NCBI GenBank assembly: GCA_035635555.1
Contig: DASQAT010000041.1
Location: 62,001 to 126,000 of the forward strand
Direction of reading: 5' to 3'
DNA: 64,000 nt
Source of the DNA: Candidatus Dormiibacterota bacterium
GTDB taxonomy: Bacteria; Acidobacteriota; Polarisedimenticolia; Gp22-AA2
This document shows, piece by piece, positions 1-64,000 of this stretch. Position 1 is the stretch's first letter. Every line of letters starts with the position of its first letter. A program made the translations under genes and the position numbers. The notes below the pieces were generated by a model. That model was not told the DNA's origin and searched no databases. It saw nothing but the letters and a program-made list of their open reading frames with translations.

Positions 1-1226
1 GGTGGCTTCGCGGGCGCGCGGGCCGGTTCCGGGGCCGCCTTCGACGCGCCCGGTCTGCGCTCGGAAAGTCGCCTCTGCAGCTCGGCGGTCTTCGGGTTCT
101 GGGCATCGATCTCCTGCATCCGCGCGACGATTTCCGCAGCGCCGCCCGACTCACCCGCACCGATCAGGAGCTCCGCCAGCGTCGCGAGCGCCTCCATCTG
201 CGCGCCCCGATCTCCCGCCTGCCCCGCCACCTCCGCCCGCTTCGTGAGGGCGTCCCGGTGGCTCGGGAAGGCGCGCAGGAACTCATCGAGGAGACCCGCC
301 GCGTCCGCGGGGCGCGAAGCACCGACGTAGCCGTCGGCCGCGCGCGCAGCCCACTCGAAGGACTGGTCAACCTGGTCCTTCGAAATGTAGTAACGCGTCA
401 CGGCGGCCGACACCTCCGGGGGGGCGTCGTCCATACCCCGCAGCCTCTGGAACACCTTCTCGGCCTGCGCCCCCTTTCCCGCCGCCAGGTACGCCTCTCC
501 CAGCAGCGCCAGGGAGCGGGGGTTGTCGCCGTTCGCCTTCGCCATCTGCTCGACGGTCGCGAGCAGATCTCCGGGACTCTTCTCGGCTTCCTTGGTGAGC
601 GCAAGGACCAGGCTCATCATGTCGGGATCGCCCGGGACGACCTTGATCCCCTTCTGCGCCACCTTGATCGCCTCGTCGAACAACCCCTTCTTCGCGAGCT
701 CCTGGGCCACCTGGCGCATCTCGCGGCCGGCGTCGGGAAGACTGCCGACGCGCACGAGGAGGTCGGCATACGTCATCCGCACCTTCATGTTGTCCGGCTC
801 GGCTTCGAGGACACGCGGGAACACTTCGACCGCCTTCTTGAATTGACCCGCCTTCATGAAGCGGTCGGCCACGGCCAGGTACTGCGCCTTGGCCTCGATC
901 GTCAGTCCCTGCTGCTGGTACAGCCCGGCCAGCTTGGTCTGGCAGTCGACGTTCGCCGGGTCGAGCTTGCTGACCTTCTTGTACATGGCGATCGCCTTGA
1001 GGAAGAAGCCGTCGCTGGCGTAGAACTCCGCGATGCGCAGGAAATAGCGGATGGCATCGGTGTTCTTCCCCGCACGGACGCACAGGTCCCCCAGCTTGTT
1101 GAGGACACCCATGTCGCGCGAGTTATCGTCCGCGAGCTTCCTGTATTCGGTGATCGCCTCGACGATCTTTCCGGACTTGACGAGCTTCTCTGCGTTGGCG
1201 TTGATCTTCGCGCGGTCGAGGCCCAT
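1..1226 (-). CDS. Tetratricopeptide-repeat protein, C-terminus outside the window
   Basis: The frame is open from an ATG at 1226 to the window edge, giving about 408 residues without a stop. The protein is soluble-looking and made of helical TPR-like repeats (for example IVEAITEYRKLADDN, FFLKAIAMYKKVSKLDP, GQFKKAVEVFPRVLEAEPDN). No signal peptide or membrane segment is seen at the start. The ATG overlaps the rnhB stop by one base (TGATG), so it is translationally coupled and is the last visible gene of the ftsY-to-rnhB operon. TPR proteins usually scaffold protein complexes; the partner here is unknown. The visible C-terminal part becomes Pro/Ala/Glu-rich, which suggests a linker to a further domain beyond the window. 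Confidence 0.8.
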   Translation of the reverse strand, partial: MGLDRAKINANAEKLVKSGKIVEAITEYRKLADDNSRDMGVLNKLGDLCVRAGKNTDAIRYFLRIAEFYASDGFFLKAIAMYKKVSKLDPANVDCQTKLAGLYQQQGLTIEAKAQYLAVADRFMKAGQFKKAVEVFPRVLEAEPDNMKVRMTYADLLVRVGSLPDAGREMRQVAQELAKKGLFDEAIKVAQKGIKVVPGDPDMMSLVLALTKEAEKSPGDLLATVEQMAKANGDNPRSLALLGEAYLAAGKGAQAEKVFQRLRGMDDAPPEVSAAVTRYYISKDQVDQSFEWAARAADGYVGASRPADAAGLLDEFLRAFPSHRDALTKRAEVAGQAGDRGAQMEALATLAELLIGAGESGGAAEIVARMQEIDAQNPKTAELQRRLSERRPGASKAAPEPARAPAKP

Positions 1227-1882
1227 CAGGACACCGGTCCCGCCGGGCGCTCGAACGGCAGATCTCCCTGCGTCTCGGACCGCACGCCCCGGAACGTCGA
1301 GCGGTGCCACGGCGTCGGCCCGAAGCGACGCAGCGCCTCGAGGTGATCGCGCGTCCCGTACCCCTTGTGACTTCGAAAGCCGTAGGCGGGATAGAGATCG
1401 TGGAAGGACAGCATCATCTCGTCGCGATAGAACTTCGCCACGATCGACGCCGCGGCGATGGATGCCGAGATGCGATCGCCGCCCACCAGGCCCTGCTGGG
1501 GAATGTCGATCGCGGGAATCGTCAGCGCGTCGACCATCACGAAGTCGGGCCGCACCTGGAGCCCCATCACCGCGCGTCTCATCGCCTCGAGCGTCGCCCT
1601 CAGGATGTCGGTGCGATCGATCTCGTCCGGATCGATCACCCCCAGCGCAAACGCCATCGCGCGCCCCGCGATCTGCCGCGCCAGACGCCGGCGTTCCGCC
1701 GGCCCGAGCAGCTTGGAGTCCCTCAGCCCGCGGATCGGACGGCCCCCATCCAGGATGACCGCCCCCGCCACCACCGGGCCGGCCAGACAGCCGCGCCCGA
1801 CCTCGTCCACGCCCGCCACGGCGGCGAACCCCGCGGCGCGAAGCCGCCGCTCATGCAGGTAACCGGCGGCGCGCGCGCCCAT
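1226..1882 (-). CDS. rnhB: Ribonuclease HII
   Basis: Cleaves the RNA strand of RNA:DNA hybrids and removes single ribonucleotides misincorporated in DNA. The 218-residue length is typical. The family signature GVDEVGRGCLAGPVVAGAV near residue 25 supplies the first Asp-Glu pair of the metal site; DSKLL and the later ASIVAKFYRDEMM and SHKGYGT stretches are conserved family blocks, and HRSTF near the end is also typical. It lies 11 nt downstream of rplS in the same orientation, the usual rplS-rnhB pairing in many bacteria, and ends one base into the next TPR gene. Confidence 0.96.
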   Translation of the reverse strand: MGARAAGYLHERRLRAAGFAAVAGVDEVGRGCLAGPVVAGAVILDGGRPIRGLRDSKLLGPAERRRLARQIAGRAMAFALGVIDPDEIDRTDILRATLEAMRRAVMGLQVRPDFVMVDALTIPAIDIPQQGLVGGDRISASIAAASIVAKFYRDEMMLSFHDLYPAYGFRSHKGYGTRDHLEALRRFGPTPWHRSTFRGVRSETQGDLPFERPAGPVS

Positions 1883-1893
1883 GGCGGTGCTCC

Positions 1894-2241
1894 TCAGCTC
1901 TTCGTCTCCTCCTCGATGCGCGCCGCCTTCCCCTTGCGGTCGCGCAGGTAGTAGAGCTTGGCGCGCCGCACGCGCCCGCGCCGCATCACTTCGACCTTGG
2001 TGATGATCGGCGAATGCAACGGAAAGATGCGCTCGACGCCGATGCCGTCCGAAATCTTGCGCACGGTGAACGTTCCGCCGGTGCCGCCGCTCTTCATGGC
2101 GATCACCATGCCCTGGAAGACCTGGATGCGGTCTTTCTCCCCTTCCTTGACCTTCACGTGCACCTTCACCGAGTCCCCCACTCTGAAGACGGGCGGGGTC
2201 CCCTTGATCTCTCTTTGCTCCACGAGCTTCACGAAATCCAT
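1894..2241 (-). CDS. rplS: 50S ribosomal protein L19
   Basis: Structural protein of the large subunit at the 30S-50S interface. The 115-residue length is normal. The family core is seen in [29 protein letters not shown] and [20 protein letters not shown], ending with the basic [18 protein letters not shown] segment. The ATG at 2241 is preceded by a clear GGAGAGGCACG ribosome-binding region. It follows trmD by 31 nt and precedes rnhB by 11 nt, completing the classic rpsP-rimM-trmD-rplS order. Confidence 0.97.
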
Positions 2242-2272
2242 CGTGCCTCTCCTCAGCGCTCCCTAGTCCGGG

Positions 2273-2992
2273 TCAGTGGTCCCGCATCGCCGCCGCCCCG
2301 CCGCGAGCACGGGGCTTCAGGAGATCGGGTCGTTTGCGGGCCGTCTCTTCCAGGGCCCGGGTCTTCCGCCACGCGGCGATCTTCCCGTGGTTCCCGCTCA
2401 GCAGGACGTCGGGGACCTTGAGACCGCGGAAGTCCGCGGGCCGCGTGTACTGCGGGTAATCGAATCCCTCTCCGGAGAACGTGTCGCGCCCCGCCGCGTC
2501 CTCGTTTCCGAGGGCCCCCGGCACAAGGCGAGTCAGGCTGTCCACCAGAACCATGGCCGGAATCTCGCCGCCGGTGAGGATGTAGTCGCCGATCGAGATC
2601 GACTCGTCGGCCAGATTCCGGCGCACCCTCTCGTCCACGCCCTCGTAGTGGCCGCAGATCAGGATCAGGCGGGCGTAGCCTGACAACCGGCGCGCCTGCT
2701 CCTGGTCGTAGCGCGTCCCCTGCGGACAGAGGAGGACGGTGCGCGACGGTCCGGCCGGATGGCGCTCCTGGATGCTTTCGACCGCTGCGAACAGGGGGCC
2801 CGGCAGCAGGACCATGCCGCCGCCACCGCCGTACGGAATGTCGTCGATCTTGCGGTGTCGATCCCCCGCAAAGTCGCGCAGGTCGTGCAGGCGGACCTCG
2901 ACGAGACCCCCGTCGCGCGCGCGTCTGACGATGCTCTGCGACAGCGGCCCCTCGAACATCGCGGGGAATGCGGTGATGATGTCAAATTCCAT
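2273..2992 (-). CDS. trmD: tRNA (guanine-N1)-methyltransferase TrmD
   Basis: Transfers a methyl group from S-adenosylmethionine to G37 of tRNAs, preventing +1 frameshifting. SPOUT-family knot motifs are present: GHYEGVDERV and SIGDYILTGGEIPAMVLVDS, followed by the flexible-linker region with FSGEGFDYPQYTRP and the C-terminal VPDVLLSGNHGKI. I start at the ATG at 2992 (MEFDIITAFPAMF), which matches the family N-terminus; a longer in-frame extension upstream would run through rimM and is not typical. This start overlaps the end of rimM by 11 nt, implying coupling. The 239-residue length is normal. Confidence 0.96.
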   Translation of the reverse strand: MEFDIITAFPAMFEGPLSQSIVRRARDGGLVEVRLHDLRDFAGDRHRKIDDIPYGGGGGMVLLPGPLFAAVESIQERHPAGPSRTVLLCPQGTRYDQEQARRLSGYARLILICGHYEGVDERVRRNLADESISIGDYILTGGEIPAMVLVDSLTRLVPGALGNEDAAGRDTFSGEGFDYPQYTRPADFRGLKVPDVLLSGNHGKIAAWRKTRALEETARKRPDLLKPRARGGAAAMRDH

Positions 2993-3584
2993 ACAGTTCC
3001 AGCAGCCCCTCGGGCGGGTCGATCGTAATGCACCCGGAGACCAGGTCGATGGCCGTGCAGATGGAGCGCGCGGCCGGCAGAAGGACCTCCTCCTCGGCAG
3101 ACGACCCGCCACCCGCAGTGCGCTCGACGGCGAGAAGCGGCGTTCCGCCCGTGTGCACCACTTCGCGCACCTTGCCGATCTCGCGCCCGTCGCGCGTCCT
3201 CACGATCAGGCCGACCAATTGGAAAATATAGTAGCTGCCCTCGGGGAGGTCAACCAACCCCTTGCAGGGTATCAAGATATCCTGCCCGACGAGACTGGAG
3301 GCGGCGCCCGCATCGTCGATCCCCCGGAACTTCAGGACCACGCGGTCGCCGTAAGTCGTGTAGGTCTCGATCGGCAGGCGGCGCATGGGGCCGGAGGCGC
3401 GGCCCACCAGGACCCAGCCCCGACCCTCGAGCTGGTCGATGCCGGAGACCACCAGACGCGCCGTCAGCCGGCCATCGGCACCGCGCAGCCTGAGGCTCGT
3501 GGCGACCGCCACCCCCGCATCGCCGGCCGGACCGGGCGAGCCTCCCTCCCTATTCGACGATTTCAAGTTCGTAATACTGTCCAT
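2982..3584 (-). CDS. rimM: Ribosome maturation factor RimM
   Basis: Assists 16S rRNA processing and assembly of the 30S head, acting on S19 and helices 31-33b. The order rpsP-khpA-rimM-trmD strongly supports the call. The N-terminal beta-barrel is seen in AGVAVATSLRLRGADGRL and RLPIETYTTYGDRVVLKFRGI; the PRC-barrel half in YIFQLVGLIVRTRDGREIGKVREV. At 200 residues it is slightly longer than usual because of a Ser/Gly-rich first 22 residues and a loop around AGGGSSAEEE. Its start lies 35 nt inside khpA, an unusually long overlap, so a shorter N-terminus is possible. Confidence 0.88.
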   Translation of the reverse strand: MDSITNLKSSNREGGSPGPAGDAGVAVATSLRLRGADGRLTARLVVSGIDQLEGRGWVLVGRASGPMRRLPIETYTTYGDRVVLKFRGIDDAGAASSLVGQDILIPCKGLVDLPEGSYYIFQLVGLIVRTRDGREIGKVREVVHTGGTPLLAVERTAGGGSSAEEEVLLPAARSICTAIDLVSGCITIDPPEGLLELYGI

Positions 3585-3804
3585 GCCTTGCTCCCGCGGC
3601 CTCCATCAGCGTGCGCATGGCCTGGACCGTGCGCCCCTGCCTCCCGATGACCCGGCCGAGCTCCGACGGATCGACGGTCAGCTCGAACACGAGGACTCCG
3701 TCCTCCTCGAACGAGCTCACCGCGACCGCGTCGGCGTGGTCGACGAGGTCCCTGGCCATCGTTTCGACCCAGGTCTTGATGTCCGCTTCCGCCACGTCCG
3801 TCAC
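3550..3804 (-). CDS. khpA: KH-domain RNA-binding protein KhpA
   Basis: Small RNA-binding protein of the KhpA (YlqC) family, which pairs with KhpB in other bacteria and sits next to rpsP in many genomes. It has 84 residues, essentially one KH domain. The type signature is LGRVIGRQGRTVQAMRTLM near residues 49-67, with the GxxG loop as GRQG. The GTG start at 3804 lies 3 nt after the rpsP stop. The tail overlaps the rimM start by 35 nt. A direct role in translation or RNA stability is inferred from the family and neighbours. Confidence 0.92.
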   Translation of the reverse strand: MTDVAEADIKTWVETMARDLVDHADAVAVSSFEEDGVLVFELTVDPSELGRVIGRQGRTVQAMRTLMEAAGARHGQYYELEIVE

Positions 3805-3807
3805 CCG

Positions 3808-4059
3808 TCAGGCGGACGCGCCCGCCGCGCGCGCCCTCTCCAGCAGCCGCTTCACGGTCGGAGAGGCGTGGGCCCCCTTCTTGATCCAGCCGTCCGCCTT
3901 GAGGACATCGATCTTCACGACCACGGGTTTGCGTTTCGGATCGTAGTAGCCGATCTGGTCCGTGATCCTCGAGCGCGGCGTGCGCGCCGACTCGGACACC
4001 ACGACATGGTAGAACGGCTTGTTCTTCGTCCCCGCCCTGCTCAAACGAATCACCAGCAC
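3808..4059 (-). CDS. rpsP: 30S ribosomal protein S16
   Basis: Small-subunit assembly protein that stabilises the 5' domain of 16S rRNA. It has 83 residues with the standard N-terminus LVIRLSRAGTKNKPFYHVVV followed by RSRITDQIGYYDPKRKPVVVKIDV and a basic C-terminal part. The start is GTG at 4059 behind a strong GGAGGTGACGGA ribosome-binding site. It sits 41 nt after ffh and 3 nt before khpA in the translation-maturation operon. Confidence 0.97.
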   Translation of the reverse strand: MLVIRLSRAGTKNKPFYHVVVSESARTPRSRITDQIGYYDPKRKPVVVKIDVLKADGWIKKGAHASPTVKRLLERARAAGASA

Positions 4060-4100
4060 TCCGTCACCTCCCTCCGCGTCACAGCGGTTGAACGGGCGCC

Positions 4101-5444
4101 TCAGCGCCTGAATCCTCGCGCGGCACCGAACAGCCCCGGGCCTCTGCCCGGGCCGCCGCGCGCCATGGTCTTCATCATCTTGCGCATCTGCTTGAACTGC
4201 TTCAGGAGCCGGTTGATGTCCGACACCGACGTGCCCGAGCCGCGCGCGATGCGCAGCCTCCGGCTGCCGTCGATCAGGTCGGGCCGGAGCCTCTCCTCGC
4301 GTGTCATCGACGACAGGATGGCGCGCGTGCGCGTCATCTCCTTCTCGTCGAGCGGCATGTCGCGCAACGCACCGGCCCCCGGCAGCATGTCGACGATCTG
4401 CCGCAGCGAGCCCAGACGCGAGACTTTCTCGAGCTGGGAGGCGAGGTCGTCGAGGGTCAATTCGCTCTTCCTGAGGCGACGCGCCAGGTCGTCCGCCTCC
4501 TCCTTGGAGGCCACGTCCTCGGCCTTTTCGATGAGGGTCAGCACGTCACCCATCCCGAGGATCCGCGAGGCCATGCGGTCCGGGTGGAACGGTTCGAGAT
4601 TGTCGGTGTGCTCGCCGACACCGACGAACTTGACCGGCACCCCCAGCACCTTGCGGATCGAAAGCACCGCGCCGCCGCGGGAATCTCCGTCCGCTTTCGA
4701 GAGGATGATGCCCGTGAGACCGACTCGGGCGTGGAAGGCGGACGCGGCGCGCACCGCGTCCTGGCCCGTCATTGCGTCGGCCACGTACAGGATCTCAACG
4801 GGCAGCAGATTGACTTTGAGGACCTGGAGCTCGGTCATAAGCTCCTCGTCGATGTGCAGCCTGCCTGCGGTGTCCACGATCAGCGGATCGCGCCCCACCA
4901 GGCGGGCCTCCCTCAGGGCCTCGCGGCAGACGTCCGCCGGGGCGGCGCCCGGCCCCACGTCCGCCACCGGGACGCCGATCTGCTTTCCCAGAACGCGCAG
5001 CTGGTCGACGGCCGCGGGGCGGCGCACGTCGGCCGGCACCAGCAGGGGCGAGCGTCCCTGGCCCTTCAGCAGCCGGGCAAGCTTGGCGCTGGTGGTCGTC
5101 TTCCCGGAACCCTGAAGCCCGGTCATCAGATAGATCGACGGCGGCTGCGGAGCCCGCTTGAGCGCCGACTCGCTCCCCTCTCCGCCGAGTATGGCGACCA
5201 TCTCGTCGCGCACAACTTTGACCAGGTGGTGACCCGGCGTCAGGCTCTTCAGGATCTCGTCCGTGGCGGCGCGCTGCCGCACCGCCTCCGTGAAGTCCTT
5301 GACGACCGACAGGTCGACGTCCGCCTCGAGCAGGGCCATGCGGATCTCGCGCAGCCCCTCGCGGATCTCGTTCTCCGTGAGATGGCCGTAACCGCGCAGA
5401 GTGCGGAAGATCACCTGAAGCCGTTCGCCCAGGGCGTCGAACAT
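4101..5444 (-). CDS. ffh: Signal recognition particle protein Ffh (SRP54)
   Basis: GTPase subunit of the signal recognition particle; binds 4.5S RNA and signal sequences and delivers ribosomes to FtsY. Start ATG at 5444 (MFDALGERLQVIFRTLRGYG) gives 447 residues, the usual length. NG domain: Walker A GLQGSGKTTTSAKLA, DTAGRLHIDEELM, and the guanine-specificity loop as SKADGDSRGGA, with Ser where many homologues have Thr. The Met-rich M domain ends the protein, with the SGTSVSDINRLLKQFKQMRKMMK RNA-binding region. It is 23 nt downstream of ribBA and precedes rpsP. ftsY is in the same operon. Confidence 0.97.
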   Translation of the reverse strand: MFDALGERLQVIFRTLRGYGHLTENEIREGLREIRMALLEADVDLSVVKDFTEAVRQRAATDEILKSLTPGHHLVKVVRDEMVAILGGEGSESALKRAPQPPSIYLMTGLQGSGKTTTSAKLARLLKGQGRSPLLVPADVRRPAAVDQLRVLGKQIGVPVADVGPGAAPADVCREALREARLVGRDPLIVDTAGRLHIDEELMTELQVLKVNLLPVEILYVADAMTGQDAVRAASAFHARVGLTGIILSKADGDSRGGAVLSIRKVLGVPVKFVGVGEHTDNLEPFHPDRMASRILGMGDVLTLIEKAEDVASKEEADDLARRLRKSELTLDDLASQLEKVSRLGSLRQIVDMLPGAGALRDMPLDEKEMTRTRAILSSMTREERLRPDLIDGSRRLRIARGSGTSVSDINRLLKQFKQMRKMMKTMARGGPGRGPGLFGAARGFRR

Positions 5445-5467
5445 GGGGGATGCGGGCCGCCGGTCGC

Positions 5468-6700
5468 TCAGACGAGCGACAGCAGGTGTCCCATCTTCTC
5501 CTTCTTGGTCTTGAGGTATCTGCGGGAATTCTCGTTGGGGGCGACTTCGAGGGGCACCCGCTCGACGATCTCGAGGCCGTACCCCCTGAGGGCCGTGAAC
5601 TTGCCGGGATTGTTGGTCAGCACGCGGATCCTCCGGCACCCGAGGTCGCGGAGGATCTGCGCCCCGATGCCGTAGTCCCGGTGATCGGCCTTGAATCCGA
5701 GCTTGTGATTGGCCTCGACCGTGTCCTTGCCCCGGTCCTGCAGCTCGTAGGCGCGCAGCTTGTTCAGGAGCCCGATGCCGCGCCCCTCCTGACGCAGATA
5801 GACGATGACCCCCTGGCCCGCGCGCGCGATGATCTCCATGGCGTTGCGGAGCTGGGCCCCGCAATCGCACCGCAGGGAACCGAACACGTCCCCCGTGATG
5901 CACTCCGAGTGCACCCGGACGAGCACCTTGTCCTCCGCATGGATGTCCCCCAGGAGGAGCGCCAGGTGCGTCTTCCGTTCTATGCCGCTCCGGTAGGCGA
6001 CCAGCCGGAAATCGCCGTGGATGGTCGGCAGGATCGGCTGCGCCACCCTGTGCACCAGCCGCTCGTTGCGCATCCGGTAGGCGATGAGATCGGCCACCGT
6101 GATCATCTTGATGCCGTGGAGCTTCGAGAACGCAATGAGGTCCTTGAGACGCGCCATCGTGCCGTCGTCGTTCATGATTTCACAGATCACGCCGGCGGGA
6201 TACAGTCCGGCGAGACGGGCCAGATCGACCGCCGCCTCCGTCTGCCCGGCGCGTTTCAGGACGCCCCCCTTCTGCGCGCGCAGCGGGAACATGTGGCCGG
6301 GCCGCGTCAGGTCGGCCGGGCGGGTGCGCGGGTCGATCGCGACCTTCACGGTGTGGGCGCGGTCCGAAGCCGAGATCCCGGTCGACACGTTCCGTTTCGC
6401 CTCGATCGACACGCAGAAGGCGGTGTTGTACGGAGAGGTGTTGTCCTTGACCATGAGCGGGACGTCGAGCTCCTCCAGACGGTCCTCGGCCATCGGCATG
6501 CAGATCAGGCCGCGCCCGTAACGCGCCATGAAATTGATCGACTCGGGCGTCACTTTCTCCGCCGCCAGGGTCAGGTCCCCCTCGTTCTCCCGATCCTCGT
6601 CGTCCACGACGATCACGAAGCGTCCTCCGGCGATCTCCCGGATGGCCTCGTCGATCGAGGCGAAGTGCGCCCCTTCCCTGCCGTTCCCGCCCCTGCTCAT
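5468..6700 (-). CDS. ribBA: Bifunctional DHBP synthase / GTP cyclohydrolase II
   Basis: Makes both early riboflavin precursors: 3,4-dihydroxy-2-butanone 4-phosphate from ribulose 5-phosphate, and the pyrimidine intermediate from GTP. N-terminal RibB half (about residues 1-205) has the [11 protein letters not shown] acidic loop and later [16 protein letters not shown]-terminal RibA half has the zinc ligands in [18 protein letters not shown] and the catalytic [17 protein letters not shown] region. The 410 residues are full length. The ATG at 6700 overlaps the ribE stop by 4 nt (ATGA). No FMN riboswitch was recognised upstream of this riboflavin cluster. Confidence 0.96.
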
Positions 6701-7365
6701 CGCGACCCTTCCTTCCTCTCGAACCCGTGCTGGGCCAGGTGCTCCCGCGTCACCGCGGGCGCGGCCCGGCGGCCCCCCACGTGGCCCCGGAGATACTCGA
6801 CCACATAACGTGCCATCATGTCCACCTCGAGGTTGACCGCCGTTCCAGGAGCGTAGTCCCCGAGGCGGGTGACCTCGAGCGTCTCCGGGATCAGCGCCGC
6901 CTCGAAGCTCCGGTCCCCCCGCGCCGCCACGGTCAGGCTCACCCCGTCCACCGCGATCGACCCCTTCATGACGATGAAGTCGTCCAGGTCCCCGGGGAAA
7001 CGGATGCCAACCCTCCGGCCGCTCCCCTCCGGTTCCACCGATTCGACCACCCCCACTCCGTCGACGTGCCCCTGGACGATGTGGCCGCCGAGCCGGTCGC
7101 CGGGGCGCAGGGCACGCTCCAGGTTGACCCTGTCACCCGGCGCGCGCAGTCCGAGCGTCGTGCGCGACAGGGTTTCGGGCGACACGACGGCCTCGAACCA
7201 GGTCGCGCCGCGTTCGACCGCCGTGAGACAGACCCCGTCTACGGACACGCTTTCCCCCCGCTCGATTTCGGCGGCGAACGGCGCCAGCACGCGCAGACGC
7301 ACCTCGTCCGCCCGCGTCTCCCGGCGCTCGACCCGGCCCGTCGTCTCGATGAGACCCGTGAACAT
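6697..7365 (-). CDS. ribE: Riboflavin synthase, alpha chain
   Basis: Dismutates two 6,7-dimethyl-8-ribityllumazine molecules to riboflavin plus the pyrimidine. Two tandem lumazine-binding repeats are visible, each starting near [10 protein letters not shown] and [13 protein letters not shown], with [11 protein letters not shown] in repeat one and [11 protein letters not shown] in repeat two. I begin at the ATG at 7365, where MFTGLIE matches the family; longer upstream starts run into ribD. It has 222 residues. It starts 1 nt after ribD and overlaps ribBA by 4 nt. The partner lumazine synthase (ribH) is not in the window. Confidence 0.96.
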
Positions 7366-7366
7366 G

Positions 7367-8518
7367 TCACTTTCCTCCGCTCCGGGGAAACCGAAGCGTC
7401 CCTTCGATTCTGAAGTCCGGTCCGATCGGTCGGACCGTGATCCGTTCCATCCGGGCCGCATGGCTGAGACGCCCCGTGCCGCGACCGCCGAACACCGGGA
7501 CCGCGCTCCGCCCCCCGAGGAGACTCCCCGCCACGAACAGCACGATCCGATCCGCGAGCCGCGCGTCCAGGAGCGACCCCAGGACCTCCGACCCTCCCTC
7601 CACGAGGACGCTGGCGATGCCGCGCCGCGACAGTTCCCGCAGAGCGCTTCCCACGGCGATCCGGCCGTTCTGTCCGGGCGCCTCGATCACCAGGGCGCCC
7701 TTCTCCTCGAGCCTGCGGCGCCGTGCCGCGGACGCTCCACGGAGCGTCATCACGATCACCGGCGGGCCTCCATTCGAAAGCAGCCGCGCGCGCGGAGGCG
7801 TGCGCAGCCGCGCGTCCAGCACGACGCGGACGGGACGCGCAAACGCACTGTCGGCCGCCCGCCTCTTGCGCCCACTACGGGCCGTGAGGCGAGGATCGTC
7901 GCGCAGGACCGTATTCACGCCGACCAGCACCGCGTCATGCTCGGACCTCAGGACCCGTCCCGCGGCGCGCGCCCGCGCCGACGTAATCCACTTCGACTCG
8001 CCCGAACGCGTCGCGATCCGCCCGTCCAGGCTCATGCCGGCCTTCAGCGTCACGAACGGACGTCCCGCCGCGGTCCGCCGGACGAATTCCCGGTTGAGCC
8101 TCCGTGCCGCGCCCACGAGCGGGCCCGTCCGCACGCGAACACCCGCCGCTCGCAGCGCGCGGAAGCCCCTCCCTCTCACCCTCGGGTCGGGATCGCGCAT
8201 GCTCGCCACCACCTCCCGCACGCCGGCGCCGATGAGGGCGTCCACGCAGGGAGGCGTGCGGCCGAAGTGGCAGCACGGCTCCAGGTTCACGTAGAGCACC
8301 GCGCCCCGCGCCCGCCTCGCCGCCTGCGCAAGGGCCACCGCCTCCGCGTGGGGCGCCCCGGCCCGCGTGTGGTACCCCTGACCCACGACGCGTCCATCGC
8401 GCACCAGAACCGCCCCGACCATCGGGTTGGGAGTGGTCTGCCCGGCCCCCCGGGCCGCCAGCGCCAGGGCGAGCCCGAGAAATTTCCTGTCGTCCCGGTC
8501 CGCCCGTTTCGCACTCAC
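7367..8518 (-). CDS. ribD: Riboflavin biosynthesis deaminase/reductase RibD
   Basis: Carries out the deamination and NADPH-dependent reduction steps after GTP cyclohydrolase II. The deaminase half has the zinc-site motifs PHAEAVALAQAA and EPCCHFGRTPPC (HAE and PCxxxxxxPPC type) within the first 90 residues. The reductase half, from about residue 150, has RPFVTLKAGMSLDGRIATRSGES, ITSARARA, DAVLVGVNTVLRDDPRLTAR and the later VLVEGGSEVLGSLLDARLADRI. The 383 residues are normal. It lies 7 nt after ftsY and 1 nt before ribE. Confidence 0.96.
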   Translation of the reverse strand: MSAKRADRDDRKFLGLALALAARGAGQTTPNPMVGAVLVRDGRVVGQGYHTRAGAPHAEAVALAQAARRARGAVLYVNLEPCCHFGRTPPCVDALIGAGVREVVASMRDPDPRVRGRGFRALRAAGVRVRTGPLVGAARRLNREFVRRTAAGRPFVTLKAGMSLDGRIATRSGESKWITSARARAAGRVLRSEHDAVLVGVNTVLRDDPRLTARSGRKRRAADSAFARPVRVVLDARLRTPPRARLLSNGGPPVIVMTLRGASAARRRRLEEKGALVIEAPGQNGRIAVGSALRELSRRGIASVLVEGGSEVLGSLLDARLADRIVLFVAGSLLGGRSAVPVFGGRGTGRLSHAARMERITVRPIGPDFRIEGTLRFPRSGGK

Positions 8519-8525
8519 GATGTCT

Positions 8526-9467
8526 CTACGCCGCCGACGGCAGGAGCCCTTCCAGGAACTCGTCCGGATCGAAATCGACCAGGTCGTCCGGTCCCTCGCC
8601 GACGCCCACGTAGCGCAGGGGGATCCCGAGCTCCTGCACGATCCGGACGGCCACGCCGCCCCTTGCGGTCCCGTCCAGCTTGGTCACGACCAGACCGTTC
8701 ACGCGGGCCGCGCCCAGGAACTGCTTCGCCTGGCTCACCCCGTTCTGCCCGGTCGTCGCGTCCAGCACCAGGAGAACGTCGTCCGGGGCCCCCTCGATGC
8801 GGCGCCCGACCACCCGGACGATCTTCTCCAGCTCCCGCATCAAGGGCTCCTGGGTGTGCAGCCTCCCAGCCGTGTCGACGATCAAGGCGTCCGCGCCGCG
8901 CGACAGCGCCGCCGCGGCGGCGTCGAACACCACGCCCGAAGGATCGGCGCCGGGACGGTGCCCCACGAAATCCACGCCGACTCTCTCCGCCCACAAACGC
9001 AGCTGCTCACCGGCGCCGGCCCGGAACGTGTCGGCCGCGCACAGCACCACCTTCTTCCCTTCCGTGCGAAGCCGTTGCGCCAGCTTCGCGGCGGTCGTCG
9101 TCTTGCCCCCGCCGTTGACGCCGACGATCAGGACGACCCGGGGTCGCCGCGTCGACGCGCTCGCCGCAGGACCACTTGTGGCGAGGATGTCGCGCAGCAC
9201 GCGGCGCGCCGTCTCCCGCACACCCTCCCACGACGGGGGCGTCGATCCCGGCTGTCCCTTCACGGCCTCGACAATCTGCGCGGCGGCGCGCGGGCCTAGG
9301 TCCGCCTGGATCAAAGCGGTCTCGAGGGCTCCGCTCCAGTCGTCCGCCTTGGCGGCACCGCGGAACAGGGAAGCCACCCGCACCAGGATCCCTTCCCGGG
9401 TGCGGCGCAGTCCCTGGCGCAGCCGCTCGAAACGGCCGGAGCCCGCGGGCGACTCCGCGGCAGTCAT
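8526..9467 (-). CDS. ftsY: SRP receptor GTPase FtsY
   Basis: Membrane-associated receptor that docks SRP-ribosome complexes at the SecYEG translocon. The N domain is followed by the G domain: Walker A IVGVNGGGKTTTAAKLA, CAADTFRAGAGEQL, DTAGRLHTQEPLM and specificity loop TKLDGTARGG, ending LRYVGVGEGPDDLVDFDPDEF. At 313 residues it lacks the long acidic A domain of the E. coli protein, as many homologues do. Its ATG overlaps the preceding TPR gene by 4 nt and ribD follows after 7 nt, so ftsY, the riboflavin genes and ffh are probably cotranscribed. Confidence 0.96.
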   Translation of the reverse strand: MTAAESPAGSGRFERLRQGLRRTREGILVRVASLFRGAAKADDWSGALETALIQADLGPRAAAQIVEAVKGQPGSTPPSWEGVRETARRVLRDILATSGPAASASTRRPRVVLIVGVNGGGKTTTAAKLAQRLRTEGKKVVLCAADTFRAGAGEQLRLWAERVGVDFVGHRPGADPSGVVFDAAAAALSRGADALIVDTAGRLHTQEPLMRELEKIVRVVGRRIEGAPDDVLLVLDATTGQNGVSQAKQFLGAARVNGLVVTKLDGTARGGVAVRIVQELGIPLRYVGVGEGPDDLVDFDPDEFLEGLLPSAA

Positions 9468-10144
9468 GAGCCCGCCTGCTTCACCTTTCGCTCGAGCAGC
9501 TGCCGGGCCTCGGTGGCCTCGGGGGAATCGGGATCCAGGGAGACGACCTTGCGCAGCTCCTTGTCCGCCAGCTCCTTCTGCCCGGCCTGCGCGTACGCCG
9601 TCCCGAGACCGAGACGACCGCGCAGGTAGGCCGGGCTGAGCGACACCGACTTCTGGAAGCTCGCGATCGCCTCCGGGTACATGCTGCGCGCCAGGTACAG
9701 GTAACCGATGTTGAGATGGATCCGCTCAGGCGCCTTGTACGACTTGTCGTTGAGCGCCGCGTGGAACTCGGCGAGCGCCTCGTCGTATTCCTTCATCTCG
9801 CGGTAGACCAGACCGAGATGATTGTGGGCATCCGTGTAGTACGGATTCAGCTTGAGGGCCTTCCTGAACTCCTTCTCCGCCGGCTTGTACTCGCTCTGCT
9901 GGTGACGGATGAAGCCGAGAAGGTAGTGCGCCTCGGCGTTCTCCGGGTCGAGCTTCAGCGCCTTGTTCACCGACTCGATCGCCTGCAGCGTCTTTCCCTG
10001 CTCGACCTGCACCTGGCCGAGCCGGTAGTAGCGCAGCGCCTCGTCTTTCTTGTCAGGGCTTGTCTTCGCCCACGCGGCCACAGCGCAGACCATGCCGATG
10101 ACCGCGACCGCAGCCTTGGAGCAATTCCCGATCGTTCCACGCAT
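9464..10144 (-). CDS. Exported TPR protein (PilF/PilW-like)
   Basis: A 226-residue protein from the ATG at 10144. It opens with a basic and hydrophobic signal sequence (KAAVAVIGMVCAVAAWA, likely cleaved before KTSPD) with no lipobox Cys at the junction. Five or so TPRs follow, including ALRYYRLGQVQVEQGKTLQAI, AEAHYLLGFIRHQQSEY and AHNHLGLVYREMKEYDEALAEF. The layout resembles PilF/PilW secretin pilotins, and pilT and a PilB-like gene are elsewhere in the window, but the pilus assignment is inference. It is the first gene of the ftsY-to-rnhB operon, directly behind a strong promoter. Confidence 0.82.
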   Translation of the reverse strand: MRGTIGNCSKAAVAVIGMVCAVAAWAKTSPDKKDEALRYYRLGQVQVEQGKTLQAIESVNKALKLDPENAEAHYLLGFIRHQQSEYKPAEKEFRKALKLNPYYTDAHNHLGLVYREMKEYDEALAEFHAALNDKSYKAPERIHLNIGYLYLARSMYPEAIASFQKSVSLSPAYLRGRLGLGTAYAQAGQKELADKELRKVVSLDPDSPEATEARQLLERKVKQAGS

Positions 10145-10184
10145 TCGCCGCAAGGATTTTTCCCGTCCGTCCGAAAAGCGCGTA

Positions 10185-10213
10185 ATTCTATCAAACTCAA
10201 CGACTTTTGTAAA
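10185..10213 (-). promoter_or_regulatory. Sigma70-type promoter for the TPR-ftsY-rib-ffh operon
   Basis: On the minus strand, TTTACA (10213-10208), a 17-nt spacer and TAGAAT (10190-10185) each match the consensus at 5 of 6 positions. The start site would fall around 10178, giving a leader of about 35 nt before the TPR gene at 10144. The -35 lies inside the 3' end of the cpsB-like gene, so the downstream operon can be expressed independently of the phospholipid block. Confidence 0.6.
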
Positions 10214-11009
10214 CGTCGCGACGAGAGAACAACGACCGCAGCCGGGCGCGGAAGCCATGCGCCGGCGGCACGGTCGCCTCGGTCGTCTCCACGTCCCGGC
10301 CGTCGAGGATCGCGCGGGGCGTCTCCTCGACCATGCGGCGTGCGGCCCCTTCACCCACCTCGGCGGCCGCGACCGGGATCACTTCGGAAAGGACAGGAGG
10401 GCGATAGCGGACGTCGTGCGCGTCGGAGGCGAGCACGTGAACCAGGTTCCGCCGCAGGAGGGCCCGCGCGAAATCGCGCGGCTTCTCGCCGAACTTCCCG
10501 GTCAGGGACGCCGCCGTGACCTGCGTCAGGGCGCCGATCCGCACCGAGGCGGCGACCCGCTCGATGTTTTCGAGGTAGTAGGCGACGCGCTCCGGATGCG
10601 CCATGAGCGGCGTGATCCCCAGAAGCCGGAGCTGGAAGATCGTATCGTCCACCTGCATCGGAATCTGCTGGTACGGGAGCTCGAGCAGGAGGTAACGTCC
10701 GCCGTCGGCTACCGTCATGAGCTGTTTCGCTTTGGCGCGCGCCACCAGGTCCGCCGTGAAGTAGACCTCCGCGCCCGGCAGGAGCGTCACCCCTTCGGCC
10801 TCGTCCCCCCTGGCCGCCTCCCGCACCAGCGCCACCCGCTCGAGGATCGTCTCGCGCCGGTTGTCGTAGACACCGGGTTTCATGTGCGGCGTGGCCACGA
10901 CCACCTTCACGCCGTCGCGCCGGGCGATGCGCAGGAACTCCAGGGTCTCCTCGACCTTCTTCGCCCCGTCGTCGATGCCGGGCAGGAGATGGTTGTGCAG
11001 ATCGATCAC
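10197..11009 (-). CDS. CpsB/YwqE-type PHP-domain protein tyrosine phosphatase
   Basis: Likely manganese-dependent tyrosine phosphatase of the PHP superfamily that in other bacteria dephosphorylates capsule/exopolysaccharide tyrosine kinases. Motifs are IDLHNHLLPGIDDGAK at the start, VVATPHMKPG, LLLELPYQ, PLMAHPERV and VLASDAHDVRYRPP, which supply the metal-binding His/Asp/Glu set. The start is GTG at 11009, overlapping the gpsA stop (GTGA) and preceded by AGGAGG. It has 270 residues, and the last 45 are a basic extension beyond the barrel. No matching kinase or capsule genes occur here, so its substrate is open. Confidence 0.88.
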   Translation of the reverse strand: MIDLHNHLLPGIDDGAKKVEETLEFLRIARRDGVKVVVATPHMKPGVYDNRRETILERVALVREAARGDEAEGVTLLPGAEVYFTADLVARAKAKQLMTVADGGRYLLLELPYQQIPMQVDDTIFQLRLLGITPLMAHPERVAYYLENIERVAASVRIGALTQVTAASLTGKFGEKPRDFARALLRRNLVHVLASDAHDVRYRPPVLSEVIPVAAAEVGEGAARRMVEETPRAILDGRDVETTEATVPPAHGFRARLRSLFSRRDVYKSR

Positions 11010-12052
11010 GCTTCCTCCTTGAGCGGGCGCGCCAGGAGGGAGGCGACCGCGTCCCGGGGGGACGTTCCTCCGAACAGCACCGCGCTCACCTGCCCCGCGA
11101 TCGGCATCTCGACGCCGTGCGTTTCCGCCAGGGCCACGACGGCGCGGGTCGTCGCCACGCCTTCCGCCACCATCCGCATCCCCGAAAGGACCGCCTGCAG
11201 CTTCCGCCCGCGCCCGACCTCCAGACCGACCGAGCGGTTGCGGCTCAAGGCGCCGGTGCACGTCAGGATGAGATCGCCGGCCCCGGCGAGGCCCGCGAAG
11301 GTCTCGGGGTGTCCACCCATCCGCGTGCCGAGACGGGCCATCTCGACCATCCCGCGGGTGATGAGGGCCGCGCGCGTGTTGCTGCCGAAGCCAATCCCCT
11401 CGGCGATACCGGTGGCGATCGCCACGACGTTCTTGAAGGCTCCCGCGAGCTCGACCCCCACGCGATCGCGATTGCAGTAGACGCGCAGATTGTCGCGCGA
11501 CAGACGGTCCTGGACGCGCTCCGTGGCGCGCGCGTCCTCACCGGCCACGACCACCGCCGTCGGGTCGCCGCGCGCGACCTCGGCGGCGAAGCTCGGTCCC
11601 GAGAGGACCGTGGCGCGACGGCCGGCCTCTTCCCCCGCCTCCCGCGCCAGCACCTCCGACAGTCGCAGCAGGCTCTCTTCCTCGATCCCCTTCGAGGCGA
11701 TGACCAGGTCGGCGGAAGGCGGCAGGTTTGACGCGGCCGCGCGGAACACCGGGCGAAGATGCTGAGCCGGCACGACGAAGAGCACCAGACGGGCGTCGCG
11801 CAGCGCCGCGCTCAACTGGCCGGTCACCTCGAGACTGCGCGGGAAGCGGTGGCCCCCGAGGTACACCGTGTTCTCACCGGTCTCCCGGAGCGCGCGCGCC
11901 GCCTCCTGGCTGCGGGCCCACAGGACGACAGGATCGCCGGAGCGCGCCAGGTGCAGGGCGAGCGCGGTCCCCCAGGATCCCGCTCCCAGGACGGCCGCTT
12001 TCCCCGCCCCCCGGGCCCGCCGCGTGCCCCTGTCCCCGCCGTCGATGGTCAC
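11006..12052 (-). CDS. gpsA: Glycerol-3-phosphate dehydrogenase [NAD(P)+]
   Basis: Reduces dihydroxyacetone phosphate to sn-glycerol 3-phosphate, the backbone for phospholipids. The nucleotide-binding motif AAVLGAGSWGTALALHLA lies near residue 20. The central AFKNVVAIATGIAEGIGFGSNTRAALITRG block contains the catalytic Lys and the NTRA substrate-binding region, and GLAGAGDLILTCTG is also diagnostic. The 348 residues include a short Gly/Arg-rich N-terminal extension. It overlaps both plsY and the cpsB-like gene by 4 nt. Adjacent plsY uses its product. Confidence 0.96.
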   Translation of the reverse strand: MTIDGGDRGTRRARGAGKAAVLGAGSWGTALALHLARSGDPVVLWARSQEAARALRETGENTVYLGGHRFPRSLEVTGQLSAALRDARLVLFVVPAQHLRPVFRAAASNLPPSADLVIASKGIEEESLLRLSEVLAREAGEEAGRRATVLSGPSFAAEVARGDPTAVVVAGEDARATERVQDRLSRDNLRVYCNRDRVGVELAGAFKNVVAIATGIAEGIGFGSNTRAALITRGMVEMARLGTRMGGHPETFAGLAGAGDLILTCTGALSRNRSVGLEVGRGRKLQAVLSGMRMVAEGVATTRAVVALAETHGVEMPIAGQVSAVLFGGTSPRDAVASLLARPLKEEA

Positions 12053-12657
12053 GTGGGGTCACCCGCGCCCATGCGGTGCTCGGTCCCGCGCAGGAGGCGC
12101 GTGATATTGGCGCGGTGCCGCGCGATCACCAGGACACCGACGACGGCGGCGGCGACCGTCACGGCCCGGTCGGCGTTGAAGAGATAGGCCGCCAGTGGAA
12201 GCGCCAGGGCGGCGAGGACCGACCCGAGTCCGACGATGCGGGTGAGCGCCACGGTCAACCCGAAGACGCCGACCGCTGCGAGCGTGGCCTGGGGCGCGAG
12301 CACCGCGAACGCCCCGGCTCCGGTCGCGACTCCCTTGCCCCCCTTGAAGCGCAGGAATGGAGAAAAGCTGTGTCCGAGCACCGCCAGGGCCGCGGCCAGC
12401 GCCTGGACCAGCGGGGTGGCCTGCGGACCCAGAACAACGCTCGGAACGAGGACCGCCACGGCCCCTTTCGCCGCGTCCAGGAGGAGTCCCACGGCTCCCA
12501 GGCCGTAGCCAAGAGTGCGCGCCAGGTTCGTCGCCCCGACGTTGCCGCTGCCCACCGTTCTCAGATCGACACCGCGCCGGCGGGCGATCAGGTGGGAGAA
12601 CGGGATACCGCCGAGCAGGAAGGCGGCCAACAGTGAAGCGAACACCGGGCCGCTCAT
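12049..12657 (-). CDS. plsY: Glycerol-3-phosphate acyltransferase PlsY
   Basis: Integral membrane enzyme that acylates glycerol 3-phosphate at sn-1 using acyl-phosphate. The 202 residues contain about five hydrophobic segments. Conserved loops are seen as SGNVGATNLART near residue 37 and RFKGGKGVATGAGAF near residue 104, with the Gly-rich KGGKG acyl-phosphate site. It starts 4 nt inside the thpR stop and ends 4 nt inside gpsA, so supply and use of glycerol 3-phosphate are coupled. Confidence 0.95.
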   Translation of the reverse strand: MSGPVFASLLAAFLLGGIPFSHLIARRRGVDLRTVGSGNVGATNLARTLGYGLGAVGLLLDAAKGAVAVLVPSVVLGPQATPLVQALAAALAVLGHSFSPFLRFKGGKGVATGAGAFAVLAPQATLAAVGVFGLTVALTRIVGLGSVLAALALPLAAYLFNADRAVTVAAAVVGVLVIARHRANITRLLRGTEHRMGAGDPT

Positions 12658-13235
12658 GCGGCTCCCCCCGTTGCCGCTTCGCCCTCGAGGGGAAACCGCC
12701 GGAGGGGGGTATAGACGGCACCCCCGGGATCGAGCCGGCTCTCGAACAGGACGTACTCCGTCACCTCGAAACCCCCGAGCCCCGACCCGCCGGCGCGCTC
12801 CAGGATATCCCGCCAGCCTTCCCGCCCCGGTCCCTTCACCCGTCCGAGCGTCAGGTGCGGGTTGAAGTCGCGCGTTTCGGGCGGGACGCCGAACGGCGCG
12901 GTCGCGGCCTCGATGGCCGCCGCCAGACTGCGCGCCTGGTCGATGTCTCCTCCCACCTCCACCCAGATGAGCCGCGGCGTTCCCCGCGCGGGAAACGGAA
13001 CCGCGCGAACCGTTTCGAGCCGGAACGGCCGGAGCCGCACGCCTGCACCTGCGACGGCCGTCGTAACCTCCTCCAGTCTCGACCCGGCCACCTCTCCCAG
13101 AAACTTCAGCGTGAGATGGATCCCGTCGGGACGCACCCAGCGCACCGGCAGGGGCGCCTCTCTCAACTCCCGCTGGAGACTCTCGAGGCGCCCACGGAGA
13201 TCGGTCGGCAATTCCGCGGCCACGAAGAGTCTCAC
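12654..13235 (-). CDS. thpR: RNA 2',3'-cyclic phosphodiesterase (LigT/ThpR)
   Basis: 2H phosphoesterase that opens 2',3'-cyclic phosphates on RNA ends. The two catalytic HxTx motifs are HLTLKFLGEV near residue 40 and NPHLTLGRVKG near residue 127; the fold begins with the typical MRLFVAAELP strand. The 193 residues match the family. It lies between cinA and plsY with 4-nt overlaps at both ends, as part of the pgsA-led operon. The physiological substrate is not clear in any family member. Confidence 0.93.
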   Translation of the reverse strand: MRLFVAAELPTDLRGRLESLQRELREAPLPVRWVRPDGIHLTLKFLGEVAGSRLEEVTTAVAGAGVRLRPFRLETVRAVPFPARGTPRLIWVEVGGDIDQARSLAAAIEAATAPFGVPPETRDFNPHLTLGRVKGPGREGWRDILERAGGSGLGGFEVTEYVLFESRLDPGGAVYTPLRRFPLEGEAATGGAA

Positions 13236-14476
13236 ATCTCGACCCCGAGAAGGGCGCCTCGCAGCAGTTCGAGCGCCGTGCGCCCCGTCCGCGCCCGGAC
13301 CGTCTCGCGCTCCCCCGGCAACCTCAGTGCGCGGCTCGTTTCGATCCCCGGTCCCGCGAGACCCAGCACGACCGTTCCGGCCGGCCGGCCGGGCCCGCCC
13401 TCTTCCGGCCCTGCGTAGCCCGTCGCGGAGATCGCCCAGGTCGAGCCGAAGACGCGTCGGGCGCCGCGCGCCATCTCCACGGCCGTCTCGGCGCTCACGG
13501 CGCCATGCGTTTCCAGCGTCCCCGTCTCCACACCCAGGAGTGTCTTCTTGGACTCGTCTGTGTAGACGACCGCGGAGCCGCGAAAATATCGGGACGAACC
13601 GGATACAGAGGTGATCCGCCTCGCGATGCCGCCTCCCGTGATCGACTCCGCCGTCGCGAGGCTCTCGCCCCGCTCCACCAGGAGACGCCCGATCACCTCC
13701 TCCATCGTCTCCTCGTCCCGGGCGAAGACGTGCGAGCCGAGAGCCGACACGATGCCCCTGTCGACCCGTTCGATTCCGGAAGGCTGCTCCCCGGCGCGCA
13801 CGCGCTCGCGCAGATGGATCTCGATCTGATCCGGAGCGGCGAGGATGGTCCAGGCCACGGGATCGGCCGAGCGGGCCACCTCGTCGAGGCGGCGATCGAC
13901 CTCCGATTCGGTGAGGCCGGAGATCTTGATGACACGGTAGGCGAAGCGGTCCCCCTGGACGGGGAGGCGCGGCAGGACCGAATCGTCCACCATCTGGCGC
14001 ATCTCAGCGGGGACTCCGGGCAGAAGCACGAGGGTGGCGCGACCGTGCTGCAGCCACAGGCCCGGGGCGGTCCCCAGACGGTTCGGCAGGACCGCGGCCC
14101 CCTGCGGCACCATCGCCTGTCGCACGTTCCGGGGGGGCATCGGCAACGAGTGCCTGCGGAAACGGTCTTCGATCCCGCTCGCCAGCTGCTCATCCAGGAC
14201 GAGAGGCAGCCCCAGGAGCTCCGCCACCGCCTCGCGCGTCAGGTCGTCGATGGTCGGGCCGAGCCCGCCGGTCGCGACGATCAGCTCGGAGCGGGCGAGG
14301 GCGATGCGAAACACGTCCTTCAGGTCGTCCAGGACGTCGCCGACCATGGTCCTGAAGCGGACCGGGATGCCGCGCTCCCCGAGCCGTCGCGACAGATAGG
14401 CGCCGTTCGTGTCGGTTCGCCAGGGCTCGAGCAGCTCCGAGCCGACGGCAATGAACTCGGCCGTGGGCGTCGTCAT
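13232..14476 (-). CDS. cinA: CinA: molybdopterin-binding domain plus NMN amidohydrolase-type domain
   Basis: Two-domain CinA. N-terminal MoCF-like domain (about 1-170): AEFIAVGSELL, ATGGLGPTIDDLTREAVAELL, LLPGVPAEMRQMV; in homologues this half hydrolyses ADP-ribose. C-terminal PncC-like domain (about 255-414): SLATAESITGGGIARRITSVSGSSRYFRG and WAISATGYAGPEEG, which in PncC deamidates nicotinamide mononucleotide. The 414 residues are full length. The gene starts 4 nt inside plsC and ends 4 nt inside thpR. A role in pyridine nucleotide recycling is inferred from the family. Confidence 0.93.
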   Translation of the reverse strand: MTTPTAEFIAVGSELLEPWRTDTNGAYLSRRLGERGIPVRFRTMVGDVLDDLKDVFRIALARSELIVATGGLGPTIDDLTREAVAELLGLPLVLDEQLASGIEDRFRRHSLPMPPRNVRQAMVPQGAAVLPNRLGTAPGLWLQHGRATLVLLPGVPAEMRQMVDDSVLPRLPVQGDRFAYRVIKISGLTESEVDRRLDEVARSADPVAWTILAAPDQIEIHLRERVRAGEQPSGIERVDRGIVSALGSHVFARDEETMEEVIGRLLVERGESLATAESITGGGIARRITSVSGSSRYFRGSAVVYTDESKKTLLGVETGTLETHGAVSAETAVEMARGARRVFGSTWAISATGYAGPEEGGPGRPAGTVVLGLAGPGIETSRALRLPGERETVRARTGRTALELLRGALLGVEM

Positions 14477-15081
14477 GGTTGAGTCTCGAGGCGACGGATC
14501 GCCAGGACCATCTCACGTGCGAAGGCGTTGAGGGACTCGCGGCCCGACCCAGGGCCTCCGCTCTCGAAGCGCAGAGGCGGACCGAAACGCACGTGGATGC
14601 GGGCCGGCTTCGGGAACCGGCCGCCGACAGGGAGCGAGTCGCGCGCCCCGTCGATGTGGACCGGCACGACCGGCGCCCCGCTGAGCGCGGCGATCATCGC
14701 GGCGCCGAGGCGAGGCTCGCTGAGACGGCCGTCGGCGCTGCGTGAGCCCTCGGGGAACACGCCGAGGATGCGTCCCGAGGCGAGGAGCCGCAGGGCACGC
14801 TTGATCCCCTTCGAGTCCTGCCCCTCGGCGCGCACCGGAATCGTCCCCATGCCCCAGTAGAACCACCGGATGAGGAGCAGGTCGTACATCCGCTGAAGGA
14901 CGATGAAGTGGATCGGTCGCGGCGCTGCCGATCCGAGGATGATGGCGTCGGCGTACGACGTGTGGTTCGAGACCACGATCGCCGGACCCCGGTGCGGCAG
15001 GTGCTCGAGCCCGTCCCGGGTCAGCCCCAGGTAGAAGTGGACGAACGGGAAGAAGATCCCCTTGACGATCCAGTAGAACAT
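14473..15081 (-). CDS. plsC: 1-acyl-sn-glycerol-3-phosphate acyltransferase (PlsC family)
   Basis: Adds the second acyl chain to lysophosphatidic acid. The acyltransferase motifs are VVSNHTSYADAIIL near residue 35 (HX4D), GTIPVRAE, LGVFPEGSRSADGRL and APVVPVHIDG. The 202 residues begin with a membrane-associated segment (FYWIVKGIFFPFVHFYLGL). It sits 10 nt downstream of the DUF502 gene and overlaps cinA by 4 nt, in an operon that also holds plsY, gpsA and pgsA, giving a near-complete phosphatidic acid and phosphatidylglycerol branch. Confidence 0.92.
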   Translation of the reverse strand: MFYWIVKGIFFPFVHFYLGLTRDGLEHLPHRGPAIVVSNHTSYADAIILGSAAPRPIHFIVLQRMYDLLLIRWFYWGMGTIPVRAEGQDSKGIKRALRLLASGRILGVFPEGSRSADGRLSEPRLGAAMIAALSGAPVVPVHIDGARDSLPVGGRFPKPARIHVRFGPPLRFESGGPGSGRESLNAFAREMVLAIRRLETQP

Positions 15082-15091
15082 CGCAGCCTCG

Positions 15092-15769
15092 TCACGATCG
15101 GTCCCAGCCCGGCGGGAGCACGAGTCCGCCGCTGACGATCGTCTTGATACCGTCCTCGACCGACATGTCGAGGGGAATGACGTCGCGATCCGGCACGGCG
15201 GCCAGCCACCCCGACGTAGGATTCGGCGACGTGGGCAGGAACACCAGCGTGAACCCGGACATTTTCGGGCGCTCCCCCGCCAGCCGGAGCGTGGCGTTCT
15301 CCCTGGCCATGAAGCCGATGGTGTACACGCCCGGACGTGGATATTCCACCATCACGACCCTCTGGAACGTGTCGGTCTTCCGGTTCAGGGCGTCCAGAAG
15401 CTGCCGGGCGGCGCCGTAGATCCCCTTGATCAGGGGGATACGCAGCATCATGCGATCGAACGCCGAGAGAATCCGCAGGCCCAGGAAGTTGGTCGTCAGG
15501 GCCCCCACCATGAGGATCAGGACCAGGGTCGCGGACACGCCGATCAGGGGTGCGAGATAGGTCGAAAAGGCGGGATCGTCCACCAGGGGCAGCCGCAGCA
15601 GACTCAGAATCCTGAGGATGAAGGGTGTGGACACGCCGTGGACGAGGCCGAACAGGACGCGGAGCAGCCAGATCGTGATCAGGAGGGGCAGGATGATCAC
15701 GAGACCGGTCAGGAAGAGACGGCGGAGGCGGGCGAACAGCCCCTGATCGTCGCCCCCTGCCCTACCCAA
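15092..15769 (-). CDS. DUF502 family membrane protein
   Basis: A 225-residue protein of the DUF502 family, with function unknown. Two strong membrane segments are visible: LFLTGLVIILPLLITIWLL near residue 20 and YLAPLIGVSATLVLILMVGALTT near residue 75. The conserved IPLIKGIYGAARQLLDAL and RVVMVEYPRPGVYTIGFMARE blocks follow, then FLPTSPNPTSGWLAAVPDRDVIPLDMSVEDGIKTIVSGG. The start is TTG at 15769, overlapping the pgsA stop by 8 nt. Position between pgsA and plsC suggests an envelope role, which is inference only. Confidence 0.88.
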   Translation of the reverse strand: MGRAGGDDQGLFARLRRLFLTGLVIILPLLITIWLLRVLFGLVHGVSTPFILRILSLLRLPLVDDPAFSTYLAPLIGVSATLVLILMVGALTTNFLGLRILSAFDRMMLRIPLIKGIYGAARQLLDALNRKTDTFQRVVMVEYPRPGVYTIGFMARENATLRLAGERPKMSGFTLVFLPTSPNPTSGWLAAVPDRDVIPLDMSVEDGIKTIVSGGLVLPPGWDRS

Positions 15770-16358
15770 GACCGTCCCCCCGGGGGCCCGCTTGCGCCCC
15801 GATCACCCCCAGCCGTCTCGAGAACTTGTAGAAGTAATCGGCTGCGGACAGCGTCGCCACCACCACCACGACCCAGATCGCGATGTCCCCGGCGAGGTCC
15901 CACTTCCCCAGGTAGGTGTTCCCGAAGATGAGCAGCACGACGGCCACCACCTGCGACACGGTCTTGTATTTGCCCCAGATGCTCGCCGCGATCGTGATGC
16001 CCTGGCTGGAGGCGATCATGCGCAGCCCGTCCACCGCGAACTCGCGGCCGATGATGATCCAGACCATCCAGGCCCGCGCCACGCCGATCTGCACGAGCGA
16101 GATGAACGCGGCGGAGGTGAGCAGCTTGTCGGCGATCGGGTCGAGGAGGATGCCGAGCGTCGTCACCTGGTTGCGCCTGCGCGCCAGCCAGCCGTCGAGA
16201 TAATCGGTGCACGAGGCCAGGAGGAACACGATGACGCCGATCATCTGCCACGACAGTCCGAAGGTCTCGAGGTACGTGACGCGGGTCATCAGGACGACGA
16301 CCAGGACCGGTGTCAGAAAGATGCGGACGATCGTGATCCAGGTTGGGAGGTTGATCAT
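15762..16358 (-). CDS. pgsA: CDP-diacylglycerol-glycerol-3-phosphate 3-phosphatidyltransferase
   Basis: Integral membrane enzyme that makes phosphatidylglycerol phosphate. The CDP-alcohol phosphotransferase signature DYLDGWLARRRNQVTTLGILLDPIADK lies near residues 50-78, with all the spaced Asp residues and the Gly and Arg in place. Four to five hydrophobic segments fill the 198 residues, and the N-terminus NLPTWITIVRIFLTPV is typical. CDP-alcohol enzymes differ in acceptor; glycerol phosphate is preferred here because gpsA and plsY are in the same operon. It is the first gene of that operon. Confidence 0.92.
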   Translation of the reverse strand: MINLPTWITIVRIFLTPVLVVVLMTRVTYLETFGLSWQMIGVIVFLLASCTDYLDGWLARRRNQVTTLGILLDPIADKLLTSAAFISLVQIGVARAWMVWIIIGREFAVDGLRMIASSQGITIAASIWGKYKTVSQVVAVVLLIFGNTYLGKWDLAGDIAIWVVVVVATLSAADYFYKFSRRLGVIGAQAGPRGDGLG

Positions 16359-16451
16359 CCTTTAGGGTGCCAGGAAGTCCGAGTGTAGAATGCCGCGAGG
16401 CCGCGCCCCGCTCGCGCCCGAACCGGCCGTCGCTCAAGGCGGGGCAATCCG

Positions 16452-16481
16452 AACCTAGCACACGGCCCGCGCTACGGTCAA
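16452..16481 (-). promoter_or_regulatory. Candidate promoter of the pgsA operon
   Basis: Minus strand TTGACC (16481-16476), an 18-nt spacer and TAGGTT (16457-16452). The -35 matches at 5 of 6 positions; the -10 matches at only 3, so this is moderate evidence. The spacing and the distance of about 95 nt to the pgsA ATG are acceptable. Confidence 0.4.
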
Positions 16482-16538
16482 CGGGACTCGACGACCCATC
16501 GGCGCGCCGCGGCAGGCGCGAAGAGGATCGGGCACGAC

Positions 16539-17984
16539 ATGGCGATTCGTTTCGGCACCGATGGCTGGCGCGCTGTGGTCGCGGACGGATTCACCTTCGA
16601 CAACGTGCGCGCCGTGTCCCAGGCCGTCGCGGATCTGCTCCAGGAGGACGGCGGGGCGCGCGCCCCCGTGCCGGTCGGCCACGACGTCCGTTTCCTGGGC
16701 CCCCGGTTCGCCGAGACCGTCGCCGCCGTGCTCGAAGGGAACGGCGTTCCCGCGATCCTTCCCGACGGGCCGGTCACGACGCCGATGGTCTCCTGCCAGG
16801 TCGTCGCGGGCGGAGCTCCGCTCGGCGTGTGCATCACCGCCAGCCACAACCCGCCGGAGTACAACGGATTCAAGATCAAGGCCGCCTTCGGCGGCAGCGC
16901 TCCTCCCGAGCTGACGACGCGAGTCGAGGCGCTCCTGGGTCGAACACCTCCGCGCTCCGGGGCCGTTTCTGGAAGCCGCCGGTCGTTCCTGCCGGCGTAC
17001 GTTCCACGCCTCCGGTCGGTGGTCGATCTCGCGCTCATCCGCAGGAACCCGGTGCGCGCCGTGGTCGACAGCATGCACGGCAGCGGCGGGCGGATCCTGG
17101 AGGACCTGGTGCGCCCCGGACGCGTCCGGGTCACGACGGTCCGCTGGGAGCCCGACCCGATGTTCGGCGGCCGGGCGCCCGAGCCGCTCCCCGACAACCT
17201 GGGGCCGTTGCGTCAGGCGGTGGTCCGGCTGCGAGCCCACATCGGCATCGCCACCGACGGCGACGGCGACCGGATCGCCGCGTGCGACGAGACCGGACGC
17301 GTCCTGTCCCCGTTCCAGGTGTTCGCGCTCGTGGCCCTGCACCTGATCGAGCACAAGAAGTGGCGCGGCGCCATCGCCCGCACCTTCGCGAACACCCTGG
17401 TCGCGGAGCGGATCGCCCGCCGCTTCGGCCTGCCGTTCTACGACCTGCCGGTCGGCTTCAAGCACGTCGCGAAGCTGATGCGGGAGCAGGACGTCCTCAT
17501 CGGCGGCGAGGAAAGCGGCGGCATCGGCGTCAAGGGGTTTCTGCCGGAGCGCGACGGGATCCTGATCGGACTCCTCCTCCTCGAGATGCTCTCGACGGGG
17601 GACCCCAGTCTATCCAGGCGCATCACGGCGATGGAGAAGGAGTACGGACGGTTCTTCTACCGTCGCGTCGACCTGTCGACGCCCGTCGAGGCGGCGCGCC
17701 AGGCGGTGGCGCGTCTGCGGCAGGACCCGCCGGCGCGGCTCGCGGGCCTTGCGGTGACGGGGGTCGACACCCTGGACGGCGTCAAGCTCCTGCTGGGCGA
17801 CGCGGGCTGGATCCTGTTCCGCGGGTCCGGCACCGAGCCCCTCTTGAGGGTGTATTGCGAGGCGCGCTCCGCTGCCGAGGTGGAACGTCTGATCCGGGCG
17901 GGGACGGATCGTCTGCGGAGACCGACACGCGACGGCGGCAGGAAGGTCGCCGTGCCTCAGCGGCCGCCGCGCGTGGCGGAATAG
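16539..17984 (+). CDS. Phosphoglucomutase/phosphomannomutase-family phosphohexomutase
   Basis: Alpha-D-phosphohexomutase that moves phosphate between C1 and C6 of a sugar or amino sugar. The catalytic Ser is in CITASHNPPEYNGFK near residue 100, the metal loop is TDGDGDRIAACDE near 245, the sugar loop is GGEESGGIGVKG near 325, and the C-terminal phosphate loop is FRGSGTEPLLRVY near 430. It begins with IRFGTDGWRA. The 481 residues and GEESGG loop leave glucose, mannose and glucosamine all possible, so no symbol is given. It is the only plus-strand gene in the first 60 kb and its 3' end overlaps the opposing glycosyltransferase by 28 nt. Confidence 0.9.
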   Translation: MAIRFGTDGWRAVVADGFTFDNVRAVSQAVADLLQEDGGARAPVPVGHDVRFLGPRFAETVAAVLEGNGVPAILPDGPVTTPMVSCQVVAGGAPLGVCITASHNPPEYNGFKIKAAFGGSAPPELTTRVEALLGRTPPRSGAVSGSRRSFLPAYVPRLRSVVDLALIRRNPVRAVVDSMHGSGGRILEDLVRPGRVRVTTVRWEPDPMFGGRAPEPLPDNLGPLRQAVVRLRAHIGIATDGDGDRIAACDETGRVLSPFQVFALVALHLIEHKKWRGAIARTFANTLVAERIARRFGLPFYDLPVGFKHVAKLMREQDVLIGGEESGGIGVKGFLPERDGILIGLLLLEMLSTGDPSLSRRITAMEKEYGRFFYRRVDLSTPVEAARQAVARLRQDPPARLAGLAVTGVDTLDGVKLLLGDAGWILFRGSGTEPLLRVYCEARSAAEVERLIRAGTDRLRRPTRDGGRKVAVPQRPPRVAE

Positions 17985-20002
17985 ATTTCGAGCAGGCCGT
18001 CGACGCTCTTCAGGCTGGTGAAGAGGAACACCAGGAGGAGGAACCACGTCGAGGCGCGCGCCAGACGGGCGGTCAGCGGTCGCTCGAACGCCAGGCGCAC
18101 GAGGAACGGCGCCAGGGCGCACAGCGCGAAGGCGTAGACCGCGAGCCTGCCCGATTCGCTTCCCGAGGCCCACTCGGGGAGGGCATACAGCACGCCTGTC
18201 GATACGGCCGTGATCGCGAACGGGAACGCGCGGAAGAGATCGGCCTCGACGAGCATCTCCTCCAGCACGATCCCCGCCGCGACGCACAGGAACGGGTAGA
18301 GCGGGATCCTGTACCAGCCGTAGATCACCCGGAGATCGGCGGTCAGGGCGATGACCGTGGCGTAGACCGCCACCGGGACGAGGAGGGCGCGCTCGCGGCG
18401 CAGCGCGGCGATGGCGGCGCACAGCAGGAGCCAGAGGTACCAGCCCCGGCCGAAGTATTTGACGACGACCTTGCCTGCGAGGAGGTCCTGCAGCGACTCC
18501 GGCCCGACCCACTTGGTCGTCGACTGCGCCTCGATGATTTTCAGGAAGATGCCGAAGTCGAGCGCCCAGGCGTACAGGAGATAGAGAAGGACGCAGCCGC
18601 ACGCCGCGCCGAGCGCGAGGAGCGCGCCGCGGTAGCGGCGGCGGGACAGGAGCAGCACCAGCACGACGACGAGAACGGCGATGCCGGTCGCCTTGCTCCA
18701 GATGGACAGCCCCGAGAGCGCTCCCGCGAGGACGGCGTCGCGCGCCCGCCCGGATCGATCGTGTCTCTGGACCGCGAGGATGGCGCCCAGGAACAGGATC
18801 GACAGGAGACTCTCCGCCTTCACCAGCCTGTGCGCCAGGACGATCACCGGCAGGGTGGCGTAGACCAGCGCGCCGAGGAGCGCCGCCCGTTCCGAGGCTC
18901 CGTACTCCCTCGCCACGCGGTACAGCAGGAGAATCCCGATCAGGCTGAGGACGATCGGCACGATCCGCATGACGGGAAGGGTGCACGACAGGAAGTCCCA
19001 GGGCGGCAGGTAGGTCGCGGGCTGCGCGAGCGACACCACGACCCCCACGAGGATCGAGAACAGGGGCGGATGATCGAAATAGGGCCACACCAGGACGTAC
19101 CGGTCGCCGAACCAGCGGAAGTCACGGGTCTGCTCCATCGGGTACCGGTCGGGAAAGGTGCTCCAGGCCTTCGGCACACCGTCGTGCAGGAGCGTCCACC
19201 CTTCCCAGGCGTGCTGGTATTCGTCGGCCGTCTCGTGATGGAACGGGACCAGGGCGTAATCGTGGAAGCGCAGCATCGCCCCCAGAATGATGATGCCGCC
19301 GAGCGCCAGCGTGACGCGCTCGGCCCGGAGGATGGTCACGAGTCGCGCCGCGGCGCTGCCCTCCCTGCGGGCCAGGAACGCGAGGACCGCGACAGCGACC
19401 GCCGCGGCCGCGAGCAGGAGGAAGCCGATCGCGCGGCGGACGCGGGCCCGGGCGACGGCGTCCTGGTCCGGAGCGAGGTTTCCGGAGGGGACCGGACGGA
19501 GGGTTTCTCCCGGCGGCTTCCAGGAGAGCACCAGGTGCGCGTCCCCCTGCAGCGCGAGACTGTAGTCGAGCGCCAGCGCGTGCCAGCCGGCGGTGAGGGG
19601 TCGCTCGGTGACGGTGTCCGGCTGGGTCTCGACCGGAGCTCCGTCGATCGACAGATGGGCGTCCCCGTGAACGTCGAGCGCGAACCCGTAGGTCCCGGCG
19701 CGCGGCGCCAGGAGCAGCCCGCTCCAGTGGATGTGATACGGCGGCATGGAGTCCCGCGGGAAGTCCCCCAGCCGGCTCTGGTTCCAATGAAAGACGTAGG
19801 CCGCGTCGAGCCTCTGCGGAACGGAGAAATTGATCTGCGGGTCGACCCTCTCGTGGACCGGCGCCTCGACGCCTCCCTGCCCCGCGACCAGGTACCGCCC
19901 CTGGAGTCCCCCGGCCGGCTGGAGCAGGGCGAGGAGGAGAAGGATGAACAGAGCCGCCAGCGCCGTGAGCGCGAGGGCCGCGGGCCGCCCGGGTGATCTC
20001 AC
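17957..20002 (-). CDS. PMT/ArnT-like membrane glycosyltransferase with PA14 domain
   Basis: Polytopic protein of 681 residues. After one N-terminal membrane helix there is a PA14-like beta domain (about residues 30-165; VFHWNQSRLGDFP, HWSGLLLAPRAGTYGFALDVHGDAHLSIDG), probably periplasmic and carbohydrate-binding. A GT-C type membrane domain of about ten helices follows. Typical GT-C features are FHHETADEYQHAWEGW in the first loop (acidic catalytic site) and DHPPLFSILVGV. Such enzymes transfer sugars from lipid-phosphate donors; donor and acceptor are unknown. The GTG start overlaps the deaminase stop, and the 3' end is antisense to the phosphohexomutase by 28 nt. Confidence 0.82.
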   Translation of the reverse strand: MRSPGRPAALALTALAALFILLLLALLQPAGGLQGRYLVAGQGGVEAPVHERVDPQINFSVPQRLDAAYVFHWNQSRLGDFPRDSMPPYHIHWSGLLLAPRAGTYGFALDVHGDAHLSIDGAPVETQPDTVTERPLTAGWHALALDYSLALQGDAHLVLSWKPPGETLRPVPSGNLAPDQDAVARARVRRAIGFLLLAAAAVAVAVLAFLARREGSAAARLVTILRAERVTLALGGIIILGAMLRFHDYALVPFHHETADEYQHAWEGWTLLHDGVPKAWSTFPDRYPMEQTRDFRWFGDRYVLVWPYFDHPPLFSILVGVVVSLAQPATYLPPWDFLSCTLPVMRIVPIVLSLIGILLLYRVAREYGASERAALLGALVYATLPVIVLAHRLVKAESLLSILFLGAILAVQRHDRSGRARDAVLAGALSGLSIWSKATGIAVLVVVLVLLLSRRRYRGALLALGAACGCVLLYLLYAWALDFGIFLKIIEAQSTTKWVGPESLQDLLAGKVVVKYFGRGWYLWLLLCAAIAALRRERALLVPVAVYATVIALTADLRVIYGWYRIPLYPFLCVAAGIVLEEMLVEADLFRAFPFAITAVSTGVLYALPEWASGSESGRLAVYAFALCALAPFLVRLAFERPLTARLARASTWFLLLVFLFTSLKSVDGLLEIYSATRGGR

Positions 20003-21039
20003 GGGCTCACTCCCGCCTCACGGCCGGCGCGCGCCATCTCGCTGGCGAGCGCTTCCTGCTCGATCTCCGGCAGGAAGGTTGCGCGGGCGGTACGCATGCC
20101 GATCGCCAGCACCTCTTCCTTCGTGAAGCCGAGACGTGTGATCAGGACGGCCCACTCATCCACGAGACTCGTCGAGAACAGGGCCGGGTCGTCGCTGTTG
20201 ACCGAGATCCTGACGCCTGCGCGGTGCAGGTCTCCGATCGGATGCGTCTCCCAGCCGCGCACGGTTCCGGTCCTGATGTTGCTCGTCGGGCAGCACTCCA
20301 AAGGGACACCGCGTTCCCTCAGGACGCCGACGAGGACCGGGTCCTCCAGCGCCCGGACGCCGTGGCCGACGCGCTCGGCCCCCAGGACGTCGATCGCCTC
20401 CCACACCGAGCGCGGACCATCGAACTCCCCCGCGTGCACGGTCGTGCGCAAGCCCAGACGGCGGGCCTCCCGATAGGGACCCGCGAAGGCGGCGGTCGGC
20501 AGAGCCTTCTCGTCCCCGCCCATTCCGATGCCGATCACGTCATACTGCCTGCAGGCCGCGGCGCTCTGCACGACCTCCTCCATGCCTTCGATGCCGAACT
20601 GGCGGACGCCGTCGAGCAGGAAGCGCAGTCGCGGCCCCCCGTCCCGCTCGCGGCGCCGGGCCGAACGGCTCGCCGCGTCGAGGATCTCATCGGCCGACAG
20701 ACCGCCGGCGCGCCGGAAGATGATCGGGGAACAGAACACCTCGGCGTAGCGGATGTTGTCGTCCTGCAGGCGACGGGACAGATCGTCGACGATCGTCGCG
20801 AAATCCTCCGGCCGGCGCAGCTCTGCGCACAGCCGCCGGAAGTTCTGCAGGAAGTCCGGGAAGTCGCGGTGCCGGTAGAGACCGGCCAGCCGCCCGCGCG
20901 TCGCGTCGTCGGCCTGCCCTCCCGTCACGCCCGCGATCCGCAAGAGAGTCGGGAGCTCGACCGCACCCTCCAGATGAAGGTGGATTTCCGCTTTGGGGAT
21001 GCGGCGTGCGAATTCCCGTGGATCGCCTGCGTCAATCAC
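19999..21039 (-). CDS. Adenosine deaminase family enzyme
   Basis: TIM-barrel metal-dependent deaminase of 346 residues. Metal ligands are in PKAEIHLHLEGAVE near residue 18; the substrate His is in TTVHAGEFDGP near 200, the catalytic region is ERVGHGVRAL near 225, and RISVNSDDPALFST near 290 carries the Asp pair. It may deaminate adenosine, adenine or aminodeoxyfutalosine; the sequence alone does not settle which. The GTG start lies 46 nt after the transglycosylase, within the alaS-led gene block. Confidence 0.88.
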   Translation of the reverse strand: MIDAGDPREFARRIPKAEIHLHLEGAVELPTLLRIAGVTGGQADDATRGRLAGLYRHRDFPDFLQNFRRLCAELRRPEDFATIVDDLSRRLQDDNIRYAEVFCSPIIFRRAGGLSADEILDAASRSARRRERDGGPRLRFLLDGVRQFGIEGMEEVVQSAAACRQYDVIGIGMGGDEKALPTAAFAGPYREARRLGLRTTVHAGEFDGPRSVWEAIDVLGAERVGHGVRALEDPVLVGVLRERGVPLECCPTSNIRTGTVRGWETHPIGDLHRAGVRISVNSDDPALFSTSLVDEWAVLITRLGFTKEEVLAIGMRTARATFLPEIEQEALASEMARAGREAGVSP

Positions 21040-21085
21040 GATGCCATCCCGGCCGCGGGATCAGGCGCGGCTCCTTCAAGCGGCC

Positions 21086-21793
21086 CTAGGGTCCCGCCGC
21101 AGGGGACGGCTGCGGGCTCGGCGGCGCCCCGTCGGTGAAGTGCACGACACCGGCGGCGTCGGTGTACGAGTGGATCGGCTGCGGTGTCGGGATCGCCAAC
21201 GGCACCGTCCTGGGGGGCGCCGCCAGCAGCAGCGGCTTCTTGCCGCCGAACATCTTGAGAATCCGCGCGACATAGCGGCGGGTCTCGGGATACGGCGGGA
21301 CCGAACCCGTGGCCAGGACGGCGTTCTCGCCCGCGTTGTAGGCCGCCAGCGCCAGGCGCGAGTCCCCCTTGAACAGGTCCAGCAGATAGCGCATGTAGCG
21401 CACGCCGCCGAGGACATTGTCGGCCGGGTTGAACGGATCGGAGACGCCGAATCGCGCGGCCGTGTCGGGCATCAGCTGCATCAGCCCCTGGGCGCCCTTC
21501 TCGGAGACCGCGCGCGAGTTGAAATTCGACTCGACCGCGGCGACCGCGAACACCAGATCGGGATGGATGCCGTGCTTGACCGCCGTCCTGTAGATGAGCT
21601 CGCGGAACTCCTCGCCGGAGCGGGTCACCGGCAGCGGGCCGTGCCCGGTGTAGGCGCGCAGATCCGCACGGTCGGGCACGTTGGTGAGGACCAGGGAGCC
21701 GTCGGCGTTGCGGCGATAGTAGATGTCGTCCCCTGCGAGGATCGGGGCGATGAGACCGGCCGCGGCCAGGATGAGGCAGGCGGCCTGTCTCAT
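21086..21793 (-). CDS. Soluble lytic transglycosylase-like protein (SLT domain)
   Basis: Exported 235-residue murein hydrolase candidate. The signal peptide is residues 1-20 (ACLILAAAGLIAPILAG). The SLT domain has the catalytic Glu in AVAAVESNFNSRAVSEKGAQGLMQLMP near residue 90 and the downstream AAYNAGE motif near 150. Short DUF4124-like tracts flank it: IYYRRNADGSLVLTNVP before and SYTDAAGVVHFTDG after. Its ATG overlaps the alaS stop by 4 nt. The expected activity is non-hydrolytic cleavage of glycan strands in the periplasm. Confidence 0.9.
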   Translation of the reverse strand: MRQAACLILAAAGLIAPILAGDDIYYRRNADGSLVLTNVPDRADLRAYTGHGPLPVTRSGEEFRELIYRTAVKHGIHPDLVFAVAAVESNFNSRAVSEKGAQGLMQLMPDTAARFGVSDPFNPADNVLGGVRYMRYLLDLFKGDSRLALAAYNAGENAVLATGSVPPYPETRRYVARILKMFGGKKPLLLAAPPRTVPLAIPTPQPIHSYTDAAGVVHFTDGAPPSPQPSPAAGP

Positions 21794-24474
21794 CGGGCCG
21801 CACCCACCCTGCGGATGACCGTTTCGACGATCTCGAGCGTACGATCCCGTACCGCTTTCAGATCCGCGGGACTCCTGCCGCCCGCCTCGGCCATGTCCGG
21901 CCTGCCGCCTCCCCGGCCGTCGAACAGACGGGCCAGCTCCTGCACGATGTCTCCGGCGTGCAGCGGCGGGATGAGGTCCCGGCTGACCGACGCGGTCACG
22001 GTGACGCGCTCATCGCGCACCGCCCATTGGACGATGACGCCCGAGGGCAGGCGCCGGCGACTCGCGTCCACGAGCGCCCGCACCGCGTCCTTGTCCAGAC
22101 CCTCCTGAGGCCCGCGCACCAGCACCTTGATCCCGGCCGCCTCCCGGACGTCCTCCTCCGCTCCGCCGGGTCCGCCGGCCGCCATCGTCACCTTGAGGCG
22201 TTCGATCTCGCGCTGCAGGGAACGGTTCTGCTCCAGGAGACGGACGAGCGTCTCGTGCACTTTCGGCTTCTCGACGTTCAGAGCCGACTGCACGGTCTCC
22301 ACGAGCGCCTTGTCGGCGCGCGCCTCGCGCAGGGCCAGCCGGCCTGCCAGCGCCTCGATGCGCCGGACCCCGGCGGCGATGCCGCGCTCCTGCGCGACCT
22401 TCAGGAGACCGATCGAGCCCGTCGACGAGGCGTGCGTGCCGCCGCACAGCTCGATGCTGAATCCGGGCACCTCGACCACCCGCACCACGTCCCCGTACTT
22501 GTCTCCGAAGAAGGCCAGCGCCCCCTTGCGGAGCGCCTCGTCGATGGGCATGACACTGGTCTTGATCGGAAGGTCCTGGCGGATGACGTCGTTCACCTCG
22601 TCCTCGACCTGGGCCAGGATGTCGTCCGACAGGGCGGCGTAGTGGCTGAAGTCGAAGCGGAAACGGTCGGGATTCACCAGGGATCCGGCCTGCTTCACGT
22701 GCAGGCCGACGATGTCGCGCAACGCGGCGTGCAGAAGGTGGGTGGCGTCATGGCTGCGCATCACAGCGTCCCGCCGCGACGCGTCCACCTCGGCGCGCAC
22801 CGCGTCGCCGACGCGCAGCCGGCCCTCGCGCAGCTCGACCGAGTGCAGGTTCAACCCGGGCAGGGGCGCCTGCGTGTCGCGCACGAAGGCCACGCCGGTC
22901 GAGGACGTCAGGTACCCCGTGTCGCCGACCTGCCCGCCCCCCTCGGCGTAGAACGGCGTCCGGTCGAGGAGGATCTGGCCCTCCTCTCCCGCGCCCAACT
23001 CGTCCAGGAGAGTGTCGTCGCGGACGATCGCCAGGACGCGCGCCTCCTGCACGATCGTCGCAGCGTAGCCGACGAAATCGGTGGTCCGGACCGGCAGGCG
23101 CGCGGCGACCGCGGGCACGGCGGAGGCGATCTCCTTCATCCCCCGGCGCGATCGCTCCCGCTGCTCGTCCATCGCCTTCTCGAACCCGGCCTCGTCGACC
23201 GTGAGATGCCAGCCGTGGGCGACGTCCCGGATCAGATCGAGAGGGATCCCGAAGGTGTCGTACAGGCGGAAGGCCTCGGGACCGGGCAGGACCGCCTTCT
23301 TCCCGGCGCTCAGGCCGCGCGCGAGATCTTCGACCTTGACCAGCCCCACCGCCAGCGTCGAGGCGAAGCGCTCTTCCTCGCGGCGCGCCGTCTGCGCGAT
23401 GAGGTCGCGATGGGCCACCAGGTCCTCATACGGGTCCTTCATGATGTCGATGACGGTCCCGGAGAGATCGCACAGGAACGGTCTCTCGATCCCGAGGGTC
23501 CGGCCGAAGCGCATCGCCCGGCGCATGATTCTCCGCAGCACGTATCCCCGACCGTCGTTGCTCGGGACGGCGCCGTCCGAGATCAGGAACGTCATGGCGC
23601 GGACGTGGTCGGCGATGACGTGGAGGGCGACGGTGTCGTCCTTCTTGCCTGAGTCCTTCCACCCCCCCTCCTTCGCCGCCAGCCGCTTCGCGGCGTCCAC
23701 GATCGGCCTGAAGAGGTCGGTCTCGTAGTTGCCGGCGACCCCCTGCAGGACCGAGGCGATCCGCTCGAGGCCCATGCCGGTGTCGACACCCGTTTTGGCC
23801 AGGGGCCGGAGTTCTCCCCCCGGCTGCCGGTCGAACTGCATGAACACGAGGTTCCACAGCTCCATGAAGCGGCCGCAGTCGTGTCCGGGGTTGCAGTCCT
23901 TGCGTCCCTCCGCGCACGCGCCGGCGCGGTCGAAGTGGATCTCCGAGCACGGCCCGCACGGTCCGGTGTCCCCCATCGACCAGAAGTTGTCCTTCTCGCC
24001 CAGACGGATGATCCGGTCCCCGGGGACGCCGATCGTCCCGCTCCAGACCCCGAACGACTCCTCGTCATCCAGGTAGATCGTCACCCACAGCTTCCCCTTG
24101 GGGAGCGCGAAGACACGGGTCATCAGATCCCAGGCATATTCGATCGCGTCCTTCTTGAAGTAGTCGCCGAACGAGAAGTTCCCCAGCATCTCGAAGAAGG
24201 TGTGATGCCGCGGCGTCCGTCCGACCTGCTCCAGATCGTTGTGCTTGCCCGAGACGCGCATGCACTTCTGCGAGCTGGCCGCGCGCCGGTAGGGCCGCGT
24301 CTCCCGCCCCAGGAACACGTCCTTGAACTGATTCATCCCCGCGTTGGTGAACAGGAGGGTCGGATCCTGCGCCGGTATGAGGGAGGAGGAGGGGACGCGC
24401 TGGTGCCCGCGCTCCTCGAAGAAACGCAGGAATTCCTCGCGGATCCAGGCGGCGCTCGGCTTGTGAAGCGGCAT
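21790..24474 (-). CDS. alaS: Alanyl-tRNA synthetase
   Basis: Charges tRNA-Ala. It has 894 residues from the ATG at 24474 (MPLHKPSAAWIREEFLRFFEERGH). The aminoacylation core has the class II motifs SSSLIPAQDPTLLFTNAGMNQFKD and RHHTFFEMLGNFSFGDYFKK. The editing domain has the zinc motif HDATHLLHAAL and CGGTHASSTGSIG, and the C-terminal C-Ala domain ends the protein. A longer N-terminal extension in frame lacks family similarity and would cross the promoter, so it was not used. The downstream transglycosylase, deaminase and glycosyltransferase are closely spaced behind it. Confidence 0.97.
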   Translation of the reverse strand: MPLHKPSAAWIREEFLRFFEERGHQRVPSSSLIPAQDPTLLFTNAGMNQFKDVFLGRETRPYRRAASSQKCMRVSGKHNDLEQVGRTPRHHTFFEMLGNFSFGDYFKKDAIEYAWDLMTRVFALPKGKLWVTIYLDDEESFGVWSGTIGVPGDRIIRLGEKDNFWSMGDTGPCGPCSEIHFDRAGACAEGRKDCNPGHDCGRFMELWNLVFMQFDRQPGGELRPLAKTGVDTGMGLERIASVLQGVAGNYETDLFRPIVDAAKRLAAKEGGWKDSGKKDDTVALHVIADHVRAMTFLISDGAVPSNDGRGYVLRRIMRRAMRFGRTLGIERPFLCDLSGTVIDIMKDPYEDLVAHRDLIAQTARREEERFASTLAVGLVKVEDLARGLSAGKKAVLPGPEAFRLYDTFGIPLDLIRDVAHGWHLTVDEAGFEKAMDEQRERSRRGMKEIASAVPAVAARLPVRTTDFVGYAATIVQEARVLAIVRDDTLLDELGAGEEGQILLDRTPFYAEGGGQVGDTGYLTSSTGVAFVRDTQAPLPGLNLHSVELREGRLRVGDAVRAEVDASRRDAVMRSHDATHLLHAALRDIVGLHVKQAGSLVNPDRFRFDFSHYAALSDDILAQVEDEVNDVIRQDLPIKTSVMPIDEALRKGALAFFGDKYGDVVRVVEVPGFSIELCGGTHASSTGSIGLLKVAQERGIAAGVRRIEALAGRLALREARADKALVETVQSALNVEKPKVHETLVRLLEQNRSLQREIERLKVTMAAGGPGGAEEDVREAAGIKVLVRGPQEGLDKDAVRALVDASRRRLPSGVIVQWAVRDERVTVTASVSRDLIPPLHAGDIVQELARLFDGRGGGRPDMAEAGGRSPADLKAVRDRTLEIVETVIRRVGAAR

Positions 24475-24496
24475 GGCTCGTCCTCGAAGGGGCGCC

Positions 24497-24505
24497 ATTA
24501 TAGCA
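24497..24505 (-). promoter_or_regulatory. Extended -10 promoter for alaS
   Basis: Minus strand TGCTATAAT at 24505-24497 contains a perfect TATAAT preceded by the TGN extension. No -35 hexamer is evident at 16-18 nt, which is expected for extended -10 promoters. The leader would be only about 15 nt before the ATG at 24474. Confidence 0.5.
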
Positions 24506-24602
24506 AGCCGTCGCGTCCGCGCGTCGCCACGCGCCCGCGGGTGCCGGGGCGGGAGGAGTGGGGATTCGGAGCGAAGAGCCGGAGCGGCCCGCATGGGGCA
24601 GG

Positions 24603-25814
24603 TTACTTCTTGCGCGGGCCGCCCGCGCCGTGGGCGCGCGACAGGTCGAACACCGAGCCGCCCGCGGCGCCCGCGGCGCCCGCCGCGTTCTCGAAGCCGG
24701 ACTTGAGGGTGCTCTCCATCTCGCGCTGCGCCACGTCCGCCGTCGATTCGATCCCCTGCAGCTTGAGCTTGAACTCGTCCGGGTTGGTGGCGCGGCGCAG
24801 CGCCTCCTCCATGGTGATCAGCTCCTTCTTGAAGAGCTGGAAGATCGACTGGTCGAAGGTCTGCATGCCGTACTGCGACGTGCCCTGGGCGATCGCCTCG
24901 TGGATCAGCTTGGTCTTGTCCTTGTTCTCGATGCAGTCGCGCACGAAGTTGGTGATCCGCAGGACTTCGACGCCAGGCACCCGGCCGTTGCCGTCGGCGC
25001 GCGGCAGCAGGCGCATCGAAATGACCGCCTTCAGGACGCTCGCGAGCTGCAGCCGGATCTGCTTCTGCTGGTGCGGAGGGAAGACCGAGATGACGCGATT
25101 GATCGTCTCGGTGGCGTCGAGGGTGTGGAGGGTCGAGAACACCAGGTGCCCGGTCTCGGCCGCGGTCAAAGCCGTCTCGATCGTCTCGTAGTCGCGCATC
25201 TCGCCGACCAGGATGACGTCGGGATCCTGCCGCAGGGCCGAACGCAGGGCCGTCGCGAACGATTTCGTGTCGACCTCGACCTCGCGCTGGTTCACCAGGC
25301 TCTTCTTGTCGCGGTGCAGGAACTCGATCGGGTCCTCGATCGTCATGACGTGCTCGGTGCGCTGCTGGTTGATGTAGTCGATCATGGCGGCCAGACAGGT
25401 CGATTTTCCCGATCCGGTGGTCCCGGTGACCAGGATCAGCCCGCGACGCTCGTCGGCGATGGTCTTCAGGACGGGCGGCAGCAGCAGATCCTCGATGCTC
25501 AGGATCTTGGCCGGGATGACGCGCAGCACCAGCCCGACGGTGCCGCGCTGCTGGAACACGTTGACGCGGAAACGCCCCAGGCCCGGGACCGAGTACGCCA
25601 GGTCGATCTCGAAGTGGTCCTTGAATTTCTGCTTCTGGCGTCCGCTCATGATGCTGAACGCCATGGCAATGGTGTCCTCCTGCGACATGCGATTCAGCTC
25701 GCTGAGGGGGGTGAGGCGGCCGTTCACGCGGATGACGGGGTGGCTGCCGACCTTGAGATGCAGGTCCGACGCCCGGCGCTCCGTCGCAATCTTGAGCAGG
25801 TCGTTGACGTGCAT
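24603..25814 (-). CDS. pilT: Type IV pilus retraction ATPase PilT
   Basis: Hexameric motor that depolymerises type IV pili for twitching. From the ATG at 25814 (MHVNDLLKIATERRASDLHLKVG) it has 403 residues. Walker A is VTGTTGSGKSTCLAAMI, the Asp box is EDPIEFLH, Walker B is DPDVILVGEMRD and the His box is AAETGHLVFSTLHT. The last 40 residues form an Ala/Gly-rich tail. The ATG is preceded by a GGGGAGCAGCGGC region. Other pilus genes are not adjacent, though a TPR pilotin-like protein and a PilB-like protein are elsewhere in the window. Confidence 0.95.
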   Translation of the reverse strand: MHVNDLLKIATERRASDLHLKVGSHPVIRVNGRLTPLSELNRMSQEDTIAMAFSIMSGRQKQKFKDHFEIDLAYSVPGLGRFRVNVFQQRGTVGLVLRVIPAKILSIEDLLLPPVLKTIADERRGLILVTGTTGSGKSTCLAAMIDYINQQRTEHVMTIEDPIEFLHRDKKSLVNQREVEVDTKSFATALRSALRQDPDVILVGEMRDYETIETALTAAETGHLVFSTLHTLDATETINRVISVFPPHQQKQIRLQLASVLKAVISMRLLPRADGNGRVPGVEVLRITNFVRDCIENKDKTKLIHEAIAQGTSQYGMQTFDQSIFQLFKKELITMEEALRRATNPDEFKLKLQGIESTADVAQREMESTLKSGFENAAGAAGAAGGSVFDLSRAHGAGGPRKK

Positions 25815-25866
25815 GGAGTTGCCGCTGCTCCCCTGGGGGGAAACCGGCCCCCGTGACGACGCGTGG

Positions 25867-25895
25867 AATCTAGGTTCCGCGCGGTGCGAAGTCAA
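25867..25895 (-). promoter_or_regulatory. Promoter of pilT
   Basis: Minus strand TTGACT (25895-25890), a 17-nt spacer and TAGATT (25872-25867): 5 of 6 and 4 of 6 matches at ideal spacing. The expected start is near 25860, leaving a leader of about 46 nt. It separates pilT from the upstream ilvE gene. Confidence 0.55.
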
Positions 25896-25961
25896 GAAAC
25901 CGGCTTGTTTTCTGACTGTTACGCAGGCAGGGGTGGGCGGGACTTCCGAGCGGACAGGCGC

Positions 25962-26885
25962 CTACTGCAGGGGGGAAAGCCAGTGGTGGCGATCCTCGAT
26001 CTGGCCGGACGTGATCGATTTGAAATCAGACTGGATCCGCGAGGTGATCTCACCCTTCCTGGCCCGGCCGATCGTCATCCGATCGATCGTGCGGATCGGC
26101 GTCACCTCGGCGGCCGTGCCCACGAAGAAGACCTCGTCCGCGATGTAGAGCGACTCCCGCGGCAGGCTGCGCTCGATCACCTGGATCTTGAGATCCTGGG
26201 CGAGCTGGAGGACCGACTGCCGCGTGATGCCGGGGAGAATCGAAGCGGTCAGCGGCGGCGTGTACAGGACCCCCTTCTTGACCAGGAAGAGGTTCTCGCC
26301 GCTTCCTTCGCTGACGAAGCCGGTGGCGTCGAGTGCTATCCCCTCGGCGTAGCCGTTCACCAGCGCCTCCATCTTGATGAGCTGCGAGTTCATGTAGTTG
26401 GCGCTCGCCTTGGCCATGGCGGGCAGCGTGTCCGGGGCCTGACGGCGCCAGGAGGAGACCATCACGTCGACACCCTTCTCCGCCGCATCCTTGCCCAGGT
26501 AAGAACCCCAGGGGTAGGCCGCGACCGCGACATCGATGGGACATGGAAACGGATCGACCCCGAGCGACTCGTATCCCCGATAGACCAGGGGGCGGATGTA
26601 GCAGGCCTCCAGCCGGTTGGAACGGACCGTATCGAGGATCGCCGACTCGATCTGCTCGCGCGTGTACGGGATCTCCATCCTGTAGATCTTGCAGCCGTCG
26701 AACAGCCGGTCGACGTGGTCGCGCAGGCGGAACACGGCCGGACCACGCTGCGTCTTGTAGCAGCGCATCCCTTCGAAGATGCACGAGCCGTAGTGGATGA
26801 CGTGGGACAGGACGTGCACGGTCGCCTGCTCCCAGGGAATCAGGCGTCCATTCATCCAGATCGTCTCGGCCTTCGTGAAGGCCAT
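25962..26885 (-). CDS. ilvE: Branched-chain amino acid aminotransferase
   Basis: PLP-dependent class IV transaminase for the last step of Val, Leu and Ile synthesis. It has 307 residues. VLSHVIHYGSCIFEGMRCY is the N-terminal block; the PLP Lys is in MAKASANYMNSQLIKMEA near residue 158. ALDATGFVSEGSGENLFLV and TASILPGITRQSVL follow, and FFVGTAAEVTPIRTID near 265 is the usual C-terminal block. It follows prmA by about 70 nt on the same strand, so it may have been read from the heat-shock operon before the element inserted. Confidence 0.95.
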   Translation of the reverse strand: MAFTKAETIWMNGRLIPWEQATVHVLSHVIHYGSCIFEGMRCYKTQRGPAVFRLRDHVDRLFDGCKIYRMEIPYTREQIESAILDTVRSNRLEACYIRPLVYRGYESLGVDPFPCPIDVAVAAYPWGSYLGKDAAEKGVDVMVSSWRRQAPDTLPAMAKASANYMNSQLIKMEALVNGYAEGIALDATGFVSEGSGENLFLVKKGVLYTPPLTASILPGITRQSVLQLAQDLKIQVIERSLPRESLYIADEVFFVGTAAEVTPIRTIDRMTIGRARKGEITSRIQSDFKSITSGQIEDRHHWLSPLQ

Positions 26886-26955
26886 CCTGATCTCCCCTCG
26901 GAGGCGCGTGTGCGTTCAGGTGTCGTCCGAGTATAAGGCAGGGAGTGAAACGATA

Positions 26956-27930
26956 TCAAGACGCCCCTGACGTCCCGCGGCGTTCAGGGCCGCTTCGGCG
27001 CAGCACCAGGGCCGACCAGGGCCGGGAGCGCCGTCTGTCGACGAGAGCGAAGCGATGCCGCCGGGCGGCCCGCATGAGGTCGACTTCGTCGTCCACCAGG
27101 ATCCCTGCGAGGATGGCGTGCCCGCCCGGCGCCAGGGCGGCGTGGATAGCCGGAATAATTCTGCCTATGGTCGCGGCACCGATGTTGACCAGCAGGAGGT
27201 CGAACGGGCCGTAGCGCGCCGCCTCCGAAGCATCTGCGCACACCAGCTCGATGAGTCCCGACAACCCGTTGTCTTTGAGGTTGAGGCGCGCCACCGACAG
27301 CGCCACCCTGTCGGTATCGATCGCGACCACGCGTCCGGCTCCGAGACGACGGGCGGCCATCGCCAGGATCCCGCTGCCCGCACCCAGGTCGGCGACACGC
27401 TGTCCGACAGCGAGGTGCCGCTGCAGGAGTCGCAGGCAGAGGCGGGTGGAGGCATGTTCGCCCGTCCCGAACGCCTGGCCGAATCGCACCCGCAGTGTGT
27501 GGCGGCCGGGTCTCCGCGCGGGGACTCCGCACCCCTCCGGCACCACCAGGAAAGTCCCGATGACCATCGGCCGCAGCGTTCTCTGCCACCTCTCGACCCA
27601 GCGACCGGGCCCGACCGAGCGCAGACGAAAGCGTCCGGGCGGGGCCAGTCCGGCGCCCAGCAGGGCGGTTTGCAGGCGGCCGCCGAGCCGCCTCGCTCCC
27701 GCCCGGCCCGGGAAGTACGCGTCGAGCGTCAGGCGCGGCACCGAGCCGGACGCGACGATCTGGATGCCGAGACAGCCGTTCTCCCACAGCGCCGCAACCG
27801 CCTGCTCTTCGAGCGCGGGCGGGACGACGAGTCTGGCGCGCAGGAACGTCGATCGGGTGCCGGCGGGGGCGCTCAGGTGAAGATGTCCTTGACCCGGGTT
27901 TCTGGACCGCTTGACTGTCGATGACTTCAA
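26956..27930 (-). CDS. prmA: Ribosomal protein L11 methyltransferase, with element-supplied 5' end
   Basis: SAM-dependent methyltransferase of the PrmA family. The catalytic domain shows HTLRVRFGQAFGTGEHASTRLCLRLL, motif I VADLGAGSGILAMAA, VVAIDTDRVAL and the family block PFDLLLVNIGAATIG. Homology to the normal N-terminus begins near FLRARLVVPPALEEQ, just after attL. The native start is unclear: no ATG or GTG lies nearby, only a CTG at 27876 overlapping the old dnaJ stop. The element supplies an in-frame TTG at 27930 with AGGGG seven bases upstream, and an ATG at 28020 inside the recombinase gene. I use 27930, which adds about 18 foreign residues. Confidence 0.75.
   Translation of the reverse strand: MKSSTVKRSRNPGQGHLHLSAPAGTRSTFLRARLVVPPALEEQAVAALWENGCLGIQIVASGSVPRLTLDAYFPGRAGARRLGGRLQTALLGAGLAPPGRFRLRSVGPGRWVERWQRTLRPMVIGTFLVVPEGCGVPARRPGRHTLRVRFGQAFGTGEHASTRLCLRLLQRHLAVGQRVADLGAGSGILAMAARRLGAGRVVAIDTDRVALSVARLNLKDNGLSGLIELVCADASEAARYGPFDLLLVNIGAATIGRIIPAIHAALAPGGHAILAGILVDDEVDLMRAARRHRFALVDRRRSRPWSALVLRRSGPERRGTSGAS
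27877..27897. repeat. attL: left 21-bp direct repeat
   Basis: A perfect 21-bp match to 43156-43176, starting GTGAAGATG and ending TGACCCGG. Read on the minus strand it encodes the last DnaJ residues RVKDIFT, and the next bases give the original dnaJ stop (TGA at 27875-27873). It is therefore the old end of dnaJ, left attached to prmA. Confidence 0.93.
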
Positions 27931-27964
27931 CGAGTATCCCCTATTGAAATCGCGTGAGACATGC

Positions 27965-29092
27965 TCAGGACGCGGCGTTCGAGGCATCGCTGCCGCGATT
28001 CGTGTCCACGCCTTGTCCACGTGACTCCTCCTGCGCCTTCGGCCGGCCCATGTAGGCCAGGCTCTCCCGCTGGTAGTCCGGGGACGCCTTCGCGTACCGC
28101 TCGGTCAGCCGGATGTCCGAATGCCCGAGGATGTCCTTGAGCCGGAACAGATCGCCGTTGTTCTGTCGGAACCATGTCGCCCCGGTGTGCCTGGTCGTGT
28201 GTGGCGTGACCCACGATGGAAGTCCGGCATTCTTGCGCGCCGTCTTCCAGGCGCTGTCGATCCTCGTGATCGGCCGCCCGCGGTGCGTGAACACCCGGTT
28301 GTGTGACGTGAACCGAACCCGCCCGAGCTCGCGGAGGATGGCGATGGCGACCGGCGTCAACGGGACGGTCCTCGCCTTCCCCGACTTCGTGCTCTCGGCC
28401 TTAAACGTCACGCGCTCCGCCCCTGGCGTCAGGTCGACGTCGGACCACTCGAGCATAAGGGTCTCGGTCTTGCGGGAGCACACCTCGAACATGAGCCCGA
28501 GGATCGGTTTCGCGTGCGGCGCCGCGGCCGCAATCAGCTTGTCCGCCTGCTCGGGCGTAAGGTAGTGATCCTCGTCGGGCTCGGGCTCGTCGAACCGCAG
28601 TCGCCGGCAAGGATTGTCCCCGGCGAAGATCCCCGCCTCGTCCCGGGCCCAGGTAAACAGGCGCGATAGGAAGGCGACCTCGCGGTTGACGGTGGACTTG
28701 GAGACGGTCCCGGCTCCCCTCTTGAGCTTCGGCTGTTGCAGCCGGAGGGTGCGGTAACGGTTGACCTCCGCCCTCGTGATCGAGCCGATCGGCAGGTCGC
28801 CGAAGTGCTTCGACAGAGGCTCGAGGCGGACCTGGTAGGTCTCGGGCCGGCGGGAAGTGACCTTGACGTATTCGACCATGAACCGCGCGGCCGCCTCTCC
28901 GAACGGCATCGGCTTGATAGTGCCGAGCGTCGGGTGCATCCCGCGGGCGACCTGCTCCTGGAGCTGCCCAAGGAGGATCTCCGCGTCCCTCTTGCTGGGC
29001 CCCACCTTGACGCGCTTCCGTTTGCCCATCCGGGTCGCCGGGCTCCGGTAGTCGATGTAGTAGGTCGAGCCACGCTTGATGATCTTCGCCAT
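27965..29092 (-). CDS. Tyrosine recombinase / integrase adjacent to attL
   Basis: A 375-residue phage-type integrase. The N-terminal arm-binding-like region (KIIKRGSTYYIDYRSPATRMGKRK) is followed by a SAM-like core-binding domain (about 65-155) and the catalytic domain. The residues are complete: Arg207, Lys236 (STKSGKART), His298 and Arg301 (TPHTTRH), His324 (LGHSDIRLT) and Tyr333 (ERYAKA). The gene ends 67 nt from attL, the normal position for the integrase that catalysed insertion. Its last codons contain two copies of a TGTCCAC motif that recurs near attR. It lacks the C-terminal domain of the other two recombinases. Confidence 0.95.
   Translation of the reverse strand: MAKIIKRGSTYYIDYRSPATRMGKRKRVKVGPSKRDAEILLGQLQEQVARGMHPTLGTIKPMPFGEAAARFMVEYVKVTSRRPETYQVRLEPLSKHFGDLPIGSITRAEVNRYRTLRLQQPKLKRGAGTVSKSTVNREVAFLSRLFTWARDEAGIFAGDNPCRRLRFDEPEPDEDHYLTPEQADKLIAAAAPHAKPILGLMFEVCSRKTETLMLEWSDVDLTPGAERVTFKAESTKSGKARTVPLTPVAIAILRELGRVRFTSHNRVFTHRGRPITRIDSAWKTARKNAGLPSWVTPHTTRHTGATWFRQNNGDLFRLKDILGHSDIRLTERYAKASPDYQRESLAYMGRPKAQEESRGQGVDTNRGSDASNAAS
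28003..28020. repeat. Left pair of TGTCCAC repeats, candidate integrase arm sites
   Basis: TGTCCAC starts at 28003 and again at 28014, an 11-bp period, in direct orientation. The same pair with the same 11-bp spacing and orientation occurs at 42996-43013 near attR. The pair is 106 bp inside attL. Arm-type sites commonly occur as spaced direct repeats on both flanks; binding is inferred. This copy also encodes part of the integrase C-terminus. Confidence 0.4.
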
Positions 29093-29123
29093 CTCTACCT
29101 CCCGCCCTTGCCGGGCTTCGCTC

Positions 29124-29633
29124 TCACAATTCTCCCCGGAGAATTTGTCGGGCCAATCTTGCGGCGCCCTCCCACGGATGACGCTTACACTCCAAAGCGG
29201 CTTTGTGTACCAGTGCGCTCCACTGGTCCATGATTCTGCCGGCCCATGCCTCGTCAGCCGTTAGCAAGTCGCCTCGTTCCCACAGCTCCTCAAAGGCCGC
29301 CGCGATCTCGTTCCAGCGTTCACTAACTGAAGGCTCATCAAAGAACTGTTCCATCAGATCAGAGACCGCGGCTACGTCGCCAAGGCATATTTCAAACTGC
29401 GCCTTCGTCTCTCTCGTGTACGAGAACCGATCTTGTCCTGCCTCCTCGGGGGCGGGCGCAACTCGTCGCAAGGCTGCGAGTGCTCGGCGATACTCAGCGC
29501 CCGACCTGGTCAACCTGTAGTAGAGCGAGGCTGCCTGCTGCAAGAGGCCGAATTTGAACTCGCTCATCTTCCCGTACCGACCAAGGAGGTAGGCCAACAC
29601 GACGGCCCCTAGAGAGACCAGCGCGCCTATCAT
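29124..29633 (-). CDS. Membrane-anchored protein of unknown function
   Basis: A 169-residue protein with one N-terminal membrane segment (MIGALVSLGAVVLAYLLGRY), followed by a charged, helical cytoplasmic part. No family was recognised. Its ATG overlaps the stop of the upstream 64-residue gene by 4 nt (ATGA), so both are probably translated together. It lies 31 nt before the attL-proximal integrase on the same strand. Its sequence is visibly richer in A and T than the neighbouring chromosome. A superinfection-exclusion role would be typical of such cargo but is not shown. Confidence 0.65.
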   Translation of the reverse strand: MIGALVSLGAVVLAYLLGRYGKMSEFKFGLLQQAASLYYRLTRSGAEYRRALAALRRVAPAPEEAGQDRFSYTRETKAQFEICLGDVAAVSDLMEQFFDEPSVSERWNEIAAAFEELWERGDLLTADEAWAGRIMDQWSALVHKAALECKRHPWEGAARLARQILRGEL

Positions 29634-29824
29634 GTGTTCTTCCTCTGTGTCCGTGGCATCGCCTTCACGCCCCAGTAGGCCAGCGCCCTCTTGAGCCGCT
29701 TCGGCTCAGGGTCCCGGCCGAGATACTCGAGGACCTTCTGTCGGATTGTGCCACTACTGCGCCGCGCCTCCACGATGTAGTAGTAGCGCCGCTTCCCTCG
29801 CCTGCTCACTCTCAGGTAGGCCAT
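29630..29824 (-). CDS. Small basic protein, transposase-N-terminus-like
   Basis: A 64-residue basic protein (YLRVSRRGKRRYYYIVEARRSSG, then IRQKVLEYLGRDPEP). This stretch resembles the first 40 residues of IS4/IS1634-type transposases, yet no catalytic domain follows and the frame ends with its own stop. It could be a nucleic-acid-binding protein in its own right or a transposase relic. It is coupled to the downstream membrane protein by an ATGA overlap, which favours a functional gene. Confidence 0.55.
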   Translation of the reverse strand: MAYLRVSRRGKRRYYYIVEARRSSGTIRQKVLEYLGRDPEPKRLKRALAYWGVKAMPRTQRKNT

Positions 29825-29896
29825 ACGATCCCAAGTGTGTCACTACGGAATGGATGTGTCAAGAGGCAATTGTCCCGGGGTCGACCGGCCCCTCCT

Positions 29897-30163
29897 CTAT
29901 CTCCCCGCGAAGGTGCCGAGGAGCTGAAACAGAAACCCAACGACCAGGAAACCAAGCCCGATGCGATTGCGCTGTTCCCAAGTTCGCGCAAGGGACTCGT
30001 ATTCAGCCCGGTCCTTGTCAGGATCCCAGTCGTTCGGCGCAATGAGCGCATAGGAGGGTCGCCACCCGGGCGGCGTCGCGCCGCGCCAGAGATAAACCGC
30101 CCCGATGAGATCGAGCACGAGTCCGGCCCGACCTGCGAAAATCTCTAGAATCGTCGATGTCAT
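29897..30163 (-). CDS. Small two-helix membrane protein
   Basis: An 88-residue protein with a hydrophobic segment at each end (ILEIFAGRAGLVLDLIGAVYLW and GLGFLVVGFLFQLLGTFAG) and a short hydrophilic loop rich in Asp, Glu and Arg between them. It is shaped like a hairpin membrane protein. No family was recognised. It lies between the twin recombinases and the third recombinase. A holin is conceivable from topology alone, but no endolysin is nearby and the loop is longer than usual, so I make no functional call. Confidence 0.55.
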   Translation of the reverse strand: MTSTILEIFAGRAGLVLDLIGAVYLWRGATPPGWRPSYALIAPNDWDPDKDRAEYESLARTWEQRNRIGLGFLVVGFLFQLLGTFAGR

Positions 30164-30199
30164 CGATCCTCCTCATGTCCCGGCGCGGGTCTGTGGTCT

Positions 30200-30231
30200 G
30201 GACGGGCGAAGCCGCGCCGGGCCGCCCGTCC
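30200..30231 (-). terminator. GC-rich hairpin after the twin recombinase genes
   Basis: Perfect 9-bp stem GGACGGGCG (30200-30208) with CGCCCGTCC (30223-30231) and a 14-nt loop, starting 3 nt past the recombinase stop at 30234. There is no U-tract, so it may be a weak or factor-assisted terminator or an mRNA 3' stabiliser. Confidence 0.35.
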
Positions 30232-30233
30232 GA

Positions 30234-31529
30234 TCAGCTCTTCAGATACTTGACGATCGCCGGCGCCAGGTCCTCGAGACGGTAGCCGCGCCGGCTCGCC
30301 CCGTTCGACTGCACCCATCCAGCGAGGATCCCCATCGGCCTGAGCATGGCGGCCAGGATCCGGGAGCGGTCCATCTTCGGCCCGCTCAGGCTCGTCCACC
30401 GTGCCGACGCGCCCATCTCTTCCAGGATGCGGCTCGTCGGGAGAGAGCCCCCCCGGCGCTTCAGGAGGGCCGCAAGGTCCGCGAGCAGCGCGAGGGATTC
30501 ATCCGAGACACACGAGGCGGGCGCACTCGGCAGGAGCGACGGCGCTGGTAGTGGAGCATCCGCGATAATGGGTGCCCGCTTCGGCGTGGCCGGTTTCAAC
30601 CTACCCGGGATGCCGATGAACTCGAGGCCCTCCTGCAGACGACGTCGGCTCAGGTGAGCGTACCTCTCGGTCATCTGGATAGAGCTGTGCCCGAGGTACT
30701 GTTTCAGGCGATAGAGGTCCCCCCCGTTCTGCACGAACATGCTCGCGAAGCAGTGACGCAGATCGTGGTAATGAAAATCCGAGATGCCTGCTCGACGGAC
30801 AGCTTTCTCGAAGGCCTGCCTCATGACGCCGGCGCGCGTCCCGGCGAACGCGAAGACGTATTCCTCTCGACCGAAATGTTCTTGGATCCTCCGCCATTCA
30901 CGGAGCACGTCGGCAAGCTCGCGCGCCAGGGGGACGTCGCGGCTCTCTCCGCTCTTCGTCGTCTCGGCCCGGAAACGGACAGTGCCGAGATCGAAGTCGA
31001 TCTCCTGCCACTTCAGCTGCAGGGTCTCGCCGCGCCGGCCGCCCGTGTAGATGAGCGTCATGATGAACTGCATGAGGCAGGGCGTTCGGATCGTCGGCTT
31101 GCACTCGGCGAGTAGCCGATCGATCTCTTCGGGCTTCAGGTAGCGGACTCTGCCGCGCGACTCGTGGAACCTTCGAATGCGGCGCACTGGGTTGTCGAGA
31201 CAGTAACCGCGCTCAGTGCCCCAGGTGAACATCTTTGACAGCATGGCGCACGTGCGGTTCACGGTGGAGCCCTTGACGCCTTGGCGGATCCGGGCGGATC
31301 GGAAGGCCTGGACGTCGTTGACTCCTATTTCGTGGAATCGTTTGTCCGAGAAAAAGCGCCGCAGGATCCCGAGTGTGCTGTCGTAGGAGCCGCGTCGGTC
31401 TCTGAGCGTGACCAGGTGCACGGCCTTAAACTCGTCGGCGACTTCGTCGAAGGTGCGCGCGATAACTCGAGCCGCGGGATCGACGAGGTTGCGGATCTCG
31501 CGCAGGAGATCGATTTCAGCGGTGGACAT
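30234..31529 (-). CDS. Tyrosine recombinase with DUF3631-like C-terminal domain (copy B)
   Basis: A 431-residue protein paralogous to its upstream neighbour. The core-binding domain spans about 25-120 and the catalytic domain 130-300, with Arg165 (YTGGRRGE), Lys192 (TTKSGES), His255 and Arg258 (HDLRHCF), His281 (LGHSSIQMT) and Tyr290. After a Pro/Ala linker, residues 343-431 (LALLADLAALL, then ILEEMGASARW, ILAAMLRPMGI and RRGYRLEDL) resemble the end of DUF3631, a domain usually found behind phage primase or helicase modules. It begins 12 nt after copy C, so the two are cotranscribed. The substrate is unknown. Confidence 0.9.
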   Translation of the reverse strand: MSTAEIDLLREIRNLVDPAARVIARTFDEVADEFKAVHLVTLRDRRGSYDSTLGILRRFFSDKRFHEIGVNDVQAFRSARIRQGVKGSTVNRTCAMLSKMFTWGTERGYCLDNPVRRIRRFHESRGRVRYLKPEEIDRLLAECKPTIRTPCLMQFIMTLIYTGGRRGETLQLKWQEIDFDLGTVRFRAETTKSGESRDVPLARELADVLREWRRIQEHFGREEYVFAFAGTRAGVMRQAFEKAVRRAGISDFHYHDLRHCFASMFVQNGGDLYRLKQYLGHSSIQMTERYAHLSRRRLQEGLEFIGIPGRLKPATPKRAPIIADAPLPAPSLLPSAPASCVSDESLALLADLAALLKRRGGSLPTSRILEEMGASARWTSLSGPKMDRSRILAAMLRPMGILAGWVQSNGASRRGYRLEDLAPAIVKYLKS

Positions 31530-31541
31530 CGCGGCCTCCCC

Positions 31542-32876
31542 TCAGTCCCTGGCGTGCGCGACGAAGGCGCTCGCGATGTCTTCGACTCTGTATCCCTTCT
31601 CGTTCGCGCCCTTCCAGTGGATCTGCCTCGGACGCACGCCCACATCCCGGAGGATCCGGCCGATCTGGCGTCCGGCCTCAATCGGCTCATCGCCAATCCA
31701 AGCCCAGCGGTCCATTTTCGTGAGACGTTGGACGAGGAGCGCTGTCGCGATCTGCGGGTTATGTTCCATCGCGAAAATGGCGACCAGGTCCTCGAGAAGA
31801 GCCGCTGCGTTCCCCTTCTTGGGGGTCTGCTTGGGCTCCTGGACATCCGTCGCCTCGTGAGCGTCGCTTGGTGGGACCTCCGGGGGCGGGGCCGGCGGAG
31901 CCTGCTTGACGAGCTTGAGCGGCGCGCGCACGGTCCCGGGGATTCCGATGAAGCTCACCGCTTGCTGCATGAAATCCTCGGAGAGATGGCTGTAGCGCTC
32001 CGTCAGGCTGATGCTGCTGTGACCAAGGAGCCGCTGCAGGCGGTAGATGTCCCCACCGTTCATGACGAAGTTAGATGCGAACGAGTGGCGCAGGTCGTGG
32101 AAGCGGACATCCTCGAGGCCGGCCTTCTTGCGGGCGTGAATGAAGGCCGTCCTGACACACGCGAGCGGCCGGCCCACGTAGGTGAAGACATGATCCGGAT
32201 CCCAGCCGTAGTCCGTCAGGTGCCTGCGGGCCTCTCGAAGGTTGTGGAGCATGCGGGCCAGCTCCGGCGCCAGCGGGATCGTTCTTCCTTTCCCGCTTTT
32301 CGTGGTCTCGCGTCGGAAGGTCAGGATGCCTCTCTCGCAGTTGACCTCAGACCAACGGAGCTTCAGCAGTTCGCTCAGGCGGCCGCCGGTGTAGATCGCG
32401 GCGAAGACGAGCTCTCGAAGGTGGGGCTTGCAGGCCTTCAACAACCTCTCGGTCTCGTCCTTCGTAAGAAACCGCGTGCGCCCGGCGCTCTCTCTGAATT
32501 TCTTGACGTTCTTGACGGGGTTGACAATTGCGTACCCCTGCTCGACGCTCCAGCGGAACAGGCTGGAGAGAATAGCCCGCTGGCGGTTGACCGTGGCATG
32601 GCACACTCCGGTTTTCAACCGCGCCAGGATCATCTGCTGAATGTCGGCCGGGGTGATCTCGTGCAGGAGCCGATCGTGGAAGTGATCATCGAGCAGCTTG
32701 AGATTACTCCGAATGGTCCTGGGGTCCGATCGGAGCGTGCTCGCGTGACTTACCATGAACTCCTGCGCAGCCTTGTCGAACCGTTTCGGCAGGAGACGGA
32801 AGGACGGGTCGACGAGCTCCCTGACTCGGCGGATTTCATCGAGTAGGACGACGTTGTCTTCAGCAGTTGCAGGCAT
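31542..32876 (-). CDS. Tyrosine recombinase with DUF3631-like C-terminal domain (copy C)
   Basis: A 444-residue protein and the first gene behind the promoter at 33068-33096. Catalytic residues are complete: Arg166 (YTGGRLSE), Lys193 (TTKSGKGRT), His260 and Arg263 (FHDLRHSF), His286 (LGHSSISLT) and Tyr295. After a Pro-rich linker, residues 356-444 carry LLEDLVAIFAMEHN, LLVQRLTKMDRWAW, IGRILRDVGVRPRQI and KGYRVEDIASAF, matching the C-terminal DUF3631 pattern. The ATG follows a good AGGGAGG site. Similarity to copy B over the full length indicates tandem duplication. Neither copy needs to be the element's own integrase, because a third one sits at attL. Confidence 0.92.
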   Translation of the reverse strand: MPATAEDNVVLLDEIRRVRELVDPSFRLLPKRFDKAAQEFMVSHASTLRSDPRTIRSNLKLLDDHFHDRLLHEITPADIQQMILARLKTGVCHATVNRQRAILSSLFRWSVEQGYAIVNPVKNVKKFRESAGRTRFLTKDETERLLKACKPHLRELVFAAIYTGGRLSELLKLRWSEVNCERGILTFRRETTKSGKGRTIPLAPELARMLHNLREARRHLTDYGWDPDHVFTYVGRPLACVRTAFIHARKKAGLEDVRFHDLRHSFASNFVMNGGDIYRLQRLLGHSSISLTERYSHLSEDFMQQAVSFIGIPGTVRAPLKLVKQAPPAPPPEVPPSDAHEATDVQEPKQTPKKGNAAALLEDLVAIFAMEHNPQIATALLVQRLTKMDRWAWIGDEPIEAGRQIGRILRDVGVRPRQIHWKGANEKGYRVEDIASAFVAHARD

Positions 32877-32948
32877 GACGGCCTCCCTGGGGAAGGGCGG
32901 CGGCCGGCGGGTGAAGGAGGGGAAGGACGCGCCGGACGTCGCGGTGTT

Positions 32949-33062
32949 TGGAGACAGCCACAGCGCCGGCGCGCCTCTTGCCCGAAGGCAAGCTTGCCCG
33001 ATCCGAGGCCTCGGATATACGCGGACAAAGAAAAGCCGCGACGTTCGCCATGACTGTCTCCA
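32949..33062 (-). ncRNA. Predicted structured RNA or leader upstream of the twin recombinases
   Basis: On the minus strand the segment starts with TGGAGACAG (33062-33054) and ends with its exact complement CTGTCTCCA (32957-32949), closing a 114-nt unit. Inside are three further hairpins: CGCGG/CCGCG with an 11-nt loop (33040-33020), ATCCGA-GGCC-TCGGAT (33016-33001, a perfect palindrome) and CTTGCC-TTCG-GGCAAG (32992-32977, a cUUCGg tetraloop). The -10 box ends 6 nt upstream, so transcription should begin almost exactly at the closing stem. It may be an independent RNA or a regulatory leader. Function is unknown, and a 67-codon frame also crosses it. Confidence 0.45.
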
Positions 33063-33067
33063 CGGCC

Positions 33068-33096
33068 TATATACGCCCGGGGCCCGGTGGTGTCAA
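33068..33096 (-). promoter_or_regulatory. Near-consensus promoter of the recombinase operon
   Basis: Minus strand TTGACA (33096-33091), exactly 17 nt, then TATATA (33073-33068). The -35 is perfect and the -10 matches at 4 of 6 positions. It faces the structured segment and the two recombinase genes. It lies in the 246-bp gap after the small 70-residue gene and is the best promoter found inside the element. Confidence 0.65.
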
Positions 33097-33122
33097 CCTC
33101 AGGTGCACACGTCTGCAAACCG

Positions 33123-33335
33123 TCAGTGCTTCTCGCCGCTCATCCCGCGCGCGACGAGCATCCGGGCGATACCTTCCATCTGCGGTATGCCCTTCGCGAG
33201 TAATTCGGAGAGGGGAAGCACGGGATAGCGGCGCTCGAGCTCCTTCAGGATCTCAACCACCGCCTCCCCCCGCCGACCCAGCTCCTTCCAGAACTCCTCC
33301 GACGTCATCTCCTGCAACGGCTTCGGTTCGTCCAT
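33123..33335 (-). CDS. Small acidic phage protein, unknown
   Basis: A 70-residue helical protein (MDEPKPLQEMTSEEFWKELG, ending RMLVARGMSGEKH) starting 2 nt after the tape-measure stop. No family was recognised. Close spacing to the tape-measure gene and an in-frame ATG support that it is real. It is the last gene before the recombinase promoter. Confidence 0.55.
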   Translation of the reverse strand: MDEPKPLQEMTSEEFWKELGRRGEAVVEILKELERRYPVLPLSELLAKGIPQMEGIARMLVARGMSGEKH

Positions 33336-33337
33336 GG

Positions 33338-34915
33338 CTATCCCCCGATCTTCCCGCGGTTGTACATCCGATCGATGATGACCAGGTCGCGCTTGAGCTG
33401 CTTGAGCTGCTCGGTGCGGCGCGCGCCGATGATGGAATGGTTCTGCGTGTTCAGCGTGATCCCACGGTCGATGGTGGTGTAGTTGTGCGTGACCTGCTGG
33501 GCCATCGCCGCGGGCAGCTCGCGCGAGAACGTTCCTCCAAAGTGCCGGGCGAAGTCCTCGGCCGACTTCCGGCCCATCTTCGCCGCGACCCGATCCGCGA
33601 AGGGGTCATCGAACCCAGCGCCGGCGCTCTCGATCGCCTTCACGTTCGCAAGACCGGTGGCCACGGCCAGGGCGGCGAACGGGATCGTCCAGGGCGGCCC
33701 GGGATACTGATTCAGCGCCTTGTCCGCCGCGGCGTAGGTATCGATCAGGGCGGCTGCGATGTTGATCGCCTTGTTCTTCGTGAACAGACCGGCAAAGACG
33801 GCGGCGGCCTGGACCCCGGAGGCGATCGAGTCTTCGTGAAACTGGCGCTCCGCGTTCGCCCTCTCGCGGAGCATCTTCCGTTCCGCGACGGCCTGCCTGG
33901 CTTCCTGCAGCGCGGCTTTCCCCGATGCCATCGTGCTCTTGTGGACGGCCTCTTCGGCTTCCTTCGCGCCCTTGACCGCCATCTTGCCGCGCTCACCCTC
34001 AGCGGTGGTGAGATCGGTCAGGAACTGCTCTTCCTTGAAGTGCTGCTCGTCCGACCTGCGGAAGGCTGCGTCCATTTCCCGCTGTAACTTGATCAGGTCC
34101 TCGGTCGCCTGCTTGCGGTCCTTGGTTGATTGCGTGACCTTGTCGGTCTGCGTTCTCCGCATATCCTCAACGATGATGCCCTTCTCCTCGGCGGCGAGTT
34201 GTTCAGTCAGGACGGCGCTCAGTCGATTGATCTCGTCGAGCGTCGCCGCCGCTTCATCCCGCAACTTCTGGACGCGGCTTGCTGTGGCACTGCCCGGCGC
34301 GGCCGTCTTCAGGAGCTTGTCGAAGTAGGCGATCTTGTCGGTCAAATCGCCCCACTTTTGTTCGAGGACGATCACCTTGCCGGTGTTCTCGCCGATCTCC
34401 CTCGATTGTTGTTTCAGGGCTTCAGAACGGACGGCTTTGACCTGTTCAGCGAGGGCCGTGTTGACGTTGCCGATCTTCTTGGCCAGCTCCTCGAGCTGGG
34501 GAAGCTGCGTGATGATCGATTGTGTCAGCTCGTCCTGTTTCTTTTTCGCCTCGGCGCTTTCCTTTGAATACTCGCTGATTTTAGGGATGACGGTGACGGC
34601 GAAGAGCCCCCCCAGCGCCAGGAGCAGGTTGACCACCAGGCCCATGCCGCCGGTCATGAGTGCGAAGCCCTCTGCCGCGACCCGGCCCGCAGCACCGGCG
34701 CCTTGCATCACGCCGATGCCCTGGAGCAGCTCGGCGGTAAAGACCTTGATCTCGCGCCTGGAGATCTCCTGATTGATCGCCTTAAAGCCCGGCGCCGCAT
34801 CGTCAGTGGCGCCCTTCATCTTCTTGAGGGCGAGCTGCGCCTCCTCGAAGCCCTTGGAGTCCAGCAGGGCCTTGATGACTACCTTAAGATCAGCGTCACC
34901 ATCGGACGTGGGCAT
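33338..34915 (-). CDS. Phage tail tape-measure-like protein
   Basis: A 525-residue protein, short for a tape measure. The N-terminal part is helical, with one hydrophobic stretch near residues 85-110 (GFALMTGGMGLVVNLLLALGGLFAVTVIP). A long coiled-coil region rich in Lys, Glu and Gln spans about 115-350. The C-terminal block NKAINIAAALIDTYAAADKAL plus FAALAVATGLANVKAIESA is characteristic of tape-measure C-termini. In tailed phages this protein sets tail length. Start ATG at 34915 follows GAGAGGTGAGCTC. The other tail genes expected beside it are missing apart from a gp10-like gene. Confidence 0.8.
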   Translation of the reverse strand: MPTSDGDADLKVVIKALLDSKGFEEAQLALKKMKGATDDAAPGFKAINQEISRREIKVFTAELLQGIGVMQGAGAAGRVAAEGFALMTGGMGLVVNLLLALGGLFAVTVIPKISEYSKESAEAKKKQDELTQSIITQLPQLEELAKKIGNVNTALAEQVKAVRSEALKQQSREIGENTGKVIVLEQKWGDLTDKIAYFDKLLKTAAPGSATASRVQKLRDEAAATLDEINRLSAVLTEQLAAEEKGIIVEDMRRTQTDKVTQSTKDRKQATEDLIKLQREMDAAFRRSDEQHFKEEQFLTDLTTAEGERGKMAVKGAKEAEEAVHKSTMASGKAALQEARQAVAERKMLRERANAERQFHEDSIASGVQAAAVFAGLFTKNKAINIAAALIDTYAAADKALNQYPGPPWTIPFAALAVATGLANVKAIESAGAGFDDPFADRVAAKMGRKSAEDFARHFGGTFSRELPAAMAQQVTHNYTTIDRGITLNTQNHSIIGARRTEQLKQLKRDLVIIDRMYNRGKIGG

Positions 34916-34955
34916 GAGCTCACCTCTCTTGCAGATTCGCCATGTTAATCTCGGT

Positions 34956-35567
34956 TCAGATTTTTCCTTTTGCTCGCAGCGCCTCGATGATGCGAGTCCT
35001 GATCATCGGCCCGACCCGGTCCCGTTCGGCATCGAAGGACGGCCGCAGGTAGGGATACGCCTGCTGATAGCGGGCGCGGACGCGCTTGACGAAGATCCAC
35101 TCGCTCTGGCCCGTCTTGCGGCTGGTCTTCTGCGCCGCATTGACGGCCGCCCGGATGGTGCCACCGCTCGCCAGGACCGCCCGGTAGCTCCCGCCGGAAA
35201 CGCCCTGGGTGTTCGGGAACATCAGGGCCTTCCCCTTCCGCGGGACGATCTCCGGAATCGGGCCGCCCTTCTCGAGGATGGCCGCATAGCCGGTCTTGTA
35301 GGGCATGGTAGAGCCGACGATCCCGCGGATGAATTTACCTTCGCGCTTGACGTCGCTGGTGATGGATCCGGCAAGTCCCGCGGCGCCGCGCCGTTGCATC
35401 GGATGAGGGCCGGCGTACAGTCTTACCTTCACTCGTGCCAGGATCGTGAGTGTGGCATCGCGCATCCCCTTTTCAATACCGTCGAGGACGATCGACTCGT
35501 TCCTTTTCAACATCGCCAGCGCGGCGTCGGTGCCCTCGAGGACGATACGGATGACGGTCTCTCCCAT
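34956..35567 (-). CDS. HK97 gp10-like minor tail / head-tail protein
   Basis: A 203-residue protein with the layout of the gp10-like family: VIRIVLEGTDAALAMLKRN at the start, IVGSTMPYKTGYAAILEKGG (the conserved A..lE.G segment), then IPEIVPRKGKALMFPNT and a final RYQQAYPYLRPSFDAERDRV. Family members act at the head-tail joint or tail completion. It lies 8 nt after the 125-residue gene and 40 nt before the tape-measure gene, the expected relative order. The neighbouring connector genes are absent. Confidence 0.7.
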   Translation of the reverse strand: MGETVIRIVLEGTDAALAMLKRNESIVLDGIEKGMRDATLTILARVKVRLYAGPHPMQRRGAAGLAGSITSDVKREGKFIRGIVGSTMPYKTGYAAILEKGGPIPEIVPRKGKALMFPNTQGVSGGSYRAVLASGGTIRAAVNAAQKTSRKTGQSEWIFVKRVRARYQQAYPYLRPSFDAERDRVGPMIRTRIIEALRAKGKI

Positions 35568-35574
35568 GATCGAC

Positions 35575-35952
35575 CTACGCCAGGCCCGCGACGATGGCCG
35601 CGACGAGCTCGGCTTTCGCCCGGCCGAACGCGGTATTGAAGTCGCCCCCTTCCAGGCGGTGCACGTCCGTGCGCCTCCGCAGCTCCGCGAACAGGTCGGC
35701 GTGCGGGCGGTGGTACAGCTGCTCCATGACCTGCGCCGCCGCCGCGATCGTGATCGCTTCGACCACGGGGTCGCTCGCCGGGATTGGACGCGGAGGGTTC
35801 AGACTGATCGCGCTCGGCTGGCCCGGGCTGTTGCCCCGCGGTGGATCCGGCGTGCGGGCCGCGGTCACGCTCGGGCGCTTGATTGCCTCGATCCGGGCAC
35901 TGATGCCGTCGAGGGCGGACCGGATTTCCTGAAGTTCCTGACTTCGGTTCAT
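35575..35952 (-). CDS. Unknown phage protein
   Basis: A 125-residue protein with a short helical N-terminus, a Pro-rich middle (TPDPPRGNSPGQPSAISLNPP) and an Ala-rich helical second half. No family was recognised. It lies between the coiled-coil protein and the gp10-like gene with short gaps (26 and 7 nt) on the same strand, a position where capsid or connector genes would usually stand. Length and composition do not match those classes. Confidence 0.55.
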   Translation of the reverse strand: MNRSQELQEIRSALDGISARIEAIKRPSVTAARTPDPPRGNSPGQPSAISLNPPRPIPASDPVVEAITIAAAAQVMEQLYHRPHADLFAELRRRTDVHRLEGGDFNTAFGRAKAELVAAIVAGLA

Positions 35953-35978
35953 GGAACTGCTCCTTCCTGGCGCGCGTG

Positions 35979-36620
35979 TTATCGCGCGGTGATGTGAAAC
36001 CGCTCGTCCAGATTCCGATCGCCCTCCGGCTCGAAGCCCGCCAGGACGAACCTGATGTAGGTCTCGACGGTCCGGAAGCTCAGGCCTCCGGCGTCCTTGC
36101 CAGCGGTGCGGCGCACGAGCTCCGGCATGGGGATCGCCTGAACCGGACTCGCGAGGGGAAATTCCTCGCGCAGCCGAGCCGCCAGGCGCTTCCGCCTGAT
36201 GAGCGTGTCGCCGACGCCCTGGAGGGTCCGGATGAACTCCGGGACGAGGGCTTCCGCCTCGGCGCGCAGGGGCGCGGCCGCCGCCTCCTGGTCGCGTCGG
36301 GCCTGGTCGCTCTCCTCGCCGGCGACGAAGGACTCGAGGTCGGCGAGCTCGGCGCGCAGACTCTTGACCGCGTCGTCGAGGTGTGCTGTCTCGCGGCGGT
36401 GCTCCTCGAGGGCGCGCTCGGCAATTCGAACGTCGGTGCGCTTCGCGCTGCCTTCGCGGTGCCGGCCCCGGACGTCCTCGAGCGCCGCGAGAAGCTGCGC
36501 GTCACGGTCGGCGGCGGCGCGGACCTCGTCCTGCAGGTCGGCCGCGCGCTTCTCGATCGCCGCGATCCGGGTCTTCGCCTCGGGGACGGTTCGGGTCTTC
36601 CTCGCTGTCGCTGTGGTCAT
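35979..36620 (-). CDS. Coiled-coil phage protein, unknown
   Basis: A 213-residue protein. Residues 10-140 are a nearly continuous predicted coiled coil rich in Ala, Arg, Glu and Asp (RIAAIEKRAADLQDEVRAAA, then LDDAVKSLRAELADLESF). The remainder is globular, ending DERFHITAR. It starts 11 nt after the terminase large subunit, the place normally held by the portal gene. A scaffold-like role is possible, but there is no capsid gene for it to serve, and I make no assignment. Confidence 0.6.
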   Translation of the reverse strand: MTTATARKTRTVPEAKTRIAAIEKRAADLQDEVRAAADRDAQLLAALEDVRGRHREGSAKRTDVRIAERALEEHRRETAHLDDAVKSLRAELADLESFVAGEESDQARRDQEAAAAPLRAEAEALVPEFIRTLQGVGDTLIRRKRLAARLREEFPLASPVQAIPMPELVRRTAGKDAGGLSFRTVETYIRFVLAGFEPEGDRNLDERFHITAR

Positions 36621-36631
36621 CGGTTTCCTTT

Positions 36632-38227
36632 TCAGGCTCGCCGGACGGCGCCGGCGGCCGCGAAAATGACGCGTTGGTGTTCGGTCGGTTGACGGACTTT
36701 GTCAGGTGAGGTGAGCGGCACGACCCGGATCGCCTCGCGCTTCTCCTGTCCTGGCGGGGGGAGCTCGCCGCGCTCCATCGCGTGCAGCCGTTCGAGCTGT
36801 CTGGCGAGCATCGCGAGGTAGGCGTCGGCGCCGCGGCCGCCGTAGAGCTCGTGCACGGCTAGCGCCAGGGCGCAGGCGCGATCGTCATGCAGACGTCCGG
36901 GCGCCGCGATGCGCTCGCCGCCGCCGGCCAGCCGCGTCACCTCGAGCAGCTTCAACTCGCGGCTCTGCTCGACGTCGTCCAGGAGCGCGATGCGCCGGCC
37001 GATGACGACCTCGCGGAGCGCCTTGAAGCCGAGGGTCTTCGGCGACCCGGGCCCCGAGGTGAACGGCCGTTCCTCGAGGTGGATCCCGGCGCGGGTGAAG
37101 TGGGCCTTCGTCACCTCGGAGCCGAACTGATCCGCGACGAGCCCCGTCAGCCCGAACAGGCGCAACTCGGACGCGATGTCCGTCACGACCTGGTCGACGC
37201 TCGACCCCGGCCGCCAGGACCGGACGACGAATTGCGCGAGCTGGTCCTCCCTCCGGCCGAGGACCGTGAACGCCCACGGGTCGTTGCGCAGCCCGGACGG
37301 GTCGGTCGCGGCGACGTACCGGAACCCCGCCTCGGGCTCGCGGCGGGTGACCCGCGACTCGATGACCTTCTCCAGGTCTGCCGCCTCGAGGAAGGCCCCG
37401 GCGTTCTCCATGAACTCCGCGCCCAACTCGGCCGCCGCCATCACGGGGTCGTCGGCGAACTCGTCCGCCAGCGCCGCCGCGGACTTGTCGGGGCGCATCA
37501 GCGCAGTAGGCGCCTGGAGAACGAGCGTGCGCTCCGACCGTCCAAACTCCAGCTTGTGCAGGTCGTACAGGAGCCCCGTCTTCCTCCAGGGGGTTGAGAT
37601 CAGCACGATTTGACCGTCCGGAAGGACACGAACGCGAAACCCACGCAGGACGTCCCGGTCGTTGACGCGGTAATCGGCGTCCATGAAGAACGCCGTTTCT
37701 TCCATCACGACACGGTAGAAGCGTCGACCGCGGGGCGCGCGACCGCCCACCGTTGCAGGGAGGACGCCAATCTCCGTACCGCGCGTGAACCTGATCGAGT
37801 CCGTCGTTTCGCTCTCGACCTCGGCCGCGATGATGGGCGACGCTGAGATGGCGCCGCGAATGTACGACAACGGGATCGACGCCAGACGCGTGTCAGGCGC
37901 CATCAGTAGACCGTGAGCGCGCTGGCCAGGTCGAAGCCCCTTCAGGCTGCAGAAGAGCGCACCATGCAGGAGAGAGCCGCCGGCGATGACCGATTTCCCA
38001 CTGTCGGCTCCGCAGACCCAGGCGACCATTCGCCGGACCCGCCGAAGGTCCTCTCCCCAGGGCCGGCCGAGAGCTGTCTCGATAAAGTCCCGTTGCTCGG
38101 CATTCGCCGGCGGCAGGCCGTCGAAGGAGACACGAATCGCGGCCCGCTGGGCCATCGATGCCTCGGTGAAGGCGTAGAGCTGTGGGTCGATGATGAACTC
38201 CTCGTTGGTGATGTACGGGATGCTCAC
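36632..38227 (-). CDS. Terminase large subunit
   Basis: DNA-packaging motor of 531 residues. The ATPase half has a Walker A variant, VCGADSGKSVIAGG near residue 72, and a Walker B-like VVMEETAFFMDA near 173, with the coupling motif LISTPW following. The nuclease half has Asp residues in AATDPSGLRNDPWA near 310, GLVADQFGSEV near 365 and LHDDRACALALAVHE near 445, as expected for an RNase H-like fold. The GTG start overlaps the small-subunit stop by 4 nt. Its presence without portal or capsid genes is a hallmark of satellites or reduced prophages. Confidence 0.85.
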   Translation of the reverse strand: MSIPYITNEEFIIDPQLYAFTEASMAQRAAIRVSFDGLPPANAEQRDFIETALGRPWGEDLRRVRRMVAWVCGADSGKSVIAGGSLLHGALFCSLKGLRPGQRAHGLLMAPDTRLASIPLSYIRGAISASPIIAAEVESETTDSIRFTRGTEIGVLPATVGGRAPRGRRFYRVVMEETAFFMDADYRVNDRDVLRGFRVRVLPDGQIVLISTPWRKTGLLYDLHKLEFGRSERTLVLQAPTALMRPDKSAAALADEFADDPVMAAAELGAEFMENAGAFLEAADLEKVIESRVTRREPEAGFRYVAATDPSGLRNDPWAFTVLGRREDQLAQFVVRSWRPGSSVDQVVTDIASELRLFGLTGLVADQFGSEVTKAHFTRAGIHLEERPFTSGPGSPKTLGFKALREVVIGRRIALLDDVEQSRELKLLEVTRLAGGGERIAAPGRLHDDRACALALAVHELYGGRGADAYLAMLARQLERLHAMERGELPPPGQEKREAIRVVPLTSPDKVRQPTEHQRVIFAAAGAVRRA

Positions 38228-38814
38228 GGCTTCACCTCAGACGGCCGCGCGTTGCTTCGCGTCGTGGGCCCCGTTGCGCGATCGGGCGCAGGCGAGACCG
38301 ATGGTGCCGACGCGGTCGCGTTCGCGTCTCCTGAGGCTGCTGAGCCCCCCTGACGCTCTGCCAGGTAGTCCCCGAGCGACGGCACGCGACGCGCTAGGCG
38401 GTCGAGCCCCACGTCCTTGTAGCGCCGCGCCGCCAAATCCATGAACGTCGCGATGACGTGCACGGCCTCGTATCTCGAGGGGTGCGGTACGTGTCCGGCC
38501 GCCCGGCTCTGTTTCATCTTGTCCACGACCTCAGCAAGCAGGGCGAGCACGAATCCGTCCGCGGCGAGCCCAATGCTGAGGACTCTCCGACGCAACTCGG
38601 AGACGGTCTCCGCACCCCCGAGGTCGGCGAGCGCCCGAGCCTCCAGGTCCTTGAGGCCCGCGCACAGATAGTCGAGCTCCGCCAGGCCCACCGCACGACG
38701 GTCCCCGACGGCTGCCAGTGCTCCGGCCTCGTGCGGTCCGCGCGGGTAACGTCGACCGTGACCCGATTTGGGGGCCTTCCGAGAGCGTTCTGCGGCCTTC
38801 TTCGCCGTGGTCAT
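38224..38814 (-). CDS. Probable terminase small subunit
   Basis: A 196-residue basic and helical protein immediately upstream of, and overlapping by 4 nt, the large subunit. The basic N-terminus (KKAAERSRKAPKSGHGRR) could bind DNA, helical segments span about 40-150 and the tail is low-complexity Ala/Ser/Pro. No clear helix-turn-helix family signature was recognised, so the call rests on position, size and coupling. Confidence 0.6.
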   Translation of the reverse strand: MTTAKKAAERSRKAPKSGHGRRYPRGPHEAGALAAVGDRRAVGLAELDYLCAGLKDLEARALADLGGAETVSELRRRVLSIGLAADGFVLALLAEVVDKMKQSRAAGHVPHPSRYEAVHVIATFMDLAARRYKDVGLDRLARRVPSLGDYLAERQGGSAASGDANATASAPSVSPAPDRATGPTTRSNARPSEVKP

Positions 38815-38952
38815 TCCGTGGACACCTGTCTCCGCAAGTCGCTACAGGGCGTGGGTTTCAGGAGCGCGCGAGGACTCGGCGTCCTTTGCACGCCCCCGCG
38901 CGCCCCCGGCGAGGACGATAGCTGCCTGCGCGCTCGGACGCTGCGGCCCCGC

Positions 38953-39558
38953 TCAGTGCACATCCGCCCCTCCTGGTTCTGGCAGTGCATCAAGCCCCGC
39001 GGTCTGTCGTCGTCGCTCTTCGGCGATGAGGCGTCGGCCCTCTTCCTCGTCCCTCCGGTACTTCTCCTGCTGTCTCTCGAAGGGGGTTTTTCTTGCTCTT
39101 CCGGCAGACCCCTGTAGTTCTTCTTCTGATCTTGCTGTGGTGTCCAACAGACGGTCTGCGGTGGTGTCTGTTGTGGTGTCGGCTACTGTCTCGCCTGCAA
39201 CGGCGTACAACGCCCACCGCTCAAGCGTTACGACGATGCCGGTGTAGTGCGGAGCCCCTGTCGGCGTCCATGCAGCCTCACCGGCATTTCTCAGGAACTC
39301 CGCTGCCCACCGGCATTTCGCGAGGGTGGGAGTCTTGCGCTTCCGGTTCTCGGTCCAGGCCATCTGTTCGGCGAGAGATTTCCACGACGTCACGAGCTGT
39401 CCGGGAGCGAGATTCAGGTCCGTTTCTGTCGTGCGCGGGGCGTAGGCGGCCAGGCTCATCAGGAGCATCCAGAAGTCGCGCGTGAAGGGATCGGCCTCCT
39501 TGAACCAGGGCGCGTCGCGGACGGCACGCGGCACGGCAACCCAGCCGGTGCGGCTCAC
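38953..39558 (-). CDS. Phage replication initiation-like (winged-helix) protein
   Basis: A 201-residue protein from the GTG at 39558, overlapping the helicase stop (GTGA). The pattern is that of phage replisome organisers: GWVAVPRAVRDAPWFKEADP, DFWMLLMSLAAYAP, LAPGQLVTSWKSLAEQMAW (helix-turn-helix), then YTGIVVTLERWALY. The C-terminal third is charged and disordered-looking, with a DTTTDTTADRLLDTT stretch. Partners of this type bind an origin and recruit helicase, and the adjacent DnaB-like gene fits. The longer in-frame open stretch upstream is an overlap with the helicase gene. Confidence 0.72.
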   Translation of the reverse strand: MSRTGWVAVPRAVRDAPWFKEADPFTRDFWMLLMSLAAYAPRTTETDLNLAPGQLVTSWKSLAEQMAWTENRKRKTPTLAKCRWAAEFLRNAGEAAWTPTGAPHYTGIVVTLERWALYAVAGETVADTTTDTTADRLLDTTARSEEELQGSAGRARKTPFERQQEKYRRDEEEGRRLIAEERRRQTAGLDALPEPGGADVH

Positions 39559-40946
39559 GAGCCCTCCGTCCCGTCGCTGATGCGCAGGGTCTCTACGTCC
39601 AGGTGCATGCAGAAGCTCGGCAGGGGGCCGCGGCGGTTCTTCACGAGCCGGCCCCAGAGCTGGCCGCGGGACCGGTGCTTCTCGAGCGGGCCGGTGGTCG
39701 AGGAGAGTTCTGGCCTCCACAGGGTCAACATGAAGTCCGCCGCCTCCTCCACCTGGCCCGAGTCGCGCGCGGCGTCGAGCCCCAGCTCCTTGGCGCCCTC
39801 GCTCTTCTCCTGGTCCTGGTCGCGGCCGGCCTGCGAGATGAGAACGACCGCGCACTCATGGCGCTTCGCGAACGACTTCACGTCGACGGCCGCCTCGGAA
39901 ACGCGCTGGTAGAGGGGCAGGTTCTTCGCCCCCGAGCTCAGGAGCCCGAGGTAATCGATCGCGACCAGGCGAGGGGGACGCTCGAGCTTTGCCGACGCCT
40001 GCAGCATTGAGGAGTCGAGCTCCGAGATCCCGCTCTTGCCGCGGTCGACGACGATGATGTTGACCGCCATGCCGTTGAGCGCGGCACGCTGTGATGCAGT
40101 CAGGGCGGACCAGCCGGCGGCGCCCAGACGCTCCACGAGCGCGCGCGACAGTCCGAGCCGTTGCTGGACAAGGCGCTCGAACGCCTGGGTGCGTGGCATC
40201 TCGAGGGAGAAGAAGACGCAGGGCTCGCCCTCGATCGCTGCGTTGTGGAGGATCTGACTCGCGATGGCGCTCCCGCCGACCTGCGGGCGTTTGACGATGG
40301 TAAGCACCTCGCCCGGGCGCATACCATCGGTCGCCTCATCGAGCGGCCGAATCCGGGTCCAGACCTTCTGGCCACGACCGCGCGTGACGTTCGCCGAGTA
40401 GTCGCTCATCAGCTCGTGCGTGCTGGCGCACCCCTTCCGCGCCTCGGGATCTACGGCGATCGTCTGCCGGTAGAGATCGCTTCCTGCCTCGAGGAGGGCC
40501 GATGTCTCATGTCCGTTCGTGCACGCGCCGGCGAGACAAAGCGCACCCTCCATGATCCCGCGCCGCACCGCCTTGTCCTTCACGATCCGTGCGTAGTGCT
40601 GCACGTTTGAAGACTTCGGAACGCCGTCGACGAGCGACGCGATGAAAGCGGGCCCGCCGACGGTCTCGAGCTGACCGGCGCCCGCGAGCCTCTCCTTCAG
40701 CATCACGAGATCGATCTCCCTCGACACGTTCGATACGGCGACCATCGCTTCCCAGATCAGGCGGTGGTTCGGGATGAAGAAGTCATCGGCCGAGAGGAGC
40801 TGCCGCGCGCCGGCGAGCACGGAAACGGGATTCAGGCCGGCGAGGATGCCGCCAAGGACGGAGGCCTCCGCCTCCCTTGAGTGGGGGACCCGCTCCTCGA
40901 GTTCGGCGACGGTCGGCGTGCTCTTCTGGCCCTTCCTCACCGGCAC
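39555..40946 (-). CDS. DnaB-like replicative helicase with degenerate Walker A
   Basis: A 463-residue DnaB-family protein from the GTG at 40946 (VPVRKGQKSTPTVAELEERVP). The N-terminal DnaB domain is HSREAEASVLGGIL followed by LSADDFFIPNHRLIWEAM. In the RecA-like domain the Walker A position reads VKRPQVGGSAIA near residues 217-228: the consensus Lys is Gly225 and the first Gly is Lys. Walker B VAIDYLGLLSSG and the later ISQAGRD and GQVEEAADFMLTLWRP blocks are conserved. As written it should not hydrolyse ATP normally. The start overlaps the zinc-motif gene by 10 nt. An upstream ATG at 41048 would run through that gene and is less likely. Confidence 0.85.
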   Translation of the reverse strand: MPVRKGQKSTPTVAELEERVPHSREAEASVLGGILAGLNPVSVLAGARQLLSADDFFIPNHRLIWEAMVAVSNVSREIDLVMLKERLAGAGQLETVGGPAFIASLVDGVPKSSNVQHYARIVKDKAVRRGIMEGALCLAGACTNGHETSALLEAGSDLYRQTIAVDPEARKGCASTHELMSDYSANVTRGRGQKVWTRIRPLDEATDGMRPGEVLTIVKRPQVGGSAIASQILHNAAIEGEPCVFFSLEMPRTQAFERLVQQRLGLSRALVERLGAAGWSALTASQRAALNGMAVNIIVVDRGKSGISELDSSMLQASAKLERPPRLVAIDYLGLLSSGAKNLPLYQRVSEAAVDVKSFAKRHECAVVLISQAGRDQDQEKSEGAKELGLDAARDSGQVEEAADFMLTLWRPELSSTTGPLEKHRSRGQLWGRLVKNRRGPLPSFCMHLDVETLRISDGTEGS

Positions 40947-41119
40947 GTTGTGAGCTCCAGTTCGTGGTGATGCTGCGAGCACGCGCCGCGGCCGGCGAGA
41001 TAGAAGATCGGCGTTCCGTCGCAACCAGGGTGACTGCAGCTGTCGCACCCGGGCTGCGCGACCAGCGCAACCTGTTCCTGGTCGGATGGCATGGCGATCG
41101 TTTTCTTTTCTACTGGCAC
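40937..41119 (-). CDS. Small Cys/His protein, putative zinc-binding
   Basis: A 60-residue protein carrying CDSCSHPGCDG and, 11 residues later, CSQHHHELE. The spaced Cys and His suggest a single zinc site. The gene overlaps its neighbours by 10 nt at both ends (41110-41119 and 40937-40946), so it is embedded in a coupled chain: DnaB-N protein, this protein, helicase, initiator. A helicase-loading accessory role is an inference from position. No family was recognised. Confidence 0.6.
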   Translation of the reverse strand: MPVEKKTIAMPSDQEQVALVAQPGCDSCSHPGCDGTPIFYLAGRGACSQHHHELELTTCR

Positions 41120-41364
41120 GTCGACCTCGGCCGCTTCAGAAACTCGGTGATGCTCGACCGCGTGAACGGGAGCCCCAGTTCATCCATCTCCAGAAGCACA
41201 CTGAAAAACTCCCTGTGAACGACGAGGGCGAAGTCTTCGACCCTGACAATTCGACGCGCTCTTTCGAGGCCCTCGCGCCCTCGGCTGATGATCGATTTGA
41301 GAAGCGCCCGCTCAGCTTCCGCGGTTGACAGCCGGTGGATCTCGTCGTAGTGTTCGGTCTCCAC
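41110..41364 (-). CDS. Stand-alone DnaB N-terminal-like domain
   Basis: An 84-residue protein, GTG start at 41364 with GGAGG ten bases upstream. The stretch TAEAERALLKSIISRG, then RIVRVEDFALVVHREFFSVL and LPFTRSSITEFLKR, follows the DnaB N-terminal pattern (EaEravLg...peDFy...Hr.If...G.piD...v.e.L) and parallels the same region of the helicase two genes downstream. No RecA domain is attached. In DnaB this domain forms the collar that binds primase and loaders; a free copy could modulate helicase or primase recruitment. It could alternatively be a relic of a duplicated helicase. Confidence 0.7.
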   Translation of the reverse strand: METEHYDEIHRLSTAEAERALLKSIISRGREGLERARRIVRVEDFALVVHREFFSVLLEMDELGLPFTRSSITEFLKRPRSTCQ

Positions 41365-41408
41365 GGTTCCGCACCTCCCGGCCGCGCTCGAACGCGGCCG
41401 TATTTATT

Positions 41409-41690
41409 TCATCGTCGCGCCAACCACCGGTCACACGCGGCCGGGTCAAATCGAAGATTTCGTTTCGGTCGCCGCCCGGGACGGTGGATCGCAAGGTCGA
41501 GGCACGGCATACCCTCGGCGACGAGGCGTTCGATCGTCGCGGGACTGGCCGCGTATCGCGCGGCGACCTCGCGGATGGTGAGGAGGCGCCCGTCCTCCAC
41601 GATCCCGATCCGATCTCCCGGAGGCACGGCCCTGCTGCCATCGAGGATCCGTGCGATGGTGGGCTCGACCGAACGCCGCGCGCGGATCAT
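41409..41690 (-). CDS. Excisionase/AlpA-like helix-turn-helix protein
   Basis: A 93-residue DNA-binding protein from the ATG at 41690. LLTIREVAARYAASPATIERLVAEG is a MerR/excisionase-type helix-turn-helix near residue 38, followed by a wing and the typical end RFDPAACDRWLARR. Such proteins control excision (Xis) or transcription of mobile elements. The start overlaps the upstream stop by 4 nt. It is a good candidate for the directionality factor of the attL-proximal integrase, although it is far from that gene. Confidence 0.7.
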   Translation of the reverse strand: MIRARRSVEPTIARILDGSRAVPPGDRIGIVEDGRLLTIREVAARYAASPATIERLVAEGMPCLDLAIHRPGRRPKRNLRFDPAACDRWLARR

Positions 41691-41980
41691 CGGACACCCT
41701 CGCCGGCGCCGCGCCGACGTGTGACCATGTCCTCGCCCCAGTCCGTCAAGAAACGGGCTGCCTCGAGAGCGACCGATGCGCGGATCGACCAGGCCTGTTC
41801 GATCGCAAGGCGCTCGACAGACGATCGGATGATGCGGGCGTTCGCAAGAATCGCGAGAGCGTTCTCGAGCGAGCCGCCACGAGGTCGGAGGCATTCCCGC
41901 GGTCCGAGAGGGACGGGGGCCGGACAGAAACTTGCGAGGCAGAGATCGACCTCGGCGGCGGAGACGCGGCGCCGGCTCAC
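41687..41980 (-). CDS. Unknown small phage protein
   Basis: A 97-residue protein with a GTG start at 41980 overlapping the XRE stop (GTGA) and a 4-nt overlap with the HTH gene. A helical block, LENALAILANARIIRSSVERLAIEQAW, fills the middle. No family was recognised; coupling on both sides supports expression. Confidence 0.55.
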   Translation of the reverse strand: MSRRRVSAAEVDLCLASFCPAPVPLGPRECLRPRGGSLENALAILANARIIRSSVERLAIEQAWSIRASVALEAARFLTDWGEDMVTRRRGAGEGVR

Positions 41981-42222
41981 GATGACCGCTCTTTTCGAGC
42001 CTGGGGTCTCACCAGATCCGCGGCCGCGATGATGCTTTCGATCGCGTCCGGCCCGATGGCCGCGATGATCTTCTGAACCTGTTCTACGCTGAGAGGACGG
42101 AGACCGCGCTCGAGCCGAGAGAGGGTGCCGTTGTCGATGCCCGTCGGCCCAGCGAGGTCATCAAGAGTGAGCCCGGCTGCTACTCTGAAGATCCGGAGTG
42201 GAGATATCCTCTTCATAGCCAT
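41977..42222 (-). CDS. XRE/Cro-CI-type transcriptional regulator
   Basis: An 81-residue protein from the ATG at 42222. The helix-turn-helix is IFRVAAGLTLDDLAGPTGIDNGTLSRLERGLRPLS with the usual second half VEQVQKIIAAIGP. It lacks a peptidase or dimerisation domain. It heads the tightly overlapping replication gene chain, and a 22-bp dyad covers its start codon, which suggests autorepression. A second ATG at 42216 is possible. Confidence 0.8.
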   Translation of the reverse strand: MAMKRISPLRIFRVAAGLTLDDLAGPTGIDNGTLSRLERGLRPLSVEQVQKIIAAIGPDAIESIIAAADLVRPQARKERSS

Positions 42223-42239
42223 GCATATTGCTGCATGGC
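42218..42239. promoter_or_regulatory. Operator-like dyad over the XRE start
   Basis: GCCATGCA (42218-42225), 6 nt, then its exact complement TGCATGGC (42232-42239). The dyad covers the regulator's start codon and upstream sequence, the normal position for autoregulation by a small XRE repressor. Binding is inferred. Confidence 0.45.
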
Positions 42240-42294
42240 CGCCGCGCAAAGTGTGCCACTTAATTCTGTAGGCGGGATGGTGGTTCTTCGGCTC

Positions 42295-42885
42295 TCAGCG
42301 CTTGAGGTCGGCGATCAACCTGGCGAGGAAGCTTCGGATGGGCGCGACGAGCTGACGATAGCGTTGGAGGGTCCGCCTCGAGGGGGCACGGTCGGAAACG
42401 CCCCAACTCCGAAGATAATCTGCGATCAGTTTGTGGGGGTCAGGCTCGGGATAGCAGCGGCGGACCCACTTCGCTGCATCGTGACGTTCCTTCTCCGTGA
42501 AGCACGTATCGAGACGGTTCTGGAGGACTCGGCGGGCGCACCTCCTAGACCTCTTCACTTCGCGTCGAGCCTTCAGCGCGGCCAGTTCTGCGAGCACGCC
42601 GAAATTCGGACCCTGAAGCGGGCCGAGCCTCTCCCAGGCCGGGCGTTCGCCACGCACCAAATCGAACTCGCCCGTGTACTGGCCCCCGAACATCCGCGCG
42701 CGCGTCTTCCTCTGGCGACGAGATCGCGCGTCCCGTGGCTCGGGATACTCCCATTCGAAGAGCGACAGATCCTTCGGGGGGATGAAAGTCGCGGCGAGCT
42801 CGTCGATTTGCTTCTCGGTGAGTCTGTGAAGGGCCGGATCCCATCGTCCGATTTCTGGCCGACGTGGTTCTCGGCGACGCCCCAT
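42295..42885 (-). CDS. Unknown basic protein at the right end of the element
   Basis: A 196-residue Arg/Lys-rich protein, ATG start at 42885 with GGAGG six bases upstream. The C-terminal DPHKLIADYLRSWGVSDRAPSRRTLQRYRQLV looks like a helix-turn-helix, so DNA binding is plausible. No family was recognised. It is the rightmost gene, separated from attR by 270 bp, and precedes the XRE gene by 72 nt. Confidence 0.6.
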   Translation of the reverse strand: MGRRREPRRPEIGRWDPALHRLTEKQIDELAATFIPPKDLSLFEWEYPEPRDARSRRQRKTRARMFGGQYTGEFDLVRGERPAWERLGPLQGPNFGVLAELAALKARREVKRSRRCARRVLQNRLDTCFTEKERHDAAKWVRRCYPEPDPHKLIADYLRSWGVSDRAPSRRTLQRYRQLVAPIRSFLARLIADLKR

Positions 42886-42995
42886 CCTCGCCTCCGAGCG
42901 AGCTCCGAGGGAATGTTCGGCGGCGCCGGTCGGTCGGAGTGCCGAGCCCCGTCTGCAGGACGGTGCGCCGCCGACGTGATTCTATCTCATCGCGT

Positions 42996-43013
42996 TGTCC
43001 ACCGATTGTCCAC
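42996..43013. repeat. Right pair of TGTCCAC repeats, candidate arm sites
   Basis: TGTCCAC starts at 42996 and again at 43007, an 11-bp period and in the same orientation as the left pair at 28003-28020. It lies 142 bp inside attR in non-coding sequence. Equal spacing at both ends of the element argues for a protein-binding function. Confidence 0.45.
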
Positions 43014-43151
43014 GCACGAGTCGGGGTCGGCTGAAACGAGCGTAAACAGGGACTCGCTGGACCGCATGTCGCGCGCCCTTTCTCGGTGGTCCGCCTCGTG
43101 TGCAACCGTTGGAGCACAAGCCTTTCAGCCGAACGTGACCGGTTCGGATCG

Positions 43152-44372
<1,221 letters not shown>

Positions 44373-44386
44373 TTACCCGGTTTTCG

Positions 44387-46246
44387 TCAGGACGTCCGCG
44401 CCGTGCCGCCCGACCCGCTCGTGCCCCCCGGCGCGTTGGGCGAAGGATGGTACAGGATCACTTCGGTCAGGATCTCGGAGGCCTCCCCCAGCTTTTCCAG
44501 CGAGGCCATGCACTCCGAGACGCTGGCCGATGCCAGCGCCTTGCGCGCCCCATCGAGGATCTTCTTCACCACGTTCCGCTTCTCCTCGTCCAGGAGCGTC
44601 CCGAACTCGGCGAACGATTTCATGTTGGACTCGAGGAGGCCCTCGAGGCGCGCCTGGATACGGTACAGCTCGGCCTTCTTCTTGTCCGCGTCGGCGTTCT
44701 TCCGGGCGTCGTCGATGATGTCGCCGATCTCCTTCTCCGACAGCCCTCCGGACGGTGTCACGACGATCGTCTGCTCCTTGTTCGTCGCGAAGTCCCGGGC
44801 GGAGACGTGGACGATGCCGTTGCTGTCGATGTCGAACGTGACCTCGATCTGCGGGACGCCCTTGGGCGCGGGGGGAATTCCCACCAGCTCGAAGCGGCCC
44901 AGCGACTTGTTGAACGCCGCCACCTCGCGCTCACCCTGCAGGACGTTCACCTCGACCTTGGACTGGTTGTCGGCCACCGTCGTGAAGATCTTCGTCTTGC
45001 GGGTCGGGATCGTGGTGTTGCGGTCGATCAGCTTGGTGAACATGCCGCCGCGCGTCTCGATGCCGAGAGACAGAGGCGTCACGTCCAGGAGGACCATGTC
45101 CTTGACTTCCCCCTGCAGGATGCCGGCCTGGATGGCCGCGCCGACGCCGACCACCTCCTCGGGGTTCTTGTCGCGGCACGGTTCCTTGCCGAAGATCTCG
45201 CGCACCATCTGGATGACCTTGGGGACGCGCGTCATGCCCCCCACCAGGAGCACCTCGTCGATCTCGGCCGGCTTGAGTCCCGCGAGCGACAGGGCTTCGA
45301 GACACGGCTTGCGTGTCCGGTCCACCAGATCCGCCGTCAGCTCGTCGAATTTGTCGCGCGCCAGGACGACGTTCAGGTGCTTGGGTCCTTTGGCATCGGC
45401 CGAGATGAACGGCAGGTTGATCTCCGAGCGCGTCTCGGACGACAACTCGCATTTGGCCTTCTCGGAGGCCTCCTTGAGGCGCTGCAGCGCCAGGCGATCC
45501 TCGCGCAGCGAGATCCCCTCCTTCTTCTCGAACTCCCCGAGCAGCCACTCCAGGATCCGCTGGTCGAAGTCCTCGCCTCCCAGGAACGTGTCGCCCGACG
45601 TCGCCTTGACCTCGAAGACTCCCTGGCCCAGCTGCAGGATGGAGACGTCGAAGGTGCCGCCCCCCAGGTCGTAGACCACGATCTTTTTCTCCGCCTCCTC
45701 GTTCAGGCGGTACGCCAGCGACGCGGCGGTGGGCTCGTTGATGATGCGCAGGACCTTGAGCCCGGCGATGCGCCCGGCATCCTTGGTCGCCTGTCTCTGG
45801 CTGTCGTCGAAGTACGCCGGCACCGTGATGATCGCCTCGTGCACTTCCGTCTGCAGGTGCTCCTCGGTCATCTCCTTGAGTCGCTCCAGGATCATGGCCG
45901 AGATCTCCTGGGGGCTGTAGTCCTTGTCGCGCACCCGGATCCGCACGTCGCCGTTCTTGGCCTCGACGATCTGGTAGGGCACGAACTTCTTGGCCTGCTG
46001 CACTTCGGGGGAGTTGAACTTGCGTCCGATCAGCCGCTTGACGGCGTAGACCGTGTTGTGCGGATTGGTCACGGACTGGCGCTTGGCGATCTGTCCCACC
46101 AGACGCTGCCCCTTCTCCGTGAAGGCGACGATGGAGGGGGTGGTCCGCGCGCCCTCCTTGTTCGGGATCACCAGGGGGGTTCCGCCGTCCATGATGGCGA
46201 CGCAGCAGTTGGTCGTGCCCAGATCGATTCCCATCACCCGGCTCAT
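44387..46246 (-). CDS. dnaK: Chaperone DnaK (Hsp70)
   Basis: ATP-driven chaperone of 619 residues. The nucleotide-binding domain begins [17 protein letters not shown] and contains [17 protein letters not shown]-type [32 protein letters not shown] and [15 protein letters not shown]. The substrate-binding domain includes [20 protein letters not shown] and a helical lid, ending in a Gly/Ser/Thr-rich tail. Its ATG overlaps the grpE stop by 4 nt. dnaJ follows after about 107 nt. Expression is expected to be HrcA/CIRCE-controlled. Confidence 0.98.
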
Positions 46247-46950
46247 GGTTCCTCCCCCGCGTCACGATCCTGCCGCTGCGACCGGGACGAGGACTCCCGG
46301 TCGGCCCCCTTGCCGGAGGTGACCTTCACGAGTGAGGGCCGCAGCAGCCTGTCGTTGTACATGTACCCCTTCTGCATCTCCTCCAGGACGACGTCCGACT
46401 CGAAGCCCGGGACATCCATGACCAGGACCGCCTCGTGCAGGCGCGGGTCGAAGCGGGCGCCGAGCGCGTCGATCGGCACCACCCCCTCCTTCTTGAGCAG
46501 ATCGAGGAACTGCTGGTGCACCAGCTCGATTCCCTTGAAGAGAGGGTCCTTCGAACCTTCGCTCGCCCGCAGGGCCCGTTCCATGTTGTCCAGGATGGGC
46601 AGGAAGCGCTTCAGGACCTCGCGCACCGCGGCGGAGCCTGACTCGTCGCGCTCCCGCTCCATCCGCTTGCGGAAGTTGTCGAACTCCGCCTGCTTGCGCA
46701 GCAGGAGGTCGTAGTACTTGTCCTTGTCCCGTTTCGCCTCCTCGAGCTCCCGGGCGAGGGTCGACGTGTCCAGGTGGGACCGCCCCCCCGCACGGCCGGC
46801 CGGACGCTCCTCGCGCCCCGTCTTCTCCTTGACGGCGCCGGTGGTCTCGTCCACCCCCACCACTTCGAGGATCTCGATCGGCTCCTCCTCGTCCTTCCCG
46901 GGGCGTTCGGGCTCCGGCGGATCGGTCGGCTTGCGCGGACGCGTCGGCAT
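46243..46950 (-). CDS. grpE: Nucleotide exchange factor GrpE
   Basis: Releases ADP from DnaK. It has 235 residues from the ATG at 46950, which follows GGGAGGTCGT. The acidic, disordered N-terminus (EEEPIEILEVVGVDETTG) is followed by the long helix KYYDLLLRKQAEFDNFRKRMERERDES. The C-terminal beta wing has FDPRLHEAVLVMDVPG and EEMQKGYMYNDRLLRPSLVKVT. Longer in-frame starts lie in the hrcA region and are not used. It ends 4 nt inside dnaK. Confidence 0.96.
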   Translation of the reverse strand: MPTRPRKPTDPPEPERPGKDEEEPIEILEVVGVDETTGAVKEKTGREERPAGRAGGRSHLDTSTLARELEEAKRDKDKYYDLLLRKQAEFDNFRKRMERERDESGSAAVREVLKRFLPILDNMERALRASEGSKDPLFKGIELVHQQFLDLLKKEGVVPIDALGARFDPRLHEAVLVMDVPGFESDVVLEEMQKGYMYNDRLLRPSLVKVTSGKGADRESSSRSQRQDRDAGEEP

Positions 46951-46973
46951 ACGACCTCCCGCCCGAATATAGG

Positions 46974-48041
46974 TCAGTGTGGGGGGCTGGTCAATAAACT
47001 GGAGAGGAGTCTGGAGATGTAATCGACCAGGGCCACGGCCCGTTCGTATTCCATGCGTGTCGGACCGAGGAGACCGACGATCCCGCTGGATCGCTCGTCC
47101 ACCTGATAAGGAGAGGCGACCAGGGCCAGGTTCTTGAGAGCCGGGTCGTCCGTTTCCGAGCCGATGACGATGCGCACGCCGGGCGCATCCAGGCAGCGGT
47201 CCAGGAGGTTGACCAGGTGGTGCTTCTCCTCGAACGTCTCGAACAGACGGCGCATGGTGTCCATGTCCGCGAATTCCGGGTGCTTCATGATGTTGGTGGT
47301 CCCCTCCAGGACCAGGCGGCGCTCGTCCTGCTCGGCGTTGAGGTAGCGTGTCCCCAGGCTGACCACGCTCTTCAGCAGCACGTCGAAAGCCGCCTTCTCC
47401 TGGACCATCAGGCCCACCAGACGGGCGCGGATGTCCCCCAGCGTGAGCCCGGCGAACTCCTCGACGAGGTACCTCCCTGCCCGATCGAGATCCGCCTGCG
47501 CGTACTCCTCCTCGACCTCGATCATCCGGTGGCTGACCACACCGGAGCGGTCGACGAACACGCACAGGACACGCTTCTCCTGAAGGCTGACGAATTCGAT
47601 GTGTTTCAGGACGGCTTCCCGGATGGGAGGGGTGATCACGTAGCCCACATGCCTCGACAGCCTCGACAGGATCTTCGGGATGATCTCCATCGCCTCGCCG
47701 AATTCCGAGGCGACCCGCGACAGGCTCTCGTCGATGAGCGTCTTGTCCCTCTGGGACAGACGCACGGGGTCGAGCAGGCCGTCCACGTAGTAGCGGTACC
47801 CCTTGTCCGTGGGGATGCGGCCGGCGGAGGTGTGCGGCTGCGCCAGGAAGCCGGTCTCCTCAAGGTCCGCCATGACGTTGCGGACGCTCGCCGAGCTCAG
47901 TCCCTCGCGGCTGAGCTTGGCGATGGTGCGCGACCCGACCGGTTCGCCGGTCAGGATGTAGTTGACGATGACCCGCTTGAGGATCTCCTCGGCGCGGGCA
48001 TCGATCGGATTTTCCTGCGTGGTTCCGCCTTTGGCACTCAT
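46974..48041 (-). CDS. hrcA: Heat-shock repressor HrcA
   Basis: Repressor that binds CIRCE and depends on GroEL for activity in other bacteria. The 355 residues include the N-terminal winged helix (RAEEILKRVIVNYILTGEPVGSRTIAKLS then SSASVRNVMADLEETGFLAQPHTSAGRIPTDKGYRYYV) and a C-terminal domain ending SSGIVGLLGPTRMEYERAVALVDYIS. The ATG lies inside the CIRCE element, whose right half encodes part of MSAKG. It is the first gene of hrcA-grpE-dnaK-dnaJ(-prmA). Confidence 0.96.
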   Translation of the reverse strand: MSAKGGTTQENPIDARAEEILKRVIVNYILTGEPVGSRTIAKLSREGLSSASVRNVMADLEETGFLAQPHTSAGRIPTDKGYRYYVDGLLDPVRLSQRDKTLIDESLSRVASEFGEAMEIIPKILSRLSRHVGYVITPPIREAVLKHIEFVSLQEKRVLCVFVDRSGVVSHRMIEVEEEYAQADLDRAGRYLVEEFAGLTLGDIRARLVGLMVQEKAAFDVLLKSVVSLGTRYLNAEQDERRLVLEGTTNIMKHPEFADMDTMRRLFETFEEKHHLVNLLDRCLDAPGVRIVIGSETDDPALKNLALVASPYQVDERSSGIVGLLGPTRMEYERAVALVDYISRLLSSLLTSPPH

Positions 48042-48057
48042 CGGACTTGAGTGCCAA
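48031..48057. promoter_or_regulatory. CIRCE operator
   Basis: TTGGCACTC-N9-GAGTGCCAA, a perfect 9-9-9 inverted repeat. It differs from the classic TTAGCACTC-N9-GAGTGCTAA by one symmetric base in each arm. It overlaps the -10 box on one side and the hrcA start codon on the other, so HrcA would block transcription of its own operon. Confidence 0.92.
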
Positions 48058-48084
48058 TATACCGGCCTCCTCGGATCCTGTCAA
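48056..48084 (-). promoter_or_regulatory. Promoter of the hrcA-grpE-dnaK-dnaJ operon
   Basis: Minus strand TTGACA (48084-48079), 17 nt, then TATATT (48061-48056): a 6 of 6 and a 5 of 6 match. The predicted start near 48049 leaves only about 8 nt before the hrcA ATG at 48041, so the transcript would be almost leaderless with no room for a Shine-Dalgarno site. Confidence 0.75.
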
Positions 48085-48113
48085 CCGCCGGGTCGCTGCG
48101 GCTTTTCCGGGCC

Positions 48114-48230
48114 GCGAGGCGGGGACGCGGCGGGGTTCGGCTCATGTTCGCTCGCGCGGGGTACGAAGCGACCTGGCGACCCGCATGGCGCGGCTCAAAA
48201 TCGCCGAACCCCGCCGCGTCCCCGCCTCGC
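48114..48230. repeat. 28-bp perfect inverted repeat with 61-bp spacer
   Basis: Left arm 48114-48141 (GCGAGGCGGGGACGCGG, then CGGGGTTCGGC) and right arm 48203-48230 are exact complements over 28 bp. Weaker complementarity continues a few bases outside (GCTTT and CGG on both sides). It lies in the only gene-free stretch longer than 300 bp, between hrcA and prfB. It could be a small inverted-repeat (MITE- or REP-pair-like) element. No target duplication is evident and no second copy was seen in the window. Confidence 0.7.
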
Positions 48231-48460
48231 ACCGTGAAAGCGACCTCCCGAGGAGCACGTCCATCAAGGAACCGACACGATGATCTCTCCCCATCTGACG
48301 CTTTGCGATTCCGAGGACGGCGATCCATGAACGATCTCAAACAGGAGGTGTGCGAGCCTCACCGCGGTGCTCGCTTTCGAGAGGGCGGCGGGGGACGTCC
48401 GGCGGCGCGGCGATTTTAAGCCGCGCCCCCGCGCGCCCCCGTCGCCCGGTCCGGCAAGGG
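48231..48460. other. Non-coding remainder of the hrcA-prfB gap
   Basis: No gene with a credible start, ribosome-binding site or family match was found. The only structure seen is a 7-bp hairpin (GCGCGGC 48405-48411, GCCGCGC 48420-48426, AT-rich loop) some 35 bp beyond the prfB stop, without a U-tract. It may be the 3' end of the recN-to-prfB transcript. Confidence 0.4.
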
Positions 48461-49601
48461 TCAGCGGGAAGGGGTGGGGGCGGCGCTCCGGCTGCTGGCG
48501 AGGAGGTAGGTCTTGATGAAGTCGTCGATGTCGCCGTCCAGGACCTTCTGGACGTCCCCCCTCTCGGAGGCGGTGCGATGGTCCTTCACGAGCGTGTAGG
48601 GCTGCAGGACATAGGAGCGGATCTGACTGCCGAAATCGATGTCCTTCTTGGCCCCCTCCTCGACCTGGCGCTTCTCGTCGCGCTTGCGAAGCTCCAGGTC
48701 GTACAGGCGCGACTTGAGGATCTTCATGGCCATGTCGCGGTTCCTGTGCTGCGAACGCTCGTTCTGGCAGGACACGACGATGCCGGTCGGCAGGTGAGTG
48801 ATGCGCACGGCGGAATCCGTGACATTCACGTGCTGCCCTCCCGCGCCGCTCGATCGATACGTATCGATGCGCAGATCCTTCTCCTCGACCGCCACGTCGA
48901 TGGCGTCGTCCAGCTCGGGGTAGGCGTACACGGAGGCGAATGAAGTGTGCCGCCGGCCGGAGGAGTCGAAGGGGGAGATGCGCACCAGACGGTGCACGCC
49001 GCTCTCGGCACGCAGGAAGCCGTAGGCGTTCTTCCCCTTGATGAGGAGGGTGGCGCTCTTGATCCCCGCCTCCTCGCCTTTCTGATAGTCGAGCGCCTCG
49101 ATCCGGTAACCGTGCCTCTCCGCCCAGCGCAGGTACATGCGGTAGAGCATCTCGGCCCAGTCCTGCGACTCGGTGCCGCCCGCTCCCGGGTGGATGGTGA
49201 GGATGGCGTTCGCGGCGTCGTGCTCGCCCTGGAGCATGATCTCGAGCTCGCGCTCGTCGAGCGCCGCCTGCAGCGCCTCGACCGCCTGCTTCAGGTCGCC
49301 GCCGACGTCCTCCCCTTCGCGCAGAAGCTCCACGCACACCTCGGCGTCCTCGGCCCTCTTCTCGAGCCTGCCGAAGGACTCCAGCTCTTCCGTCAGGCGG
49401 GTGCGGGCTTTCAGGGTCGTCTGGGCGCGGGCGGGGTCGTTCCAGAGCCCCGGGTCGGCGACGGTCTTCTCGATCTCGGCGAGTTCGCGGGCGAGTCTCT
49501 CCAGATCAAAGGTGCCCCCGGAGCTCCGTGAAGCGCTCCTTGAGGGCGTCCGCCTTGCGCGCAAGCTCCTCGATCTCGAAACTTCGGGGACTCTTCGCCA
49601 C
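48461..49601 (-). CDS. prfB: Peptide chain release factor 2, with +1 programmed frameshift
   Basis: Terminates translation at UGA and UAA. The first 30 codons, GTG start at 49601 (AKSPRSFEIEELARKADALK), end at an in-frame TGA at 49508-49506. A +1 shift there enters the main frame (DLERLARELAEIEKTVADPGLWNDPARAQ). The main frame has HPGAGGTESQDWAEMLYRMY with the GGQ-type loop as SSGAGGQHVNVTDSAVRITH. The SPF tripeptide that recognises UGA is present in RISPFDSSGRRHTSFASV. The total length is about 380 residues. It follows lnt by 23 nt and ends the recN-led gene block. Confidence 0.95.
49506..49520 (-). promoter_or_regulatory. prfB +1 frameshift site
   Basis: Minus strand CGG-GGG-CAC-CTT-TGA, followed by T. 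This is the known RF2 autoregulation signal: an internal Shine-Dalgarno-like GGGGG, the slippery CTT and the in-frame TGA stop, at the same spacing as in E. coli (AGG GGG TAT CTT TGA). Low RF2 favours the shift and raises RF2. Confidence 0.9.
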
Positions 49602-49624
49602 GACCGGGACTCCCGCGCGCCGGG

Positions 49625-51202
49625 TCAACCCCGACGCAGAAACGCCGCGCGAAGCGCGGCGCCGTGAAGGAGCGTGAGTATAGCACACCCCCAGGCGAAC
49701 AGATCGCCGCACGCGGCATAGGGAGTGACGTCGGAGCGAGTCTGAACCGTTCCCAGCAGCACGGCGCTCTCCATGAGCGGGGTGCGCTCCAGGATGCGCC
49801 CGTACGGATCGATGATCGCCGAGATGCCCGTGTTGGCGGCGCGCACCATGAAGCGCCGGTTCTCCGCCGCCCTCACGGTCGCCATCGCCAGGTGCTGCAG
49901 CGGGGCCGCCGTCGTTCCGAACCAGGCGTCGTTGGTGATGTTCACCAGGAGGGCCGCGTCCTTCCCGGCGACGCGGCGCACCACCTCGGGGAAAATGGCC
50001 TCGTAGCAGATGAACGTCGCCGCGCGCCCGACACCGGTCGGAAGGGGTGCCGCGACCGTCCCGGGCGCGAAGTCCGAGATCGTTCCCTGCGCCAGCCTGT
50101 CGACGAAGAACAGCAGACGGTGCAGCGGGACGTACTCCCCGAACGGCACCAGGTGGATCTTGTCGTACGATCCGCCCAGAGACCCGTCCGGTTCGACCGC
50201 GAACGCGCTGTTGAAGACACGCAGGTCGCCGTCCACGACTTTATAGTCCACGCTTCCCAGGATCAGGGTCGCACCGGAGGCGCGCGCAAGGTCCCGGACC
50301 ACGGAGAGGTACGCCTCGTCCGTTTCGACGCCGGGTCCCGCAGCCCCGGCCGGCGCCGGCCGGCGGAAGGAATAGGGACTCGACGATTCCGGCCAGACGA
50401 TAAGACGCGCCCCCCCCGCCCCGGCCTCCCGTGTCAGGCGGACCAGGTCCGACAGGATCCGGGCTCCGCTGCCCGGGCTCCACTTGCGATCCTGGGGGAC
50501 GTTCCCCTGGACCGCGGCCACCGGGATCGACTCGCCGCCGGGCCGGCGCTCGCCGGCGCGAATCGTCAGGACGCCGTACGCGTGCGCCAGCGCCACCAGG
50601 AGGAGGAGAGCGGCGCCGCAGATGAGAGGGCGCGGCCTGGCCGGTCGAAGGACCAGCAGAACGATGCCGGCGTTCGCGGCCACGACGACGAACGACACGG
50701 CGCAGATCCCTCCCCAGGCCGCCGTCTGGAGGAGAGGGATGTCGCGATACTGGGAGTATCCGATGAGGCCCCAGGGAAACCCGGTCAGGAGGCGCCCCCG
50801 GACGATCTCGAGCGCCACCCACCCGACCGGCGCCAGGACCAGAGCCGGCTCGCCGAAGCGCCGCCAGGATGCCGCCTGCAGGAGGGCGAAGACCGCGACG
50901 TACGTCGCGAGATAGAACACCAGGAGCAGGAAGATCGGCCAGGCTAGCACACCGGACATCCCTCCGTAGGTGACCATGACGCCCGGGATCCAGGACAGGA
51001 GAGACGTAAAGAAGACCGCGCCGCAGGCGTAGCCGCGGAACAGGGCGGTGACGGGCGGGACATCCTGGAGGGACAGCAGGAACGGCACCAGGGCGACGAA
51101 CGCCACGGCGCACAGGTCGGCACGCGGGAACGCCAGGGCGAGAAGGGCCCCGGACACGCCCGCCCACACTCCTCCCCGCCTCAGGGTGGACCTATCCTTC
51201 AT
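49625..51202 (-). CDS. lnt: Apolipoprotein N-acyltransferase
   Basis: Adds the third acyl chain to lipoproteins in the inner membrane. It has 525 residues: about six membrane helices, then a nitrilase-like periplasmic domain. The catalytic triad is Glu in LIVWPESSSPYSF, Lys in SYDKIHLVPFGEYVP and Cys in TFICYEAIFPEVV; NDAWFGTTAAPLQHLAMATVRAAENRR is also typical. A final membrane helix follows. It overlaps the PilB-like stop by 11 nt. Together with pal it confirms a lipoprotein-bearing double membrane. Confidence 0.95.
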   Translation of the reverse strand: MKDRSTLRRGGVWAGVSGALLALAFPRADLCAVAFVALVPFLLSLQDVPPVTALFRGYACGAVFFTSLLSWIPGVMVTYGGMSGVLAWPIFLLLVFYLATYVAVFALLQAASWRRFGEPALVLAPVGWVALEIVRGRLLTGFPWGLIGYSQYRDIPLLQTAAWGGICAVSFVVVAANAGIVLLVLRPARPRPLICGAALLLLVALAHAYGVLTIRAGERRPGGESIPVAAVQGNVPQDRKWSPGSGARILSDLVRLTREAGAGGARLIVWPESSSPYSFRRPAPAGAAGPGVETDEAYLSVVRDLARASGATLILGSVDYKVVDGDLRVFNSAFAVEPDGSLGGSYDKIHLVPFGEYVPLHRLLFFVDRLAQGTISDFAPGTVAAPLPTGVGRAATFICYEAIFPEVVRRVAGKDAALLVNITNDAWFGTTAAPLQHLAMATVRAAENRRFMVRAANTGISAIIDPYGRILERTPLMESAVLLGTVQTRSDVTPYAACGDLFAWGCAILTLLHGAALRAAFLRRG

Positions 51203-52901
51203 GAAGCAGGAGGCGGAGCGGCTCCCTGACGTCCACCAATCCGGATGCGGCCCTGGCGAACCCGGCCAGTGAGAGCGTGTTCAGTCCCCGCGCGGCGCGG
51301 TCGTCCCTGATCTCGCGGGCGGGACGACGGGGCTGGAACGGATCCTCGGGCGGCCGGCAGGAGAGGAACTCGCACACCGGCTGCCACAGGAGGAGTCCCG
51401 AGCCGCGACAGGAGGGGCAGCCTTCCGAGACCGCGTACGATCCTGCGGGCGGGCGCTGGTGTCGCGCGGCCGCCGGGAGGAACTCGAACGGATCGACCGG
51501 TCGCCGGCAGGACGGGCAGAGCGACTCCATGAATCGGGCCGCCAGGATACCGACGAGGGGCTCGCGCAGGAGCGTCCCTGTTCCGGCCCGTCCGAGCGAT
51601 TCCACCGCGGCGCACGCATCCAGGGCCGGGGTGAACGTGGCGATCACGACGCGCCGGGTCGCCTGATCGCGCGCCACCATCGCCCGGCCGGAGCGTTCGA
51701 GGCCGGGCAGGACCAGGACATCCGGGCCGTCGACGGTCGCCCGGTCCAGGAGCGCCTCGAACGGGATCTCCTCCTCGTCCCGGGCGGAGGACGGTGCCTC
51801 GACCGGATGCAGGGCCGCCATGGCGCCCGCGGCGACGCGCCGGGGACAGCGCTCCCCGAGCAGTCCGAGCACCGTGGCCACACCGGAGCCCGTCTCCGCC
51901 TCGTCCGAGCCGGTCACGATCAACAGCCCGCGTCCCGCCTCGGCCAGGCGATCGACGGCGCGTGGCAGGCCCGGAATCTCGGCCTCGATCTGCCCGCGCG
52001 ACAGCGGGGCGATCCGCTCCTCGCGCAGGTCGAGCGTCAGGCTGTCGCCGTCCAGACCCGGGAGCGCCGCGACGGACGCGACGAGTCGTCTGTGGTCCGC
52101 AAGAAGAATGAACCTTCCCTCGCGCGGCACGACCCGGCCGCGCGCCGCGATTCCCGAGATTCCCTCCAGGAGGCGCGCCAGGCCCGCGTAGGCGCCGCGC
52201 GGCTCCAGAAGAGTCTGATCGTCCAGCCGTCGCCCGCTGAGGGTGACGTGCATCGCGTCCCGCTTCGGCTCGATCCGGATACGGCGCGCGCCGCTCCGGA
52301 TTCCCGCCGCGGCCAGGGAGCGCAGCCGGTCCACCGCCGGCGCATCGCAGCGCAGGGCTCCCGGCAGCGCCGGCAGGATGCGCCGGTGACGGTCCGAGAG
52401 GACGAAGACATGGTCGGCCCCCGGCCGGTAGAGCACGCCCGCGTCGACCTCCGAGGGATAGAAACGGGCCAGGACGTCGGTGACAAGAGAGGGAGGGCAG
52501 ATCAGCGGCTCGACGCGCAACCCGGTCAGCTCCTCGACGGCGGGGACGAGGGCGGGGGTGTCGCCGGTCGTCAGACCCAGCGCCAGGACTCCGTCGGCGA
52601 CGCTCACCGGGACCATGCTGTAGAAATGCGCCAGTCGGGCGGGGATGAGATCGACCGCGGGGGAGGTGCGCAGCGTCTCGGCCATGTCGGGCGACAGCCT
52701 CTCGAAATTCTCCTTCAGGAACAGGTGCATCGCCGCGGGCGTCGCCAGGCCGAGCTTGAGCAGATTGTATCCCAGCCGACCGCCACGCAATCGCTGCTCC
52801 TCGAGGCCGGTCCCCACCGCCTGCCGCGTCGCGATCCCCGCCTCCACGAGAAGATCTCCGAGCAGCCTGCGGTCGTCCGCGGGCGGGCGCCTCACGTTCA
52901 T
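51192..52901 (-). CDS. PilB/GspE-like protein with degenerate ATPase motifs
   Basis: A 569-residue relative of type II secretion and type IV pilus assembly ATPases. The N-terminal GspE-type domain is LGDLLVEAGIATRQAVGTGL through YNLLKLGLATPAAMHLFLKENF. In the ATPase half, Walker A reads LLIVTGSDEAETGSGVATVL, with no GKT, and the Walker B site is PDVLVLPGLERSG instead of a DxxxGExRD. The zinc motif CPSCRRPVDP plus CPSCRGSG is preserved. It is therefore a likely pseudo-ATPase. The SPOR and GGDEF genes immediately upstream suggest an envelope or second-messenger role rather than pilus extension. Confidence 0.8.
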   Translation of the reverse strand: MNVRRPPADDRRLLGDLLVEAGIATRQAVGTGLEEQRLRGGRLGYNLLKLGLATPAAMHLFLKENFERLSPDMAETLRTSPAVDLIPARLAHFYSMVPVSVADGVLALGLTTGDTPALVPAVEELTGLRVEPLICPPSLVTDVLARFYPSEVDAGVLYRPGADHVFVLSDRHRRILPALPGALRCDAPAVDRLRSLAAAGIRSGARRIRIEPKRDAMHVTLSGRRLDDQTLLEPRGAYAGLARLLEGISGIAARGRVVPREGRFILLADHRRLVASVAALPGLDGDSLTLDLREERIAPLSRGQIEAEIPGLPRAVDRLAEAGRGLLIVTGSDEAETGSGVATVLGLLGERCPRRVAAGAMAALHPVEAPSSARDEEEIPFEALLDRATVDGPDVLVLPGLERSGRAMVARDQATRRVVIATFTPALDACAAVESLGRAGTGTLLREPLVGILAARFMESLCPSCRRPVDPFEFLPAAARHQRPPAGSYAVSEGCPSCRGSGLLLWQPVCEFLSCRPPEDPFQPRRPAREIRDDRAARGLNTLSLAGFARAASGLVDVREPLRLLLHEG

Positions 52902-52902
52902 C

Positions 52903-53439
52903 TCACTCCTCCTCCTGCAGGATCCACGGGCTCAGATGGAGCTTTTGACGCACGACCCGGACCGCCGCCTCCGCCTCCGCCCGCGTCCGGTAGCGCCCCA
53001 CGCGGACGCGGTACACCGGACGGACGGTCGCCCGATCGTTGGACACGGTCGCGGGAAAGCCGCGCGCCGCCAGACGATCGCGGATCCGCCGCGCCGCGGC
53101 CGCATCGCGGGTGGCAAGCGCCTGGACCACGAACGCCCCCCCGCCGGCAGGCGAGGTCTCGGAGGTCCGTCCAGGCGCTTCATCCTGCGCCTGGCGCACC
53201 GGAGGCCCCCCGCCGGGAGTGCGCGCGTCTCCCAGCGTGTGGTAGAACGTCAGGTCGGGCGGGGTGGTCGACATCTCGTCGGCGTGGCGCGCGGTCGAGG
53301 AGGCGCCGCCAGGCGGGGCCTCGTCGCTTCCCACGGGCGGCTTGGCGGTCCGGCCCGCGAGGCGGGACAGCCCGCCGAGGACCGCCGCCAGCACGATCAC
53401 TTGCAGGAGGAGTCGCCGCAGGGAGGGCGGCCGGCTCAA
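52903..53439 (-). CDS. SPOR-domain membrane protein
   Basis: A 178-residue protein from the TTG at 53439, which overlaps the GGDEF stop (TTGA). One N-terminal membrane segment (LLLQVIVLAAVLGGL) is followed by a Pro/Gly-rich periplasmic linker. The C-terminal SPOR domain is FVVQALATRDAAAARRIRDRLAARGFPA through YRVRVGRYRTRAEAEAAVRVV. SPOR domains bind denuded septal peptidoglycan. A longer ATG-started form would overlap the GGDEF gene by 105 nt and is less likely. The PilB-like gene begins 1 nt after it. Confidence 0.82.
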   Translation of the reverse strand: MSRPPSLRRLLLQVIVLAAVLGGLSRLAGRTAKPPVGSDEAPPGGASSTARHADEMSTTPPDLTFYHTLGDARTPGGGPPVRQAQDEAPGRTSETSPAGGGAFVVQALATRDAAAARRIRDRLAARGFPATVSNDRATVRPVYRVRVGRYRTRAEAEAAVRVVRQKLHLSPWILQEEE

Positions 53440-54467
53440 CGCTTCCCGCCCATCGCCTGCAGCGTCTCTTCGTCGGCCTCCGAAACACCGATGGAGTTCT
53501 TGCCCGAAAGCTTGACCTTCTGCATCGCCTTGTCCGCGCACTTGATCAGCCCCAGGCTGGTGCGGGCGTGGTCGGGATAGGAGGCGACGCCGAAGGAGGC
53601 CGTCAACAGCATCCCCGGCGTGTCGTCCACGAGGAACGAGCGGCTGGCGAGCGACACGCGCAGGCGCTCGGAGAGCTCGCAGGCTCCCCTCAGCTCGGTC
53701 TCGGGCAGCACCACGCAGAATTCGTCGCCGCCATAGCGGAACAGCTTGTCGCTGCCGCGGATCTCCCTCACCAGCCGGCGCGACACTTCCCGCAGCGCCT
53801 TGCTCCCCATGGCGTGGCCGTAGCGGTTGTTGATTTCCTTCAGGTTGTCCATGTCCAGAAAAATGAGCGACAGCGAGGTGCGGTAGCGGTGCGCGCGGTA
53901 CACCTCCTCGCTCAGGAACCGATCGAAGTAACGCCGGTTGTACGACTCGGTCTGGTCATCCTTGATGATGAGCTCCTTGTAGCGCTCGACCAGCAGGGCG
54001 TTCAGGAGCGCCGGAACGAGCTCCGGGACGAGACGGCCGATCCGGTCGAGGTCGGCGGGCGCGAAACCCTCCCCCTCGCGCGCCAGCAGCAGCATGCCGA
54101 GCAGAGTCCCCGCTCCGGGAAGCGGGACCGTCAGGACCTGCTCCACGGCGACCCGGCGCAAGGCCTCCGGTGCGCGGGTCACGGCCGGCATGAACGACGC
54201 GGCGTTCCGGTCCGGGCCCCGCAGCTCCACGAGATCGAGCGTCACCAGCCCCTTGCGCCGGGGATCTTCCGGAGGGATGTGAGAGGCCTTCAGATGAAAC
54301 GTGTCCTGCTCGCCGTCGTAAAGATAAAGGAAGGAGGCCGTGGCCCGTCCCAGATCCATGCCGGCCCGCACCATCGCGTCGGCGACCGCCTGCAGATCCA
54401 GCTGGCGGGACGCGCCGAGGGCGGCGCGGGCGATGGTCAGTTCGTCTGCGGGCCTGTCCGTGCTCAC
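53436..54467 (-). CDS. GGDEF diguanylate cyclase with N-terminal GAF-like domain
   Basis: Makes cyclic di-GMP from GTP. It has 343 residues from the GTG at 54467. Residues 1-170 look GAF-like, with no membrane segment. The GGDEF domain starts at DDQTESYNRRYFDRFL. The active site FRYGGDEFCVVLPE is intact, and the feedback-inhibition I-site RxxD is present as RGSD just upstream. DMDNLKEINNRYGHAMGSKAL carries the metal-binding Asp. It follows the slipin gene by 31 nt and overlaps the SPOR gene, linking c-di-GMP synthesis to an envelope operon. Confidence 0.93.
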   Translation of the reverse strand: MSTDRPADELTIARAALGASRQLDLQAVADAMVRAGMDLGRATASFLYLYDGEQDTFHLKASHIPPEDPRRKGLVTLDLVELRGPDRNAASFMPAVTRAPEALRRVAVEQVLTVPLPGAGTLLGMLLLAREGEGFAPADLDRIGRLVPELVPALLNALLVERYKELIIKDDQTESYNRRYFDRFLSEEVYRAHRYRTSLSLIFLDMDNLKEINNRYGHAMGSKALREVSRRLVREIRGSDKLFRYGGDEFCVVLPETELRGACELSERLRVSLASRSFLVDDTPGMLLTASFGVASYPDHARTSLGLIKCADKAMQKVKLSGKNSIGVSEADEETLQAMGGKR

Positions 54468-54498
54468 GGGGCCGCCCCCCGAGGCGACCGGACGCGCC

Positions 54499-55266
54499 TC
54501 ACGCGATCTTCTTTTTCAGCGCGTCCAGGATGTCGATCGGGACCGGAAAGATGATCGTCGAGTTCTTCTCGGTGGCAATCTCGGTCAGGGTCTGCAGGTA
54601 GCGCAGCTGCAGGGTCGTGGGGTTGGCGGAGATCACCTCCGCCGCCTTGGCGAGCTGCGCCGAGGCCTGGAACTCCCCTTCGGCATGGATGATCTTGGCG
54701 CGCTTCTCGCGCTCCGCCTCGGCCTGCTTCGCGATGGCCCGCTGCATCTCGGCCGGCAGATCGACGTGCTTCACCTCCACCGCCGACACCTTGACGCCCC
54801 AGGGATCGGTGTGGCGATCCAGGATCTGCTGCAGCTCGGCGTTCAGCCTCTCTCTCTTGCTCAGCAGGTCGTCGAGCTCCACCTGCCCCAAAACGGCCCG
54901 CAGCGTCGTCTGGGCCAGCTGCGAGGTGGCGTAGTGGAACTGCTCGACGTCGACCACCGCCTTCTTCGGATCCATGACGCGGTAGTAGACGACCGCGTTC
55001 ACCTTGACCGAGACGTTGTCCCGGGTGATCACGTCCTGCGGCGGCACGTCGTGCACGACCGTGCGCAGCGATACACGCACCATGCGGTCGATCGGGAACA
55101 CAACAAGGATCGGCCCCGGCCCCTTCGCCTTGTCATGCAGGTACCCCAGGCGGAACACGACGGCGCGCTCGTACTCGTTGAGGATCTTGATACTGGAGAT
55201 GATCCAGAAGGCCAGTATCGCGACGAAGATCAGTACTCCCGGCCCCAACCCCACTGCACCGTTCAT
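54499..55266 (-). CDS. SPFH/stomatin-like protein (slipin)
   Basis: Membrane-anchored SPFH protein of 255 residues from the ATG at 55266. One N-terminal membrane segment ([16 protein letters not shown]) is followed by [15 protein letters not shown], the SPFH core ([29 protein letters not shown]) and a coiled coil with [30 protein letters not shown]. These proteins form ring-like membrane assemblies. It stands 28 nt after the nfeD gene, the standard slipin-NfeD pair, in which NfeD cleaves the slipin C-terminus in archaeal examples. Earlier in-frame starts lie within nfeD. Confidence 0.93.
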
Positions 55267-55294
55267 GGAACCTCCCCCGCGACCCGCCGCGGCG

Positions 55295-56632
55295 TCAGGA
55301 TGACTCCTCCACGTCCAGCACCAGATCACGCACGCGCGTCACCCTGACATTCGCCCCTTTCTGGATGGGTCGGGCCGCCCGGGCGTTCCAGTACTCCCCA
55401 TGCACGAACACGCGTCCCTCCGATCCCACGTCGGTCAGCGCCGTCCCCCGCTCCCCCACCAGTCCGGCCGAGCCTGTCGTCACCTTGAGACGCGACACGC
55501 GGACGATCAGGGTGGTGAGGATCGCCATGATGAGCGCCGCCGATCCGGCGATCGAGACGATCGTCCAGCGCGCGACTGCCACCTCCGGCATTCCCGGCTC
55601 GTTCTTGAACAGCATCAGCGCGCCGAGGACCAGGCAGGCCACTCCGCCGACCGTCAGGGTGCCATAACTCGGCACTTTCAGTTCCAGCAAAAACATGACG
55701 ATCCCCGCCACCACCAGCGCGACCCCGATCCAGTTCATCGGAAGGATCTGCGCCGCCAGGGCGAACAGGATCAGGCAGATCGCGCCGATCACACCCGGGG
55801 CGATCATCCCCGGGTGGGTGAACTCGATGTAGAGCCCGACGATCCCGCCGAACAGGAGGAAGATGGCCAGGGTCGGGTCGGCGAGCACTCCGAGAAGCCG
55901 CTCGCGGGTGGACATGTCCAGAGGCACGATGCGCACGCGTGACAGGCGCAGCGTCTGCGTCGTGCCGTCGAAGCGGCGGATGCTCTTGCCGTCCAGGAGG
56001 GACAGGATCTCGTTCTCGTCCCTGCAGACGTAATCGATGAGATGGAGCTTGAGCGCCTCGCGCTCGGTGAACGAGCTGCTCTTGCGCACGACCTCTTCGG
56101 CCAGTTTCTCGTTGCGCCCGCGGTTCGAGGCGAGGCTCCGCGCGTAGGCCGCGAGGTCGTTCTCCGCCTTGGTCATCAGGGTCGGGTCGACAGCGGCCCC
56201 GCCGCCGGTCGGGAGGATCGGAAGGAGCACGGGGTGCGCCGCGCCGATGCGGGTCCCGGGGGCCATGACCGCCACGTCCGCCGCGATCGTCAGGAAGAAG
56301 CCGCCCGAGGCCGCCTTGCTTCCGTTCACGAAGACGACGACCGGCGCCTTCGAGGAGGTGATGTCGCGCACCATCTCCTCAACCGTAGAGACCAGCCCGC
56401 CGGGCGTGTCCAGCTTCAGAATGAAAAGCGCGGCGCCGCCCTCGTTCGCCTTCGCGAGCGCGTCCTTGAGATAGCCCGCGCTGATCGGAAACAGGGCGTC
56501 GTTGAGGGTGACGGAATAGACAACGGCCTCCGACGCGGAGGAGGCCGGATGTGGCTCGGACGCAAGCGCGGCGCCCGCCACGAGAAGCACCGCGAGAGCC
56601 GCCCCGAGTGCGAAGCCGCGCCGTGTCGTCAT
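55295..56632 (-). CDS. NfeD-type membrane serine protease (long form)
   Basis: A 445-residue protein with a signal peptide ([16 protein letters not shown]), a ClpP-like serine protease domain ([18 protein letters not shown] and catalytic Ser in [31 protein letters not shown], with Lys in [14 protein letters not shown]), four or five membrane helices and a C-terminal OB-fold NfeD domain ([30 protein letters not shown]). Partner of the adjacent slipin. Its ATG overlaps the aminotransferase stop by 4 nt. Confidence 0.93.
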
Positions 56633-57822
56633 GCGTCCCGTGCGCCGAGGAGCCGGCGCAGGCGCTCGACGCCGGCGCGGATCCGATCCAGACCCAGGGC
56701 ATAGGACAGACGCAGGTACCCGGGTGCGCCGAACGCCTCCCCGGGGACGGTGGCCACGCCGATCTCCGTCATCAGGCGGCGGGCGAAATCGGCGGAGCTG
56801 GCGCTGCCGAGCGCCGACATGGCGTCGCGGACGTTCGGGAAGACGTAGAAGCTTCCGGGTGGAAGGGTGCACGCAATGCCGCGGATGCGGTTCAGCGAGC
56901 GCACCAGCTCGTCCCGGCGCCGGCGGTACTCCTCGCGCATGGCCTCGATCGAGTCCTGGGGGCCGGTGAGGGCCTCGATCGCGGCCGCCTGGGAGATCGA
57001 CGATGTGTGCGTGGCGTCGTGCGATTGCACCTTGCGCAGCGCGTCGATGAGAGGACGGGGACCGAGGGCGTAGCCGACGCGCCAGCCGGTCATGGCGTAG
57101 GTCTTGGAGAGCGAGTTCACGAGCACCAGCCGCTCGCGCAGCCGGGCCTGCTCCGACGCCAGGGACGCGAACGGGCCGGGCCCGTAATGGAACGTGTCGT
57201 AGGTCTCGTCCGAGATCACCCAGGCTCCCGTGCGCTCGGCGAACTTCGCCAGGCGCTCGATCTCCTCCGGCGGGATCACGGCGCCGGACGGGTTGCACGG
57301 CGAGTTCACGATGATCGCCTTGAGGTCGGTGTGCGCCTCCAGGTCGCGGGCGCGCGCGACGAACCCGTCGGCCTCGCGCGCCTCCAGGACGACCGGTGTG
57401 GCGCCGGCGAGCTTCACCTGCTCGGGGAACGAGACCCAGTACGGAGCGTAGAGGGCCACCCTGTCCCCCTCCTCGAACAGCGACAGGGCGATCAGGAACA
57501 GGACATTCTTCCCGCCGCATCCGGTCAGGACCTCGTCCGGCCCCCAGGCCGCTCCATGACGCTCCCTGTAGCGGGCGGCGATCGCGCGGCGCAGATCGAG
57601 GACCCCGCCGGTGTCGGTGTAATGGGTGAGGTTGTTCTGGAGCGCCTGGACCGCGGCGCGCTTGATGTTCTCCGGCGTGTCGAAATCGGGCTCCCCCGGC
57701 CCGAAGTCGATGACGTCCACGCCCCGCTCCTTCAGGGCCTTGGCCTCCATCATCACGGCCAGCGTCGGCGATACGCTCACGGCGTGGAGCCTGCGCGCCA
57801 GACACATCTCCTTCGATGTCAT
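56629..57822 (-). CDS. Pyridoxal-phosphate aminotransferase, class I (aspartate-type)
   Basis: A 397-residue fold-type I transaminase from the ATG at 57822. Motifs are FGPGEPDFDTPENIKRAA at the start, IIVNSPCNPSGAVIPPEEIE and the PLP Lys in VNSLSKTYAMTGWRVGYALG. The FDTPENI start resembles the bacterial Ib aspartate/prephenate aminotransferases, so aspartate is the most likely donor, but substrate is not proven. It overlaps coaD and nfeD by 4 nt each. A longer in-frame extension upstream is out of place, since it lies over coaD. Confidence 0.9.
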   Translation of the reverse strand: MTSKEMCLARRLHAVSVSPTLAVMMEAKALKERGVDVIDFGPGEPDFDTPENIKRAAVQALQNNLTHYTDTGGVLDLRRAIAARYRERHGAAWGPDEVLTGCGGKNVLFLIALSLFEEGDRVALYAPYWVSFPEQVKLAGATPVVLEAREADGFVARARDLEAHTDLKAIIVNSPCNPSGAVIPPEEIERLAKFAERTGAWVISDETYDTFHYGPGPFASLASEQARLRERLVLVNSLSKTYAMTGWRVGYALGPRPLIDALRKVQSHDATHTSSISQAAAIEALTGPQDSIEAMREEYRRRRDELVRSLNRIRGIACTLPPGSFYVFPNVRDAMSALGSASSADFARRLMTEIGVATVPGEAFGAPGYLRLSYALGLDRIRAGVERLRRLLGARDA

Positions 57823-58307
57823 GCCGTCACCGCGAAACGCTTCTTCAGCCGCGCGACGACCTCGGCCGGCACGAGCCCGGTCACGTCCCCTCCGAGGCGC
57901 GCCACCTCCTTCACCAGCCTGCTGCTGACATAGGAGTAGGCCTCGGACGGCATCATGAACACCGTCTGGATGCCGGGCTCCAGACGCTGGTTCATCAGGG
58001 TCATCTGGAACTCGTACTCGAAATCCGACAGCGCCCGCAGACCCCGCACGATCACCTGCGCGCCGCGCTTGCGCGCGAAATCGACCAGCAGGCCGTCGAA
58101 CGACTCGACCTCCACGTTGGACCAGCGGCTCGCCACGGCCTTGAGGATCTCCGCGCGCTCTTCGAGAGGGAACAGCGGGTCCTTGTCCGGATTCCTCAGG
58201 ATCGCGACGATGATCCGATCGAACATCCGGCCGCCCCGAGTCAGGATGTCGATGTGCCCGTTGGTGATGGGATCGAACGTCCCCGGGTAGACCGCCGTCA
58301 GCTTCAC
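57819..58307 (-). CDS. coaD: Phosphopantetheine adenylyltransferase
   Basis: Penultimate step of coenzyme A synthesis: adenylation of 4'-phosphopantetheine. It has 162 residues. The nucleotidyltransferase motif is VYPGTFDPITNGHIDIL (TxGH), then IVAILRNPDKDPLF, VIVRGLRALSDFEYEFQM and YSYVSSRLVKEVARLGGDV carrying the second motif. It overlaps recN by 4 nt and the aminotransferase by 4 nt. Confidence 0.96.
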   Translation of the reverse strand: MKLTAVYPGTFDPITNGHIDILTRGGRMFDRIIVAILRNPDKDPLFPLEERAEILKAVASRWSNVEVESFDGLLVDFARKRGAQVIVRGLRALSDFEYEFQMTLMNQRLEPGIQTVFMMPSEAYSYVSSRLVKEVARLGGDVTGLVPAEVVARLKKRFAVTA

Positions 58308-60037
58308 CGGCCCGCCTCGGGTCCGGCCGGAGCGCGTCCGCGGGCCCGCATCTCGGCGGCGTGCCGCAGGGCCGCGGGGGTGACCTTTTCTCCGGCGAGC
58401 ATGCGCGCGATCTCCTGCACCTTGCCCCGGTCGTCCAGCGTCTCGACGTCCACCTCGGCCCGGCCGCGCGCCCGGCGCTTGCGGACCAGGACGTGCCGGT
58501 CCGCGTGCGCGGCGATCTGCGGCAGATGCGTGACACAGATGACCTGATGGCTTCGCGCCAGCTCGGAGAGTTTCCGGCCGACCGCTTCCGCCACGGCCCC
58601 GCCGATCCCGGAGTCCACTTCGTCGAACACGAGCACGCGGGGCTCCGCCTCTCTCCTCAGGACGACCTCGAGCGCCAGCATGACCCGCGACAACTCCCCC
58701 CCGGAGGCGACCGAGGCCAGAGGGGCCAGCGGCTCCCCCGGGTTGGCCGACAGGAGGAATTCCACCACGTCGTATCCCGCCGCGTCAACGGCGACCTCCT
58801 CCCCTTCCACCCACAGACCGGAGCCGGGGGACGGACGGGTCCGGAAGTCGACGGAAAAGCGCGCCGGCATCGCCAGCTCGGCGAGCTGGCGCTCCACCTT
58901 GGCCTCGAGCGTCTGCGCCGCGGAGCGCCGATCCCGCGACAGCGCCGCGGCGATGCGGAGCGTCTCGGCCCGCAGACCCTCGACCTTCGTCTCCAGCTCC
59001 TCGACCGTCTCTCCGCCCCCGACGAGCTGCTCGATCTCGAGCACCGCCTCGTCGCGCAGCCTCAGGAGATCCTCCTCCCGGCCGCCCGGGGCGTGCTTGC
59101 GCAGCAGCGACTCGAGCGTCTGGATCCGGTCGTCGATCGACTCCAGACGGTGCGGCTCGAAGTTCAGACGAGCCGGATAGTCGCGCAGCGCGAACGCCGT
59201 CTCCTGCAGGTCGGCCCGCGCCGCCTCGGCCCGCTCCAGCGACTCGTGCAGCCCGGGGTCGAAGCGGGCGAGCTCCCGCAGCGATCGGATCGCCTCGGCG
59301 AGCCGCGACAGCGCGGCCGCTTCCCCCTCGTACAGCGCCTCGTAGGCGCCGCGCGACTGGCGGAGGATCGTCTCGGAGTTGCGCAGGAGCTCGCGCTCGG
59401 CGCGCAGAGCGTCGCGCTCCCCCGATCTGGGAGCGGTCCTCTCAATCTCGTCGATGAGATGGCGCAGGGCGTCCGCCCGTTGCAGGAGCCTCTGCGCCCC
59501 CTCGCGCAGCGAGTGCAGGCGGGCCGTGACCCCCGCAAGAGCGTGCGAGGCGCCGTCCATGACGTCGAGGCGGGCGTCGAGACCGGCGTGCCGGTCGAGC
59601 AGGTCGCGGTGGTTCGCCGCGTGAAGGAGGGTCTGCTGCTGGTGCTGGCCGTGCAGATCGACCAGGGCGGCCCCCAGCCCCTTCAAGTCGGAAAGGGGCG
59701 CGAGCGTGCCCCCCAGGAAGGACCGTCCCTTCCCCTGCGCCAGGATCTCGCGCCGGGTGACGATCGCGTCGCCGTCGAGGGCGTAGCCGCGCTCTTCGAG
59801 GAAGAGCCGGGCCGCGCGGTTGGACGAGAGGTCGAACTCGACCTCGACGGAGGCGCGCTCGGCTCCGGCCCGCAGCATCTCGGGGCCGCTTCGTCCCCCC
59901 AGGACGAACGCCAAGGCGTCCACCAGGATCGATTTGCCGGCACCCGTCTCTCCCGTCAGCAAGTTGAGCCCGCTCCCCAGATCGAGCGTGAGTTCTCGGA
60001 CGATGGCCAGGTTGGTGATGTGCAGGCAGCGGAGCAT
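58304..60037 (-). CDS. recN: DNA repair protein RecN
   Basis: SMC-like ATPase that holds broken DNA ends for recombinational repair. It has 577 residues. Walker A is LLTGETGAGKSILVDALAFVLGG near residue 30 and LVDLHGQHQQQTLL follows. The middle is a coiled coil; the signature ASGGELSRVMLALEVVL and Walker B RVLVFDEVDSGIGG lie near 480-515, then CVTHLPQIAAHADRHVLV. It is the first gene of the recN-to-prfB block. No LexA box was recognised beside its promoter. Confidence 0.96.
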   Translation of the reverse strand: MLRCLHITNLAIVRELTLDLGSGLNLLTGETGAGKSILVDALAFVLGGRSGPEMLRAGAERASVEVEFDLSSNRAARLFLEERGYALDGDAIVTRREILAQGKGRSFLGGTLAPLSDLKGLGAALVDLHGQHQQQTLLHAANHRDLLDRHAGLDARLDVMDGASHALAGVTARLHSLREGAQRLLQRADALRHLIDEIERTAPRSGERDALRAERELLRNSETILRQSRGAYEALYEGEAAALSRLAEAIRSLRELARFDPGLHESLERAEAARADLQETAFALRDYPARLNFEPHRLESIDDRIQTLESLLRKHAPGGREEDLLRLRDEAVLEIEQLVGGGETVEELETKVEGLRAETLRIAAALSRDRRSAAQTLEAKVERQLAELAMPARFSVDFRTRPSPGSGLWVEGEEVAVDAAGYDVVEFLLSANPGEPLAPLASVASGGELSRVMLALEVVLRREAEPRVLVFDEVDSGIGGAVAEAVGRKLSELARSHQVICVTHLPQIAAHADRHVLVRKRRARGRAEVDVETLDDRGKVQEIARMLAGEKVTPAALRHAAEMRARGRAPAGPEAGR

Positions 60038-60089
60038 CGAACTCGTCGTGTGGAGGGTGCCGTTGTGCGCGGGTCCGATCAGTCCCGGA

Positions 60090-60118
60090 TGCTATCAGAC
60101 CGATCAAGGGTTGTCAAG
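60090..60118 (-). promoter_or_regulatory. Promoter of recN and the downstream block
   Basis: Minus strand TTGACA (60118-60113), 17 nt, then TAGCAT (60095-60090): 6 of 6 and 4 of 6. The leader would be about 47 nt. It lies in the divergent gap between recN and tolQ and is the only clear promoter seen before the ten-gene recN-to-prfB run. Confidence 0.6.
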
Positions 60119-60190
60119 GAAGGGACCGTATGCTAACTTGTGCCGCTCGAATCTGTTGCGCGATCGCGCGCCCTGCTCGGGAGACTCCGG

Positions 60191-60976
60191 ATGCATCTCA
60201 CCCTTGCCAGCACTCTGGCCGTGACGACCGCCGGCTTCCAGGGAGACATCCTGCGGCTCGTCGTGGATTCGGGCCCCCTGGTCAAGATCGTTCTCCTCGT
60301 CCTGGTGGGCTTCTCGGTCCTGTCCTGGTCGGTGATCATCGAGCGCTACCGTTCCCTGAAGCGGGCCGAGGCCGACTCGATACGCTTCCTGCGCGATCTC
60401 GCGGGCGAGAAGCGTCTCGCGGACCTGCGCGATCGGAGCAGCCGGTATTCGAAGAGCCCCCTGGTGTCGATCTTCACCGGCGGCTTCAGGGAGCTGACGA
60501 CCGGGGTGGCGGACGCGGTGGGCAAGTTCCGCGGCAGCCCCTCCATCCCCGACGAGGCGCGCGATCGTGTGCTCGACAGGGTGCGCCGCCGGGTGGAGGA
60601 GGCCGCGGCCGCGGAGGCGGAGCGGCTGGACCGGAACCTCGGGCTTCTGGCCACGACCGGGAGCGTCACTCCATTCATCGGCCTGTTCGGGACGGTGTGG
60701 GGGATCATGAACGCGTTCCAGGCCATCGGCGTCTCGGGATCCGCCAGCCTGGCGGCGGTCGCCCCGGGGATCTCGGAAGCGCTGGTCACCACGGCCGCCG
60801 GACTGTTCGCGGCCATACCGGCAGTCATCGGGTACAACCTTCTGCTGGCGCGGGTGCGGCGCCTCGGCGGCCGCATCGACCGGTTCGTGCTCGAGTTCGT
60901 GTCGATCGCCGAGTCCCAGATCGAGTCCCACCGCGCCGCCTCGGCCGCCGTCGAGGCCGGAAAGATCCGGCTGTAG
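60191..60976 (+). CDS. tolQ: TolQ/ExbB-type proton channel subunit
   Basis: Inner-membrane motor component of the Tol-Pal system. It has 261 residues from the ATG at 60191, which follows GGGAG by 8 nt; a GTG at 60140 in frame would add 17 non-conserved residues. Three membrane segments: [20 protein letters not shown] near 35, [23 protein letters not shown] near 155 and [23 protein letters not shown] near 200, with the conserved GLFGTVWG and TTAAGL motifs. tolR begins 3 nt later. Confidence 0.93.
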
Positions 60977-60979
60977 ACG

Positions 60980-61426
60980 ATGGCGCTCTCTCTGCCGGGA
61001 CGGGGCGGCGGGCGGTTCGGTCCTTCCCTCTCCGAGATCAACGTGACGCCGCTGGTCGACGTCGTCCTGGTGCTCCTGATCATCTTCATGGTCACCGCCC
61101 CGATGATGACCCGCGGCATCGACGTGCGTCTTCCGAAGACGGAGTCCGGCGCCGACGCGACGGAGCAGCGGCTGGTCGTGACGGTGGACACCGATGGGAC
61201 CATCTATCTCAACGATCGTCCCGTCAACATGGCGCTCCTGACGGATCGTCTGAAGACGGAGATCAAACGCACGGGCGTCGATTTCGTCTTCCTGCGCGCC
61301 GACCAGGAGGTGCCGTACGGTCGCGTCATGCTGGTGATGGACCAGATCAAGAAGGCCGGGGCCGACCGCGTCGGCATGGTCACACAGTCCGCGCGCGCGC
61401 CGGAGGGCCGGAGCAAGAAGAAATGA
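60980..61426 (+). CDS. tolR: TolR/ExbD-type stator protein
   Basis: Partner of TolQ with a single membrane helix carrying the proton-conducting Asp: INVTPLVDVVLVLLIIFMVTAPMM near residue 20. A periplasmic domain (RLVVTVDTDGTIYLNDRPV, then FVFLRADQEVPYGRVMLVMDQIKKAG) follows. The 148 residues are standard. The stop overlaps the next ATG by 4 nt. Confidence 0.94.
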   Translation: MALSLPGRGGGRFGPSLSEINVTPLVDVVLVLLIIFMVTAPMMTRGIDVRLPKTESGADATEQRLVVTVDTDGTIYLNDRPVNMALLTDRLKTEIKRTGVDFVFLRADQEVPYGRVMLVMDQIKKAGADRVGMVTQSARAPEGRSKKK

Positions 61427-62226
61427 TCACGCGCTTCGATGCGGGAGAGCTGGCGGCCCCCGCGAGCCCCTGGGGCACGACGGTCGTTCTGTCGCTGGGT
61501 CTGCACGTGTTCGGCCTCATCCTGGCGTTCGGTGTGCCGCGTCTGCTGCCGCGCCCCGCGATCGAACCAGTCTACATCGTCGATCTCGTGTCGCTTCCCG
61601 GCGGACCGGCCGCCGCCTCACCCCCTCCGGCGGCCCCCTCCGAGCCCGCGAAGTCGAGCCTGCCCCCCGTCCCGAAGGAGGAGAAGGCGATCCCGATTCC
61701 GGATCGCACCAAGAAGCCGACGCCGAAGAAGACTCCGGTGCCGAAGAGCACGCCGGCGAAGCCCAAGGCCACCGCGACCCCGGTGAAATCTTCGGAGCCG
61801 CCGTCGAAGACTGCAAAGCAGACCGAAGACCAGCCGCAGCCCCAGGGGACGCCCGCGCACGGCGCCAGTATGTCGGGGGTGTCCGGTGGCACGGGGAACG
61901 CGGGCGGAGGGTTCGGGGGTAGCGGCGCCGCGCAGGCCGACTTGATCCAGTTCGAAGGCAACATCATTGAGAGGGTCATCTACGCCGCCTGGCGCAAGCC
62001 GATCTATCCGCCGGGCGAGACCCGGCCCGCCCTGAATGCCACGTTCCTCCTGACCGTCGCCAGCAGCGGCCGGGCCAGCAACATCACGCTCACAACTTCC
62101 AGCGGGTACGAAAACGTGGACCGATCGTTCATAACGGCGATCCAGGATGCCGTCTTTCCGCCTCTGCCCCAGGGGCTGGCGCCGAGCTTCACGATCCAGA
62201 TCGAGGTCACCTTCACGCGTGATTGA
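61423..62226 (+). CDS. TolA/TonB-type energy transducer
   Basis: A 267-residue periplasm-spanning protein. One N-terminal membrane helix (TTVVLSLGLHVFGLILAFG) is followed by a long Pro/Lys-rich linker (residues about 60-150; PTPKKTPVPKSTPAKPKATA) and a Gly-rich hinge. A C-terminal TonB/TolA-like domain (RVIYAAWRKPIYPPGE, LLTVASSGRASNITL, FITAIQDAVFPPLP, FTIQIEVTF) completes it. Position between tolR and tolB indicates TolA function, but the sequence type does not distinguish TolA from TonB, hence no symbol. Confidence 0.88.
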   Translation: MITRFDAGELAAPASPWGTTVVLSLGLHVFGLILAFGVPRLLPRPAIEPVYIVDLVSLPGGPAAASPPPAAPSEPAKSSLPPVPKEEKAIPIPDRTKKPTPKKTPVPKSTPAKPKATATPVKSSEPPSKTAKQTEDQPQPQGTPAHGASMSGVSGGTGNAGGGFGGSGAAQADLIQFEGNIIERVIYAAWRKPIYPPGETRPALNATFLLTVASSGRASNITLTTSSGYENVDRSFITAIQDAVFPPLPQGLAPSFTIQIEVTFTRD

Positions 62227-62259
62227 TCTGTTCCATCAGGAGCCAGGAGACACTTCGAC

Positions 62260-63603
62260 GTGAAATCAGCGAGCCGGCGGTTGTGGGTCAGGGTGTTGGT
62301 CGCGTTCCTCGTGCTCGGCGTCTCTCTTCAGAAATCACTCTCCCAGAGCGGGACTCCTCCGCCCGAGGCGCCCATCCCATCGGTGCCGATCATCCGGATC
62401 ATCGGCGCGGCGAAACCGAAGCAGCCGATCGCCCTGCCCGCGTTCACCGCGACCGGCGACTCGAAGGCCCAGGACGCTGCCCGTACGATCCACGACACCA
62501 TCCGCGACGATCTCGACTTTTCGGGCTACTTCCTGATCATTCCGGACGAATATTACAAGCTGGTCCACGCCGACCCGGGCGGCCGGAACATCAATTACAA
62601 GGAGTGGGTCGGCGTCGGGGCCGACGCGCTCCTGCTCGGTCAGACATCGATGGAGCCGGGCAACCTCGTCTTCGAATCGGTGCTGCACGACACGATGGAG
62701 CAGAAAATTCTGCTCCACAAGAAGTATCGCGGAGAGTCCGATCAGGCCCGCCTCGTCGCGCACAAGCTGAGCGACGCGATCGTCGAGCAGTTCATCGGCC
62801 AGCCGGGGATCGCCCAGACCAAGATCGCCTTCGTGTCGCAGGTCGGCAAGGCGAAGGAGATCTACGTGATGGACTACGACGGCGCCCGCGCCAAGCGGAT
62901 CACCGCCAACAACACCATCAACCTTTCGCCGGCCTGGTCCCCCGACGGCCGCAAGATCGCCTTCGTGTCCTTCCGCTCCGGGACGCCGGTGCTCATGATC
63001 GTCAACAGCGACGGGGAGCTGAGCCAGGCCTTTCCGCAGGAGGGGGACCTGAACAGCGCACCGGCCTGGAGCCCGGACGGGCGGAGCCTCGCCTTCGCCA
63101 GCACGCGCGACGGCAACGCGGAGATCTACGTCCAGCGGATCGACAAGCCGGTCCCCACGCGCATCACGAAGGAGCCGGCCATCGACACCTCCCCCACGTG
63201 GTCGCCCGACGGGACGCAGATCGCCTTCACGTCGGACCGGGCCGGAAGCCCGCGCATCTACATCATGGACTCCGACGGCGGGAACGTCCGTCCGTTCACC
63301 CCCGAGATCGGCTACTGCGACGCCGCCTCGTGGTCGCCTCTGGGTGACAAAATTGCATTCACGGCCCGCGTCCCGGGCGGCTTCGACATCTTCGTAAAGG
63401 ACATCAAGACCGGGCAGGTGGGCCGACTGACCGAGAACAGCAATATCAACGAATGGCCGCGCTGGTCGCCCGACGGCCGGCATCTGGTGTTCGCGTCGAA
63501 CCGCACCGGCAATTTCGATATTTTCATCGTCGATCTCGACGGCACGCACGCCCGCCGTCTGAGCCACGGGGGGAACAGCTATTCCCCTTCCTGGTCCCGC
63601 TGA
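62260..63603 (+). CDS. tolB: Tol-Pal system beta-propeller protein TolB
   Basis: Periplasmic protein of 447 residues from the GTG at 62260, preceded by CAGGAGA. Signal peptide: VRVLVAFLVLGVSLQKSLSQS. The N-terminal domain (residues about 45-190; DFSGYFLIIPDEYYKL, GVGADALLLGQTSME) is followed by a six-bladed propeller of repeated WSPDG-type strands, for example LSPAWSPDGRKIAFVS, SAPAWSPDGRSLAFAS and TSPTWSPDGTQIAFTS. It contacts Pal and OmpA-like proteins during outer-membrane constriction. Confidence 0.95.
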   Translation: MKSASRRLWVRVLVAFLVLGVSLQKSLSQSGTPPPEAPIPSVPIIRIIGAAKPKQPIALPAFTATGDSKAQDAARTIHDTIRDDLDFSGYFLIIPDEYYKLVHADPGGRNINYKEWVGVGADALLLGQTSMEPGNLVFESVLHDTMEQKILLHKKYRGESDQARLVAHKLSDAIVEQFIGQPGIAQTKIAFVSQVGKAKEIYVMDYDGARAKRITANNTINLSPAWSPDGRKIAFVSFRSGTPVLMIVNSDGELSQAFPQEGDLNSAPAWSPDGRSLAFASTRDGNAEIYVQRIDKPVPTRITKEPAIDTSPTWSPDGTQIAFTSDRAGSPRIYIMDSDGGNVRPFTPEIGYCDAASWSPLGDKIAFTARVPGGFDIFVKDIKTGQVGRLTENSNINEWPRWSPDGRHLVFASNRTGNFDIFIVDLDGTHARRLSHGGNSYSPSWSR

Positions 63604-63709
63604 GCGGCTCGAATCGCGTGATATAATCCGCTCGCTTCGATGTATCGCCGGCTCGGCGATTCGGGTCTACGCCGCGCCCCCGGGATCGGACGCCTCGCTA
63701 GGTCCGGTT

Positions 63710-63730
63710 CCTCCAATCCTGTGGAGGTGA
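63710..63730 (+). promoter_or_regulatory. Hairpin covering the pal ribosome-binding site
   Basis: CCTCCA (63710-63715), a 6-nt loop and TGGAGG (63722-63727) form a 6-bp stem whose 3' arm contains the GGAGG site seven bases before the pal ATG at 63735. It could lower pal translation until opened, but a chance match is possible. Confidence 0.35.
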
Positions 63731-63734
63731 CACG

Positions 63735-64000
63735 ATGGGTCATGGTGTTCCCCGCTACGTGGCGCTTCTGATTCTTGGCGCGTCCCTGGTCCTCGCGGTC
63801 CCGGCCTGCAAGAGCGCGCCGCCGGCCGAGGCTCCCGTGACCACGGCGCCGGACTTTTCGTCCGCGCCCTCAAAAGCCGAAAAAGTCGACGAAACGACGG
63901 GATTCAAGGAGTCCCAGCCGGAAGCCGAGGCGGTGAAGGAATCCTCCTCGTCCCTGGCCGAGAAACTGAATGCCCAGGGCGCCCTCAAACGCGTCCACTT
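63735..64000 (+). CDS. Lipoprotein at the pal position, truncated by the window end
   Basis: The first 88 codons of a lipoprotein: signal peptide VALLILGASLVLAVPAC with the lipobox Cys at about residue 25, then a long Ala/Glu/Ser/Lys-rich linker. The OmpA-like peptidoglycan-binding domain that would prove Pal is beyond the window. Place after tolB, 131 nt downstream, and the lipobox make Pal the likely identity. Confidence 0.75.
   Translation, partial: MGHGVPRYVALLILGASLVLAVPACKSAPPAEAPVTTAPDFSSAPSKAEKVDETTGFKESQPEAEAVKESSSSLAEKLNAQGALKRVH

What the first reader, a model, noticed from the sequence alone, without database searches (positions are those of the whole stretch)
30234..32876. Twin tyrosine recombinases fused to a DUF3631-like C-terminal domain
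Two adjacent paralogues, 12 nt apart, each keep all catalytic residues and add an about 90-residue tail with the pattern LLaDL...F / L...W / ILr..G / KGYR.ed. That pattern is known to me from the C-terminus of DUF3631 proteins, which usually accompany primase or helicase modules. A recombinase with this tail, in duplicate, is not an arrangement I recognise. The tail could read DNA or contact replication proteins.
Basis: partly seen in the sequence, partly recalled or inferred. Interest (0 to 1): 0.72.

Follow-up and report, generated by a model that had tools for sequence, protein, structure and literature searches.

The report
Twin recombinases with replication-initiator winged-helix tails
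A 15-kb phage-like element inserted at the end of a chaperone gene carries two side-by-side DNA-recombining enzymes that lack the usual front-end DNA-gripping domain and instead end in a DNA-binding-type domain otherwise seen here only in replication-initiator proteins of mobile elements, a combination found nowhere else in the collections searched.

Summary
Two intact minus-strand tyrosine recombinases (IntB 30234-31529, IntA 31542-32876; 12 nt apart; all catalytic residues kept) each end in a ~95-residue domain homologous to the C-terminal half of DUF3631. IntA passes the Pfam cut-off. IntB does not, but scores 27.6 bits on a profile of free DUF3631 tails, where shuffles reach about 5. AlphaFold2 models the tail as a winged helix (pLDDT 87) behind a disordered linker. 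DUF3631 proteins are AAA+ replication initiators (RepAM) of integrative elements.

Both enzymes lack the N-terminal arm-binding domain that nearly all relatives have. A third recombinase, IntC (27965-29092), has it. The three lie in a 15,279-bp phage-like element in the 3' end of dnaJ, with a 25-nt att core repeat at each end and a paired putative arm site (GTGGACAA-N3-GTGGACA) inside each. No other recombinase with this tail was found in several hundred genomes, IMG/VR scans, phages or plasmids.

Likely mechanism (inferred): IntC integrates the element. IntA and IntB act as a pair, their tethered winged helices supplying the second DNA contact that an arm-binding domain normally gives. New variant of a known kind; nothing tested in vitro; no orthologue of the twins found.

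The parts
31542..32876 (-). IntA: tyrosine recombinase, 444 aa, no arm-binding domain, C-terminal DUF3631-type winged helix
   Evidence: ORF; Pfam Phage_integrase 1.3e-29 and DUF3631 2.1e-9; catalytic residues
30234..31529 (-). IntB: paralogous tyrosine recombinase, 431 aa, same architecture
   Evidence: ORF; Pfam Phage_integrase 5.7e-33, DUF3631 7.4e-4; own profile 27.6 bits
31545..31829 (-). IntA tail, residues 350-444, winged-helix module
   Evidence: AlphaFold2 pLDDT 87, pTM 0.80, H-E-H-H-E-E-H; VIA-align best Z 7.4 to Rex winged helix
30237..30512 (-). IntB tail, residues 340-431
   Evidence: HMM and alignment
31830..31946 (-). IntA proline-rich linker (residues 311-349), predicted disordered
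   Evidence: pLDDT about 45
27965..29092 (-). IntC: third tyrosine recombinase, 375 aa, with N-terminal arm-binding-type domain, no tail; likely the element's integrase
   Evidence: Pfam 2.4e-24; arm-binding profile of relatives 35.3 bits, absent from IntA/IntB
27873..27897 (-). att core copy next to prmA
   Evidence: 25-nt direct repeat, 24/25 identical to 43152-43176, spacing 15,279
43152..43176 (-). att core copy that is the 3' end of dnaJ
   Evidence: kin genomes L178-L180 keep GTCAAGGACATCTTC at the dnaJ end, uninterrupted into prmA
28003..28020 (-). putative arm site GTGGACAAGGCGTGGACA, 105 nt inside the core
   Evidence: one of only two exact dimers in 64 kb
42996..43013 (-). putative arm site GTGGACAATCGGTGGACA, 138 nt inside the core
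32877..33122 (-). intergenic leader upstream of IntA with a perfect 14-bp palindrome (33002-33015)
   Evidence: such palindromes are not rare here (14 in 64 kb)
36632..38227 (-). terminase large subunit of the host element
   Evidence: phrog_2 4.5e-17; 64% identical relative in a same-class genome
39555..41048 (-). DnaB-like replicative helicase of the host element
   Evidence: Pfam DnaB_C 1.1e-31

Best explanation
IntA and IntB are active 'simple' tyrosine recombinases (core-binding plus catalytic domain only) that have taken on, at their C-termini, the winged-helix module with which RepAM/DUF3631 replication initiators end. SHOWN: the fusion, the homology, the intact active sites, the absence of an arm-binding domain, the predicted winged-helix fold on a flexible linker, the dnaJ-integrated element with att cores and paired putative arm sites, and a third recombinase that has the arm-binding domain. 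INFERRED: IntC, next to one att core, integrates and excises the element using the GTGGACA arm sites. IntA and IntB, probably made from one operon and with tails that differ much more (26% identity) than their cores (47%), work as a heteromeric pair in the manner of XerC/XerD or Tn554 TnpA/TnpB, each tail holding its own DNA site next to the core site and so giving the second DNA contact and directionality that an N-terminal arm-binding domain gives in ordinary phage integrases. The module was probably captured from a replication gene of the same kind of element, since DUF3631 genes often lie beside integrase genes. The site on which IntA/IntB act (the dnaJ att site or another) is not known.
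For: DUF3631 homology. Winged-helix model whose nearest solved structures are mostly winged helices: Rex, Cdt1, ORC/Cdc6, and the oriT-binding relaxosome protein of pCW3. Disordered linker. Arm-binding domain present in IntC and absent in IntA, IntB and the nearest solo relative L009 (the PHROG match starts at residue 5 in IntC, 24 in IntB and 32 in IntA). All catalytic residues intact. Att cores and arms. DUF3631 = RepAM replication initiator of integrative elements (PMC3218068). Integrase within the fetched neighbourhood of the DUF3631 gene in 11 of 20 loci, upstream on the same strand in four of them. Survey: element-borne recombinases evolved by gaining a DNA-binding arm domain (PMC8138268).
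Against: No DNA-binding or recombination data. The winged-helix class is very common and the best Z is only 7.4, which the tool says may mean a common arrangement; winged helices also mediate protein contacts. No orthologue of the twins was found, so conservation of the arrangement cannot be shown. IntA+IntB monophyly in the core tree is not resolved (AU p=0.26). No binding site for the tails was identified.
Confidence: 0.45

Rival explanations
1. The tail is a protein-protein adaptor that ties the recombinases to replication proteins (the element's DnaB-like helicase or host replisome), so that recombination is coupled to replication of the excised element.
For: The module comes from replication initiators; the element encodes its own DnaB-like helicase; replication winged helices (Cdt1, ORC, MCM) are among the structural neighbours.
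Against: The structural neighbours also include many plain DNA-binding regulators (Rex, PadR, MarR types); no free DUF3631 initiator in this genome; no interaction data.
Confidence: 0.2
2. IntA and IntB are the machinery of the dnaJ integration itself, as a trio with IntC (RIT/GInt-like division of labour).
For: Three recombinases of one clade (100/99 in the 37-row tree) at one end of the element; GInt, Tn554 and SE elements need two or more recombinase-type proteins (PMC5385486, PMC10214605, PMC3414803).
Against: IntC alone has the canonical phage architecture and lies next to one att core with arm sites; IntB and IntC are 1.1 kb apart with other ORFs between; a related phage-type element (terminase 64% identical) carries a single recombinase of this family, with an N-terminal extension and no tail, plus one weaker XerC-like hit.
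Confidence: 0.2
3. The twins are a leftover of a second element nested in a decaying prophage, and the tails are decaying passengers with no present function.
For: The element has a terminase and a neck-type protein but no portal or major capsid protein was recognised; tails are much more diverged than cores; no orthologues found.
Against: Both ORFs and both active sites are intact, with good ribosome-binding sites; family-invariant tail positions (LL.D, W, GY) are kept in both; no second set of terminal repeats noticed.
Confidence: 0.15

Closest known systems
DUF3631 / RepAM replication initiators (PF12307; pMEA300-type, actinobacterial ICEs; PMC3218068)
   Same: C-terminal ~95-residue winged-helix module
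   Different: RepAM-type proteins have an AAA+ ATPase core (PEKRCGKTTL, LLVDEADTF) before the module; here a tyrosine recombinase takes its place and the first ~80 positions of the Pfam domain are missing
Arm-binding-domain phage/ICE integrases (Int lambda, Tn916 class; PMC8138268)
   Same: Core-binding and catalytic domains of this lineage; an extra DNA-binding-type domain beyond the core
   Different: The extra domain is C-terminal, of a different fold, and on a flexible linker; the N-terminal arm-binding domain is absent
Simple phage integrases such as mycobacteriophage Brujita Int (PMC8138268)
   Same: No arm-binding domain
   Different: No C-terminal winged helix in the passages read; not known to me as a tandem pair
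Tn554 TnpA/TnpB, SE IntA/IntB, GInt GinABC, RIT elements
   Same: Two or three tyrosine-recombinase-type genes close together at one end of an element
   Different: No DUF3631-type tail described in the passages read; their hallmark partners (TnpC/GinD, Tfp, contiguous trio) were not recognised here

Membership tests
Tyrosine recombinase | Catalytic R-K-HxxR-H-Y set and Phage_integrase domain | tested here: met
   Pfam E 1e-24 to 6e-33; all residues present in IntA, IntB and IntC
Arm-binding-domain integrase | N-terminal arm-binding domain | tested here: not met
   IntA/IntB have only 27/21 residues before the core-binding domain and no match to the relatives' N-terminal profile; IntC matches at 35.3 bits
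DUF3631 (PF12307) / RepAM initiator | Profile match above the curated cut-off | tested here: inconclusive
   IntA 38.2 bits (above 24), IntB 20.2 (below), both only over the C-terminal half
DUF3631 (PF12307) / RepAM initiator | AAA+ ATPase core with Walker motifs | tested here: not met
   No Walker A motif in either protein; free DUF3631 proteins have it
RIT element | Three contiguous tyrosine-recombinase genes; RitA with two core-binding domains; RitC with a C-terminal helix | tested here: not met
   IntB and IntC are separated by 1.1 kb with other ORFs; no second core-binding domain matched in IntA/IntB
GInt | ginABCD operon with non-canonical GinC and small GinD | tested here: inconclusive
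   Three recombinases but all with a full catalytic set; no direct comparison with Gin proteins was run
Tn554-type transposon | Adjacent TnpA/TnpB with TnpC | not tested
   No Tn554 proteins were compared; only the tandem arrangement is alike
Site-specific integrative element at the dnaJ 3' end | Direct repeats of the target at both ends and an uninterrupted site in kin | tested here: met
   25-nt repeat, spacing 15,279; kin have dnaJ directly followed by prmA

The most novel reading that the evidence does not exclude
A new architecture of tyrosine recombinase in which a C-terminal winged helix taken from a replication initiator replaces the N-terminal arm-binding domain, used by two co-encoded, differently reading partners as a heteromeric, directional recombinase.
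Probability: 0.35. Interest if true: 0.7.

Novelty: new variant of a known kind. Interest (0 to 1): 0.52.

Why it matters
Gain of an N-terminal arm-binding domain is held to be what turned housekeeping recombinases into mobile-element integrases (PMC8138268). Recombinases that lost that domain and gained an unrelated DNA-binding-type module at the other end would be an independent solution to the same need, and would directly test what the arm contact is for: specificity, bridging or direction. They would also link recombination and replication-initiator modules by fusion. The pair has no detected tailed relatives, so its weight rests on experiment.

Tried and rejected
Tailed relatives were looked for without success. 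By full-length protein: IMG/VR, GTDB contigs (80 nearest of 261), all 41 class genomes held, 20 genomes of the nearest recombinases, 396 phylum genomes, 195 genomes of the phylum of L130. By tail: IMG/VR, phages and plasmids, 297 phylum genomes (only free DUF3631 genes and these two proteins). Scanning all ORFs fetched by then with the tail HMM gave no further recombinase. Two weak phage hits to the tail were an antisense chance match (H21) and a real DUF3631 protein (H23). PDB sequence search with the tail found nothing significant. Terminase relatives in IMG/VR: none. Tail tree: IntA and IntB tails join (96/57) but on long branches, so one versus two captures is unresolved. Frequent integrase-DUF3631 neighbourhood fits capture of the tail but proves nothing. 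The 14-bp palindrome upstream of IntA is one of 14 in the window, so not special. A tail alignment with distant DUF3631 members was too variable for the contig scan. No paper holding all of 'tyrosine recombinase', 'integrase', 'winged helix' and 'C-terminal extension' was found in the held library.

Full report
OBSERVATION. Both are tyrosine recombinases (Pfam Phage_integrase 5.7e-33 and 1.3e-29) with the full catalytic set, positions that are invariant in an alignment of 24 recombinases. Each ends in about 90 residues that match the C-terminal half of Pfam DUF3631: IntA above the curated cut-off (38.2 bits, cut-off 24), IntB below it (20.2). A profile made only from free DUF3631 proteins of the same phylum gives 43.5 and 27.6 bits, against about 5 for the best of 2000 shuffled tails. 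The tails match each other at 45 bits, 27% identity.

WHAT THE TAIL IS. AlphaFold2 on 34 aligned tails gives pLDDT 87 and pTM 0.80, with the order helix-strand-helix-helix-strand-strand-helix of a winged helix. The nearest solved structures are mostly winged helices: the Rex repressor DNA-binding domain (Z 7.4), Cdt1, ORC/Cdc6, and the oriT-binding accessory protein of the pCW3 relaxosome. Z stays below 8 and Foldseek E-values are not significant, so this shows a fold class, not a family. In full-length IntA, residues 311-350 are predicted disordered, so the tail is a tethered domain. Free DUF3631 proteins have an AAA+ ATPase core in front of this module, and the family is named RepAM, replication initiator of actinobacterial integrative elements (PMC3218068). 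IntA and IntB carry the module but not the ATPase, so they are not DUF3631 proteins.

WHAT IS MISSING. Nearly all relatives have roughly 50 or more residues before the core-binding domain and about 20 after the catalytic core. IntA has 27 and 134, IntB 21 and 126. A profile of the relatives' N-terminal domain matches the third recombinase of the window, IntC (27965-29092), at 35.3 bits but not IntA, IntB or their nearest relative L009. The twins thus have the extra domain at the other end from their kin. L009, from a genome of the same order, has neither domain and stands alone on its contig. IntA, IntB, IntC, L009 and L010 form one clade (100/99); whether IntA and IntB are each other's closest relatives is unresolved (AU p=0.26). 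Cores are 47% identical, tails 26%.

THE ELEMENT. The genes around are phage-like: terminase large subunit, a neck-type protein, a DnaB-like helicase, a helix-turn-helix protein. No portal or capsid protein was recognised. On either side lie dnaJ and prmA, neighbours in kin genomes. The last codons of dnaJ recur next to prmA as a 25-nt direct repeat (24/25) 15,279 bp away, and kin keep GTCAAGGACATCTTC at the dnaJ end, running on into prmA without an insertion. The element is therefore integrated into the 3' end of dnaJ. Inside each core, at 105 and 138 nt, is an exact dimer GTGGACAA-N3-GTGGACA with 11-bp period; these are the only two exact dimers in the 64 kb on both strands. Their position and spacing are like those of phage arm sites, and IntC, next to one core, has the domain that reads such sites. 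That IntC is the integrase is an inference.

RARITY. No second tailed recombinase was found among the 80 nearest GTDB loci and the IMG/VR relatives, 41 class and 396 phylum genomes, 20 genomes of the nearest recombinases, 195 genomes of the phylum of L130, or IMG/VR, phages and plasmids searched by tail; for the full protein no phage or plasmid match covers 80% of it. In 297 phylum genomes the tail profile finds only free DUF3631 genes and these two proteins. The samples overlap and are finite, so this means rare, not unique. Integrase genes lie near DUF3631 genes in 11 of 20 neighbourhoods, four of them upstream on the same strand, which makes capture of the tail by fusion plausible.

MECHANISM. 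Shown: architecture, homology, predicted fold, intact active sites, element ends. Inferred: IntC integrates and excises; IntA/IntB act as a pair whose tails hold DNA beside the core sites in place of arm-binding domains. Faster divergence of the tails fits two different sites but also fits relaxed constraint. Rivals are replication coupling, a three-recombinase machine, and an idle nested remnant. Pairs and trios of tyrosine recombinases are known (Tn554, GInt, SE, RIT); in the passages read, the main classification paper describes N-terminal arm domains, DUF3701, and a RitC C-terminal helix, but no C-terminal winged helix.

VERDICT. Observation confirmed, reading supported, function open. A new variant of a known kind.

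Noticed in passing
window 27873-43176: 15,279-bp integrative element in the 3' end of dnaJ, splitting dnaJ from prmA, with 25-nt core repeats and matching putative arm-site dimers inside both ends.
   Followed up: yes
window 27965-29092: A third tyrosine recombinase of the same clade, with an arm-binding-type N-terminal domain, next to one att core.
   Followed up: yes
window 33338-42885: The element has a terminase large subunit, a neck-type protein, a possible tape-measure protein and a DnaB-like helicase, but no portal or major capsid protein was recognised: a decayed prophage or a satellite-like element.
   Followed up: partly
L293 / L297 (G030:C13): A same-class genome has a 64% identical terminase near a recombinase of this family with an N-terminal extension and no tail (541-aa open frame) and a weaker XerC-like hit; the other element proteins show no detectable match there.
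   Followed up: partly
L240:506-1513: Nearest relative of IntA (46% identity over the core): a solo recombinase with neither arm-binding domain nor tail, preceded by a directly repeated stretch.
   Followed up: partly
window 29124-30163: Three small ORFs of unknown function between IntB and IntC, with no convincing Pfam match.
   Followed up: no
L125:2968-4320, L133:79-1653, L103:2733-4250, L128:2772-4319, L124:2802-4319: In Brocadia-type loci an ORF just upstream of the integrase gives a consistent but non-significant tail-profile score (8-11 bits).
   Followed up: no
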